From NCBI GenBank assembly GCA_947383005.1, contig CANDBT010000036.1, forward strand, positions 1 to 45,418: a stretch of DNA of 45,418 bases, in the 5' to 3' direction. The stretch comes from an uncultured bacterium. GTDB lineage: Bacteria > Bacillota > Clostridia > Lachnospirales > Lachnospiraceae. The notes under the pieces were generated by a model. The model made no database searches. It was not told the DNA's origin and was given only the letters and a program-made list of their open reading frames with translations. Positions 1 through 45,418 of this stretch are shown here, in pieces. The position numbers and the translations under genes are program-made. Every line of letters begins with the position of its first letter. The stretch's first letter is position 1.

Positions 1-2
1 AT

Positions 3-944
3 GACTGGGCGCAGTGGAGGCTGAACATAGCCGCCGGAATGGTGGTGGTCGGAAGTGTAACGATCCTGGGGGCAGTCGTGGCAGGTGCAGCTGCAGGAGC
101 AGGCATGATTGCAGCCGGAAACATCAGCGCCGGAAGTGCGGCATCCTCCGTTGGAGGAGCCGTCTTCCTGACCGGGAGCCTGTATGTGGCGGAGCAGGCC
201 GTATCGGACGCCGTCAGCGGAAGGCTGGGAGATACGGAAAAATATGTCAGGAAAGCTCTCGCAGGCAGCGTTGTCGGATTTCTGACCGGAGCCAGCGGCC
301 TGATGATGCAGGGAGCCAGCCTGGGGAAGGTTCTGTCGCTGGGATTCGGGGAAGGCTTTCTGGGGAGCACTGCAGCGCAGGGACTGCTGAACGAAGACGG
401 AGAGATCAACTGGGCGCTGGCGATCGGGGACGGGATGTTCTCGGCGGTGATGGCAGGGCTGGTGTGGAATAACAATAGTCTATATGGAGACATTACAAAT
501 AATGGTAAAAATGCAATAGGAGAATTCAATGAAGGACTAATTTATTTACCCAATCAGAAAATTGATGTTGAAAGACTGCCTGGAGCAGAGGGCATGAAAA
601 TCCCAAGAAGGCTGACGGTGGAAGAAATGTCATATTTAACAGAAGAGTATGGAGTTGAATTTTCGTTAGTATACAGATTGGGAAGTGGAAAGAATGGTTC
701 AGGAGGCCAATATTGGTTATATTCAGGAATAGAAAATAGAGTTAAGATACCTGTTGGGAGTGACGTTATCGCGATATATCATACACATCCTAAAGGCTCG
801 GTAGGTGCAAGTGATGCAGATCGACGAATTATGAAATTGTTAGAAGAGTATGGATCCCCACAAAGAAGTTCACAAATTATACCAGTAGGTGGAAATGGAA
901 CGGCTCGATTTAATAAAAATGGAACTTACACACAAATACAATAA
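3..944 (+). CDS. Polymorphic toxin carrier, C-terminal part with JAB/DUF4329-like tip (5' truncated by window)
   Basis: The reading frame is open to the left edge, so the gene starts upstream. The first ~150 residues are Ala/Gly-rich and hydrophobic (VVVGSVTILGAVVAGAAAG), a pre-toxin core that recurs at 1754-2365. After the core (GMFSAVMAGLVW, ending near 468) base composition drops sharply to AT-rich and the sequence becomes unique: this is the exchangeable toxin tip. The tip holds IYHTHPKGS followed by SDAD, the H-x-H-P...S-x-x-D pattern of JAB/JAMM-like DUF4329 domains found at the ends of bacterial polymorphic toxins. The upstream part of the carrier is probably VgrG/spike-like, judging from the related copy at 1754. 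The next gene is a probable immunity gene. Core-tip architecture is confident; the enzymatic activity is inferred. Confidence 0.75.
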   Translation, partial: DWAQWRLNIAAGMVVVGSVTILGAVVAGAAAGAGMIAAGNISAGSAASSVGGAVFLTGSLYVAEQAVSDAVSGRLGDTEKYVRKALAGSVVGFLTGASGLMMQGASLGKVLSLGFGEGFLGSTAAQGLLNEDGEINWALAIGDGMFSAVMAGLVWNNNSLYGDITNNGKNAIGEFNEGLIYLPNQKIDVERLPGAEGMKIPRRLTVEEMSYLTEEYGVEFSLVYRLGSGKNGSGGQYWLYSGIENRVKIPVGSDVIAIYHTHPKGSVGASDADRRIMKLLEEYGSPQRSSQIIPVGGNGTARFNKNGTYTQIQ

Positions 945-1216
945 AGGCAGTTTCTGGTTGATTAGTGAATAGGAGCAACTATTCAACATTTGTAATTTAT
1001 GACATAAATTTTGACGAAAAGAGGATATGCTGCAGTTCGCTTTTTCTATACTTTTTGTTAAAATAGAAGTATCGAATTTTAACGTAGAAGGATAAGTCAA
1101 TTGATAGAAGACAAGATGAATAGCTGAAGGAAATTAATCAAATAGACGAGTTAGGAAAATTATTTTAAAAATAAAGAAAGTATGTACAGATGTAATGATT
1201 AAAATCAGGAGGAATA
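945..1216. other. AT-rich intergenic stretch, no gene seen
   Basis: About 270 nt separate the toxin tip from the probable immunity gene. I see no start with a ribosome site and no clear terminator; it may contain decayed remnants of an earlier toxin tip. Confidence 0.4.
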
Positions 1217-1708
1217 ATGGATAGATTAAAACAATATGAAGATTTATGGACTGTTAATAAAAACAGTTATCATATCAGAATGTCAGGTGAGGATTATTAC
1301 ATTATTGATGAAAATAACATGATGTTACTTATAGAAGAGGATGATAATATTTATCTTTCATTAATTAGAATGATGATTGAACATGATGTTAGAGTTATAG
1401 AGTATGATTTGGAAACAAAAAATAAAACAAAACTATCAAAGCAGGACGCGATCAAAAAGATGGAAGCTTTTTTGAGTCGAAAAGTAAAGGTATCAATCAT
1501 ATGGAAAAAAGATATGTCGATAAGCAAACAATTATTAGAACTGAAAAAAATAAGTAAAAATTTGTTTTCAACATCAGTAACACAGCTGATGAAACAAATT
1601 GACGTGAAAACGAATGAATGGACGTTTTGTGAACTTTCAAGAAGAGATGCAAATGAATTAAAAAATATGGCTGTCTGTAAGGGAATAAAATTAAAAATTG
1701 AAGAATGA
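1217..1708 (+). CDS. Probable immunity protein for the JAB-like toxin tip
   Basis: This encodes 163 residues, acidic at the N-terminus (LIEEDD) and lysine-rich later, with no signal peptide or membrane segment. The ATG follows AGGAGG with good spacing. It is AT-rich like the preceding toxin tip and unlike the GC-richer core, as expected for an immunity gene that travels with its toxin. I do not recognise the family. The role is inferred only from position immediately downstream of a toxin tip and immediately upstream of a repeat of the toxin core. Confidence 0.5.
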   Translation: MDRLKQYEDLWTVNKNSYHIRMSGEDYYIIDENNMMLLIEEDDNIYLSLIRMMIEHDVRVIEYDLETKNKTKLSKQDAIKKMEAFLSRKVKVSIIWKKDMSISKQLLELKKISKNLFSTSVTQLMKQIDVKTNEWTFCELSRRDANELKNMAVCKGIKLKIEE

Positions 1709-1720
1709 TTAAAACTTTAA

Positions 1721-2407
1721 CGGAAACAGAAAAGCCTGACCACGGAACACGGGATGCAGATGCGCCTGTGCCGGTGCGACATGGGAGTCGCGACGCTGAA
1801 GGAAAAAGTGCTTCTGGATGACCTGACGGGAATCTGCATGGAAGGGAGCGGAGGACTCCACATCCTGGCAGCCGGGGAAGTGAAGCTGGAAGGACAGACG
1901 GTGAACCTTAACGGAAACAGAGGCGTGACCATATATGAAGGGAAAGCCGTTCCGGACCTGGAAAAATTTCTGAATGCAGAAGAAAGCGCCCCGGCACCGG
2001 AAGTGATTATAACTGCCGCCGGAATGGTGGTGGTCGGAAGCGTAACGATCTTGGGGGCATTCATGGCAGGTGCGGTCGCCGGAGCAGGCCGTATCGGACG
2101 CCGTCAGCGGAAGGCTGGGAGACACGGAAAAATATGTCAGGAAAGCTCTCGCAGGCAGCGTCGTCGGATTTCTGACCGGAGCCAGCGGTCTGATGATGCA
2201 GGGAGCCAGCCTGGGGAAGGTTCTGTCGCTGGGATTCGGGGAAGGCTTTCTGGGGAGCACTGCAGCGCAGGGACTGCTGAACGAAGACGGAGAGATCAAC
2301 TGGGCGCTGGCGATCGGGGACGGGATGTTCTCGGCGGTGATGGCGGGGCTGGTGTGGAGAGGAGATAGCATAAATGGAAAATCTAATGAAACTCAAGTAA
2401 AAATCTA
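1721..2407 (+). pseudogene. Orphan copy of the toxin core, twice frameshifted
   Basis: The first part reads LLDDLTGICMEGSGGLHI...EVKLEGQTVNLNGNRG, a repeat resembling the C-terminal beta-helix of VgrG/phage spike proteins. It then runs into the same MVVVGSVTILGA core as the first gene. Relative to that gene (96-190) it lacks 95 bp, lost between two copies of GGAGCAGGC (one copy remains at 2081-2089), which shifts the frame. From 2070 the core continues in another frame (EQAVSDAVSGRL to AVMAGLVW), nearly identical to 187-468. A second 1-nt slip in the A run at 2399-2403 separates it from the toxin tip that follows. It has no start codon with a ribosome site. It looks like a displaced or silent cassette that can recombine with the main gene. 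Confidence 0.8.
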
Positions 2408-2770
2408 TTGGATGATCCTGAGGTTGCAAAAGCTCGTGCAGCTCGGTTAGAATATTTAGAAGCTATGGAAATAAAAAGAGCAAAATTAAATTCAGAAGTT
2501 GAAGAATATTTAAATGCAGGAAAAGATTTTAAAGAAATAGCGGAAATTAAAGTGGAGCAAAGAAATTTAGACAGGATTAGATCTTATGTGGAAAGAGAGG
2601 ATTACGAGAACCTTGAAAAACTGTATAATAGAAATTTGATAGAATACGGTCGAAAAGAGGGGCCGACTGCAGAACAGCTATTTGAAAAATATGGTTCTTA
2701 TGAAGATGTGATTTATTCCAGTGTTAAAATAAATAAAGGAATGAATGCGATATTGGGTATAGATGATTAG
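2408..2770 (+). CDS. Orphan toxin tip (frameshifted from its core)
   Basis: This encodes 120 residues, very AT-rich, mostly helical and charged, ending YGSYEDVIYSSVKINKGMNAILGIDD. It opens at TTG without a good ribosome site. Adding one A to the A run at 2399-2403 would join the upstream core in frame and give VKNLLDDPEV, so this was the C-terminal tip of a toxin. I do not recognise the toxin family. It is probably not translated as it stands, and it is followed within 11 nt by a probable immunity gene with a good ribosome site. Confidence 0.5.
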   Translation: MDDPEVAKARAARLEYLEAMEIKRAKLNSEVEEYLNAGKDFKEIAEIKVEQRNLDRIRSYVEREDYENLEKLYNRNLIEYGRKEGPTAEQLFEKYGSYEDVIYSSVKINKGMNAILGIDD

Positions 2771-2781
2771 TGGAGGATATA

Positions 2782-3132
2782 ATGAGAATAGAAAAAAGCA
2801 ACCAGGATACCAAGTGGTTTAAAAAAGAAGGATTGAAAATAAAAATAAAAAATAAAGGAGATAAATCAGAAATCTGGGTTACGCTTGATAAATATAATAT
2901 TTGTTTGAAATTATTAATGTTTGATTTTATAAAACAATTAAAAGAAGAGATGATGCTGGATATTACTGTTGATAAAATGCTGGGAAATCAAAGAATATTT
3001 GTTATAAACTCAAATTATGATATGGAAATAATGAACTATATTGAAAGGTTTATAGACGAATGGAATATTAGAATTAGCAAAACTACGGTTTCTGATGCTG
3101 ATATTATTCCAGATGAAATATGGTATGAATAA
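2782..3132 (+). CDS. Probable immunity protein for the orphan toxin tip
   Basis: The ATG at 2782 follows GGAGG (2772-2776) and is preferred to the in-frame GTG at 2770, which overlaps the upstream stop codon. The product is 116 residues, lysine- and isoleucine-rich, with no signal or membrane segment. The family is not recognised. Its AT-rich composition matches the preceding tip. Retention of an intact immunity gene beside a broken toxin is common in such loci, because it protects against sister cells. The function is inferred from position only. Confidence 0.45.
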   Translation: MRIEKSNQDTKWFKKEGLKIKIKNKGDKSEIWVTLDKYNICLKLLMFDFIKQLKEEMMLDITVDKMLGNQRIFVINSNYDMEIMNYIERFIDEWNIRISKTTVSDADIIPDEIWYE

Positions 3133-3146
3133 TTTTTACGTTTGAA

Positions 3147-3208
3147 GTGAAGTTAAAAGGACAGACAGTGAACCTTAACGGGAGTAGAGGCGTGACCATG
3201 TATGAAGG
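3147..3208 (+). repeat. Third partial copy of the toxin core
   Basis: This ~60-nt stretch (GAAGTGAAGTTAAAAGGACA onward, then the equivalent of TVNLNG-RGVTMYEG) matches 1878-1940 of the orphan core with scattered changes. It is a scrap of a third carrier copy lying right after the second immunity gene, marking another former recombination point. Confidence 0.8.
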
Positions 3209-3331
3209 ATCGTCAAATTAGAGTTTCGGAGGTTAAGAAGAAATCAGGTGTTGTAAAATAATTATGAACAAAATTAAAGATGATGATAACAATTATTTTA
3301 AAACATAATATATGACTGAAGTTTACAGATC

Positions 3332-3361
3332 ACTGCCGACTTGATGGTCGGCAGTTTTTTT
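3332..3361 (+). terminator. Rho-independent terminator ending the toxin locus
   Basis: ACTGCCGAC, a 6-nt loop, GTCGGCAGT, then seven Ts. The 9-bp stem is perfect. It marks the end of the toxin/immunity array. Confidence 0.9.
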
Positions 3362-3523
3362 GTACGTATTTATATGCGGCCCGGTTTTGAACCGGGCTCT
3401 TTATGATGGGATATAAGACAGTGCAGGAATGATATGAGCAGGAAGAAAAAAGAGCAGACAGGCAGCACCGCCTTTCGGCTCTTTTGGTGCTTTAAAGGGG
3501 AAAGAAACAGATGCCGCAGTCCG
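3362..3523. other. Intergenic junction between toxin locus and outer element
   Basis: No gene is visible. It contains a perfect 8-bp hairpin GCCCGGTT-TTG-AACCGGGC (3379-3397) followed by TCTTTA, and a weaker stem AGCACC...GGTGCT (3464-3491). The left limit of the outer element probably lies here, but I see no clear attachment site. Confidence 0.4.
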
Positions 3524-3560
3524 CCTCCGGGTTTGAAATTCAAAAATTCAAACCCGGAGG
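3524..3560 (+). promoter_or_regulatory. Inverted repeat burying the ribosome site of the sigma-like gene
   Basis: CCTCCGGGTTTGAA (3524-3537) and TTCAAACCCGGAGG (3547-3560) are perfectly complementary over 14 bp with a 9-nt loop. The right arm ends in GGAGG, the ribosome site for the TTG at 3570. In RNA the site would be fully paired. A similar but different-sequence hairpin precedes the second sigma-like gene at 43512. Confidence 0.85.
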
Positions 3561-3569
3561 AAAGGAAAA

Positions 3570-4061
3570 TTGAGAAATTATAAGGACAGCGATTATGCCC
3601 TGAACCGATACAGTCAGGGGATCGTCTATAAATTTTCGGACGGCATCGTAGAGATAACCCTGGAAGATTACCTGCGTGACAACCCGGATAAGACATAGGA
3701 AGATTTTGCAGAGCTGAAAGCTCTGTCCGATGAGATTTATTACCAACAGGACAGGCAGGAGTACCGTGTAAGCCATCGGAACGTGAGTATCAGCGGGATG
3801 GAAGATATGCTTGTTGCTTCGGCTCCTTCTGTTGATACGGAACTGATTCAGAAAGATGAAGAGAAAAAGGCGCTGGAAGCAGCCATCTGTCTGCTGGAGA
3901 GCGGAAAACTGACAGACGTACAGAAGAGGCGGTTCTGTCTCCACTTTTTTCAGGGGCTTTCCACAAGGCAGATTGCGAAGCTGGAAGGCGTCCATCAGCG
4001 GGCGGTCTGGGACAGTCTCATGTGGGCAGAGAAAAAACTGAAAAAAATTTATGAGGAATGA
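3570..4061 (+). pseudogene. Sigma-70-like ICE regulator interrupted by an in-frame TAG
   Basis: From TTG at 3570 (GGAGG 9 nt upstream) the frame reads RNYKDSDYALNRYSQGIVYK...LEDYLRDNPDKT, then TAG (3696-3698). It continues in the same frame to 4061 with EDFAELKALSDEIYYQQDRQ and a C-terminal helix-turn-helix (GLSTRQIAKLEGVHQRAVW) typical of sigma region 4. This matches the small sigma-like proteins that lead Lachnospiraceae conjugative elements, about 160 residues if the stop is ignored. The stop is a single codon change with no indel, so it is a recent loss, an amber readthrough site, or a base error. A shortened protein could restart at ATG 3801 or the GTG at 3783. It leads the outer-element block of leader, helicase and DUF6870. 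Confidence 0.7.
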
Positions 4062-4584
4062 CTCGTCACACCCCCTGTTTTTTCACGTTGGGTGAAAGGA
4101 ATTTTTTGAGCGTCCTTTCACCCGCACATTGAAAACTTCATACGGGTGTGGCGGATACACGTTGACAGGCCGGGAGACCGGAAGCGACAAGCCGGGACGC
4201 GCCAAGACGATATGCAGGGATTTTATCTTAAGCATACTCCGAGCGATCTTGTCCGTGGCAGTGACGCCCCGTGGTGGGGCGGATTGCGATGACCCCTGTC
4301 ACTTATCATGGTACTTCTGCCGAAAAACGGCAGCCCTGAAAAACGGGAGAACGCATCACCCCTGTTTGAGAAAGAACAGGGGGCGGCTTTTATGGTGTCC
4401 GTGGGATGTCACAGATATTCCTTTACCAGCGGAACGTCAGCCACACCTTTGTTTTAAAACTACTTCTATCGGAGCGACAGATACCATGCGGCGGAACCGG
4501 CCCCTTTGTCAACAGAGAACCAGCCTTTGCCGTTTTCCGCCGTATGCATGTATCGCTCCTTCAGGATTCAAAGGAGGCTTAAAA
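4062..4584 (+). other. Structured untranslated leader before the helicase gene
   Basis: This 520-nt stretch has no convincing gene but several strong hairpins: GGGTGAAAGGA/TCCTTTCACCC (11 bp, 4090-4123), GCCCC/GGGGC (4266-4280), CCCCTGTT/AACAGGGG (4359-4382) and a long two-part stem at 4471-4559 (GGAGCGA with TCGCTCC, CGGCGGAA with TTCCGCCG). The last ends 11 nt before the AAGGAGG of the helicase gene. It looks like a regulatory leader RNA. An open frame crosses part of it but lacks a start with a ribosome site. Confidence 0.5.
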
Positions 4585-6848
4585 TTGAGTAAGGAATGGA
4601 TTGTCTGCACGGCGGACATACGGAACAGGATACACGAGGCGGGGATTTTCCGGCCTGACGAAAGAATTGTGTTGACTGCGAAAAACTGCGTGCTGCTGGA
4701 ACATTTTACGGGAAAGGCATACAGCTACCGCATGGTGGATTTACATACTTTGAAAGCAAAGAGACTGTTTTCAAGATCCACGCCACTGAATGAGGCAGGA
4801 TACCGGAGAGCCATAGAGAAAATGGCGACGCAGTCAGAAAGCGGGACAGCATTTGTACAGGATGAGGTTCGCGGGCCGGGGAATTACTTGCCCATATCTT
4901 CTATGACATTCTGCCGGAGTACGGACTGACGTTAAGAGAGAACCAGCTTTCTCTTTCCCTCGCCATGCTGGAAGCCATGGAGAAAGAAAAGGTGGCGCTG
5001 TGTGAGGCCGAGGTGGGGACGGGGAAAACTCATGCCTATCTTATGGCGGCGGTCATTTACCGTCTGTTTCATGGAGAAGGGCAGCCGGTGATGATCTCCA
5101 CGTCTACTATTGCCCTGCAGAAAGCATTGACGGAAGAGTATATTCCCCAGATTTCGGGGATTCTTCTGGAACACCGTATCATTGAAGAACCTCTGACATT
5201 TGCAGTGCGTAAGGGGAAAAACCATTATGCATGCGACAGCAGGGTAAAGACTTATTTATCCTCAATCAGACATAATAACCGTCCGGAGGACAGGAAGCTG
5301 ATGGAGATTCTGACCGCTCTTTTTGTGGGAGCCGCTTCCCTTGACCTGGACGGCCAGCCCCTGACAGACTATGTAAAGAAAAGGATCTGTGTGGAAAACT
5401 GCCGGAATACCTGCGAGTTTTCCAGTGTATGCCGTTACCGCACTTTCCTCAGAAGATCCAACCAGGGGAAGGCAGATTTCCAGATTGCCAACCATAACCT
5501 TGTACTGGCAGATATGTTGAGCAGGAAAGGCGGCAGAAACCGTCTGCTCCCGGAGCATGGCATCTTAATCTTTGACGAAGCCCATAAGCTGCCGGAGGCT
5601 GCCAGACAGATGTACGGGGGCAGCTTTGAAAATGTGGAGCTGGAGCGTGTGGCGGCCAGCATCATCAGGGCGGTGGCAGGCAGACCGGAGAAGAGAGGGG
5701 CGCTTTCACTATGTGAGGAAATGCTGGAACTGAATACGGCTCTGTTTGAAAATCTGAAAAAATTTGCAGGAACGCGGTATGACAACAACCGCATGGAAGT
5801 CATACTCACACCGTCCATCCTGCTGTCTCTGAAAGCACTGTCAGCTGTGGTAAAAAGCCTGTCAGTGTTTTTCTATACCGCAGACCGGGGAAACACGGCA
5901 TATAAGCATATTTCCGGCAGACTGAATCAGAAGCAGGAGAAGCTGGCGGTACTTTGTGACTATGAGAATTTTATCTGCTGGCTGGAATACACAGGAGTGA
6001 CGGCCTGCAGGCTCTGCGTTCTGCCAAAGCACCTTGACTTTCTGCTCCATGAGGATCTGTGGAGCAGAGGGAAACCATATCTTCTGACTTCGGCCACTCT
6101 GTCCGTGGGCGGCGACTTCAGCCGCTACATGCATCAGACAGGGATTGACCTGCTGAACCGGAACCGGATTCTGAGTGTGAGCAAGGCCTCTCCCTTTGAT
6201 TACTGGAACCATGCCCTGCTGTATCTGCCGGAGGATATGCCGTTTCCCAATATCAGGAAAACAGCTTACCGGAAGGCGGTGGCAGACAGGCTGGAAGAAC
6301 TGATCCGGCAGAGCCACGGGCATACGCTGGCGTTGTTCACATCCTACCGGATGATGGAGATGGTGTATCAGGAGCTTGCAGAGAAGATAAAAGATTTTCC
6401 GCTGTTTTCCATGGGAAAGGGAAAGCTGGAGGCCATCCGGGAGTTCCGAAAGAGTGTGAACGGGGTACTGCTTGCCAGCGACAGCGCTGGGGAGGGGATT
6501 GACCTGGCTGGGGATATCCTTTCCTCCCTTGTGGTGGTGAAGCTGCCATTTCCCGTGCCAGACCCGGTATTGGAGTATGAGAAGTCCTTACATGAGGATT
6601 TCCATGAGTATCTGGCGGAAGTCATTGTGCCGGGGATGCTGATGAAGCTGCGCCAGTGGATTGGGCGGGGCATCCGCAGGGAGACAGATACCTGCGTGTT
6701 CTCCATCCTGGACTGCAGAGCCGGCGGGCGGTATAAGAATGACATTCTGGCGGCCCTGCCGGACATGCCGGTGACGGAGAGGATGGAGGATGTGGGGATC
6801 TTTATCAGGAGCAATAAGCCGGAGAGCTATTTTATGGATCAGAAATGA
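4585..6848 (+). pseudogene. DinG/XPD-type ATP-dependent helicase, frameshifted
   Basis: The start is TTG 4585 after AAGGAGG (MSKEWIVCTADIRNRIHEAG). The N-terminal part reads in one frame to a stop at 4927-4929. From 4866 another frame continues as AHIFYDILPEYGLTLRENQL to 6848. The natural join needs one extra G in the run at 4878-4881. The rejoined protein is about 755 residues. It holds Walker A EAEVGTGKTHAYL, an iron-sulfur cysteine cluster (CVENCRNTCEFSSVC plus an upstream Cys), DEAH (IFDEAHKLPEAAR), ASDSAGEGIDLAGD and the motif VI box RQWIGRGIRR: a superfamily 2 helicase of the DinG family acting on ICE DNA. The helicase core itself (from M at 4965) is open and could still be made if reinitiated. 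Confidence 0.8.
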
Positions 6849-6947
6849 CCGGGCAGAGATTTTGAGCGGATGTCGGCCAGGGCATGGAAAACTGCAGGAA
6901 AAAAGGACAATCCGGGTTGGCATAGGACAATCTGAAAGAAAAATAAA

Positions 6948-7046
6948 ATGAATACGGGACAGCAGACAGCTGCAGAACAAAATCAGAGCAGTGTATCTGC
7001 TGACTGCAAAACCGGCATGCCGGAAGGAAAGGAGAGGCTGTCATGA
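6948..7046 (+). CDS. Possible 32-residue peptide coupled to the DUF6870 gene
   Basis: ATG 6948 opens a 32-codon frame (MNTGQQTAAEQNQSSVSADC onward) that ends by overlapping the DUF6870 start as ATGA. Coupling is suggestive, but the ribosome site is weak (GAAAGAAA) and no family is recognised. Confidence 0.25.
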   Translation: MNTGQQTAAEQNQSSVSADCKTGMPEGKERLS

Positions 7047-7312
7047 AGCTGACAAAAGAGATGCTTGCAGAAATGGCACAGACCGATATACGCACTGTGG
7101 ACATTTCCGAACTGACCGATCTGCGGGATATCAAAATTGACACTTCACAGCCGGTGGAGAAAAAACTGGCTGCCTTTGCTGAACAGACAAAGAACATCTA
7201 TGTGAACCGGATTGGAGATTATGTGGTAAAGGTCAGGTTTCAGGAAAGCGGGGCAACCATAGATGACAAAATGGCGGAGTACCTGCGGAGGATGTCAGAA
7301 ATCTACATATAA
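7043..7312 (+). CDS. DUF6870 family protein (outer element)
   Basis: This encodes 89 residues, soluble and mixed alpha/beta: DIRTVDISELTDLRDIKID at the front and VNRIGDYVVKVRFQESGATIDDKM at the back. The inner element carries a paralogue at 21589 with the same order of motifs (VRTVERGSLADISKIHID, CGKIVVKVSFTDTGATLEDRL). In both cases it sits directly upstream of the serine recombinase triplet, which suggests a small partner or regulator of the recombination module. The ATG follows GGAAAGGAGAGG. Its molecular role is unknown. Confidence 0.7.
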   Translation: MKLTKEMLAEMAQTDIRTVDISELTDLRDIKIDTSQPVEKKLAAFAEQTKNIYVNRIGDYVVKVRFQESGATIDDKMAEYLRRMSEIYI

Positions 7313-7503
7313 AAAAGAATGAGAGAGTCCGAAATGAATTTCAGGACGGATTTCAGAAAAGTTCGGAAAAGTCTCCGAAAGAGGCTTGAAGAATGACAGG
7401 ATTTATGTTAATCTGATGGCAGGACAAATCAGTGGAACTCCTGGCTCCCAGTTTGATGAAAGCCATCGGCTTTTCTCTGGCTAAAAAAGTCAGGAGTGAT
7501 ACC

Positions 7504-8340
7504 ATGAAAAACGAATATTCAAAAAAAGAATCAAGACATTTCTATGCGGCCATGTATCTCCGGCTTTCCAGGGAGGACAGCGATGTGGGAACCACCGCTG
7601 ACACTGGAAGCGCAGGAAGTGCGGAAGTCACATTCAGAGCCGAGAGCAACAGCATCGGCAGCCAAAGGGAGCTGATCCGTTCCTTTATCAGGGAACAGGA
7701 GGACATAGAGCTTTTTGACTGCTATGCAGACGACAATTATTCCGGCAGCAACTTCGAGAGACCAGAATTTAAAAGAATGATAAGCGACATCAGGGCGGGC
7801 AGGGTGAACTGCGTCATCGTGAAAGACCTGTCCCGTTTCGGGCGCGATTATATTGAGACCGGGAGGTATCTGGATCAGGTATTCCCGGCTCTGGGGGTGC
7901 GTTTTATCGCCCTTACCGACCGGTATGACAGCTTTTCGGCAGATGCCGGGGAGCGCAACATTGTACTGCCGGTAAAAAATTTCATAAACGACAGCTATTG
8001 CCGTGACATATCCACCAAGGTAAAAAGCCAGCTTGCGATAAAACGCAGGAAGGGGGAATGCCTTGCGGCTTTTGCCGTGTATGGCTACCGGAAATCGGCG
8101 GAAGACAGAAACAGGCTGCTGGTGGACGATTATGCGGCGGGCATTGTCCGCAGGATTTTTGCGTGGAAGATTGAGGGAATGGCTGTTTCCGCCATAGCGG
8201 AAAAACTCAACGGCCTGCATATCCTGTCTCCAAAGGAATATAAGAAATCCCTGGGGCTGAATTATCGGGGAGGCTTTACCAGGGGCAGCGACTCCAGGTG
8301 GAGCAGCCCGTCTGTCCGGCGGATACTGACCAACGCCTGA
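7504..8340 (+). pseudogene. Large serine recombinase 1 of the outer element, 5' half (split by the inner element)
   Basis: The start is ATG 7504 after CAGGAG. The N-terminal resolvase domain has the catalytic serine in MYLRLSRED, then the conserved VIVKDLSRFGRDYIETGRYLD, and the recombinase domain continues to SVRRILTN. At N277 (AAC 8332-8334) homology stops and two foreign codons lead to a TGA. The missing half (EVYLGHLVQGR onward, with zinc ribbon and coiled coil) lies 18.9 kb downstream at 27279-28127 in register; rejoining gives 559 residues, a normal length for the family. An unusual ~20-residue Gly/Ser/Thr insert follows the catalytic motif (TTADTGSAGSAEV). Without its DNA-binding C-terminus the present product should be inactive. 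Confidence 0.93.
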
Positions 8341-8348
8341 GTTATAAT
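8326..8348 (+). promoter_or_regulatory. Left attachment junction (attL) with the -10 half of a split promoter
   Basis: The host side ends ...GACC, the shared core is AACG (8332-8335), and the element begins CCTGAGTTATAAT. TATAAT (8343-8348) is a perfect -10 box. In the integrated state the -35 position (8320-8325) is CGGATA, a poor match. The matching TTGACA sits at the other end of the element (27264-27269). Confidence 0.85.
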
Positions 8349-8408
8349 AAGCATAACCTTAGAAAAGCTAGGAAACATAAGGCTTTCATCGGTTATGCTT
8401 ATTTTTTT
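8347..8408 (+). terminator. Left-end terminator hairpin with conserved 12-mer arms
   Basis: ATAAGCATAACC (8347-8358) pairs with GGTTATGCTTAT (8391-8402), 12 bp, with an inner stem GAAAAGC/GCTTTC and a run of seven Ts (8402-8408). It should stop read-through from the host recombinase gene. A transcript starting ~7 nt after TATAAT (near 8355) would lack most of the left arm and escape termination. Confidence 0.75.
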
Positions 8409-8440
8409 ATCTACACAAACTCAGACGCAAGGAGGTACAA

Positions 8441-8692
8441 ATGGATACGAGAAAATTAACAGTTTATGCGGGAAGCGGGAAAAATTACGACCCAATTTCC
8501 AAGATCATTCTGCAAGGGAAATGGTTAGAAGATTTAGGGTTTTCCATCGGTGATAAAGTAACGGTTGCCTGTCAGCAGGGCAAACTTGTTATTGAACGCG
8601 CCATGGATGGACAAGCGCAACAGGAGGCTATGGAGACGGTACAGCAGGCTGGCAAACGCCAGGGGAAGGAGAATACATATGGCAGACATTAA
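8441..8692 (+). CDS. SymE-family (AbrB-fold) small protein
   Basis: This encodes 83 residues starting at ATG after AAGGAGG. The segment LTVYAGSGKNYDPISKIILQ, then GKWLEDLGFSIGDKVTVACQQGKLVIE, matches the SymE swapped-hairpin AbrB-like fold (GKWLEEAGF-IGD-V-V). Enteric SymE is an SOS-induced toxin under antisense RNA control; ICE-borne homologues are common but their role is unclear. It is the first gene of the inner operon, right behind the junction promoter, and overlaps the next gene by 14 nt. It may be an addiction or regulatory component. Confidence 0.7.
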   Translation: MDTRKLTVYAGSGKNYDPISKIILQGKWLEDLGFSIGDKVTVACQQGKLVIERAMDGQAQQEAMETVQQAGKRQGKENTYGRH

Positions 8693-9125
8693 AAAAGTAT
8701 TTGACGAGACATTGAAACTGGATCGGGGTATTCAGAGCCTCCTGTCATTCTCCGCTTTTGAACGTAATGGTGATCTTAGCGGCCTGCATATTGATTTTGA
8801 CGACAGTGAGCAGCTTTTCCTCACGGAAGAACTCAGGGAAATCATGGAAAAACTTTCCGATGTGCATTTCCGGCTGAAATACCTCTCACGCCCTGTCAGG
8901 GAAACAGGCCGCCTGCATAAGAACCGGAGCGGCAGGTATGAAACGGCAAGCGGCCATTATTATACCAGCGGCCAGGGGATCGAGGCCCTGATTACAGACG
9001 GATACCCGGAAGTGGCGTATTGGGTATGGACAAGGGTGGAGCATAACGGGAATGATTATTATTTGGTGGGGCATAAAGATGTCAGCATGGACGGGCTGAC
9101 CGTGCGCGTAAGGGAGAGGGTGTAA
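8679..9125 (+). CDS. DUF5348 domain protein
   Basis: This encodes 148 residues from ATG 8679 (AGGGGAAGGAG upstream). The C-terminal half carries RLHKNRSGRYETASGHYYTS, then EALI...YWVWTRVEHNGNDYYLVGHK, the beta-rich DUF5348 signature seen in Clostridia conjugative elements. The N-terminal half is helical. It is soluble, function unknown, co-transcribed between the SymE-like gene and ParA (2-nt gap). Confidence 0.75.
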   Translation: MADIKKVFDETLKLDRGIQSLLSFSAFERNGDLSGLHIDFDDSEQLFLTEELREIMEKLSDVHFRLKYLSRPVRETGRLHKNRSGRYETASGHYYTSGQGIEALITDGYPEVAYWVWTRVEHNGNDYYLVGHKDVSMDGLTVRVRERV

Positions 9126-9127
9126 CA

Positions 9128-9910
9128 ATGGGAGCGACAATCTATTGCCTGTGTAACCAAAAAGGCGGATGCGCAAAGACCACAAGTTCGGTGAATATCG
9201 GGATTGGGCTTGCCCGCGAAGGGAAGAAAGTCCTTTTAGTGGACGCAGATCCGCAAGGTTCCCTGACAGCAAGCCTTGGATACCAGCAGCCTGACCAGAT
9301 TAAAGTCACGCTGGCTACGATATTGGGCGCAATTATCATGGATACTCCCCTGCCGGATGGCGGGGGGATCCTCCACCATGGGGAAGGGGTTGACCTTCTC
9401 CCGGCAAATATTGAACTGTCCGGGCTGGAGGTCACTCTGGTAAACATCATGAGCCGGGAGACGATCCTGCGCCAGTATCTCCAGACAGTAAGTGAGGCAT
9501 ATGACGCGATTATCCTGGACTGTATGCCGTCGCTTGGTATGCTGACGATAAATGCCCTCGCAGCAGCGGACGAGGTACTGATACCCGCCCAGGCGCATTT
9601 TTTGTCCATCAAGGGGTTGGAACAACTTCTCAGGACTATTAAAAAAGTGAAAAGGCAGATCAACCCAGCGCTGTCCATAGCGGGGATACTGGTGACGATG
9701 GCGGATATGCGCACGAATTACGCGAGGGAGATCGTTGAGATCCTGCGTGACACGTATGGTGAGAAAATCAGGATATTTGAGAGTATCATTCCCCTGTCTG
9801 TCCGGGCCGCTGAAACCAGCGCGGAGGGAAAAAGTATTTACCTCCACGACCCCGCCGGGAAAGTAGCCGCCGCCTATGCCGCGTTGACCAGGGAGGTGAT
9901 GCGGGGGTGA
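9128..9910 (+). CDS. parA: ParA-family partition ATPase
   Basis: This encodes 260 residues. It has the deviant Walker A KGGCAKTT at the N-terminus (CNQKGGCAKTTSSVN), the second motif LLVDADPQGSLTASLG, Walker B YDAIILDCMPSLGMLT and a C-terminal SVRAAETSAEGKSIY as in Soj/ParA proteins. Such ATPases position plasmid or ICE DNA on the nucleoid. Its partner ParB overlaps its 3' end by 4 nt. In this family the gene heads the replication/partition block and supports maintenance of the excised circle. Intact. Confidence 0.95.
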   Translation: MGATIYCLCNQKGGCAKTTSSVNIGIGLAREGKKVLLVDADPQGSLTASLGYQQPDQIKVTLATILGAIIMDTPLPDGGGILHHGEGVDLLPANIELSGLEVTLVNIMSRETILRQYLQTVSEAYDAIILDCMPSLGMLTINALAAADEVLIPAQAHFLSIKGLEQLLRTIKKVKRQINPALSIAGILVTMADMRTNYAREIVEILRDTYGEKIRIFESIIPLSVRAAETSAEGKSIYLHDPAGKVAAAYAALTREVMRG

Positions 9911-10803
9911 AAAGCAGCGCAAGGAATATTCAGATGACGAGTTATGATGACCTGTTCACTGCCACGGAAACCATAGGGGCAGATGGCGGGAAAATACAGG
10001 AAGTCGCGCTTTCCGACCTGTTCCCATTCAGGAATCACCCTTTCAAGATTCTGGAGGATCAAAGCATGGAGGACATGGTGGAGAGTGTCCGGGAGCATGG
10101 GGTACTCATGCCGGGGATTGCCCGCCCCCGCCCGGAGGGCGGCTATGAACTGGTGGCTGGGCATCGGCGCAGGCACGCATCCCAGCTGGCAGGGCGGGAC
10201 ACAATGCCGGTGGTGATCCGGGATCTGGATGATGATGAAGCTACCCTTTTCATGGTAGACAGCAATATCCAGCGGGAAAACCTTCTCCCCAGCGAGAAGG
10301 CGTGGGCATATAAAATGAAGATGGACGCTCTGAGGCACCAGGGCATCAAAAACGCTTCTCGCCAAGTTGGCGAGAAGTACAGTGTGGACGCTTTAAGCGA
10401 AAATTCCAATGACAGCGCAAGGAATATCCACCGCTTTATCCGGCTGACAGAGCTGATCCCGGAACTGCTTCGGATGGCAGACGATAAGAAACTGCCGTTC
10501 AACTCCGCTGTGGAACTGTCCTATCTTGCTAAAGAAGAACAAGGGGATCTCCTTGGATTAATGGAGAAGCTGGCTGTTATCCCCTCATTGGAGCAGGCAA
10601 AACGCCTGAAAAAATACAGCCAGGAGGAAAAGCTGGTGGTGGACGTGATGGACGCGATACTGACAGAGGAACGACCGGTTCCTGTACAGGTCACATTAAA
10701 AAAAGACCGCCTGAAACAGTACTTCCCACAAAGCTATACACAAAAACAGATGGAGGAGATAATCTTTTCCCTCTTGGAAACATGGAAAAATGAACAAGGA
10801 TAA
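9907..10803 (+). CDS. parB: ParB-family partition protein
   Basis: This encodes 298 residues starting GTG 9907, overlapping ParA (GGGGGTGA). The N-terminal ParB/Sulfiredoxin domain has LFPFRNHPFKI, ESVREHGVLMPGIARP and the CTP/arginine patch AGHRRRHASQL. A central helix-turn-helix-rich domain contains NIQRENLLPSEKAWAYKMKM. It binds a centromere-like parS site and loads on DNA with CTP; no parS site was identified here. It is followed by a strong terminator, so symE-DUF5348-parA-parB forms one transcription unit. Confidence 0.93.
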   Translation: MKSSARNIQMTSYDDLFTATETIGADGGKIQEVALSDLFPFRNHPFKILEDQSMEDMVESVREHGVLMPGIARPRPEGGYELVAGHRRRHASQLAGRDTMPVVIRDLDDDEATLFMVDSNIQRENLLPSEKAWAYKMKMDALRHQGIKNASRQVGEKYSVDALSENSNDSARNIHRFIRLTELIPELLRMADDKKLPFNSAVELSYLAKEEQGDLLGLMEKLAVIPSLEQAKRLKKYSQEEKLVVDVMDAILTEERPVPVQVTLKKDRLKQYFPQSYTQKQMEEIIFSLLETWKNEQG

Positions 10804-10811
10804 GGCCGCAA

Positions 10812-10854
10812 AAGCCGTCCGGTGACTGACTTGCAGTTACCGGGCGGCTTTTTT
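10812..10854 (+). terminator. Terminator after parB
   Basis: AAGCCGTCCGGTGAC, a 9-nt loop, GTTACCGGGCGGCTT, then Ts. The 15-bp stem is nearly perfect. It separates the partition genes from repA. Confidence 0.88.
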
Positions 10855-10934
10855 GCGTTCATGATAGATCCGCCCCGGCAGACTTTGTGTTTGCCGGGGC
10901 TTTTTTTCGTAAAAAAGAAAAGGAGGCAACCAAT

Positions 10935-11909
10935 ATGCCATTACAACTGGATTATTACTATGGCAATGAAGCAGAACAGTACACATTCTACCGCATTCCC
11001 AAAGTGCTGTTCACGGACACCAGGTTTAAAGGCGTGTCAGTAGAGGCTAAAGTGCTTTACGGCCTGCTTCTTGACCGTATGGCGCTTTCCATAAAAAACA
11101 GCTGGCTGGATCAGGATGGGCGAGTATACATCATTTATACCATCGCTGATGTGATGGCCACCCTTGGCTGCGCGGAGCAGAAAGCGAACAAACTTTTAAA
11201 CGAACTGGACGCGGCAAAAGGCGTGGGGCTTATTGAGCGTGTGCGGCGAGGGCTGGGGAAGCCCAACGTGATCTATGTCAAAAACTTTATTGGCAGGCCA
11301 AAACCGGGAGAACCGCAGGAATCACAAATCAAGAATTGTGAAAATCACAAATCAGGAATTGCGAAAACCACAAGTCAAGAAATGCGAAAATCACAAACAA
11401 ATAATACTGACTTAAACAAAACTGACTTTAGTGATACTGATCCATCCATCTATCCGGCAGGACCTGTGTCCGGGGATGTGGAAAATGTGGATAACCCACG
11501 GGAAGCATGGGGGAAACCAAAACAGATTGATGGGATGGATAAGATCTCCGCATACCGTGAGCTGGTCAGGGAGAACATCAGCTATGACGCCCTTTTGCAG
11601 GATAGCCCTTATGACAAAGAGCGTCTGGACGGCTTTGTGGAATTGATAGTGGAAGTCTGTTGCAGCCGCCGCCCTACAATACGCATCAACCAGGAGGATA
11701 TGTGTACGGAGGCGGTCAGGAGCCGCCTGCTGAAGCTGGACAGCGAACATATCCGCTATGTCATGGACTGCCTGGATAAAAACACGACACTGATAGGCAA
11801 CATCCGCGCTTATATCCTTTCCGCGCTATTTAACGCCCCGGTGACGATCAGCCAGTATTATTCAAGCCTGGTCAGCCATGACATGGCAAACGGCTTTGGT
11901 GTTGGATAG
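10935..11909 (+). CDS. repA: RepA_N-family replication initiator with DUF6017 C-terminus
   Basis: This encodes 324 residues starting ATG 10935 after AAAGGAGG. The N-terminal winged-helix RepA_N domain reads FYRIPKVLFTDTRFKGVSVE...KVLYGLLLDRM. Residues ~125-165 form a low-complexity linker, and the C-terminal DUF6017 domain follows (YRELVRENISYDALL...DSEHIRYVMDCLDKNTTLIGNIRAYILSALFN). RepA_N initiators bind iterons inside their own coding sequence; 23-bp repeats lie exactly in the linker DNA (11321-11398). The element should therefore replicate autonomously after excision. Confidence 0.9.
   Translation: MPLQLDYYYGNEAEQYTFYRIPKVLFTDTRFKGVSVEAKVLYGLLLDRMALSIKNSWLDQDGRVYIIYTIADVMATLGCAEQKANKLLNELDAAKGVGLIERVRRGLGKPNVIYVKNFIGRPKPGEPQESQIKNCENHKSGIAKTTSQEMRKSQTNNTDLNKTDFSDTDPSIYPAGPVSGDVENVDNPREAWGKPKQIDGMDKISAYRELVRENISYDALLQDSPYDKERLDGFVELIVEVCCSRRPTIRINQEDMCTEAVRSRLLKLDSEHIRYVMDCLDKNTTLIGNIRAYILSALFNAPVTISQYYSSLVSHDMANGFGVG
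11321..11398 (+). repeat. 23-bp iterons inside repA (probable replication origin)
   Basis: Three tandem 23-bp units start at 11321, 11344 and 11367 (ATCACAAATCAAGAATTGTG + AAA and variants), with a fourth partial unit at 11390. Because 23 is not a multiple of 3 the encoded peptide changes from copy to copy, so the DNA rather than the protein is conserved. This is the usual position of the origin in RepA_N replicons. Confidence 0.85.
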
Positions 11910-12021
11910 CCGCATGGCCGGAGGGCGTATTCTTTTCCGCTGGTAATTTTATATTGCTGCGAAGCCCCTGGGGCTGGCAGATAAAACTAAACAACTAAAA
12001 TTTTAAGGAGGATCAACGAAC

Positions 12022-12480
12022 ATGGAACAGAACATGAATATTTTAATTGTGGAGCCGGGGAAGCCACCCCGTCCGGCGGCAATCCCCAACACATTGGAGG
12101 CTGTTGAAAAAACACTGGGCGGCGCGATCCAGGTGGGTTGCTTCCTGCCCCAGAGGGTGCTGCTGCTTAGCCGGGAAGATACTGCGGGGCTTGCCCCGAA
12201 CCGTGTCATGCCGGGGAAAAGGGGGCATATCAGCGGCACGTTCCTGTTATGCGGGATACCGGAAGAGGGAAATTGCTTTGATTCCCTTACTTCCGGGCAG
12301 CAGAAAGAGTTCCAGGATCTTTTCTCTGCCCCGGACGAGTTTATGATGGTCGGCAGCGATTCCTATGCGGATCCGGATGATGTCGCGGATGTGGTCTATA
12401 GCCTTTGGGATACGCTGGCAGATGGGGAAACCATGGTGCTGACCAAATGGGGCGGCAGGAAACAGGGGGCAGCCCGGTAA
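12022..12480 (+). CDS. DUF3846 domain protein
   Basis: This encodes 152 residues from ATG 12022 after AAGGAGG. The N-terminal half MNILIVEPGKPPRPAAIPNT onward, with GGAIQVGCFLP and GHISGTFLLCG, is the DUF3846 pattern. The family is common in phages and ICEs of Firmicutes and its function is unknown. It stands between repA and the transfer genes, with ~110 nt of untranslated leader upstream. Confidence 0.8.
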   Translation: MEQNMNILIVEPGKPPRPAAIPNTLEAVEKTLGGAIQVGCFLPQRVLLLSREDTAGLAPNRVMPGKRGHISGTFLLCGIPEEGNCFDSLTSGQQKEFQDLFSAPDEFMMVGSDSYADPDDVADVVYSLWDTLADGETMVLTKWGGRKQGAAR

Positions 12481-12567
12481 ATTCCATGGGAAGCCGGGGA
12501 AACGGCAAAAGGCGGCGGGATCAGCTGAAACCTGCCTGCTGCTTGTTAAGGAAGGAGGCACAACACT

Positions 12568-13038
12568 ATGCAGGACGAAATAAGGGATAAATCAGTCGCA
12601 CTTGTGATACGGACAGGGAAAAACGGGGGGCGGCTGACAGCGGAACTTTTAAAGTGGGCGATCCGGCAGTACCAGAGGAACACGCAGGGGCATCCCCACG
12701 GCAAGCAGAGCGTCAAAAGCCTGGTAAAGCAGGGAGCTGGTGTCCAGAGTATTGAGATCACGGACCAGAACATAAAATCTTTTGAGCGGTGCGCCCGCAA
12801 ATATGGTGTAGACTTCGCACTGAAAAAGGATCCGTCACAAGGGAAATACATTGTGTTTTTCAAAGCCCGTGACGCTGACGCTCTGAATGCAGCTTTTTCC
12901 GAGTATGCGGCCCAGACGCTGAACCGGCAGGGAAGGAAGCAGTCGCTGAGAAAACAGCTTTCCCACTTTAAGGAGGTTGTGAAGGGCTTAGTGGCCGGTC
13001 GGGAGAAGAACCGGGAGAAAGGGGGCATAGGCCGTTGA
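12568..13038 (+). CDS. pcfB: PcfB/DUF3801 conjugation accessory protein
   Basis: This encodes 156 residues, basic and helical, without membrane segments. KSVALVIRTGKNGGRLTAEL and HGKQSVKSLVKQGAGVQSIEI are the DUF3801/PcfB signature. In Enterococcus pCF10 PcfB is an accessory that links the relaxosome to the coupling protein. Its stop overlaps the VirD4 start (TTGA), so the two are translationally coupled, as in Tn1549-type elements. The ribosome site is AAGGAGG. No PcfG-type relaxase remains in this element for it to serve. Confidence 0.88.
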   Translation: MQDEIRDKSVALVIRTGKNGGRLTAELLKWAIRQYQRNTQGHPHGKQSVKSLVKQGAGVQSIEITDQNIKSFERCARKYGVDFALKKDPSQGKYIVFFKARDADALNAAFSEYAAQTLNRQGRKQSLRKQLSHFKEVVKGLVAGREKNREKGGIGR

Positions 13039-14813
13039 GGAATATTGAAATAAAAAAATACATTGTTCCGAACCTTCCGTATGTGTTCATGTTTTGGATT
13101 TTTTCTAAAGTCGCGGAGTGTTACCGTGTATCCACGGGGGCGGATATGGTGTCAAAGGCGATGGCGGCAATCTCCGGGCTGGGGGAGGCGCTTACCCAAA
13201 ACCCCCTCCCAAGTTTCCATCCATATGATATCCTGGCCGGAGCCGCCGCTGCTGTGGCGGTTCGGGCGGCGGTCTACTTTAAAGGGAAGAACGCGAAAAA
13301 ATACCGGCATGGCGTGGAGTATGGCAGCGCCCGCTGGGGAACCCCGGAGGACATAAAGCCTTTCATAGATCCAAAGTTTGATAACAATATCCTGCTGACG
13401 CAGACAGAGAGAATCATGCTTGGGCGCAATAAGATACCCAAATATAACATTAACAAGAATGTGCTGATCATCGGCGGTTCTGGAAGCGGCAAGACCCGCT
13501 TCCATGTGAAACCGAATTTGATGCAAATGAACGCAAGCTATGTCGTTACGGATCCAAAAGGAACAGTTGTTCTGGAATGTGGGAAAATGCTTCAAAAGGG
13601 CGGCTATGAGATAAAAATACTTAACACCATCAACTTTAAGCAGTCCATGCGCTATAACCCTTTCCGCTATCTTCGCTGTGAAAACGACATTTTAAAGCTG
13701 GTCAACTGTATCATGGAAAACACTAAGGGGGAGGACAGCAAGGGCGGAGAGGATTTCTGGGCAAAGGCGGAAGCACTGTATTACCAGGCGTTGATTGCCT
13801 ATATCTGGTATGAGGCTCCGGAAAATGAAAAGAATTTCAACACGCTGCTGGAAATGCTCAACGCATCCGAGGTACGTGAGGAGGACGAAAACTTTAAGAA
13901 CGCTGTAGATATGATGTTTGACCGTCTTGAGCAGCGTGACCCGGAGCATTTCGCTGTCCGTCAGTATAAAAAATACAAAATGGCCGCTGGCAAAACGGCA
14001 AAATCTATCCTTATTTCTTGCGGCGCGAGGATGGCTCCGTTTGACATTAAAGAAGTCCGGGACATGATGATGGATGACGAGTTGGAACTTGACAAGCTGG
14101 GCGACAGGAAAACGGCGCTGTTCTGTATTGTGTCTGACACGGATACGACATTTAACTTCATAGCGTCTATGGTTTACACGCAAATGTTCAATGTCCTTTG
14201 CGACAGGGCGCTTGAAAACGGCGGGGCGTTAAAGACGCACGTCACCTGCCTTTTGGATGAATTCGCGAACCAGAAAATACCTAATTTTGAACACCTGATT
14301 TCCGTGATCCGCAGCCGTGAGATTTCAGCCCATGTGATCGTCCAGACACAGAGCCAGTTAAAGGCGGTTTATAAGGATCATGCGGAAACAATCATAGGCA
14401 ACTGTTCCTGTGTCCTCTTCCTGGGCGGCAAGGAACAAAGCACATTAAAGGAGATTTCCGCTACGCTCGGAAAGGAAACGATAGACAGTTTTAACACGTC
14501 AGACACACGCGGAAGCCAGCGCAGCTATGGGCTAAATTATCAAAAATTGGGAAAGGAACTTATGACACCCGATGAGCTTGCGGTCATGGACGGGGGCAAG
14601 TGCATCCTCCAGGTGCAGGGTGTCCGGCCGTTTTTTTCCGATAAGTTTGACATAACCAGGCATCCGCAGTACAAGTACCTGTCGGACGCGGATCCGAAAA
14701 ATACTTTTGATGTGGCGAAATTCTTGAAGCATCGCCTGAAGGTCAGGCCGGACGATGAATATGAGGTTTTTGATCCAGGTACTCCGCCTGGACAAGGGGC
14801 TTCTGATGGTTGA
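13035..14813 (+). CDS. virD4: VirD4/TraG-type coupling protein (CD1115 family)
   Basis: This encodes 592 residues starting TTG 13035, coupled to pcfB. It has N-terminal membrane segments (YVFMFWIFSKV; AAAAVAVRAAVYF), then a cytoplasmic ATPase with Walker A IIGGSGSGKTRFHVKP and ATP-binding VTDPKGTVVLE. Walker B is CLLDEFANQKIP, and SREISAHVIVQTQSQLK and FLGGKEQSTLKEIS follow. This hexameric pump connects DNA-relaxase complexes to the type IV secretion channel. It is full length and looks intact, unlike the VirB4 ATPase of the same operon. Confidence 0.95.
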   Translation: MRNIEIKKYIVPNLPYVFMFWIFSKVAECYRVSTGADMVSKAMAAISGLGEALTQNPLPSFHPYDILAGAAAAVAVRAAVYFKGKNAKKYRHGVEYGSARWGTPEDIKPFIDPKFDNNILLTQTERIMLGRNKIPKYNINKNVLIIGGSGSGKTRFHVKPNLMQMNASYVVTDPKGTVVLECGKMLQKGGYEIKILNTINFKQSMRYNPFRYLRCENDILKLVNCIMENTKGEDSKGGEDFWAKAEALYYQALIAYIWYEAPENEKNFNTLLEMLNASEVREEDENFKNAVDMMFDRLEQRDPEHFAVRQYKKYKMAAGKTAKSILISCGARMAPFDIKEVRDMMMDDELELDKLGDRKTALFCIVSDTDTTFNFIASMVYTQMFNVLCDRALENGGALKTHVTCLLDEFANQKIPNFEHLISVIRSREISAHVIVQTQSQLKAVYKDHAETIIGNCSCVLFLGGKEQSTLKEISATLGKETIDSFNTSDTRGSQRSYGLNYQKLGKELMTPDELAVMDGGKCILQVQGVRPFFSDKFDITRHPQYKYLSDADPKNTFDVAKFLKHRLKVRPDDEYEVFDPGTPPGQGASDG

Positions 14814-14867
14814 TCCCAATGTCCGGCCATGTTTTAAGGAACATATCAGAAGGAAGGAGGAGGCTTT

Positions 14868-16163
14868 ATCAAAACAATTACATTAGGTTCCCTTTTTGAC
14901 GGCATAGGCGGGTTCCCTTATGCCGCTTCTTTTTATGGGATCCGCACACTATGGGCCAGTGAGATCCTGCCGGAGTGTGTCTCTGTCACAAAGAAGCATT
15001 TTCCGGGAATGGAACATACAGGGGATATCACCTTGCTCCATGGCGGGCGGCTCCCGCCTGTTGACATCATCACTTTTGGCTCACCGTGCCAGGGGCTTTC
15101 CATGGCAGGGCGGCGGCTGGGCCTCGCGGATGAGCGGAGCGGGCTGTTCATGGAAGCAGTACGCATTATATATGAAATGAAGGAGGCGACGCATGACGAG
15201 TACCCAAAGATCGCTGTATGGGAAAATGTCCCAGGGGCTTTGTCGTCCGCAGGAGGACGTGACTATCAGGCCGTGCTGGAAGCGTTCACAAAAAGCAAGG
15301 TTCCAATGCCTCATTCTGGACGGTGGGCAAACGCCGGAATGGTACGAGGCCGAGGGGCTGACCTCGCTTGGGTCATGTACGATTCCCAATATTTCGGAAC
15401 GGCACAGCGGCGCAGGCGTTTGTTCACTGTTACAGATTTTGCAGGACGACGCGCCGGACAGATACTCTTTGTCCCCAAAAGCCTGCGCGGGTATTTTGAA
15501 GCGGGCGGAACGCCGGAACAAGGACTTGCCGCCTATGCTGAGGCAGGCTCTGGAGGAACAGGCGGGGAAGCTGCGGGAAACGCCCTGACGGATGGCGGCG
15601 TGTACTGTATTGCCGGGAATATCATTGGCCGCCGGGAACATAATGGCGGGAACGGCATAGGATACCGGAAAGATATTTCCTACACTTTAACGTCAATGGA
15701 CCGCCATGCGGTGGCAGCCCCACGTATAAGGGCTGTTGAGATACTGAATGACCAGGGAGGCAGCTCTATGACGGTGGAGCGGTCCGGCGTTTCCCCGACA
15801 CTCCGAAGCCAGGCGCACGGCAACCTTCCCATCGTAGCTGTGGATACAGGGGTATTGTGCATGGGGACTTCCCAGGCAAACGCTGGAATATTGGACAGCC
15901 AGTCACCGACGCTTACCTGTGGCCACGGGCAGGCCCCAATCCTGGCAAGGCCGGCGGCATCAGGGTTCCAGATCCGCCGCCTGACCCCGCTGGAATGCGA
16001 AAGGCTCATGGGGTATCCTGATTTTTGGACGGAATATGGGCATAACGGGGAAAAGATCAGTGACAGCAAACGCTACCAGATGCTTGGAAACAGTGTCGCC
16101 GTCCCTTGCGTGGCCTATATTATGCAGGGGATACGGCAGGCTTTATTGGAAAATGGGGATTAA
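14868..16163 (+). CDS. C5 cytosine DNA methyltransferase without a canonical start codon
   Basis: Motif I (TLGSLFDGIGGFPYAASFYG) is encoded upstream of the first in-frame ATG (15009), and between the upstream stop (14835) and 15009 there is no ATG, GTG or TTG. GGAGGAGG (14856-14863) lies 4 nt before ATC 14868, where relatives begin MKTITLGSLFDGIGG. An ATC (or ATT 14877) start is therefore likely, giving about 431 residues. Other motifs: GSPCQGLSMAG (catalytic Cys), WENVPGALSSAGG, QRRRRLF and GNSVAVPCVAYI. The long middle region is the target-recognition part. Methylation probably protects the element from restriction on entry. Starting at 15009 would lose the AdoMet-binding loop. Confidence 0.85.
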   Translation: MKTITLGSLFDGIGGFPYAASFYGIRTLWASEILPECVSVTKKHFPGMEHTGDITLLHGGRLPPVDIITFGSPCQGLSMAGRRLGLADERSGLFMEAVRIIYEMKEATHDEYPKIAVWENVPGALSSAGGRDYQAVLEAFTKSKVPMPHSGRWANAGMVRGRGADLAWVMYDSQYFGTAQRRRRLFTVTDFAGRRAGQILFVPKSLRGYFEAGGTPEQGLAAYAEAGSGGTGGEAAGNALTDGGVYCIAGNIIGRREHNGGNGIGYRKDISYTLTSMDRHAVAAPRIRAVEILNDQGGSSMTVERSGVSPTLRSQAHGNLPIVAVDTGVLCMGTSQANAGILDSQSPTLTCGHGQAPILARPAASGFQIRRLTPLECERLMGYPDFWTEYGHNGEKISDSKRYQMLGNSVAVPCVAYIMQGIRQALLENGD

Positions 16164-16205
16164 GACCCACCCTGTTAAAATAGTATTTTGATAATAAGTC
16201 ATAGG

Positions 16206-16235
16206 AAGCCGGATGTTTAACGTCAGGCTTTTTTC
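16206..16235 (+). terminator. Terminator after the methyltransferase
   Basis: AGCCGGATGTT and AACGTCAGGCT form a stem with one mismatch and a wobble, followed by six Ts. Confidence 0.65.
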
Positions 16236-16553
16236 ATATTTTGGAGGCATTTATGGGCATCAGGATACGTTCACCCCCGCATGGGCAGGCTGGCCCAAAC
16301 AACAACTGAATATGGAACTGGAAACCAGAGGGCTATCGTAGCAAGGACGTTTTGGAAAAATGGATCGCGGTACGGAGGCTCTCTTTTCTTATCTCAAATA
16401 AACAAAATAAAAAAAGGAAAGGAAAAGAACCTGAATCCTGAGATACACATTTTAGAACGTAGAACTAATTGAAGTATACGGGCTGGGTTTCGTCTATAAT
16501 GTGGTGAAACGACAAAATAAGGCGTTTCTAGGGTTTGGGTTTCGGTAATATTT
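16236..16553 (+). promoter_or_regulatory. Intergenic region with likely promoter and hairpin leader for the transfer operon
   Basis: There is no gene of any length; an 18-codon frame from ATG 16254 follows GGAGG but has no family. TATAAT at 16495-16500 is a perfect -10 box with only a weak -35 (TTGAAG 20 nt away). The hairpin GAAACG/CGTTTC (16506-16528) follows, then the maff2 ATG at 16554, which has a poor ribosome site. It probably separates two transcription units. Confidence 0.45.
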
Positions 16554-16769
16554 ATGGCATTTTTCACCAGCGCAATCGACACTTTGAAGGTTCTCGTAAT
16601 CGCGTTAGGCGCAGGCCTCGGCGTATGGGGCGTGATCAATTTGCTTGAGGGCTACGGCAACGACAACCCTGGAGCCAAGAGCCAGGGAATGAAGCAGCTT
16701 ATGGCCGGCGGAGGTGTCGCCCTGATCGGTATGCAGCTTATCCCCTTGCTTGCCAACCTGTTCAGCTAA
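16554..16769 (+). CDS. maff2: Maff2 family mobile-element membrane protein
   Basis: This encodes 71 residues with two transmembrane helices (VLVIALGAGLGVWGVINLL and GGGVALIGMQLIPLLANLF) flanking a polar loop GYGNDNPGAKSQGMKQLM. It is nearly invariant in Firmicutes conjugative elements and sits before the TrbL/VirB6-like gene. Size and topology resemble VirB2/TrbC pilins, so a pilin-like role in the type IV channel is a reasonable inference. Confidence 0.9.
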   Translation: MAFFTSAIDTLKVLVIALGAGLGVWGVINLLEGYGNDNPGAKSQGMKQLMAGGGVALIGMQLIPLLANLFS

Positions 16770-16783
16770 GGCAGGGATAGCCT

Positions 16784-17653
16784 ATGCTGAATATCCTCGA
16801 CCAGATTGAGCAGTGGATTAAGGATTTTCTGATTGACTGTATCACAGGAAACCTTACCGGGCTGTTCGACCAGGTAAATGACGCGGTCGGGGACGTGGCT
16901 GTGGACGTGGCAAAGACACCCCAGCAGTGGAACTCTGGGGTGTTTTCCATGATCCGCTCCCTGTCTGATAACGTGGTCGTCCCCATAGCCGGAATTATCC
17001 TCACGTTAGTCTTGTGTTATGAACTTATCAGCATGATCGTGGAAAGAAACAATATGCACGATTTTGAAACTTTTATTTTTTTTAAATGGATTTTTAAGGT
17101 ATTTGTGGCGACATACCTTGTCACCCATACCTTTGACATCACAATGGCAATTTTTGAACTGTCGCAGAATGTGGTACAACAGAGCGCCTCTGTGATCACC
17201 GGGAATACAAGCATTCAGTTTAGCACGGCTTTGGGGAACCTGACTACCCAGCTTCAAACCATGGGGATCGGGGAACTGTTCGGGCTTTTGGTGGAAACCG
17301 TGCTGATACGGATCACCACCCCCATCCTCTCCCTTTGTGTCATGCTGGTGCTTGTGGGGCGCATGGTAGAAATATATATTTACTGTTCTGTAGGCGCGAT
17401 TCCATTCGCCACCATGACCAACCGGGAATGGGGACAGATGGGGAACAATTATCTTCGCGGCTTAGTCGCCCTTGGCCTGCAGGGCTTTTTCATCATGGTC
17501 TGCATAGCGATTTATTCCGCGTTGGTGGCAGGCATCGGGGCAGCGCCTAATATCCATACGGCAATCTGGAGCTGTGCGGGGTACACCATGCTTTTATGCT
17601 TCTCCTTGTTCAAGACCAACTCCATCTCTCGCTCCATCTTCAATGCGCATTAA
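16784..17653 (+). CDS. TrbL/VirB6-like conjugal transfer membrane protein (CD1112 type)
   Basis: This encodes 289 residues with an amphipathic N-terminus (LNILDQIEQWIKDFLIDCI) and five or six transmembrane helices (VVVPIAGIILTLVLCYELI; FKWIFKVFVATYLV; ILSLCVMLVLVGRMVEIYIY; GLVALGLQGFFIMVCIAIYS; IWSCAGYTMLLCFSLF). It matches the polytopic inner-membrane channel component that follows Maff2 in Tn1549-like elements. Complete, 14 nt after maff2. Confidence 0.88.
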   Translation: MLNILDQIEQWIKDFLIDCITGNLTGLFDQVNDAVGDVAVDVAKTPQQWNSGVFSMIRSLSDNVVVPIAGIILTLVLCYELISMIVERNNMHDFETFIFFKWIFKVFVATYLVTHTFDITMAIFELSQNVVQQSASVITGNTSIQFSTALGNLTTQLQTMGIGELFGLLVETVLIRITTPILSLCVMLVLVGRMVEIYIYCSVGAIPFATMTNREWGQMGNNYLRGLVALGLQGFFIMVCIAIYSALVAGIGAAPNIHTAIWSCAGYTMLLCFSLFKTNSISRSIFNAH

Positions 17654-17664
17654 GGGAGCCGCCT

Positions 17665-18279
17665 ATGGAAGAAAGGAGGATGCCCCGGCGGTATCGCATG
17701 GATGGAACCGGGCAGATGCGCCGGACATGGAACGGGAAGCTGCCCGAAGAATTTAATGAAAAGGATATGCTCCTGTTTGCCATAGATACAGATATTGTGG
17801 TAAACGGGAGCATATCAGACAGCACCAGGGACACGATCCGGGAGGCAGGCTACCGCTATGAAGGCGGGAACCTCCTGCCCCTGGGGAAACCGGAAAAGGA
17901 GGATTTCATGGAAAACCAGAAAAGCGCGCTGGGGGTCAATGTCAAGGTGTACCCTTCCCAGAAAGAAGGGAACCTTCTCGCTTTTGCCAGCGCTACTATT
18001 GGCGGGTGCTTTGCCATCAATGGGATCCGTATTATGAACAGTGAAAAAGGGGCATTTGTCGCCATGCCCAGCAGCAAGGGAAGCGACGGGAAATACCATG
18101 ACATATGCTGCCCTACTACGGCGGAAATGCGCAAGGCGATCAATGAAGCCGTCATGGGCGCGTACCAGAAGGCTGTGGAAAAGCCGTCCCTCCGCGGGGC
18201 GTTACAGAACGCGGCAAAGGAGGCCGCCGCACGGCCTGCGCCGGAGGCACAGAGGGCAACGGATAAGGGCGCGCGGTAA
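17665..18279 (+). CDS. SpoVG-domain protein with N-terminal extension
   Basis: From ATG 17665 the product is 204 residues: ~80 unfamiliar residues (MEERRMPRRYRMDGTGQM onward), then a complete SpoVG domain (NVKVYPSQKEGNLLAFASATIGGCFAINGIRIM). A strong ribosome site AAAAGGAGG lies 5 nt before an in-frame ATG at 17908, which would give a normal stand-alone SpoVG-like protein of 123 residues. SpoVG proteins bind nucleic acid and modulate gene expression. The extension may be a separate small domain fused in frame, so both products are possible. The C-terminal Ala/Lys-rich tail is likely disordered. Confidence 0.8.
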   Translation: MEERRMPRRYRMDGTGQMRRTWNGKLPEEFNEKDMLLFAIDTDIVVNGSISDSTRDTIREAGYRYEGGNLLPLGKPEKEDFMENQKSALGVNVKVYPSQKEGNLLAFASATIGGCFAINGIRIMNSEKGAFVAMPSSKGSDGKYHDICCPTTAEMRKAINEAVMGAYQKAVEKPSLRGALQNAAKEAAARPAPEAQRATDKGAR

Positions 18280-18331
18280 CAGCTTATGCCGCCTGTAGCT
18301 GCCCTTGGATATAGTAGGAGGAAAAAAACAA

Positions 18332-18847
18332 ATGGAATATCCACAAATTTACCGTTCTTCTATAACAGAAGCGCAGGAAAAAAATGAGACGGAATTGTTC
18401 CGGGCATCCCATAAGTTAAATATTGACTGCAAAAACGCGATAGAAACAGCGATCCGTGAGAATTTTGATGGGATGCGCCTGAAAAAAACCTGTCTGCGGC
18501 CAGTCCTGGAGGAATTTGGCGCTGACCGTATGAACTGGGTTCTGGCGAACACGGTGCAGCAGAATGAATATGACGGGCGTTTCTCCAGGGAGAACAAAGA
18601 ATGGGCAAAATCATTCCAGTTTCCTGAAGGCGGCGCTTCCGGATATGACACGCGGTGGGAGTTTATTGTTGAAAGCCACCCGGCCGTGCTGGATGGTTTT
18701 ATCAGCCTGGCCCGCCGGGAACTGGCCGCGGGAAGGGCGGAGCCGGAAAAAGAGGGGCGCAGGCCATCTATCAGGGAACAGCTTGCGGTGTTGCCGGTTC
18801 CCGGCGATAAGCCTCTGGCTCCAAATAAAGACCGGGAGGTGAGGTAA
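18332..18847 (+). CDS. DUF3849 domain protein
   Basis: This encodes 171 residues from ATG 18332 after TAGGAGG. IYRSSITEAQEKNETELFRA, CKNAIETAIRENFDGMRL, VLEEFGADRMNWVLANTVQ and FSRENKEWAKSF are the DUF3849 signature found next to PrgI genes in Clostridia ICEs. Soluble, helical, unknown function. It ends 1 nt before the PrgI start. Confidence 0.85.
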   Translation: MEYPQIYRSSITEAQEKNETELFRASHKLNIDCKNAIETAIRENFDGMRLKKTCLRPVLEEFGADRMNWVLANTVQQNEYDGRFSRENKEWAKSFQFPEGGASGYDTRWEFIVESHPAVLDGFISLARRELAAGRAEPEKEGRRPSIREQLAVLPVPGDKPLAPNKDREVR

Positions 18848-19270
18848 ATGGCATTTGTGCCTGTACCAAAAGACTTGACAAAAGTTAAGACCAAGGTAGC
18901 GCTGAACCTGACGAAGCGCCAGCTTATATGCTTCGGGCTGGGCGGGCTTGTTGGGATACCTGCCTATCTTTTCAGCTGCGGCAGCATTGGGAACGAATCG
19001 GCGGCACTGTTGATGATCGGCCTGATGCTGCCGTTTTTTTCTTTTGGAATTTACGAAAAGGACGGGCAGCCGCTTGAAAAAGTGCTGAGGAACTTCATCA
19101 GCGTTTCATTCCTGCGCCCGTCGGCGCGTCCCTACCGTACCGACAATGGCTATGCCGCCCTCATGCGGCAGGCGGATTTTGACAAGGAGGCAGAACGGAT
19201 TGAAAACAAAACAGCAGGCAAGGCAGGAAAAAGCCCTGCAAGCCGCAAAAAACCAGTACAAAAAGGATAA
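18848..19270 (+). CDS. prgI: PrgI family conjugal transfer membrane protein
   Basis: This encodes 140 residues. MAFVPVPKDLTKVKTKVALN, then two transmembrane helices (LICFGLGGLVGIPAYLFSC; SAALLMIGLMLPFFSFGIYE) and EKVLRNFISVSFLRPSARPY are typical of PrgI (VirB3-like). It serves the type IV channel and is usually followed by VirB4. The lysine-rich tail overlaps the start of the VirB4 gene by ~70 nt. Confidence 0.9.
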   Translation: MAFVPVPKDLTKVKTKVALNLTKRQLICFGLGGLVGIPAYLFSCGSIGNESAALLMIGLMLPFFSFGIYEKDGQPLEKVLRNFISVSFLRPSARPYRTDNGYAALMRQADFDKEAERIENKTAGKAGKSPASRKKPVQKG

Positions 19271-20462
19271 GGCGGAATTGAAGTCCCTCCGGCTCCCGCT
19301 GGAGGGGAAGCTGACAGACAAGGAGAAAAAACGCCTTGTGGCGGCGATGAAAAAAGCAAAACGTGACGGCAAAATCCCAAAGACCGCGCAGGAAACTATT
19401 CCTTACCAGGAAATGCGCCAGGACGGTATCTGCGTCGTAGGCGGGAACTTTTATACGAAGCAGATTGAGTTCCTGGATATCAATTACCAGCTCGCGCAGA
19501 ATGAGGACAAAAACATTATTTTTGAGAATTGGTGTGACTTCCTGAATTACTTTGACGCATCCATCCGCTTCCAGCTTTCGTTTTTGAACCAGAAGGCGGA
19601 CATGGAAAAATTCCGCAAATCCATTGAGATACCGGAACAGGACGACCAGTTTAACGGGATCCGGCGCGAATACGCCGGTATGCTGCGGGGGCAGCTCTCA
19701 CGGGGGAACAATGGGCTGACAAAAACCAAGTATATCACTTTCGGCGTGGAAGCTGAGGACGCGAAAGCGGCAAAGACACGTCTGGAACGGATTGAGGCCG
19801 ACATACTGGCGAATTTTAAGGTTCTGGGGGTAAAGGCAAGGCCGCTGGACGGCTATGAGCGGCTCACTGTCCTGCACCAGATGTTCCACCCTTCCGGGGA
19901 ACGTAAATTCCGTTTTTCCTGGGATGCTATATGGAAAACCGGGCTTTCCAGCAAGGACTTCATCGCGCCGGACAGCTTTACTTTCCAGAACGGGCAGTAT
20001 TTCAGGATCGGGCAGGTTTACGGCGCGGCTTCCTTTTTGCAGATTTTAGCGCCGGAGCTGACGGACCGTATGCTGGCGGACTTCCTTGACCTGGAAAACA
20101 GCATGGTGGTCACGCTGCATATCCAGTCCATTGACCAGAGCGCCGCAATAAAGACCATCAAGCGCAAGCTTACCGATCTGGATAAAATGCGCATTGAGGA
20201 GCAGAAAAAGGCAGTTCGGGCAGGGTATGACATGGATATTATCCCCACGGATCTTGCCACATACGGGAATGAGGCGAAGACGTTGTTGGAGGATCTGCAG
20301 AGCCGCAATGAGCGTATGTTTTTAGTGACGATCCTTGTCATGAACACGGCGGAAAAAAGGCAGAAGCTGGAGAACAACGTATTCCAGGCGGCGGGGATCG
20401 CGCAGAAATACAACTGCGCCCTGCGCAGGTTAAGTTACCAGCAGGAGCAGCGGAACCCCTGA
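19200..20462 (+). pseudogene. virB4: VirB4-type transfer ATPase, truncated to its N-terminal half
   Basis: The start TTG 19200 has AAGGAGG at 19184-19190. About 420 residues remain: KTKQQARQEKALQAAKNQY, the N-terminal VirB4 domain (DGICVVGGNFYTKQIEFLDI; FFPSGERKF-like region; RIGQVYGAASFLQILAPELTD) and LRRLSYQQEQ. It then changes to RNP-stop. Relatives continue for ~380 residues with the Walker A/B ATPase core, all missing here. The following 200 nt are an unrelated fragment, so a deletion removed the VirB4 C-terminus plus the NlpC/P60, topoisomerase and relaxase genes usually found next. Without this ATPase the transfer channel should not work. Confidence 0.88.
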
Positions 20463-20658
20463 CAGTTTCCTGGAGGAATACGGCGCGTTTGTCCGGAAAT
20501 TCCATAAAGAGATCAGTTGGTACAGCGACCCATATTATGACACGGTATTTCCCCATGTCAGCAAGGGGCAGCTTGCCAGTCTCCGGGAATTGACCAGCTC
20601 CATCTGTTCCGCCGCCGAAGAATTATTCCAAAAAGTAGAAAGGACAATGAAGATATGA
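20461..20658 (+). pseudogene. 3' remnant of a gene lost in the VirB4 deletion
   Basis: Sixty-five codons without a start read DSFLEEYGAFVRKFHKEISW, then YSDPYYDTVFPHVSKG, ending in a stop that overlaps the next ATG (ATGA). It is the tail of a larger gene whose front part was deleted. Family not recognised. The overlap shows that it was once translationally coupled to the ParB-like gene. Confidence 0.6.
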
Positions 20659-21512
20659 GCAGTTACAGAAAAAAACATAACACACCAAAGCCTGCGAAGC
20701 CGAAACCGGCGGCGCAGCCTGAACCAGAATATAATAATCCGGGCGTGGAGCGGTCTATCCACACCGACCGCCTGACTTCCGGCCTTCCTTACCAGCGCCC
20801 TGTAAACCCCAAAGAGGTTGAGCGCCTGATACGGGAATGGGACGAGCGGCTGCTTGACCCTATCACGGTCAGTTTCCGTGATGGGAAATTTTATGTAGTA
20901 GATGGCCAGCACCGCATTTCCGCCATGCGGGAAATGAATGGGGGCAGGGGAATCATGGTAAACTGCAAGGTCTATAACGGCCTGACTTACGAGCAGGAAG
21001 CGGATCTCTGCTATAAACTGGATAAGGCGAAGAAACGCCTGAGCCTGTCACAGTCCACAAACGTCCTGGCGGAATCCGGCGGGGATGCGGAGATCACGGA
21101 GATTAAGCGGCTTGTGGAAAACTGCGGCTTTATATGGGCGTTAGGGAAGAGCCATGGAAAAACCGGGGAAATCGTATCCACCCGCGCCCTTGTGAATGCC
21201 TACCGGTTATTAGGAGGGGCTTCCTTCACCCGTATGCTACAGCTTTTGTGGGACACCTGGCAGGGGGATCCCCGATCCCTCACTGCCGCCCTCCTGGCAG
21301 GGCTGGCGCTTTTTATAAAGACTTACGATACGGAACTGAATGACCAGACATTTGTTTCACGGCTCTCCCAGGCGGATCCGGATGAGATCAACCGCCGTGG
21401 GCGGGCTGATTTTTCCACAAGCAACAACGCGCTCCGGTTTGCCCGCGTCATTTTGGAGAAATATAACGGGCAGCGTGGGGGGAGGAAGCTCCCTTACCGT
21501 TTCCATGGGTAA
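20655..21512 (+). CDS. ParB-like nuclease-fold protein (DUF6551-like)
   Basis: This encodes 285 residues. After a Lys/Pro-rich N-terminal tail, YQRPVNPKEVERLIREWDER, then VVDGQHRISAMREMNG, is the ParB N-terminal domain with the DGQHR motif typical of DGQHR/DUF6551 proteins rather than partition ParBs. The C-terminal helical part contains LVNAYRLLGGASFTRMLQL. It is common in ICE cargo next to transfer genes; its role is uncertain, possibly a DNA- or nucleotide-binding regulator. Complete, but it now lies right after the deletion. Confidence 0.75.
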   Translation: MSSYRKKHNTPKPAKPKPAAQPEPEYNNPGVERSIHTDRLTSGLPYQRPVNPKEVERLIREWDERLLDPITVSFRDGKFYVVDGQHRISAMREMNGGRGIMVNCKVYNGLTYEQEADLCYKLDKAKKRLSLSQSTNVLAESGGDAEITEIKRLVENCGFIWALGKSHGKTGEIVSTRALVNAYRLLGGASFTRMLQLLWDTWQGDPRSLTAALLAGLALFIKTYDTELNDQTFVSRLSQADPDEINRRGRADFSTSNNALRFARVILEKYNGQRGGRKLPYRFHG

Positions 21513-21588
21513 CTACGATTAAGCCTGCCAGGATCCAATGGCATTGAGACAAGCAGGAGCGGCATATCTTGAAATGGAGGTGTTGTCT

Positions 21589-21846
21589 ATGGAAGCAGCC
21601 CAGGACAGAGACTTTAACCAGATGAGGAATGTAGACGTGCGGACGGTTGAGCGGGGAAGCCTTGCGGATATCAGTAAAATACATATTGACCCCCAAATGC
21701 CCCGTGAACAGAGGCTGGCGGATTTTGTCCGCCAGATTGGGAACCCTTATTGCTACAAATGTGGGAAAATTGTGGTCAAAGTGAGTTTCACGGACACCGG
21801 CGCAACACTGGAGGACCGCTTGGAACATTATTTAAGGACACTATAG
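21589..21846 (+). CDS. DUF6870 family protein (inner element)
   Basis: This encodes 85 residues. ATG 21589 is preferred because TGGAGG (21575-21580) lies 8 nt before it; an in-frame ATG at 21538 has no ribosome site. MRNVDVRTVERGSLADISKI and KCGKIVVKVSFTDTGATLED match the outer paralogue at 7043. It sits ~150 nt upstream of the recombinase operon and is separated from it by a promoter. Confidence 0.75.
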   Translation: MEAAQDRDFNQMRNVDVRTVERGSLADISKIHIDPQMPREQRLADFVRQIGNPYCYKCGKIVVKVSFTDTGATLEDRLEHYLRTL

Positions 21847-21887
21847 GAGATAAAAATGAAGAGGACAGAGTTTATCAGCAGGCGGGC

Positions 21888-21991
21888 TTGACTTTAACAC
21901 TTTAAAGTGGTATATTCAAGAAAATAAGCATAACGGTGAAGCCCATTGTGAAAAGTTTTGCTGAGGATTTTTTACAAAATGGAGGTTCACC
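21888..21991 (+). promoter_or_regulatory. Promoter, operator-like palindrome and leader of the recombinase operon
   Basis: TTGACT (21888-21893), 17 nt, then TATATT (21911-21916) form a near-consensus promoter. Its spacer holds a perfect 12-bp palindrome CACTTTAAAGTG (21898-21909), a likely operator. The predicted start falls at AATAAGCATAAC (21923-21934), an exact copy of the 12-mer in the left-end terminator. In the leader, GGTGAA (21935) can pair with TTCACC (21986) and CCAT with ATGG next to the GGAGG, so the ribosome site may be masked. Confidence 0.7.
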
Positions 21992-23659
21992 ATGGATAAT
22001 TTAACAGAAAGCAAGGTATACCGCGCTGCGCTTTATGTCCGCCTGTCCAAAGAGGATGGCGACAAAGAGGAAAGCGACAGCATCGTGAATCAGAAAGACT
22101 TGATCAGGGCGTTCCTGGCAGATAAGCCGGATATCCATATCTGCGCTGAGTGCGTGGACGATGGGTACAGCGGGGCGAATTTTGACCGTCCTTCTTTTAA
22201 GCGGATGATCCGTGACATTGAAGCTGGGAGGATTGACTGTGTGGTAGTCAAGGACCTGTCAAGGTTTGGGCGTAACTTTGTGGAAGCTGGGCGCTATATC
22301 GACCAGATTTTCCCGGCACTTGGCATCCGTTTTATTGCGGTCAACGATAATTATGACAGCATAAACGGGCGCACATCTTCCGATAAGATATTGATCCCGT
22401 TCAAAAACCTGATAAACGACGCGTATTGCCGCGATATATCAATTAAAGTCAGGAGCCAGCTTGATATCAAGAGGAAAAAAGGGGATTTCATTGGCTCTTT
22501 TGCCGTATATGGCTATTGGAAAGACCCCTCTGACCGGCATAAGCTCGTGGTTGACGAATACGCCGCCGCAGTCATCCGTGACATTTTCCGCTGGAAACTG
22601 GAAGGGGCAAGCCAGCAGAGGATCGCTGACCGTCTGAACGGACGGGGAGAATTGTCTCCTATGGAATACAAACGGTTTTGCGGCTTGCAGTATAAATCCG
22701 GGTTCCATGTAAAGCCCAAAGCGAAATGGACCGCGGTAGCGATTGGCCGCATCCTCCGCAATGAGTTTTATGTCGGAACCCTGGTCCAGGGCAGGCGTAC
22801 AACCCCGAACCATAAAGTAAAAAAGACAATACAGAAGCCAAGTGAGGAATGGGTAAGGGTTGAGGACAGCCACCCGGCGATTGTGGAGAAAGGGGATTTC
22901 CTTGCCGTGGGGCGGCTCCTGATGCAGGATACCCGTGTGGCTCCCAAAGAAGAAACAGTATACCTGTTTTCCGGCCTGGCGTTCTGCGGCGATTGCAGGC
23001 AGAACATGGTACGCAACAGTGTGTGCAGGAATGGGAAAACCTACGTGTACTATATATGCGGCAATAACCGTACAAATAAAGCCTGCTCCAGCCACCGGAT
23101 CAGCGAAGCCGCCCTGACAGAGGCCGTGTTCCTGTCTTTGAAGGAACATATCGCTAATATCCTGGATGTGGAGCGTGTGCTGCAATATATTGAAACTCTC
23201 CCGATCCACCGGGAAGAAGTGCAGAAGGCCGACGCGCAGCTTGTAAAAAAGCAGGAGGAAATCTCCCGCTACAGCAGATTAAAGAAAACACTCTATGAAT
23301 CCCTGTCTGACGGCCTGATTGATAAAGAGGAATACCTGGAATTAAAATCCGGCTATGACATGAAGATTGCTGACGCAAAGGCCGCGAGCGAAAAGCTGAA
23401 GGAGGAACTGGAAGGGCTTTTGCAGAACCGCACAGGCACTAGCCTGTGGATTGAGCGTTTCAAGAAATACCAGAACATCACGGAACTTACAAGGCATATC
23501 GCGGTGACGCTGATTGAGCGCATCCTGGTCTTTGAGGACAGCCGCATTGAGATACGGTTCCGCTACCAATATGATTATGAGCGGGCGCTGGAACTAATCC
23601 GGAACACGCAGAGGCTTTACCCAGGGGAGATAAAATCCCATGAAAAGGAGGCGGTGTGA
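21992..23659 (+). CDS. Large serine recombinase 1 of the inner element
   Basis: This encodes 555 residues. The resolvase domain carries the catalytic Ser (LYVRLSKED), VVVKDLSRFGRNFVEAGRY and the DAYCRDIS helix. The recombinase DNA-binding domain follows (~165-290, FAVYGYWKDPSDRHKLVVDE; RILRNEFYVGTLVQGRR), then a zinc ribbon (CGDCRQNM...CGNNRTNKAC) and a coiled coil (~385-480). It is the closest match in the window to the interrupted outer recombinase, occupying the same place in the same gene order. It probably catalyses integration and excision together with the next two. Its stop is 1 nt before the next ATG. Confidence 0.95.
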   Translation: MDNLTESKVYRAALYVRLSKEDGDKEESDSIVNQKDLIRAFLADKPDIHICAECVDDGYSGANFDRPSFKRMIRDIEAGRIDCVVVKDLSRFGRNFVEAGRYIDQIFPALGIRFIAVNDNYDSINGRTSSDKILIPFKNLINDAYCRDISIKVRSQLDIKRKKGDFIGSFAVYGYWKDPSDRHKLVVDEYAAAVIRDIFRWKLEGASQQRIADRLNGRGELSPMEYKRFCGLQYKSGFHVKPKAKWTAVAIGRILRNEFYVGTLVQGRRTTPNHKVKKTIQKPSEEWVRVEDSHPAIVEKGDFLAVGRLLMQDTRVAPKEETVYLFSGLAFCGDCRQNMVRNSVCRNGKTYVYYICGNNRTNKACSSHRISEAALTEAVFLSLKEHIANILDVERVLQYIETLPIHREEVQKADAQLVKKQEEISRYSRLKKTLYESLSDGLIDKEEYLELKSGYDMKIADAKAASEKLKEELEGLLQNRTGTSLWIERFKKYQNITELTRHIAVTLIERILVFEDSRIEIRFRYQYDYERALELIRNTQRLYPGEIKSHEKEAV

Positions 23660-23660
23660 C

Positions 23661-25346
23661 ATGGCAAGGGTAAGCAGGAAAGCCGCTATCATGGAAACGG
23701 AGCCAAAGGCAGCGTTCCTTCCGGAGCGGGTTTATAACACAGCGGTCTATGCCCGCCTCTCTGTGGAAGATAACAACAGGACGGGCGACAGGGAATCCAT
23801 TACCATGCAGAGGTATATGCTTGAGAAATATGTGGATTCACAGGCGGATATGCGGCTTTGCGGCGTGTTCTGCGACAATGGGGAGACAGGCACGGATTTT
23901 GAGCGGCCGGAATTTGAGCGCTTGATGGAAGGGATAAGGAACCGCCGGATTGACTGCGTTGTGGTAAAGGATCTATCACGTTTCGGGCGTAACTACGTGG
24001 AAACCGGCTATTACCTGGAAAAAATATTCCCCTACCTTGGGGTAAGGTTTGTAGCGGTCAATGACAACTACGACAGCAAAAAAGACAAGAATGGGAATGA
24101 ACTGGTCATCTCCCTCAAAAACCTTGTAAACGACCTGTATGCGAAGGACATATCGCAGAAAGTCAACACAGCGCTGGAAACAAAACAGCGGAAGGGAGAG
24201 TTTATCGGTGCATTCCCGCCATACGGATACCTGAAATCCCCGGAAGATAAGCACAGGCTTATCCCGGATCCGGAAGCCGCCCCAGTTGTCCGTGAAATAT
24301 TCCAATGGAGGGCGGAGGGCATCGGAATAAATATGATTGCCCGGTATCTGAATGACAGGGGAACCCCCTGCCCCGCCATGCACCATTACCTGAACGGACA
24401 CAAAAAGAAGAAGCCGGAAGGGACAGGGGCAATCTGGCAGGGGCAGATCATAAAAAAGATAACCATGCACCCGGTCTATGTTGGGCATATGGCGCAGGGC
24501 CGGACAAAGAAATCGTTAAGCGACAGTATTCCCAAAACAAATGTTGACAAGAAAGATTGGATTATTGTCTATAATACTCATGAGCCAATCGTCAGCCAGG
24601 ATATTTTTGACAAGGCGCAGGCCATCAGTGAGCAGCGTTGCCAGGAACACAGTATGCGGAGGGGCAAATACCCGTCTACGGAAAATATCTTCAAGGGACT
24701 GGTGGTATGCGGGGACTGCGGCTCAAAAATGTCACGCTATAAGAATGTTTCCCCCGCTGGTACGGCAAGGTATACCTATATCTGCCGTGTCTATGCGGAA
24801 AACCTGTCCGGGCAGGGCTGCACGAGAAAATGTGTCGGTGAGCCTGAATTGATTGAAGCTGTATTCCATGCGCTGCGCATTGAGATAGAGGCTGCGTTGA
24901 AATTGGAGGACCTGCTGAAAAGGACACAGAAGAAATCAGGGTTTAGGGAAAAACATGAGGCGGTCATCGGGCAGATCGGGGCGATGAAGCAGAAAATAGG
25001 AAGAAATGCCGCTTACCGGGCAGCATTGTTTGAATCCTTTTCTGACCATACCCTTACCGAGCAGGAATATGTTTCTCTGAAGCAGGAATATGACAGAAAC
25101 GCGGAGGCTTACGGGAAAGAATTGGAAGAACTGGAGCAGGAAGAAAAAATCTACTCCAAAACCATAACCCCGCAGAATCAATGGATCACGGCATTGAAGA
25201 AGTACCAGGCAAAAGAAACGGTAACAAGGGAACTGCTGGTGGAGCTGGTTGACCATATTAAAGTGACTGGCTATAACGAGATCGAGATTGTCTGGAATTT
25301 CCGGGACGAACTTGCTATGCTGGAAGAAAAGGCGGTGGGGATATGA
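23661..25346 (+). CDS. Large serine recombinase 2 of the inner element
   Basis: This encodes 561 residues from ATG 23661 after AAAAGGAGG. The N-terminus has a ~28-residue leader before VYARLSVEDN (catalytic Ser), then VVVKDLSRFGRNYVETGYYL, FPPYGYLKSPEDKHRLIPD and NTHEPIVSQDIFDKAQAI. A zinc ribbon (CGDCGSKM...CRVYAENLSGQGC) and a long coiled coil follow. Intact, and it overlaps the third recombinase by 4 nt. Triplets of such recombinases are known in other Firmicutes elements, where all members may be needed. Confidence 0.94.
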   Translation: MARVSRKAAIMETEPKAAFLPERVYNTAVYARLSVEDNNRTGDRESITMQRYMLEKYVDSQADMRLCGVFCDNGETGTDFERPEFERLMEGIRNRRIDCVVVKDLSRFGRNYVETGYYLEKIFPYLGVRFVAVNDNYDSKKDKNGNELVISLKNLVNDLYAKDISQKVNTALETKQRKGEFIGAFPPYGYLKSPEDKHRLIPDPEAAPVVREIFQWRAEGIGINMIARYLNDRGTPCPAMHHYLNGHKKKKPEGTGAIWQGQIIKKITMHPVYVGHMAQGRTKKSLSDSIPKTNVDKKDWIIVYNTHEPIVSQDIFDKAQAISEQRCQEHSMRRGKYPSTENIFKGLVVCGDCGSKMSRYKNVSPAGTARYTYICRVYAENLSGQGCTRKCVGEPELIEAVFHALRIEIEAALKLEDLLKRTQKKSGFREKHEAVIGQIGAMKQKIGRNAAYRAALFESFSDHTLTEQEYVSLKQEYDRNAEAYGKELEELEQEEKIYSKTITPQNQWITALKKYQAKETVTRELLVELVDHIKVTGYNEIEIVWNFRDELAMLEEKAVGI

Positions 25347-26875
25347 CGGGGACCATTGCCCTTTATATGCGCATTTCCAGTGAGGACGCAAACGAAGGGG
25401 AAAGCTTCAGCATTGGCCATCAGCGTGATCTGCTTTATCATTTTGTAAAGAGCCGCCGTGAATTTGATGGGTGTACGGTCATGGAATTTTTGGACGACGG
25501 GTATACGGGGACAAATTTTGACCGCCCCGGCGTACAGAAAATGCTTTCCATGGCGGGGAACCCGATCCAATGCATTATTGTAAAGGACTTTTCCCGGTTC
25601 GGGAGGAACCTGATCGATGTGGGTGATTACCTTGACCAGATCTTCCCTTTTCTGGGTGTCCGCTTTATCGCTGTCAATGAAAACTACGACAGCAAAAACA
25701 GCATTGGCAGCTCTGTAAGCCTGGATGTTTCATTAAAGGCGATGGTTTATGAAATGTACAGCCGTGACATATCAGAAAAAATCCGCTGTATGCAGCAGGC
25801 CAAAATGAAGAAAGGCGAATACCTGTGCGCTATCGCGTTTTATGGCTATAAACGGTCACAGACCAGAAAAAACAGTCTTGAAATTGACGGACAGGCCGCT
25901 GGCATCGTGCGGCGCATCTTCCAGATGGCCGTGGATGGCATGGAACCCACGCAGATTGCGCTTAGGCTGAATACGGAGGGTATCCCCGCTCCGCTGGCTT
26001 ACCGGAGGGCAAACCATACGGATGGGCTGCGGGGCTGGAAAGTTGCCGGGGATACGGCTTATTGGACTAGGGAGAATGTCAAGCGGATTATCTCTGACGA
26101 ACGTTATACCGGTTGCTTGATCGGCAGGAAACGCACCAGGGTGGATGTTTCCAAACCGCAGACAGCCAAAGTCCCAAAAGAGGAATGGATTGTGGCGAGG
26201 GATACCCATGAAGCAATCGTATCAAAAGAAATATATGGGCAGGCGCAAAAAGTGTTGAAAAGAAATGTGAAAAAGAAGAAGCCGGAAAAACCGACACAGC
26301 GGTTCAGGGGGCTTCTGAAATGCGCCGTGTGTGGACGGGCATTGACACGCACGATCTGCAAAGACACCTATTTCTCCTGCCCTACCAGAAAAGTCCTGCC
26401 AGATTCGCAGTGCCGCCGGATACATCTAAAGGAGAAGGCTTTGGAAGCTACGCTGCTGGCTTCTATACAAAGTCAGATCAGGTTGCTTATACAGACAGAA
26501 ACTGCGGACAGGAAAGGGGAGATCCTTGCTATAACAGAAAAAGAAATCCAGGACTGCCAAGCCGTAATTAACCGCCATAAAGCAAAACAGGCCACTGCGT
26601 TTGAGGATTACGCGGAAGGGCGCATCACACGGCAGGAATATCTTTCCCGCAAGGAGGAAACGGCCAGACAGCACGAGGAATCGACGGCTATGTATACGGA
26701 ACTGATCGCGAAACGGGCGGAACTGCAACGGGCATCGGATAATTCAGGCAAAGCGGATTTAGGCCGATACGCCTGCGCCAATGAGCTTACTAGGGAACTT
26801 TTGGTGGAACTGGTAAAGGAGATTCGTGTCAGCGGGGAGGACACACTGAAAATTGTATGGAACTTTAGGGAATAG
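25343..26875 (+). CDS. Large serine recombinase 3 of the inner element
   Basis: This encodes 510 residues starting at ATG 25343, overlapping the previous stop (ATGA). ALYMRISSED is the catalytic motif. IIVKDFSRFGRNLIDVGDYL, IAFYGYKRSQTRKNSLEIDG and RDTHEAIVSKEIYGQAQKVL follow, then a zinc ribbon (CAVCGRAL...CPTRKVLPDSQC) and a coiled coil. The remnant at 29852 in the outer element begins in the same way. Intact. Confidence 0.94.
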   Translation: MTGTIALYMRISSEDANEGESFSIGHQRDLLYHFVKSRREFDGCTVMEFLDDGYTGTNFDRPGVQKMLSMAGNPIQCIIVKDFSRFGRNLIDVGDYLDQIFPFLGVRFIAVNENYDSKNSIGSSVSLDVSLKAMVYEMYSRDISEKIRCMQQAKMKKGEYLCAIAFYGYKRSQTRKNSLEIDGQAAGIVRRIFQMAVDGMEPTQIALRLNTEGIPAPLAYRRANHTDGLRGWKVAGDTAYWTRENVKRIISDERYTGCLIGRKRTRVDVSKPQTAKVPKEEWIVARDTHEAIVSKEIYGQAQKVLKRNVKKKKPEKPTQRFRGLLKCAVCGRALTRTICKDTYFSCPTRKVLPDSQCRRIHLKEKALEATLLASIQSQIRLLIQTETADRKGEILAITEKEIQDCQAVINRHKAKQATAFEDYAEGRITRQEYLSRKEETARQHEESTAMYTELIAKRAELQRASDNSGKADLGRYACANELTRELLVELVKEIRVSGEDTLKIVWNFRE

Positions 26876-26892
26876 AACCAGGAGGAAAACAA

Positions 26893-27219
26893 ATGGATTT
26901 TGCGTTTGCAGACACGATGGAGGCAGACAGGCAGGACAGGGCCTGTAGCTTACTTATATCATTGAGTTTGCTGGCAGACACGGCGAAACGCCGTGCTGCC
27001 TGCAACGGAAACAGCCATGTAGGGCTTTTATACCAGAGAGAACTGCATTACCATTATGAGAGGGCTATTTTTGATGCCCTGCGCCTTTTAGGCGTGTCCA
27101 TAGGCAACACGGAGATTGCAAGTGGGACGAATGTAGACCGCATATGTGACCAGGGGCATCAGGCACTTATGGAGATCTTGGAAAAATATGAAGATTACTT
27201 TGACAAGGAAGCGGAATAG
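26893..27219 (+). CDS. Small helical protein at the right end of the inner element
   Basis: This encodes 108 residues from ATG 26893 after AGGAGG, 17 nt after recombinase 3 and about 45 nt before the attachment region. It is soluble and helical (DRACSLLISLSLLADTAKRR; LHYHYERAIFDALRLLGVSI; ALMEILEKYEDYFDKE). I do not recognise the family. Small proteins encoded beside the att site and co-transcribed with serine recombinases are sometimes directionality factors, so this is a candidate, but nothing in the sequence proves it. Confidence 0.65.
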   Translation: MDFAFADTMEADRQDRACSLLISLSLLADTAKRRAACNGNSHVGLLYQRELHYHYERAIFDALRLLGVSIGNTEIASGTNVDRICDQGHQALMEILEKYEDYFDKEAE

Positions 27220-27263
27220 GCATATGTCAGACGAAAAAGATAAATAATTTTTTTATGCAGGAC

Positions 27264-27279
27264 TTGACACAAGCAAACG
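27264..27279 (+). promoter_or_regulatory. Right attachment junction (attR) with the -35 half of a split promoter
   Basis: TTGACA (27264-27269) is followed by ten bases ending in the core AACG (27276-27279); beyond it the host recombinase resumes with GAAGTGTACCTGGG. Here the position 17 nt downstream reads CCTGGG, so no promoter exists in the integrated state. Joined to the left end it forms TTGACA-N17-TATAAT. Confidence 0.85.
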
Positions 27280-28127
27280 AAGTGTACCTGGGTCATCTGG
27301 TACAGGGCAGAACAGAGCGGGTTAATTATAAGGTAAAGAAATGTGTGGAAAAACCGAAGGAGGAATGGATACGGGTGGAAAACACTCATGAACCCATTAT
27401 CTCTGCCGATGATTTTTCCATTGTTCAGAATCTTTTGAAAGCGGACGGCCGCATCAGTCCAGAGAAGAAAGAAATCAGCCCGTTTATGGGGCTTCTGTTC
27501 TGCGGGGACTGCAGGGAGCAGATGGTGAGGAGGGTCAACCGCTATAAAGGGACGGAAAAGATCTATTATATCTGCTCCACCAAGAACCGTGGGGAGGGAT
27601 GCAGCCGCCACAGCATAGAAGAAACCGTGCTGAAGGAACTGACCGGGACTGCCATCCGTCAGTATGCCAACGATTTTCTGGAGCAGGAACAGCTTTTCGC
27701 ACAGGCAAAAGAGCGGGAGGCAAACCTGCAGGCGGTCATCAGCTATAATAAGGAAATCGCCCGTCTGAAAAAAGAGCAGGATAAATATTACAGCCTGTGT
27801 GCCGGGCTGTATGAGGACCTGGGGACGGGAGTCATTACCAGGGAGGAATTTGAACGGCTCCACGGGGAATTTCAAAGGAAGGCAAAGAGCCTGTCAGCTT
27901 CGGAGGAAAAGCAGGAGCAGCTTGTCCGGGAGATGTTCAAATCGGGCGTATTGAGCGCAGGGCGTCTTGCATCGTTTAAGGATTCCCTGGAACTGAAAGA
28001 GATTGACCGCCATACCCTTGCAAGCCTTGTGAAAAGGATCTGGGTGTATGAGGGGAAACGGATAGAGATTGAATTTTATTTTACCGATCAGTATCAGGCA
28101 ATGAAAGATTTTCACAGGGGGGCATGA
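27276..28127 (+). pseudogene. Large serine recombinase 1 of the outer element, 3' half
   Basis: It resumes at N/E of RILTN|EVYLGHLVQGRTE in the same codon phase as the 5' half ending at 8334, giving 282 more residues. It has the end of the recombinase domain (WIRVENTHEPIISADDFSIV), a zinc ribbon (CGDCREQM...CSTKNRGEGC) and a coiled coil, ending VYEGKRIEIEFYFTDQY. No stop or indel is seen, so the half-gene is recently interrupted rather than decayed. An internal start near 27255 (inside the inner element) would give a fragment without a catalytic domain. The next gene starts 1 nt after its stop. Confidence 0.92.
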
Positions 28128-28128
28128 T

Positions 28129-29850
28129 ATGGGAAGGACATCGAAGCGCGCCTGTGCTGCCGCCGGTGCAGAATCCATCATGCCAGGAACCGTACAGGGA
28201 AAGATGCAGGGAGTAAAATATTATAAAGCGGGTATCTATGCCAGACTGTCTTCGGATCGGTATTTGAAAAAGAATGAGTCTGTGGAAACGCAGATTGAGA
28301 TTGCCAAAAGGTATGTGGAGGACTGGAACCGGCATCATGGAGATAAGATAGAGATTGTTGGCGAATACGCCGATTTGGGAAAAACAGGGACGAATTTTGA
28401 ACGTGACGATTTCAAGCGGCTGATGCAGGACATCCGTCTGGGCGATATTAACTGTGTGATCGTAAAGGATCTGTCCAGGTTTGGCAGAAACTATCTGGAG
28501 GCAGGGAATTATATAGAAAAGATATTTCCGTTTCTGGGAGTCCGTTTCATTGCGGTTGCAGACGGGTACGATACCGGGACGGACGTCAATAACACAAAGC
28601 AGATGGCATCCGAAATAAAAAACCTGGTGAACGATATGTATGCAAAGGATTTTTCGGCAAAGGCAAAGCTGTCCCTGAAACAGCGCAGGGAAGCAGGCTC
28701 CTATGTGGGCGGCCCGCCGCCTTATGGATATGAGGCGTGCCTGGAAGGAAGGCTCAGGAAACTAAAGCCGGATGGGAATACGGCGGAGATTGTCAGGCTC
28801 ATCTATAAGAAATTTCTTGAAATGGGAAGCTATCAGGCTGTGGCAGACGAACTGAATGACAGAAGGATCAACCCGCCGACCGTTTATAAAAAATGCAAAG
28901 AGGTCTACTGTCCGGCTGAAACGGCATATAAAGGGTGGGACAAGAGCGCGGTGGAGCGCATCCTGAAAAGCGCTACCTATACCGGCGGGCTGGTGCAGGG
29001 CAGGACTTCCCTTACCGCAAGGAAAGAGGAAAACCGTGTCCGCAGACCGGAAGAAGAATGGGTGAGAAAGGAAAATACCCATGAGGCCATTATCAGCCAG
29101 GAGCTTTACGGGCAGGCACAGGAAATCCACCGCAGGATTCAGGAGCGGACACGCAGCCACAACCATCCCGCAAAGGGATGCCCCATCGGGGAGAATATCT
29201 TCGACAAGGTTCTGTACTGCGGCGTATGCGGCAGGAAAATGACCCGGCACAGTTATGTAAAGGACTATGGGGACGGCAGGCGGGAACGGAAAGGCGGTTA
29301 TTTCTGTCTGGACAGCGTCAGCACTAAGAGGGAAACCTGTCCGGAATCCAACCGGATATCCAGGATAGAGCTGGCGGATATCCTGTCTTTCCTGTTTCGG
29401 GCGGAATTTGCCACTCAGCTGAAAAAGCAGAGGGATTATGTGGAGCAGGGGCAGGCTCTGGTTCATCAGAAAAAACAGGAACTGGAACGACAGCTGCGTC
29501 AGACAGAAGGAGCAATGGCGGCATTGTCGGAAGAAGAGGGCGAAAAATATATGGCATACCGGCTGGGCAGTCTTCCCCAGGAGGAATATGTCCGTTACCG
29601 GCTCTGGAAGGAAGAACGTCTTCGGGAACTGGAGAGACAGAAAAAGCGGTATCAGGAAGGGGGGAAGAAGCTGGAACGGAAAGGAGATATCTATCTGAGG
29701 GCTGTCCGCTCCCTGATCAGGCTGAAAAGCGGGAACGCCCTGACCAGGGAGCTGGTGGAGGCGCTGATTGAGAAAATTTATGTCTATCCGGGGAAACGGG
29801 TGGAGATTGTATTTACTTACGGAGATATCCACAGGGAAGGGGTGGAGTAA
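28129..29850 (+). CDS. Large serine recombinase 2 of the outer element
   Basis: This encodes 573 residues: a ~30-residue leader, then IYARLSSDRYLKKNESVETQ with the catalytic Ser, VIVKDLSRFGRNYLEAGNYI, PPPYGYEACLEGRLRKLKPD, RKENTHEAIISQELYGQAQE, a zinc ribbon (CGVCGRKM...C...C) and a C-terminal coiled coil. It appears intact. It would be translated from the same message as recombinase 1 of the outer element, which the inner element now separates from its promoter, so expression may be lost or changed. Confidence 0.93.
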   Translation: MGRTSKRACAAAGAESIMPGTVQGKMQGVKYYKAGIYARLSSDRYLKKNESVETQIEIAKRYVEDWNRHHGDKIEIVGEYADLGKTGTNFERDDFKRLMQDIRLGDINCVIVKDLSRFGRNYLEAGNYIEKIFPFLGVRFIAVADGYDTGTDVNNTKQMASEIKNLVNDMYAKDFSAKAKLSLKQRREAGSYVGGPPPYGYEACLEGRLRKLKPDGNTAEIVRLIYKKFLEMGSYQAVADELNDRRINPPTVYKKCKEVYCPAETAYKGWDKSAVERILKSATYTGGLVQGRTSLTARKEENRVRRPEEEWVRKENTHEAIISQELYGQAQEIHRRIQERTRSHNHPAKGCPIGENIFDKVLYCGVCGRKMTRHSYVKDYGDGRRERKGGYFCLDSVSTKRETCPESNRISRIELADILSFLFRAEFATQLKKQRDYVEQGQALVHQKKQELERQLRQTEGAMAALSEEEGEKYMAYRLGSLPQEEYVRYRLWKEERLRELERQKKRYQEGGKKLERKGDIYLRAVRSLIRLKSGNALTRELVEALIEKIYVYPGKRVEIVFTYGDIHREGVE

Positions 29851-29851
29851 A

Positions 29852-30037
29852 GTGGGAGAGAGACGAAAGACAGCCATCTATCTGAGGGTTTCCACAGAAG
29901 ATATGCATTTTAAGGCGAACTACAGGGGACAGGAGGAAAGCTGCAGCATCAGCCACCAGAGGACGTATCTTCAGGAATATATCAGAAAGGACAAAAGGCT
30001 TTCTGACAGTGAGGTGGTGGAATTTTGCGAAATGTAA
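29852..30037 (+). pseudogene. Large serine recombinase 3 of the outer element, N-terminal fragment
   Basis: From GTG 29852 the frame reads VGERRKTAIYLRVSTEDMHF (catalytic Ser), then YRGQEESCSISHQRTYLQEY, SDSEVVEFCE, followed by M-stop. Relatives continue FCDDGYSGTNFERPG, so homology ends at codon ~60 (near 30031). The rest is not present anywhere in this window. The gene was cut either by a deletion or by a second insertion whose far end lies outside the window. It is the right limit of recognisable outer-element sequence. Confidence 0.85.
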
Positions 30038-30089
30038 ACCGCTTAATTGATACAAATGGAATGAACAGAATATCGGGAAAACCGCTGAA

Positions 30090-30133
30090 AACAAGGGGTT
30101 CCGGCACATTGGCTGTTGCTGGAATCCCTTGTT
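30090..30133. repeat. 17-bp imperfect inverted repeat beside the recombinase truncation
   Basis: AACAAGGGGTTCCGGCA (30090-30106) and TGCTGGAATCCCTTGTT (30117-30133) pair over 17 positions with two G-T pairs, with a 10-nt loop followed by a T-rich TGATTTT. It may be a terminator or an insertion end. Confidence 0.6.
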
Positions 30134-30200
30134 TGATTTTGGGGCTGTGCCAGGGCAGCATGGGAGCGGCGGTTACGGACGGCCACAGTGGTCACAAGTC

Positions 30201-30313
30201 TGACCCCTTTGTGGCTGTTTTGACCCCTGCGGCAAAAGGTCTGACCCCTATGGCTGTATAATGTACCCCTGTGGTCACGGTTTTGACCCCTCCCCTTGTC
30301 CAGTGTGACCCCT
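30201..30313 (+). repeat. Six ~21-bp spaced TGACCCCT direct repeats
   Basis: TGACCCCT occurs at 30201, 30221, 30242, 30284 and 30306, with TGTACCCCT at 30262, so the period is 20-22 bp, two helical turns. Regular short repeats at this spacing resemble transposase-binding arrays at the ends of IS21-family elements or plasmid iterons. No transposase or replication gene lies next to them. Confidence 0.75.
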
Positions 30314-30394
30314 CTGCGTCTTGGAGAATTTATGTGAACAATATCTAACAGCCGCCCAGGCGGCTATCAATAATTGATGCCATAGGAATTTCGG

Positions 30395-30633
30395 TACGAT
30401 TTGGCAAAAGTATAAAGAAATGGCTTGAAATCAAAGGATTTCGGGCGTAGAGGGGTTCACCGGAGTGGCTGGTGGGCTTCTCTTTTTTTTGTTTTGGGAT
30501 AGGGCTGTGAATATGGCGATAAGGAAATATCGGATACAATTTGGCGAAACCCCGGACTTTTGCCAAATTGTATAGTTTTGCCAAATTGTATAGGGTTTTG
30601 CCAAAAGGTATAGAGGTTTCGCTAAATTGTCTG
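30395..30633. repeat. TTTTGCCAAATTGTATAG repeat cluster
   Basis: Direct copies start at 30558 and 30576 (18-bp tandem, identical), 30596 and 30616 (diverged). Inverted copies lie at 30533-30549 (GATACAATTTGGCGAAA) and 30395-30409 (TACGATTTGGCAAAA). It looks like an iteron or protein-binding array, possibly the end of a mobile element or a lost replication origin. Confidence 0.7.
30449..30490 (+). terminator. Terminator-like hairpin inside the repeat region
   Basis: AGAGGGGTTCACCGG and CTGGTGGGCTTCTCT pair over 15 positions with several G-T pairs and one mismatch, followed by eight Ts. No gene is visible just upstream, suggesting a truncated transcription unit. The rest of 30038-30800 holds no gene; a small perfect palindrome AGCCGCC-CA-GGCGGCT lies at 30350-30365. 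Confidence 0.6.
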
Positions 30634-30801
30634 AAAATGCTGTTGGTATATGTCGATATTGTCGAAACGGTATATGAGTAAAGTGCTAAAAAATAATGGA
30701 AAAAAGGACAAATCAGGGAGAGCATTTCCAAGGCTCTTTTCTTTTGTTTAAATGTATGTTATGATATATTTTGTATGCGAAAGCAAATAGAAGGAGGAAT
30801 C

Positions 30802-31359
30802 ATGGAGCAGGTTTCATTGAAGATAGGTGAGCGGCTGAAAGAAATCCGAAATACAAGGCAACTCACACTGGATGATGTTGCGGAACTGACAGGCGTCAGC
30901 AAGCCCATGTTGGGGCAGATCGAGCGTGGGCAGTCCTCGCCCACCATCAACATATTATGGAAGATTTCAACAGGGCTGAAAATACCATTGTCCTTTTTCT
31001 GCAAACAGGAAGAAGCGGAATATGTGGTTGCTGGGCTTGATGGCAAAGATGTTATCACGGAAGAAAATGGGGGAATGAGGGCATACTCACTGTTTCCTTT
31101 TGACCCGGTAAGGAATGTGGAGGTATTTTATATTGAGTTGGATGCAGGTGTGCGCCATGAATCACTTCCCCATGTGGCAGGCGTGGAGGAGTATGTATTT
31201 CTGGTGCATGGGACACTGAAAATGGTGATAGGCGGGAAGAAAGTGCTGTTGCAGGAAAAGCAGTCCATACGGTTTGGGGCGGATATTTCCCACGCATACC
31301 ACAATGTTTCAGATAAAGTCTGTGCCGCTTATAATGTGATATTTTACCCGAACAATTAA
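30802..31359 (+). CDS. XRE-family regulator with cupin domain
   Basis: This encodes 185 residues from ATG 30802 after AAGGAGG. The N-terminal helix-turn-helix (ERLKEIRNTRQLTLDDVAEL; GVSKPMLGQIERGQSSPT) occupies residues ~8-62. The C-terminal cupin barrel (~110-180) contains LPHVAGVEEYVFLVHGTLKM and SIRFGADISHAYHNVSD. Such proteins sense a small ligand through the cupin and repress nearby metabolic genes. It is 15 nt from the MBL hydrolase, probably the same operon and its own target. Complete. Confidence 0.92.
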   Translation: MEQVSLKIGERLKEIRNTRQLTLDDVAELTGVSKPMLGQIERGQSSPTINILWKISTGLKIPLSFFCKQEEAEYVVAGLDGKDVITEENGGMRAYSLFPFDPVRNVEVFYIELDAGVRHESLPHVAGVEEYVFLVHGTLKMVIGGKKVLLQEKQSIRFGADISHAYHNVSDKVCAAYNVIFYPNN

Positions 31360-31374
31360 AGGAGGAAACGAAAA

Positions 31375-32253
31375 ATGTATGAATTGGTACAGGTCAGCGA
31401 GAAGTGTTATTACATAAATTGTCCGGCAAAGATAGGTGTCTATGTTGCAGATAAGGATAATGTTTACTTAGTTGACAGCGGGAATGACAAGGATGCAGGG
31501 AGGAAGGTAAGGCAGATTCTGGATAAGAACGGCTGGCATCTGACAGCTATTTTAAATACCCATTCCAATGCGGATCACATTGGCGGCAACCGTTACCTGC
31601 AGGGGCAGACAGACTGTAAGGTTTATTCCAGTGGGATAGAGGCGGCTTTTACGAAATATCCGGTCTTGGAGCCTTCTTTCCTTTACGGCGGTTATCCATG
31701 TAAGGATTTACGGCATAAGTTTCTGATGGCGCAAGAGAGCAGTGTGACGGATTTCTCAGATGAAAGTTTTCCGAAGGAGATAGAGGTGATACCGTTGCCG
31801 GGGCATTTCTTTGACATGGTAGGATTCCGTATGCCGGACGGCGTGGTATTCCTTGCGGACTGCATCAGCAGCAGGGAAACGCTGGAGAAGTATGCGGTTT
31901 CTTTCATTTATGATGTGGGCGCTTATCTGGAAACACTGGATAAAGTGGAAGGGATGGAGGCTGCCATGTTCGTTCCCGCCCATGCAGAAGTGTCTGCTGA
32001 TATAAAGGAACTTGTCCGTTACAACCGGGATAAGGTACATGAAATAGCAGATAGGATTTTATCCATCTGTAAGGAGCCAATCTGCTTTGAAAATATTTTG
32101 CAGGAAGTGTTCAAAGGTTATGGGCTTGCCATGAATTTTGAGCAGTATGTGTTGGTAGGCAGCACGGTGCGCTCTTACCTCTCATGGCTGAAAGACAATG
32201 GGAAACTGGCGATTACGTTTCAAGACAGTATGTTGCTGTGGCAGAGGATGTAA
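31375..32253 (+). CDS. MBL-fold metallo-hydrolase
   Basis: This encodes 292 residues. It has VDSGNDKDAGRKVR, the metal site NTHSNADHIGG (HxNxDH, the usual second His replaced by Asn), VIPLPGHFFDMVGF and LADCISSRE, with VPAHAEV near the C-terminus and a C-terminal helical winged-helix-like part (QYVLVGSTVRSYLSWLKDNG). It is similar to hydrolases annotated as beta-lactamase-like; the substrate is unknown. The Asn substitution may alter metal binding. Good ribosome site AAAGGAGG. Confidence 0.88.
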   Translation: MYELVQVSEKCYYINCPAKIGVYVADKDNVYLVDSGNDKDAGRKVRQILDKNGWHLTAILNTHSNADHIGGNRYLQGQTDCKVYSSGIEAAFTKYPVLEPSFLYGGYPCKDLRHKFLMAQESSVTDFSDESFPKEIEVIPLPGHFFDMVGFRMPDGVVFLADCISSRETLEKYAVSFIYDVGAYLETLDKVEGMEAAMFVPAHAEVSADIKELVRYNRDKVHEIADRILSICKEPICFENILQEVFKGYGLAMNFEQYVLVGSTVRSYLSWLKDNGKLAITFQDSMLLWQRM

Positions 32254-32409
32254 TATAAGTAAAGTGCAGAAAATTTGAAATTTTATATGCAGCGCCAGAG
32301 GAGCCTTGTGGGAGGAATGGCTGGCACGTTCAGGGAGATGGGATGAAGGGATAAAGCAGGGAAAGGGTGATACTCTTTTCCTGCTATTCACTTTTATGTG
32401 CCAGAGTAT

Positions 32410-32787
32410 TCATAAGTTAGTATTATTTACGCGTTCAATTTCTTTTCTGTAAAATTCAATTTTCTCATCCAATTTAGTCTTGTGTTCCTGTAATTGTGCT
32501 ATCTGCTCATTAAGTGCTTGGCGGTGTTGCACCAGCATTTCCATCCTTTCAGAAAGAGTGGGATCGCCTGCGGCTCGGAGTTCGGCATAGTGCCTGATTT
32601 CCTTAATGGGCATCCTTGTGTCTTTCAGGCGTTTGATAAATTCAATCCATGTGAGGTCTTTATCGGAATAGCAGCGGCGGTTGCTGGCATTTCTTTCCGG
32701 CGCAATTAAGCCTTCGTGTTCATAGTAGCGCAGGGTATGGATGCCCAGACCTGTCAGTTTTGAAAAATCCCCGATGGAATATTCCAT
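32410..32787 (-). CDS. MerR-family transcriptional regulator
   Basis: This encodes 125 residues on the minus strand. The N-terminal winged helix is typical (MEYSIGDFSKLTGLGIHTLR, then YYEHEGLIAPERNASNRRCY), followed by the long dimerisation coiled coil (QALNEQIAQLQEHKTKLDEK). There are no cysteines for metal sensing, so it is a YyaN/TipA-like general sensor. It is divergent from the SDR gene, and its binding site lies in the shared promoter with a 19-bp spacer. Confidence 0.92.
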   Translation of the reverse strand: MEYSIGDFSKLTGLGIHTLRYYEHEGLIAPERNASNRRCYSDKDLTWIEFIKRLKDTRMPIKEIRHYAELRAAGDPTLSERMEMLVQHRQALNEQIAQLQEHKTKLDEKIEFYRKEIERVNNTNL

Positions 32788-32808
32788 AAAAAAATCACTC
32801 CAATCCTC

Positions 32809-32839
32809 TTGACATAGAGTTTACTCTACATTGTATGGT
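32809..32839 (+). promoter_or_regulatory. MerR-type promoter with operator for the SDR gene
   Basis: TTGACA (32809-32814), a 19-nt spacer, then TATGGT (32834-32839). The spacer holds a perfect dyad TAGAGT-TT-ACTCTA (32815-32828). Over-long spacers with a central dyad are the hallmark of MerR-activated promoters, matching the divergent MerR gene. Confidence 0.88.
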
Positions 32840-32872
32840 ATGGATTATACCAAATCAAAGGAGGATTTTCAA

Positions 32873-33664
32873 ATGGTTCAGGGAACAGGAAAATATACGG
32901 TCATTACCGGGGCGAGTTCAGGCATAGGGTATGAAGCAGCAAAGGCATTTGCGAAACGGGGCAAAAATCTGGTCATAACAGCGAGGCGGAGAAACAATCT
33001 TGAAAAGCTGAAACGGGAAATTTTGGAGAAACACCCGGATTTGGATATTGTGATCAGATGCACCGATTTATCTATACCGGAAAATGTATATCAGCTTTAT
33101 GGCGGATTGAGAGAATATGAAATTGAGACTTGGATCAATAACGCAGGATTCGGGAACTATGGCAGTGTGGCGGATCAGGACTTGAATAAGATAGGAATGA
33201 TGCTGAATCTGAACATAGAGGCTCTGACGATCCTGTCCTCATTGTTTGTCCGTGATTACAAGGATGCAGAGGGGACACAGCTTATCAATATATCCTCTGC
33301 CGGGGGTTATACCATTGTTCCCACCGCAGTGACGTACTGTGCTGCAAAGTTTTATGTCAGCACATTTACAGAGGGACTGGCACGGGAACTGGAAGAAACA
33401 GGAGCAAAAATGAAGGCGAAGGTGCTGGCACCTGCGGCGACAAAGACAGAGTTCGGAATGGTGGCAAATAATGTCAGTGAATATGACTATGAAAAGTCTT
33501 TCGGAACGTACCACACAAGCAGGCAAGTGGCTGGATTTCTGCTTGAACTGTATGACAGCGAAAAAACAGTGGGGCTGGTAGACAGGGAGAGTTTCTGTTT
33601 CCGGCTGGCTGATCCGCTGTTCCCGTATGCGGGCAGTTCATCACATAATCAGAAACATATGTGA
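32873..33664 (+). CDS. Short-chain dehydrogenase/reductase
   Basis: This encodes 263 residues. ATG 32873 is chosen for the AAAGGAGG at 32857-32864; an in-frame ATG at 32831 lies inside the promoter. It has the Rossmann motif TVITGASSGIGYEAAKAF, ITARRRNNLEKLK (NADP preference), INNAGFGNYG and the active site YCAAKFYVSTFTEGLARELE with Ser upstream (NISSAGG). An oxidoreductase of unknown substrate, controlled by the neighbouring MerR regulator. Complete. Confidence 0.92.
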   Translation: MVQGTGKYTVITGASSGIGYEAAKAFAKRGKNLVITARRRNNLEKLKREILEKHPDLDIVIRCTDLSIPENVYQLYGGLREYEIETWINNAGFGNYGSVADQDLNKIGMMLNLNIEALTILSSLFVRDYKDAEGTQLINISSAGGYTIVPTAVTYCAAKFYVSTFTEGLARELEETGAKMKAKVLAPAATKTEFGMVANNVSEYDYEKSFGTYHTSRQVAGFLLELYDSEKTVGLVDRESFCFRLADPLFPYAGSSSHNQKHM

Positions 33665-33706
33665 AAATGGGTGCTTGCAAATCATATAGGAACTATACAA
33701 AAGCCA

Positions 33707-33742
33707 ACCGCCGCTATGGGAAATCGCCCCATACGCGGCGGT
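33707..33742 (+). terminator. Terminator after the SDR gene
   Basis: ACCGCCGC-TATGGG, a 7-nt loop, CCCATA-C-GCGGCGGT form a 14-bp stem with one bulge, followed by CTGTCATTTT. Confidence 0.7.
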
Positions 33743-33852
33743 CTGTCATTTTCCCCCGCACTGGATTATTAACTTGGCAGTTGGGGAGGTTAGAGGTAAT
33801 ATACGAGAGCGGAAAAAGGCAGACTATATTGTCGGAAATAATAAAATTTGCG

Positions 33853-33882
33853 ATTCACGTAGCCAGATTAACCATTCACGTA
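33853..33882. promoter_or_regulatory. Probable LytTR binding site (two 9-bp direct repeats, 21-bp period)
   Basis: ATTCACGTA occurs at 33853-33861 and 33874-33882 with a 12-nt gap. On the other strand it reads TACGTGAAT-N12-TACGTGAAT, one base per repeat from the TACGTTAAT-N12-TACGTTAAT site of plantaricin-type LytTR regulators. It lies ~55 nt before the LytTR gene, so autoregulation is likely. Confidence 0.75.
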
Positions 33883-33935
33883 ATACGCGTTAGAAATTTC
33901 CATGATTTTTCCGATAAGTTAGTTGAAGACTGGAG

Positions 33936-34667
33936 GTGGCGGACACGGTAAAAATTGCAGTATGTGATGATGAAAAAAATATAAGGGCCTATCTTGTTTC
34001 CCTCATCAAGAAACAGGGGGCTGAGTGCAGTATCGTGGAATATGCCTCTGCTGGCGAGTATCTGGCAGACGGGAAAGAGCATGATCTGGTGTTTCTGGAT
34101 ATAGAGATGGGAGGCTCTGGTGTGGAACTGGACGGCATGGGGCTGGCAAGGCATATCCGCAGCATGGATGTCTGCAGGCAGCCGATTATCATATTTGTCA
34201 CAGGCTATGAAAAATATGTCTATGACGCCTTTGATGTAGGAGCATTCCAGTATCTGGTGAAGCCCGTGGATGAACAGAAGTTTGCGGAGGTGTTTGGTCG
34301 GGCAGTCGGGCAGGCCATATCGGAGGAAGAACAGCGGAAGAAAAAACTTGTGATCCAGTATGCGGGAGAGGGAAGGGCCATACCGCTGAATGACATTTAT
34401 TATATGGAAAGCCAGAACCATAATATCGTGCTGTTTCTGAAAAGCGGGAAACTGGAATATTATGGGAAAATTGGTGACTTGGAGGAGGAACTGGCAGGAC
34501 AGTTCTACCGCATCCACAGGGGATACCTGATCAACCTTTTCCATGTGGAGGGCTACGATAAGACAGAGGTAAGGATGGCGAATGGAGATAAGCTCCTGCT
34601 TTCAAGGTATAAGTATGACGGCTTTGTGCAGGCATATATGGATTACATTTCGGAGGAAAGCCTATGA
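33936..34667 (+). CDS. LytTR-family response regulator (AgrA/ComE-like)
   Basis: This encodes 243 residues. The receiver domain has acidic CDDEKNIRAYL, phospho-acceptor Asp in HDLVFLDIEMGG, Thr/Ser in IIIFVTGYEKY and Lys in YLVKPVDEQKF. The LytTR DNA-binding domain (from ~130) has IQYAGEGRAIPLNDIYYMES and FYRIHRGYLINLFHV. The start is uncertain: GTG 33936 overlaps its only GGAGG (33932-33936), while ACG 33945, 8 nt after GGAGG, would give M-VKIAVCDDE as in relatives. It overlaps the kinase start by 4 nt. Predicted to control the downstream array. Confidence 0.92.
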   Translation: MADTVKIAVCDDEKNIRAYLVSLIKKQGAECSIVEYASAGEYLADGKEHDLVFLDIEMGGSGVELDGMGLARHIRSMDVCRQPIIIFVTGYEKYVYDAFDVGAFQYLVKPVDEQKFAEVFGRAVGQAISEEEQRKKKLVIQYAGEGRAIPLNDIYYMESQNHNIVLFLKSGKLEYYGKIGDLEEELAGQFYRIHRGYLINLFHVEGYDKTEVRMANGDKLLLSRYKYDGFVQAYMDYISEESL

Positions 34668-36079
34668 GCCAGTCAGGATTTGAAATGGTCAATAACATAT
34701 TGGATATGTGGAAGATTGCCATACAAGCCATAATGTTTCTTGTCTTGTGGTCAGCAGTTTTCAGTGTGAAGAAGGGAAAAAGAGATGGCATTGCGGCAGT
34801 CCTGCTTTTCTTTGTGAATATAGGATTAGGACTCCTGCCATGTGCGGTATGGGTTAGGTATGCTGTTTTAGCTCTCCTTGTATTGGGATATAGCGGGGTG
34901 AATTATAAAAAACAGATTGGCGAAGCGGTCTTTGTGATGCTTGGCTTTTATAACCTCCACTGCCTGAGCTTTCTGATCGCAAGCAGCATATATGAAAAAA
35001 TAATAAATGTAATAATGAAGACTTTAGATGTTATGCAGAGTAACTACCAGCAGGAAATGAATCAATGTATGGCAGTTGGAATGTTTTGGTTGGTATTTTC
35101 CTATTCAGTATTATTTATGGCAATGACGGTTATTTTGAACAGGATCATAAAAGGGGCGGCAGTAATGGTCTGGCAGGATATCCTTCTGCTGTCTGTGCTG
35201 AATTTTGTTGGAAGCATGATTGCAAACGTGGTCAGTGGTCTGCTGATTGTAAGGATAGACAGAGATGCTTTTGTACTGTTTGATGAAAAGCCTGATCTGC
35301 TTTGGAAGGTTCCGATGATAGCAGTATTTATTTTTGCTGGAGAGGCTGCACTGATTTATTTCTGGCAGAGATACAGGGTACTGCTTGCTGAGAGGCAGAA
35401 GCATTTTGTGGAGGAACAGCAGGTAAAAGCCATGAAAAAGCGGCTGGAAGAAGCAGAGAACTTTTATGGCAGTATCCGCAAAGTGAGGCATGAGATGAAG
35501 AACCACATGGCTAACATCAAAGGGCTTGCAGAGACCGGGCAGTATGGTGAAATAGAGGAATACGTCCAGAGGATGGATGAGACAATGCAGGAACTGGAAT
35601 ACAGGTATGTTACGGGGAATGCAGTAACGGATGTCATCATCAATGACAAATGGCGCAGGGCGGAAAAAGCGGGAATCCGTTTTGAAGCTGATTTTCAGTA
35701 TGGCGGGGAAATCCCGGTGTTCGATTTAGGGATCATCCTGAACAACCTTTTGGATAATGCCATAGAAGCCTGTGAGAAACTGGAACCGGGTAAAGGATTC
35801 ATACACCTTGAATTAAGGCGGAGAAAACAGTTTCTATTGCTTGAAGTGGAAAATAGCTTTGACGGAATTGTGCCAATCCGGGAGGAAAGTTCACTTCCGG
35901 TTACAACGAAACAGAGTGCCCTGCCAGTGATTATCACGGAGCATGGGATTGGGCTGCAAAATGTACGTGATGTGGCAGAGAGATATTTTGGAGGGGTAAA
36001 GATAAAAGTGAAAGGGGATGTTTTTCATGTGACAGTAATGTTGCAACAGGAAATTCAGGAGATGGAAAGGGTTAAGTGA
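34664..36079 (+). CDS. GHKL (AgrC-like) sensor histidine kinase
   Basis: This encodes 471 residues. Six or seven N-terminal transmembrane helices (residues ~10-240) form the sensor, followed by a coiled coil (HFVEEQQVKAMKKRLEEAEN). The H-box is VRHEMKNHMANIKGLAETGQ, the N-box ILNNLLDNAIEACEKLE and the G-box ITEHGIGLQNVRDVAERYFG of the HPK10 class. This class detects peptide signals in quorum sensing; no AgrD/AgrB-type peptide genes are seen nearby, so the ligand is unknown. It is translationally coupled to the response regulator. Confidence 0.93.
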   Translation: MSQSGFEMVNNILDMWKIAIQAIMFLVLWSAVFSVKKGKRDGIAAVLLFFVNIGLGLLPCAVWVRYAVLALLVLGYSGVNYKKQIGEAVFVMLGFYNLHCLSFLIASSIYEKIINVIMKTLDVMQSNYQQEMNQCMAVGMFWLVFSYSVLFMAMTVILNRIIKGAAVMVWQDILLLSVLNFVGSMIANVVSGLLIVRIDRDAFVLFDEKPDLLWKVPMIAVFIFAGEAALIYFWQRYRVLLAERQKHFVEEQQVKAMKKRLEEAENFYGSIRKVRHEMKNHMANIKGLAETGQYGEIEEYVQRMDETMQELEYRYVTGNAVTDVIINDKWRRAEKAGIRFEADFQYGGEIPVFDLGIILNNLLDNAIEACEKLEPGKGFIHLELRRRKQFLLLEVENSFDGIVPIREESSLPVTTKQSALPVIITEHGIGLQNVRDVAERYFGGVKIKVKGDVFHVTVMLQQEIQEMERVK

Positions 36080-36127
36080 AAAAGCAGCATGGGCTGATAT
36101 GGCAAAAATGAAAGGAGAGTATTTATT

Positions 36128-36775
36128 ATGAGTATTTTAGGAGTAAACAGTGCTTTGGCGGGTGCCTGCCAGTACACAAACAAAACACAGAAAACCGTTA
36201 CAAGCGGGGCGGATTTTGCAGAACGGACAGCACAGGCACAGGAGTCTTTGGATGCAGAGAAATTGGAGAACTTCAAAAAAGAAATCTGGAATGAGATCAA
36301 TTCCATGCCGTGGGGAGCGAATACATCCATACAGATAACGGATGGGGCTTTCAGGAAAATGATGGAAGACAGTGAGTTCAAGAACAAAATGATGAAAATC
36401 ATCCGTGAGGATGCCATCGGTTCTAACAAGATGTGCGGAGGGACGCTGATAAACATTGATGAAAACGGGTATAAAGGCTATTCCTATATGGCGGATCATG
36501 CAAAAGAGGCAGGAACGGCATTTTCAGCACATTCCAAAGATAAGAATGCCTTTTATGTAAAGAAAGCAGAAAAGAAGCGTGAGTACATGAAGCTGTTGGA
36601 GGAGAAGCGGTTAAAGCAGGAACTGGCAGAGAGGGATTTGAAGGCAGAACTTGAACGGAAGCGTTTGAATGAGAAGGCTATAGAGCAGAAAAGGATATCA
36701 CAAGCTGTAAGCGCAGGAGCCAACGCTGCTTATGAAGCAAATTTCCTTATGGCTGACAGCGGATTAAGCGAATAG
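36128..36775 (+). CDS. Array protein 1 (DUF6033-like, coiled-coil tail)
   Basis: This encodes 215 residues, first gene after the kinase, with AAAGGAGAG before the ATG. The N-terminus MSILGVNSALAGACQY has no classical signal peptide but the LGVNS start seen in other array members. The middle (IQITDGAFRKMMEDSEFKNK, GGTLINIDENGYKGY) matches the KMANDPEF domain of the next paralogues. The last ~70 residues are a highly charged coiled coil (KKREYMKLLEEKRLKQELAE). I think this belongs with DUF6033-type proteins of Lachnospiraceae; the function is unknown. It may be an exported or surface protein. Confidence 0.65.
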   Translation: MSILGVNSALAGACQYTNKTQKTVTSGADFAERTAQAQESLDAEKLENFKKEIWNEINSMPWGANTSIQITDGAFRKMMEDSEFKNKMMKIIREDAIGSNKMCGGTLINIDENGYKGYSYMADHAKEAGTAFSAHSKDKNAFYVKKAEKKREYMKLLEEKRLKQELAERDLKAELERKRLNEKAIEQKRISQAVSAGANAAYEANFLMADSGLSE

Positions 36776-36780
36776 GATAT

Positions 36781-36834
36781 GCCCGGACTTACCATAAGGG
36801 GGCATGGGCGGTTCCGAATGACAGAGGGGCCGCC
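36781..36834 (+). ncRNA. Leader element, copy A
   Basis: GCCCGGACTTA...GGGGGC forms hairpin 1, and GGGCGGTTCCGAATGACAGA followed by GGGGCCGCC forms hairpin 2. It lies directly upstream of array protein 2. The best-preserved comparison is copy E. Confidence 0.65.
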
Positions 36835-36868
36835 ATTCAAAATAAAAATTTTTAGGAGGATGAAAATT

Positions 36869-37627
36869 ATGGCAATGGAGATTACAAGTAATTACAGCAG
36901 TTATGCAGCAAGTTACACCGACACTGCGAAAAAGGTGGATAGTAAGGTGGCGACGGAGGTAAAGACAAACACATCAACAAACAGCAAGGATAAGGTGCAG
37001 GCATACTATGAACAGTTATGTAAGAAATTTCCGCAGATAAATTTCAATACAAATGGCGGCGTATTACCGAGTAACAGCAGCAAAGTTACGGTAAATCTTT
37101 CGTATGACTGCTTAAAGAAAATGGCGAACGATCCGGAATTTGCAAAAGAGATTGAGTGGAATCTGTCAGGGGAAGTTGCTGCAAATTCAATGGTTTATGG
37201 GTGGGCGCAGAGGGATGGCGTTGTGCTTGGCGGAAGAACTGTTACATATGATGCCAATGGCAACAGGCAGTCGTCCTGTGGCGGTATGAGAACTGCAAAT
37301 ATTGGAAACGGAAACAGCAATACTAATAAAACGCAGAAAAAGTATAAAGAAGAGGAAGAACGCTGGCTGAAGGCCAGAAAGAAACGTGAGGAAAAAGAAA
37401 AATTCGCAGAGAAGATAGCGGAAAGGCGGGCAGAGAGAAAAGAACAAATGGAAAAGGCAGTGCAGGAACGGGCAGAGAGGAAAGCGGCGAATGAGGCAGC
37501 GACAGATACAGACGTATATACCGTAAGCGCTACAGGCACGGATATAAAAGCTGTTACGCAGAAAGTCATAGCAGCGTCTTTGGGTACGTCTACGCCCACA
37601 GGAGCAGGTTTTGATACAAAGGCGTAA
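36869..37627 (+). CDS. Array protein 2 (DUF6033-like, coiled-coil tail)
   Basis: This encodes 252 residues. ATG 36869 is 9 nt after AGGAGG; the ATG at 36860 touches the ribosome site and is unlikely. The N-terminus MAMEITSNYSSYAASYTDTA is Ser/Thr-rich. The domain reads VQAYYEQLCKKFPQINFNTN, then VTVNLSYDCLKKMANDPEFA, EWNLSGEVAA and VTYDANGNRQSSCGGM. A basic/acidic coiled coil (EEEERWLKARKKREEKEKF) and a Thr/Ser-rich tail follow. It is clearly paralogous to proteins 1 and 41424. Unknown function; absence of a signal peptide plus a flexible N-terminus would fit flagellar/type III-like or other leaderless export, which is inference. Confidence 0.7.
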   Translation: MAMEITSNYSSYAASYTDTAKKVDSKVATEVKTNTSTNSKDKVQAYYEQLCKKFPQINFNTNGGVLPSNSSKVTVNLSYDCLKKMANDPEFAKEIEWNLSGEVAANSMVYGWAQRDGVVLGGRTVTYDANGNRQSSCGGMRTANIGNGNSNTNKTQKKYKEEEERWLKARKKREEKEKFAEKIAERRAERKEQMEKAVQERAERKAANEAATDTDVYTVSATGTDIKAVTQKVIAASLGTSTPTGAGFDTKA

Positions 37628-37643
37628 ATAATCTTTACACCCA

Positions 37644-37718
37644 ATTCCGCAGAGGCGCATAAAATTTTGCCCCTGCGGAATGCCCGGACTTATGGGCGGC
37701 TCTGAACGACAGAGGGGC
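37644..37718 (+). ncRNA. 3' hairpin plus leader element, copy B
   Basis: ATTCCGCAG...CTGCGGAAT (37644-37681) ends the previous unit. TGCCCGGACTTATGGGCGGC then TCTGAACGACAGAGGGGC (37681-37718) is the leader, with GCCC/GGGC and CTCTG-AACGA-CAGAG stems. It lies upstream of the membrane-protein gene at 37750. Confidence 0.65.
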
Positions 37719-37749
37719 TCAATTAAAAATTGGAGGTATCCACAGTATT

Positions 37750-38097
37750 ATGAAAAAAATTTTTATCTGTTGGTTAGCGGTTTCTGCGGTAGTCATGCTG
37801 GTGATACCGTGGGCGGCGGCTACATTTGTAAAAGGTGATGCAGGAATGGCAGTCTGCTTCCTTCTGTTTTTTGCCATCAATCCAATATACTCTGTGGCTA
37901 TCGGGAGCTTTGCGGGAAAGGATATGAAGCGTCTGTGGAGCCTGCCAGTTATCTCGGCGGTGCTGTTCCTGTGCGGCACATGGATTTTCTTTGATATGGG
38001 CGAAACGGCGTTTATCCTGTATGCGGCGGTCTATCTTGTTTTGGGGATAGTTGCTATGCTGATTTCCATGTGTATCAGGAAGAAGGTGCAGGGGTAA
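37750..38097 (+). CDS. Small four-helix membrane protein of the array
   Basis: This encodes 115 residues with four transmembrane helices (FICWLAVSAVVMLVIPWAAA; MAVCFLLFFAINPIYSVAIG; LWSLPVISAVLFLCGTWIFF; AFILYAAVYLVLGIVAMLIS) and a basic C-terminus. The ATG follows GGAGG at 13 nt, a little far. It is preceded by leader copy B, so it belongs to the same regulatory group. No family recognised; possibly an immunity or accessory membrane protein. Confidence 0.7.
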   Translation: MKKIFICWLAVSAVVMLVIPWAAATFVKGDAGMAVCFLLFFAINPIYSVAIGSFAGKDMKRLWSLPVISAVLFLCGTWIFFDMGETAFILYAAVYLVLGIVAMLISMCIRKKVQG

Positions 38098-38143
38098 ATT
38101 CCCCTTGTAGGGCATGGAGAGTGGGGGACGGAAAGGAGTTTTA

Positions 38144-38353
38144 ATGCGTATATGTATTCGGTGTAATGGCACGATGGTTGAGGGCTGTGGCATAAAAGTA
38201 AAGGGCGGAGCTTATGGGATTGTTTTGACTGATGATGAGAACAAGTGGTGGGGTGGACGCATTGGTACACCCAAAGTCGCAGTTTGCCCTAATTGTGGCG
38301 AGGTTTCTATTTATCTTGAAGATGTGGATAAATTGAGGAATGACAAAAAGTAA
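38144..38353 (+). CDS. Small zinc-ribbon protein (DUF6487-like)
   Basis: This encodes 69 residues from ATG 38144 after AAAGGAG. CIRCNGTMVEG at the N-terminus and AVCPNCGEVSIYLEDVDKL at the C-terminus form a C-x2-C...C-x2-C zinc site, in the style of small nucleic-acid-binding DUF6487 proteins. It sits inside the array but has no leader copy of its own. Confidence 0.7.
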   Translation: MRICIRCNGTMVEGCGIKVKGGAYGIVLTDDENKWWGGRIGTPKVAVCPNCGEVSIYLEDVDKLRNDKK

Positions 38354-38375
38354 AATCACTGCCGTATATCTTCAA

Positions 38376-38452
38376 TACTCCGCAGAGCAAGGGCCGGTTT
38401 TAGGAAGATAAGCAAATCGGGGAGCAAGGGCGGCTCTGAACGACAGAGGGGC
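38376..38452 (+). ncRNA. Leader element, copy C, before a dead mini-gene
   Basis: CCGCAGAG, AAATCGGGGAGCA and GGGCGGCTCTGAACGACAGA then GGGGC (38428-38452) are conserved. The only reading frame after it is MKLDRGS (38510-38533, with GGGAGG upstream), probably the stump of a lost array gene. The remainder of 38354-38560 shows nothing else. Confidence 0.65.
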
Positions 38453-38560
38453 TGTATGAAACTTTTTTGAGGACTGTCTCGTGTTACAAGCAGAAGGGAG
38501 GTGTTGGTCATGAAGCTTGACAGGGGAAGTTAGGCTGTATGTTTGTATGAAGGAATAAAC

Positions 38561-38612
38561 TGCTCGGACTTATTTTAAGAGAGCAGGCGTGGCTCTGAAT
38601 GACAGATGAGCC
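38561..38612 (+). ncRNA. Leader element, copy D
   Basis: TGCTCGGACTTATTTTAAGA then GAGCA forms hairpin 1 (TGCTC/GAGCA). GGCTCTGAATGACAGATGAG then CC forms hairpin 2. It lies upstream of array protein 38648. Confidence 0.65.
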
Positions 38613-38647
38613 TTAATAAAAAAATGACAATAATGGAGGACTTGAAA

Positions 38648-39190
38648 ATGGGTATTAACGGAATTGGAGCAGGAGGCTACCCGGTGACAGGGTATACAAC
38701 AAAAAGAACGCAACAGAATGCAGCAGGAAAAAGGTTTGCAGACCAGGTAAACAATGTGGCGGGCAAAAAAGGCCACACTGTCTATATGAAAACGGATGAT
38801 ATGTTGTATTCCGGCGGCAATGGCACGGGTTTATCCTTTTATATCAAATATGCAGAAGATTCAACGGAAGATGACCCGACCGTGATTGCAAAAGGTGTTG
38901 ATGAAAATGGAGATGAGTTTGAGCAGACCATACATATCAACAAGATAAATCCCAGATCTGCGACAATCGTGGAGATGCGGGCGTTGGAAGCATATACGGG
39001 AGTGGAAAAGCAGAATGGCTTTAGTTCCCTTCCGATGGGAACCGGAAACATGGGGCTAAATGACAGACGGGATTTCATGGATATGTTTAAGAATGCTATA
39101 AGTGATATGAAGCTGCTGAGCCAGAAAAAGGCTGCGGCATATTACCAGTACAGTATGCAGGCATATTGGGATTTTATGAGCAGAAAATAA
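38648..39190 (+). CDS. Array protein with GINGIG N-terminus
   Basis: This encodes 180 residues from ATG 38648 (TGGAGG upstream). MGINGIGAGGYPVTGYTTKR, then FADQVNN, is the commonest N-terminus of this protein group in Lachnospiraceae. The rest differs from the KMANDPEF paralogues: KGHTVYMKTDDMLYSGGNG, LSFYIKYAEDSTEDDPTVIA, VEMRALEAYTG and a C-terminal YYQYSMQAYWDFMSRK. It is a distinct domain on a shared N-terminal segment, which suggests that this segment is a targeting signal. Unknown function. Confidence 0.7.
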   Translation: MGINGIGAGGYPVTGYTTKRTQQNAAGKRFADQVNNVAGKKGHTVYMKTDDMLYSGGNGTGLSFYIKYAEDSTEDDPTVIAKGVDENGDEFEQTIHINKINPRSATIVEMRALEAYTGVEKQNGFSSLPMGTGNMGLNDRRDFMDMFKNAISDMKLLSQKKAAAYYQYSMQAYWDFMSRK

Positions 39191-39197
39191 CGACGGG

Positions 39198-39251
39198 CTG
39201 TCGGGACTTATTACGGAAAGCAGGGCGGCTCTGAACGATAGAGGAGCCGCC
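39198..39251 (+). ncRNA. Leader element, copy E (most complete)
   Basis: CTGTCGGGACTTATTACGGA onward forms hairpin 1. GGCGGCTC and GAGCCGCC give a perfect 8-bp stem around the loop TGAACGATAGAG. It lies upstream of the 514-residue array protein. Confidence 0.7.
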
Positions 39252-39290
39252 AATCGAAAATGACTGGCAGCAATGGAGGGACATTTAGAA

Positions 39291-40835
39291 ATGGGAGTAA
39301 ACAGTGTAAGTGAGCAGAGTTCCACATGGGGAGCGGCTTTCAGGAGCAAGCCGGTATTCTTTATGACAGGAAAAGAAACAGAGGCTTTTTTTGAGGGAAA
39401 AATGCGGAAGAACATGGTGCTGCAGGAGGATAACTGTACGCTCAGTAGCAATGATATTTACCGCAGGCAGCATACCACTTATGAGGTATCTGATAAAGAC
39501 AAGGGCAGTGCATTTCTGGATCTGGGCTTTCTCATCAAGGACGAGACCAGCAGCCTGAGAGGGAGTCTCAGCGATGATAAGGATGTGGATTTCTATAATT
39601 TTTCCATCCCATTGATGAGCACTCAGCGGAATTACTTTGGTGTTGAAGTTTATATAGATATGCCGGAGGGCTGTGATTACGACCTCACCCTGTATGATGA
39701 ATACGGAAACCAGGTGGGGAAGGCAGAGTGGGACGGCGAGGGGCGGAAAAAGCTGAACGTCCCTAATTGGGATCTTGACACCAACCAATATTGTATCAAA
39801 GTAGAAAACGGAAACGGGGCGGAAGTTTCCCCGGATGATTATTACAAGATCAGTTTCCACGTTTCCGAAAATAAGGAGCATGAAAAGACCGATGCCGTAA
39901 GGGAGGCATTCGGGGAGCTGCAGAACGCATACAGCCGTAAGGATGAAAACTGGCGGGAGTACCTTGACCGTTATAACGTAGTCCTTAAGGAAACGGAGCA
40001 GAATTACATAAAGGAGATGGAACAGCTCCACCAGAAGCAGTTTGAGAGCCTGCCGGAAGAGAAGAAATATAAGGGAGATCGCACGGTGGATGAGCTTCTG
40101 CAGGATATGGCGGAGGGGAAGGAACTGAACGCTACGGAGCTGGAATATGTGAAGATATTTGCCGGACTGCAGGATATTGAGAAGGCGCAGCAGAAAGCAG
40201 AACTGAAAAACAGTTTTTCCGAAGATTTCGTAAAGGAACTGGAGGGCATGGGCATCTCCCGTGATGCCATAGAGGGGATGCGCGTCAGAATCGGAAGCAA
40301 TGGAGATGTGAGAGTGGACGGCATAGAGGATGAGGCTGTCCGGGAACAGGTGCAGAAACTGATAGATGAAAAGTACAGTGACCAGATGTACCGTTACTAT
40401 ATAGGGATTGCTGACAGTGTGGGGAACCTGTCCTCCAACACATACCAGTATGCCACGGATGTGCAGGAAGTGCGGCGCTATCTGAAAGGGGTTACGGGAG
40501 AGGATATATCATTGGAGAGCCTTTACCTGACACCCGACGGGAAGATCGGGGGACTACCGGAAAAGGCGGCGAACCTGATCAACAAGACAAAGGATAATGC
40601 CAAAATAGAGCGGATGAAGGATGCACTGGCGGATATCATAGGAAACATCAGGATAAGCGGGGACTTGGGCATTCCTGATTTCACCTCAGAGTTTCAGTTT
40701 AAGGATGGGGCGTTTTCTGTGGCAGACAATGGGTTTGCAGTTGATATGGGTGCACTGGACGGACGGCTGACACCAAAATCCTCCGGCAATATGTATTCTG
40801 ATATGTATAAGTATCAGTTCAAGAAAGTTTTATAA
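39291..40835 (+). CDS. Array protein with PPC-like beta domain and helical C-terminus
   Basis: This encodes 514 residues from ATG 39291 (TGGAGGG upstream; the ATG at 39273 overlaps the ribosome site). The N-terminus MGVNSVSEQSSTWGAAFRSK shares the V-N-S start of the array. Residues ~85-200 resemble a bacterial pre-peptidase C-terminal (PPC) beta-sandwich: DDKDVDFYNFSIP, GCDYDLTLYDEYGNQV, NQYCIKVENGNG. A long helical region follows (REAFGELQNAYSRKDENWRE; TVDELLQDMAEGKELNATEL). PPC domains usually occur on secreted proteins, which supports export of this group. No protease domain is present. Confidence 0.7.
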   Translation: MGVNSVSEQSSTWGAAFRSKPVFFMTGKETEAFFEGKMRKNMVLQEDNCTLSSNDIYRRQHTTYEVSDKDKGSAFLDLGFLIKDETSSLRGSLSDDKDVDFYNFSIPLMSTQRNYFGVEVYIDMPEGCDYDLTLYDEYGNQVGKAEWDGEGRKKLNVPNWDLDTNQYCIKVENGNGAEVSPDDYYKISFHVSENKEHEKTDAVREAFGELQNAYSRKDENWREYLDRYNVVLKETEQNYIKEMEQLHQKQFESLPEEKKYKGDRTVDELLQDMAEGKELNATELEYVKIFAGLQDIEKAQQKAELKNSFSEDFVKELEGMGISRDAIEGMRVRIGSNGDVRVDGIEDEAVREQVQKLIDEKYSDQMYRYYIGIADSVGNLSSNTYQYATDVQEVRRYLKGVTGEDISLESLYLTPDGKIGGLPEKAANLINKTKDNAKIERMKDALADIIGNIRISGDLGIPDFTSEFQFKDGAFSVADNGFAVDMGALDGRLTPKSSGNMYSDMYKYQFKKVL

Positions 40836-40856
40836 ACCCGCAGTCCCATATCCCCA

Positions 40857-40935
40857 ATACCCCGCAGAGGATAAGCAGACTTCCCCGGTTTCCGGCAGAT
40901 TGGCAAATCGGGGAGCAGGGGCGGCTTGCTGTAGA
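40857..40935 (+). ncRNA. Leader element, copy F (core-less), before a dead mini-gene
   Basis: CCCCGCAGAGG, then CCCGGTTTCCGGCAGATTGG onward (40884-40910) and GGGGAGCAGGGGCGG are present, but the CTCTGAACGACAGAG part is missing. The following frame MEITGIKVGRVLAVYC (40950-41000) is a 16-residue stump resembling the MEIT start of array protein 2. Confidence 0.55.
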
Positions 40936-41025
40936 AAGGACATTTTAGCATGGAGATAACAGGAATTAAGGTAGGGAGAGTTTTGGCTGTATATTGCTAA
41001 CAAGGCATCATGGGGGATAGTGGAT

Positions 41026-41361
41026 ATGGGTATAAGGATTGATTTTTCAGAGCCAATTATCAAAAAAGACATTGTGATGGAAATGAGCAGTGGGGATTTG
41101 GATAATTTTTATGTTTCCGCATCGGATTTTGATAAGAGCAACATCTTTTTTATTTTATTAGCGTCATTACACCATTATGAAGAAGACGGAGATACTGTTA
41201 GGGCGGCACATTTGAGTTTTCTGACAGCATATTATGTGTTTACGCCTTTGACACCGCCGGGTTCCTATCAGCTTGCTTTGTATTACATTAAGAAAGCTGT
41301 ATCCATGAATCCACTTCCGGAGTATATAGAATGGCTTTCGATTATGGAAAAAGGGAATTGA
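41026..41361 (+). CDS. Small acidic protein of the array
   Basis: This encodes 111 residues. ATG 41026 follows GGGGGA at 8 nt. The product reads MGIRIDFSEPIIKKDIVMEM, SASDFDKSNIFFILLASLHH, HLSFLTAYYVFTPLTPPGSY and LALYYIKKAVSMNPLPEYIE. The last part resembles a single TPR-like helical pair. It is soluble. Not recognised; an immunity or chaperone role for neighbouring array proteins is possible but unproven. Confidence 0.6.
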   Translation: MGIRIDFSEPIIKKDIVMEMSSGDLDNFYVSASDFDKSNIFFILLASLHHYEEDGDTVRAAHLSFLTAYYVFTPLTPPGSYQLALYYIKKAVSMNPLPEYIEWLSIMEKGN

Positions 41362-41384
41362 TATCCAGAGCGAGAGTAGGCATT

Positions 41385-41411
41385 CCCGGTTTCCGGCAGA
41401 TTGGCAAATCG
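41385..41411 (+). repeat. 27-nt exact repeat of leader F (copy G)
   Basis: CCCGGTTTCCGGCAGATTGG and the following 7 nt are identical to 40884-40910. The rest of the leader is degraded (GAGTAGCGGGGCT). It lies just before the 5'-truncated gene at 41424. Confidence 0.8.
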
Positions 41412-41423
41412 AGTAGCGGGGCT

Positions 41424-41723
41424 ATGAGTGGAAATGAAGACAAGGTTGTATTGAATCTTTCCAGTGAATGCCTAAAGAAAATGGCAAATGATCCGGAATT
41501 TACAAAAAAGGTAGAATTTAATTTGACTGGCGCAGTTCAGGGGCATAATAATATGTTTGCACAAGCCAAAGCATACAATGCAATAATACATGGTGTCACA
41601 GCGGTAATGGATGCTGATGGGAATGTTTCCGTTAATTGTGGCGGTATGACAAGAACCAGCGGTACAAAACAAAATTCAACTGTATTTAATACAAAAAAGA
41701 AGCAAAAAGAAAGGGGAGGATAG
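41424..41723 (+). pseudogene. 5'-truncated DUF6033-like array protein
   Basis: ATG 41424 opens 99 codons: MSGNEDKVVLNLSSECLKKM, then ANDPEFTKKVEFNLTGAVQG, VMDADGNVSVNCGGMTRTSG and a lysine-rich end KKKQKERGG. This matches the domain of array protein 2 from its VTVNLSYDCLKKM onward, but the N-terminal targeting segment and the long coiled coil are gone. No ribosome site precedes the ATG; the sequence there is leader-derived. It ends 3 nt before the next gene, which may depend on it for expression. Confidence 0.65.
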
Positions 41724-41726
41724 AAT

Positions 41727-42656
41727 ATGATAAAAACAGATTTGACAGGCATAAATGGAGTCAGCCGATCACTGCTTCATTCCAAGATAACGAGGCAGCA
41801 ACAGGCAATTAAACTATTATCAGAAATGGGCAGCAACAGACGGGATAGCTTAAGTGTTTCTAACAGTGCAAGGAGTTTTTCCAAGGAATCCATAGCTGCA
41901 CTGATAGACAAAAGTGCAAATGTATCTGCGAGTGAATTATCCTATTATTTTGCAAACTATAATAATTCAAGTGCTATTCTGGATGCAATCAATTTTGGGG
42001 AAAATGTTTCCTGCGGATATAATCCTGATTTTGAGGAGTATGGCGTGATTTCCTTTGATCATAACGGAAGCAGACAGATAGTGCCAAATTATGCTGTTCC
42101 TAAGATAAATACAGGTTCTCTGTCAGGCATTCGTGCTGTAAACAATTCTTTGGTTCTGAACAATAAAAGCTATTATTCATGGACAACATCCAGCGGCAGC
42201 AGATACACGTGGACTGTCAAGAATGGAAAAATTGGATGGGCGGCCTCGGAGTCGTTATTGGCAGAGAATACAAACCAAAAAGGGACAAATTATAAGTGGG
42301 AAATGAGGACAGCAAGTAATATTCTGTCTGCACTTGCACGGGGAAAGAATTTGTATGGGTTTAGCAGGGAAGATGTGTTATCGGTATGTTCCAGTGTTGG
42401 TTTTTCAACGGGGTTCTTTTCTATAGACGCAGGTGCTGGAAAGCATAATTATATCCTGCAGGAGACCGGAAAAGTAATAGATGTTGATAAGAAAATTGAA
42501 CAGTTGAACAGTACAAATTATATAGATGCTGGTTTCAAAGAGGGCGATACAATTTCCGTTTATGGCAATGAATATGCGATAGACAGCGGCGGACATATCA
42601 ATGTTTCTGCTAATGATACATTTACATCAACAGAAATTATTTATCCAAGTCATTAA
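41727..42656 (+). CDS. Array protein with TGINGVS N-terminus, last of the cluster
   Basis: This encodes 309 residues from ATG 41727 after GGGGAGG. The N-terminus MIKTDLTGINGVSRSLLHSK carries the I-N-G-V start shared with the array. Then come SLSVSNSARSFSKESIAALI, SASELSYYFANYNNSSAILD, a Ser/Tyr/Asn-rich beta-like region (SYYSWTTSSGSRYTWTVKNG) and a C-terminal globular part (AGAGKHNYILQETGKVIDVD). AT-rich, no membrane segment. Not recognised; the composition fits a secreted or surface protein. Confidence 0.65.
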   Translation: MIKTDLTGINGVSRSLLHSKITRQQQAIKLLSEMGSNRRDSLSVSNSARSFSKESIAALIDKSANVSASELSYYFANYNNSSAILDAINFGENVSCGYNPDFEEYGVISFDHNGSRQIVPNYAVPKINTGSLSGIRAVNNSLVLNNKSYYSWTTSSGSRYTWTVKNGKIGWAASESLLAENTNQKGTNYKWEMRTASNILSALARGKNLYGFSREDVLSVCSSVGFSTGFFSIDAGAGKHNYILQETGKVIDVDKKIEQLNSTNYIDAGFKEGDTISVYGNEYAIDSGGHINVSANDTFTSTEIIYPSH

Positions 42657-42727
42657 AAAAATAAATAGGACATCCAGTCCTACATAGATAGGCACCACAG
42701 AAGAAAACCAATAAAGCACAAACGATA

Positions 42728-42761
42728 AAAGGGAACTGGCAGAGACAGGCTGGTTCCCTTT
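42728..42761 (+). terminator. Terminator closing the array
   Basis: AAAGGGAAC and GTTCCCTTT form a perfect 9-bp stem extended by TGGC/GCTG, followed by GTTAC. Confidence 0.75.
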
Positions 42762-42792
42762 GTTACATATCAGTGCGGGGAGGCGGTTGTCA

Positions 42793-42993
42793 ATGGAAAA
42801 GGTGAAATGCCCGAACCCTAAGTGCGGGCGGCGCATCTTTGACATTGAGGAGATGCCGCCGGGGAAAGTGGTGCTGGAAAACCTACAATTCATGCAAATA
42901 GTAAACAAAAGCGATACATACATTTTGGCGGGCGTGCTGCGTTTCACGATAAATGTGGATTGCAATGCGCCCGCTTTTTCTGGTTATGGATGA
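42793..42993 (+). CDS. Com-like zinc-finger protein, probably truncated
   Basis: This encodes 66 residues from ATG 42793. MEKVKCPNPKCGRRIFDIEE, then MPPGKVVLE, matches the start of small Com-like translational regulators of phages and ICEs. The second C-x2-C expected after KVVLE is missing and the sequence changes to an unrelated tail, so the gene is probably broken by an insertion or indel near 42875. Confidence 0.45.
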   Translation: MEKVKCPNPKCGRRIFDIEEMPPGKVVLENLQFMQIVNKSDTYILAGVLRFTINVDCNAPAFSGYG

Positions 42994-43461
42994 TAAAATG
43001 CCGCCTCTTTAGGCGGAGGCGGCTGTAAAAGCATAAAGAATGACGCACACACCCGATAAAAGCAGCCAGGACGGCTGTGTTATGCTGGGTGTTTTCTATT
43101 GTTCAGAGAAAGGACAGGCCATCCCGCGGTACGGCTCTGCTGGGCTGTTCCGCGGGAGGCGCCGGCAGGGCTGCCGGGGAAGCCGGAACGAAATGCTGTC
43201 CCCAGGAAAGGGGATAACATGGCCATGGCACGGGCAGGGAACGGATTCCCGCCACCCGCAACAAGACATCATATTTTTTCTGTACATACCGCAGTTCCTT
43301 CCAAGAGGGCTGCGGGCTTTTTTTATTCGACACATTTCTGTTTTATTCCCAGACATATTACAAAAGAATACATTATTTTCATTACGGGCGTGCCTGCCAT
43401 TGAGCGGGTGCGCTTTTTTTGCGCTCTGAAACGCCAGCCATATAGAAGCCGTGCGCCGCCA
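42994..43461. other. Non-coding GC-rich hairpin region before the sigma-like gene
   Basis: No convincing gene. It contains the perfect hairpin GCCGCCTC/GAGGCGGC (43000-43023), an inverted repeat TCCCGCGG/CCGCGGGA (43122-43157), a terminator at 43289-43324, and a weaker terminator-like stem ending in seven Ts near 43428. It may include the boundary of the phage/ICE module that follows. Confidence 0.4.
43289..43324 (+). terminator. Terminator-like hairpin
   Basis: CCGCAG, a 15-nt loop, CTGCGG, GC, then seven Ts. Confidence 0.55.
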
Positions 43462-43503
43462 CTCCAGTCTTGAAACTGTTTAACCAAATTTCAAGACTGG
43501 AGG
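43462..43503 (+). promoter_or_regulatory. Inverted repeat burying the ribosome site of the second sigma-like gene
   Basis: CTCCAGTCTTGAAA (43462-43475) and TTTCAAGACTGGAG (43489-43502) are perfectly complementary over 14 bp. The right arm runs into GGAGG, the ribosome site of ATG 43512. The design is the same as at 3524-3560, with different stem sequence. Confidence 0.85.
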
Positions 43504-43511
43504 AAATCTGA

Positions 43512-43904
43512 ATGAAAATTGAATACAAAGATGCGGACGGTAGGGTACTGGAGCTGGAGGTTTCTGATGAGATCGGGCAGTTCTACCTTTCTTCCGTGGA
43601 AGAGGCAAAAAAGAGCGACAGGAGGAATACCAGGCCGGACCGCCACACGTCCCTGGAATCTTTTGTGTATGAGGACAAGCGATTCTTCACGGCGCCGTCC
43701 AACCCCATGCAGGAGGCCGTGGAAGACTGTGAGGTGGAGCGGCTGCTTTCCTGCCTGAATGACCGCCAGAGGGAGCTTGTGCGGCGGTGTGTGATTGAGG
43801 GGTGGAGCTACACGGAAATAGCCGCCCAGGAAGGGAAGGATGAGTCAGCAGTCCGCCATGCGGTAAAAAGGGCGCTGAAAAAAATGAAAAAAACTTTTTT
43901 CTGA
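43512..43904 (+). CDS. Sigma-70 region 4-like regulator
   Basis: This encodes 130 residues. The N-terminal part IEYKDADGRVLELEVSDEIG, then QFYLSSVEEAKKSDRRNTR, and a C-terminal helix-turn-helix (LSCLNDRQRELVRRCVIEGW; SYTEIAAQEGKDESAVRHAV) match phage/ICE sigma-like proteins that lead early modules. It is intact, unlike the 3570 gene. Translation is probably controlled by the hairpin over its ribosome site. It is followed by small phage-type genes and a DUF2800 nuclease. Confidence 0.8.
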   Translation: MKIEYKDADGRVLELEVSDEIGQFYLSSVEEAKKSDRRNTRPDRHTSLESFVYEDKRFFTAPSNPMQEAVEDCEVERLLSCLNDRQRELVRRCVIEGWSYTEIAAQEGKDESAVRHAVKRALKKMKKTFF

Positions 43905-43979
43905 CCGTCCGAAAATGTGTCCGCCCATGGCTTATGCCAGAGGGTGCTGTGAAAACCCTCGGAAATGGAGGACATGTGC

Positions 43980-44198
43980 ATGGAACACACATTGAGGATC
44001 AGTGTTTCAAAAGAGCCGGCTGACGGCGGGATCGTGAGCTGCCGCAACGTCTCCGTGAGGGAGCGCCTGGTGCGCTTCCTCCTTGGGGAGAAGCGGAGCC
44101 TGACCATCATCGTGCCGGGCGGTTCTGTCCGGGAGCTGGCAGTGAGTGAAGTCATGGAAGGAGGAGACGTACATGGGAAAAGTGAAGTTACTGCTTGA
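43980..44198 (+). CDS. Small phage-type hypothetical protein
   Basis: This encodes 72 residues. ATG 43980 is 8 nt after GGAGG (an in-frame ATG at 43974 is too close). It reads TLRISVSKEPADGGIVSCRN, then VSVRERLVRFLLGEKRSLTI IVPGG. It is soluble, beta-rich in the first half, and overlaps the next gene by 26 nt. Conserved position between sigma-like and DUF2800 genes in Firmicutes phages; function unknown. Confidence 0.6.
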   Translation: MEHTLRISVSKEPADGGIVSCRNVSVRERLVRFLLGEKRSLTIIVPGGSVRELAVSEVMEGGDVHGKSEVTA

Positions 44199-44550
44199 TG
44201 TTATTGGGGATCTGCGTTCCCTTGCCGACAGCCTGCAGGCCGTTGCGGATGCGGTGGCGGACAATGGTGCTGCGGAAGTGGAGGCGACTGTCACGAAGGA
44301 GCCGGAGAAAGCGGGAAAGGCAGGGAAAGCCGCAAAGAACACGGCGAAGAAAGATACGAAGGCGGCAAAGCAGGAGCCGGAGGAGAAACCGCTGACGCTG
44401 GAGGAAGTCCGGGCGGTTCTGGCGGAGAAGTCCCGGTCCGGGCATACGGAGGAAGTGAGGGAGCTGCTGAATAAGCATGGCGCGGATAAGCTGTCGGAGA
44501 TCGACCCGGCAGAATACCCTGCGCTCCTTGCAGAAGCGGAGGTGCTGTGA
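44173..44550 (+). CDS. Small phage-type protein with Lys/Ala-rich linker
   Basis: This encodes 125 residues from ATG 44173 after AAGGAGGAG. The N-terminal helix VKLLLDVIGDLRSLADSLQA is followed by a low-complexity Lys/Ala/Glu linker (KAGKAGKAAKNTAKKDTKAA) and a helical C-terminal domain (LTLEEVRAVLAEKSRSGHTE). Such proteins precede DUF2800 genes and are often misnamed rRNA-biogenesis proteins. Its stop overlaps the next ATG (TGATG). Confidence 0.7.
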   Translation: MGKVKLLLDVIGDLRSLADSLQAVADAVADNGAAEVEATVTKEPEKAGKAGKAAKNTAKKDTKAAKQEPEEKPLTLEEVRAVLAEKSRSGHTEEVRELLNKHGADKLSEIDPAEYPALLAEAEVL

Positions 44551-45418
44551 TGGGGAGACACGCATTACTTTCTGCATCCTCCAGCCACCGTTGGCTTGCC
44601 TGCCCGCCGTCTGCGAGGCTCTGTGAAAATTATGAGGATACGGGCAGCGAATACGCGCAGCAGGGAACCGATGCCCACAGCCTGTGCGAACACAAGCTGA
44701 AGCTGTCCCTGGGCATGGAAACCACAGACCCCACGGAGGGGCTTGAATTTTACGATGAGGAGATGGAGGAATGCGCCTGCGGGTATGCGGAGTACGTCCT
44801 TTCGCTTGTGGAGGAGGCAAAGAAAACCTGCAAAGACCCGGTCGTGCTGATTGAGCAACGGCTGGACTTCTCACGGTATGTGGAGGAGGGATTCGGCACC
44901 GGCGACTGCGTCATTATCGCAGATGGCACTCTGTATATCATCGACTATAAGCACGGCAAAGGCGTGGAGGTTTCCGCAGAGGGGAACCCGCAGATGATGC
45001 TGTATGCCCTGGGTGCGCTGGAGCTGTTTGACGGCATTTATGATATTGAGTCTGTCCGCATGGCGATCTACCAGCCGCGCCGGGAGAATGTCAGCGTGTG
45101 CGTGATGGCGAAGGATGACCTTCTACAGTGGGCGCATAACGAACTTGTGTATAAGGCGAAGCTGGCCTATGCCGGGGAGGGCGAGTTCTGTGCTGGGGAA
45201 CACTGCAAATTCTGCAAGGCGAAGGCGGTCTGCAGGAAACGGGCGGAATATAACCTGGAGCTTGCCAGATATGATTTCGAGATGCCCGCCACGCTGGAGG
45301 ATGACGAGATCGCGGCGATCCTCGTGAAAGCGGATGAGCTGGCGGCATGGGCGGCGGACGTGAAGGAGTTCGCATTGCAGCAGGCATTAAGTGGCGTGAA
45401 GTATGCCGGGTTCAAGGT
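44550..45418 (+). CDS. DUF2800 protein, RecB/Cas4-like nuclease (3' truncated by window)
   Basis: It starts at ATG 44550 (overlapping the previous stop) and runs off the right edge after 289 codons. HALLSASSSHRWLACPPSAR, SEYAQQGTDAHSLCEHKLKL, the PD-(D/E)XK core GTGDCVIIADGTLYIIDYKH (Asp and D-x-K) and PQMMLYALGALELF are present. A cysteine cluster CAGEHCKFCKAKAVC follows, as in Cas4/AddB iron-sulfur nucleases. This is the first gene of a typical phage/ICE replication module (DUF2800, DUF2815, DNA polymerase), so the module probably continues to the right. Confidence 0.9.
   Translation, partial: MGRHALLSASSSHRWLACPPSARLCENYEDTGSEYAQQGTDAHSLCEHKLKLSLGMETTDPTEGLEFYDEEMEECACGYAEYVLSLVEEAKKTCKDPVVLIEQRLDFSRYVEEGFGTGDCVIIADGTLYIIDYKHGKGVEVSAEGNPQMMLYALGALELFDGIYDIESVRMAIYQPRRENVSVCVMAKDDLLQWAHNELVYKAKLAYAGEGEFCAGEHCKFCKAKAVCRKRAEYNLELARYDFEMPATLEDDEIAAILVKADELAAWAADVKEFALQQALSGVKYAGFK

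Follow-up and report, generated by a model that had tools for sequence, protein, structure and literature searches.

The window (the whole stretch of DNA analyzed, 45,418 nucleotides) holds an element at positions 8332 to 27277, inserted in a large serine recombinase gene. The ends, the two halves of the interrupted gene, and the element's own recombinases are as follows.

7432 to 8333, + strand: N-terminal half of the interrupted serine recombinase gene (PF00239, PF07508), codirectional with the element
8332 to 8333, + strand: AA crossover dinucleotide, left copy (attL); core identical on both sides in 8/8 paired ends, as compared with a script pattern that allowed AA or GA only
21992 to 26875, + strand: three tandem large serine recombinases in full-length frames, each with Resolvase, Recombinase, and zinc-ribbon domains
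27276 to 27277, + strand: AA crossover dinucleotide, right copy (attR), placed by paired-end comparison
27276 to 28127, + strand: C-terminal half of the interrupted gene, which resumes at the right junction

Rejoining the flanks of the window restores the host frame (..RRILTN/EVYLGHLVQG..; slashes mark the crossover here and below), and the ends given above are supported as the true ends of the element. A recognizable host protein, read in the element's direction, came from the rejoined flanks in seven of the eight paired ends. Orientation was taken from these rejoined proteins because open frames upstream of the junction cannot settle it alone, antisense frames also being long in several loci. 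The crossover core had earlier been given as AACG; comparison with the paired ends of G283, G111, G046, and G305 reduces it to AA, and the CG that follows at the right end of the window is host DNA. Serine recombinase genes of other mobile elements were the target in 5/8 paired insertions (window, G283, G111, G305, and Vescimonas), four of them at an LTN or LSN motif (G305 judged by eye) and one at VKD/MSRFGRDY; the remaining paired insertions lay in feoB, in an aldo/keto reductase gene, and in sequence from viral contigs.

Several features of integrative and conjugative elements (ICEs) with triplet serine integrases are present in the window: three tandem recombinases at one end, a very short direct repeat (the 2-bp AA or GA core, 8/8 under the same pattern), and co-orientation with the target (window open reading frame). 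A complete conjugation module is absent from the window copy, which is without 47.6 kb found in the G283 element (94-97% identical). Its VirB4 (CD1110 family) frame covers profile positions 1-353 of 752 (G283, 1-752). Because of the missing 47.6 kb and the VirB4 frame cut at profile position 353, we read the window copy as a deletion derivative, probably a 19-kb remnant of a longer ICE with three tandem large serine recombinases; its ends and all three recombinase frames are intact. Positions 20447-20450 form a clean junction at the missing 47.6 kb, where the second VirB4 half and what follows are gone.

Elsewhere in the window, a serine-recombinase-like frame (29837-30037, by eye) adjoins the outer recombinase cluster, stops after ~60 codons, and looks truncated, and short repeats of the type TGACCCCT occur in several copies within ~120 bases (~30195-30312). 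Partly identical frames at 39-944 and ~1754-2450 (..VGSVTILGA.., ..AGSVVGFLTGASGLMMQGASLGKVLSLGFGEGFLGSTAAQG..; from the open reading frame list only) have different C-terminal parts, as in polymorphic toxin cassettes.

The two ends of the element carry the halves of a consensus promoter.

27264 to 27269, + strand: TTGACA, -35 half (TTGACA in 8/8 right-end matches, with the box given as N6)
27270 to 27275, + strand: CAAGCA, 5' part of the junction spacer
8334 to 8343, + strand: first bases of the element, CGCCTGAGTT, 3' half of the spacer and also the 5' strand of a predicted outer RNA helix
8343 to 8348, + strand: TATAAT, -10 half (12/12 left ends, with the box given as N6 in the pattern)
8354 to 8356, + strand: predicted start of transcription in the circle, 6-8 nt past the -10 box, placed by the usual promoter spacing

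The left end reads AA/CGCCTGAGT TATAAT and the right end CTTGACA CAAGCA/AA. A circle joins them as TTGACA CAAGCA AA CGCCTGAGT TATAAT, with a spacer of 17 nt made up of CAAGCA (27270-27275), AA (27276-27277 = 8332-8333), and CGCCTGAGT (8334-8342); the exact junction expected in circle reads is TTGACACAAGCAAACGCCTGAGTTATAAT. The earlier note had proposed just this TTGACA-N17-TATAAT on circularization, with a spacing indifferent to the choice of core: both boxes were located, the spacer is 17, and the change from AACG to AA leaves it as it was. The split promoter is thereby confirmed as an observation. As judged from the letters, the Tn4451-type trait of a -35 and a -10 on opposite ends, united by excision, is present, and the joined ends would be expected to act as a promoter. 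Matches at 12/12 box positions with a spacing of 16-18 across the join arose in 3/60,000 pairs of dinucleotide-shuffled ends and in 2/200,000 joins between randomly chosen cut points of the window. The host genome (4.99 Mb) holds TTGACA-N17-TATAAT 52 times versus twice for the reversed pattern, so the exact consensus is strongly overrepresented there.

Related ends were sought with patterns and the boxes compared. Among 299 genomes of the same taxonomic family, six gave a match, including the window's own, and four were real left ends (window, G283, G111, and G046); L005 and L006 (E values of 5e-4 and 7e-4) were not element ends. When the GTDB species genomes were scanned with N6 in place of the -10 box, 11 loci came up, and TATAAT stood in 12/12 left ends with the window included; the 12 are related copies, and 3 of the 11 loci duplicate the records G111, G046 (Hungatella hathewayi DSM 13479), and G283. 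The right-end pattern (-35 box as N6, up to two mismatches; 12 genomes) matched at eight places in seven genomes, all with TTGACA, and five of the genomes were without any right end. In viral contigs, one contig matched the AA right-end pattern, again with TTGACA (1/1), and the AA left end had no match. A scan of 397 genomes (up to two mismatches) gave 18 places, four of which were element ends; 14 rows were discarded as chance by reading. L104, L107, and L112 were rejected as element ends, and L095 is uncertain because it lacks an upstream T-run; for the G171 element, a pattern scan of 34 kb upstream found no left end.

Right ends with a GA core (CTTGACACAAGCA) are present in the same taxonomic family. 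The left ends of this lineage, located via the halves of interrupted aldo/keto reductase genes and then by a pattern with the box as N6, read GA/TGCCCGTGT TATAAT, again with N17. With the box left free, the GA left-end pattern occurred at two places in 13 genomes, both with TATAAT, and at seven viral places, two of them with TATAAT and five taken for unrelated coding-like DNA (discarded as coding-like and without the hairpin described below, a judgment not independent of the missing TATAAT). The GA right-end pattern, box free, had TTGACA in 3/3 viral places. In G176, a left end (contig C20) and a right end (contig C1) split one reductase gene; the IMG/VR contigs L192 (left end) and L144 (right end) were paired by shared sample, and their rejoined frame is not clear. 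L186 is an orphan left end, behind which lie seemingly ordinary chromosomal genes, by the look of the genes.

The third lineage is an annotated element of Vescimonas fastidiosa (NZ_AP023416.1), inside a serine recombinase gene, with the left end GA/TTATTGTGC GATAAT and the right end CTTGACACAAGAA/GA, that is, TTGACA-N17-GATAAT, with a -10 box matching at 5/6 positions and preceded by TG. TG stands before the -10 box in both the GA (TGTTATAAT) and Vescimonas (TGCGATAAT) lineages, where it could give some activity without a -35, a reservation about their silence when integrated. The exact N17 is found in three lineages with different cores or spacers. The check proposed earlier, whether related ends conserve the split boxes, thus bears the idea out (TATAAT 12/12, TTGACA 8/8, and N17 in two further lineages): by their sequences, three lineages keep the split boxes, two with other letters in the same layout.

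Right-end-like sequence (a T-run, CTTGACACAAGCA, and then GA or CA) also occurs in arrays, with six copies in G308 (contigs C14, C16, and C31) and three in G164 (contig C21) (L125-L129). Each array copy precedes the same protein tail, which we take to be subtilisin-like, and no recombinase was seen between the G164 array copies examined. The GA core of a right end is the very end of one IMG/VR contig (L143, 4985-4999), and contigs start or end within ~80 bases of a right end in G188 (C11), G106 (C49), G352 (C48), and G378 (C24 and C28); perhaps more than one arrangement exists there.

The earlier note had held that neither end is a promoter when integrated, and this stood: on the left of the window, the host-side CGGATA matches TTGACA at 3/6 positions, and on the right, the host side matches TATAAT at 1/6. 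The best host-side -35 at a spacing of 16-18 matched at 1-4/6 positions in 16 ends and at 2/6 in Vescimonas; the best host-side -10 at right ends matched at 1-3/6 in 26 of 27 distinct ends and at 5/6 in one. Array copies from G308 and G164 are counted in the 27; dropped were ends with no run of five T upstream (L095 and the spoVT-like insertions L106 and L121), contig ends (L113 and L117), and duplicates (e.g., L145). Promoter-like sites in 8200-13100 numbered 7 versus 4.4 in shuffles (standard deviation, 2.2), not clearly more. Circle junctions were sought in assembled sequence: in 397 genomes, none of 30 right-end places ran into a left end, and in viral contigs none of eight junction-pattern matches was true (seven were near-identical stretches taken for one phage gene, and one was an unrelated promoter-like site). 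Among plasmids, the AA form had no match, and the one partial match to the GA form was the right end of the Vescimonas element, not a junction.

The -10 half is also the start of a hairpin.

8346 to 8358, + strand: hairpin 5' arm (AATAAGCATAACC), which shares bases with the -10 box and takes in the predicted start site
8391 to 8408, + strand: hairpin 3' arm (8391-8403) and T-run (8402-8408), a terminator-like candidate insulator
8418 to 8427, + strand: AACTCAGACG, the complement of the element's first bases with one mismatch, just 5' of AGGAGG
8430 to 8435, + strand: ribosome-binding site AGGAGG

Every left end has a hairpin that runs from in or beside the -10 box onward and is followed by a T-run, with letters that differ among the three lineages. 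A start at 8355 (7 nt past the -10 box) would keep 4 of the 13 arm bases. In predicted folds of 16/16 ends (two of them, L191 and L192, being alike in the 120 initial bases compared), read-through RNA reached -20.5 to -26.5 kcal/mol and RNA beginning 7 nt past the box -6.5 to -12.4 kcal/mol; the Vescimonas fold gave -22.9 for read-through versus -11.7 for junction-started RNA. Against shuffles, the window hairpin had z scores of -3.55 (8330-8415) and -4.32 (8349-8415), and RNA from 8355 had +0.23. Between the GA copies L186 and L187, a 12-pair core carries two compensatory and two one-sided changes with no pair broken; in the AA family, 9 of the 12 ends were aligned, and as the stem is invariant among these 9 it shows no covariation. 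The AA-family hairpin is AT-rich with a long loop, and because of that loop the window hairpin falls outside both terminator scans, neither of which flagged it. A search of the leader for Rfam families returned one chance-level match only (E value, 0.85, far below gathering).

About 70-130 nt into the element, and in most AA-family ends close to the first ribosome-binding site, lies a stretch complementary to the element's first bases. The complementarity had a shuffle P value of <0.05 in 10/12 AA ends and 3/4 GA ends (the GA end L184 being too short for the test); in Vescimonas, P was 0.25, yet the fold pairs 10 bases, counted from the core GA, without a mismatch. The resulting outer helix appeared in 5/7 leaders folded whole and was missing in L061 and L062. 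Only RNA entering from outside the element could form it; the folds are suggestive of a role for this helix and do not establish one.

Behind the junction lie the following features.

8441 to 8692, + strand: SymE-family gene, first of the predicted circle operon (PF08845; E value, 4.4e-14)
8679 to 9125, + strand: DUF5348 gene (PF17295; E value, 3.8e-16)
9128 to 9910, + strand: parA (PF13614; E value, 1.8e-53)
9907 to 10803, + strand: parB (PF02195; E value, 5.3e-19)
10811 to 10907, + strand: two intrinsic terminators in the parB/repA gap (~10811-10854 and 10872-10907), predicted end of the circle transcript
10935 to 11909, + strand: repA (RepA_N, DUF6017), past the terminators

One or two strong intrinsic terminators follow parB in 6/7 AA-family elements (window, G283, G111, L058, L060, and L068); in the Hungatella element G046, the same test found no terminator after parB, and five other AA loci were too short to be read past it. 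The same test, a loose one, also flagged a weaker site inside parA in three elements (-11.3 to -14.3 kcal/mol versus -17.5 to -31.4 after parB). Given the strong terminators after parB, the predicted transcript is symE-DUF5348-parA-parB. The earlier note had aimed the promoter at these four genes and beyond: the direction holds, and the extension does not fit the terminators found after parB in 6/7 relatives, which likewise disfavor its view that replication and transfer are coupled to excision.

The junction of the GA lineage (G176) is followed by a gene for a 130-amino-acid (aa) protein that matches no Pfam family, a short frame (92 aa in L191), the gene of an actin-like protein (ALP_N, E value of 5.2e-12; MreB-like_C, 1.8e-11; NCBIfam ParM, 2.4e-9, far below cutoff), and a gene for a small protein, likewise with no Pfam match; we read this set as a putative, unrelated segregation module. 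The first gene in Vescimonas encodes DUF6050, which is not a segregation protein, and is followed by a strong terminator (-34.5 kcal/mol).

The explanation that we consider probable as a whole is an excision switch, in which a split promoter and an insulating hairpin would together turn the partition operon on in the circle. The attachment site would double as a promoter cut in two. In the integrated element, the -10 half at the left end would face host DNA without a good -35, and polymerase arriving from the interrupted, co-oriented host gene would transcribe the complete hairpin and T-run and be stopped; the outer helix, which needs upstream RNA, may then hide the first ribosome-binding site. 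Excision with AA-to-AA joining would put TTGACA exactly 17 nt from TATAAT, and transcription of the circle would start inside the 5' arm of the hairpin. With most of that arm missing, the junction-started RNA would escape the terminator and express symE-DUF5348-parA-parB up to the terminators after parB. The partition proteins would be made mainly while the element is an independent circle, since the promoter would exist only in the circle and the hairpin would insulate the integrated copy. That the layout recurs, hairpin included, in distantly related elements is why we see the split promoter as a built-in excision switch. From the layout and its conservation, we infer promoter activity, the start site, termination and escape, and a benefit for inheritance. 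The ends given in the earlier account stand and its split boxes are conserved, its core and operon extent are revised, and the hairpin starting in the -10 box, absent from it, is added.

The main rival holds that the conserved letters are a recombinase attachment site only, with a functionless likeness to a promoter. TTGACA does overlap one half of the imperfect inverted repeat that surrounds the core and is probably the recombinase site (agreement at 7 to 9 of 16 positions), and among the 9 of 12 AA-family ends aligned, conservation extends to every base near the core, beyond the boxes. However, the -10 hexamer, by eye, does not fall within the best-matching part of the repeat, the spacing is exactly 17 in three lineages with differing spacers, and every lineage restarts the hairpin, in letters of its own, in or beside the -10 box, so that we hold this rival to be unlikely. 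It would be equally unlikely, in our estimate, for the promoter to be real and the hairpin to be a regulated leader (attenuator) or a DNA-level binding site in place of an insulator. The loop is long for an intrinsic terminator, much of it is conserved in the AA family, and inverted copies of the element's first bases lie ~70-130 nt inside, as extra recombinase sites might; against this, the arm is positioned in all three lineages so that the predicted start cuts it, and the leader has no Rfam family beyond the chance-level match.

Less credible still is a junction promoter that drives the whole left half of the element (partition, replication, and transfer). The genes past parB are codirectional, and the Hungatella element shows no terminator there, but the one or two strong intrinsic terminators of 6/7 relatives oppose such a transcript, and read-through past them would need an antiterminator. 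That a perfect split promoter arose by chance is extremely improbable: the ends are AT-rich (32 and 36% G+C), but the chance is ~1e-5 to 5e-5 per pair of ends, and the N17 layout recurs in the GA-core and Vescimonas elements.

Beyond the excision switch itself, we propose a broader reading tentatively, giving it slightly less than an even chance: the attachment site may be a two-layer sensor of the integration state, in which the same bases would do triple duty as a site of recombination, half of a promoter, and half of a terminator. The sensor would be aimed at the first left-end operon, often a short one, across clostridial ICE lineages, with AA and GA elements using it for unrelated segregation systems (ParAB and actin-type). 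Since the start site would lie inside the 5' arm of the terminator, the position of the RNA 5' end would report the circle state. If this reading is true, the operon would need no regulator to be insulated when integrated and expressed when excised. Both junction promoters and insulating terminators have precedents in mobile elements; here, the two may be packed in one attachment site, an arrangement that would need neither regulator nor antiterminator and whose output would be a partition system. It would directly answer how an ICE makes partition proteins only while plasmid-like, in a layout that recurs in three gut ICE lineages.

In the titles and abstract openings of the open-access papers searched, we found, for such elements, neither a split promoter aimed at partition genes nor a start site placed within an insulating terminator; subscription papers lay mostly outside this scope, and the result is weak evidence of novelty. 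Lyras and Rood reportedly described, in 2000, a junction promoter for tnpX in Tn4451/Tn4453. The Tn4451 promoter serves a recombinase gene, whereas in the window the recombinases lie at the opposite end and the predicted promoter faces symE-DUF5348-parA-parB; we know of no hairpin around the start in Tn4451.

Tn4451-type elements have a 2-bp core, according to passages of PMC5704250 and PMC3158075. In Tn916, as described in part of PMC11658703, the left-end terminator T1 shields the element from host promoters as long as it is integrated, full expression depends on circularization, and T1 is passed by means of the canT antiterminator RNA, made from a complete upstream promoter. The hairpin and T-run predicted near the left end of the element in the window, which neither terminator scan flagged, may play the part of such a terminator facing host read-through; unlike Tn916, the element would need no antiterminator, because its start would lie inside the hairpin. 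In the same account, Tn916 controls DNA processing and conjugation genes, whereas the window system would control partition genes.

For ICEclc (Pcir) and ICEKp1 (a state-dependent promoter), passages of PMC13023037 describe how circularization places a promoter in front of the integrase gene of the opposite end, with stem-loops in the 5' untranslated region of ICEKp1 as well. There, a promoter located at one end reads across the junction into the integrase, and those passages do not describe its -35 and -10 as split by the crossover. Streptococcal ICEs with triplet serine integrases carry the three integrase genes in one direction relative to the target gene and have 2-8 bp repeats, and some have Tn1549-type conjugation modules and ParA genes (passages of PMC4701971); they differ in their targets (mutT, traG, and hsdM), and the same passages describe no junction promoter. 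Partition genes for the excised state of an ICE, and a need for them, are on record in the portion of PMC4489591 drawn on here, which presents srpMRC of SXT/R391 in that role and reports expression of soj of PAPI-1 as stimulated on excision. In that portion, srpMRC is under the activator SetCD, not a promoter formed at the junction, as we propose for the partition operon in the window.
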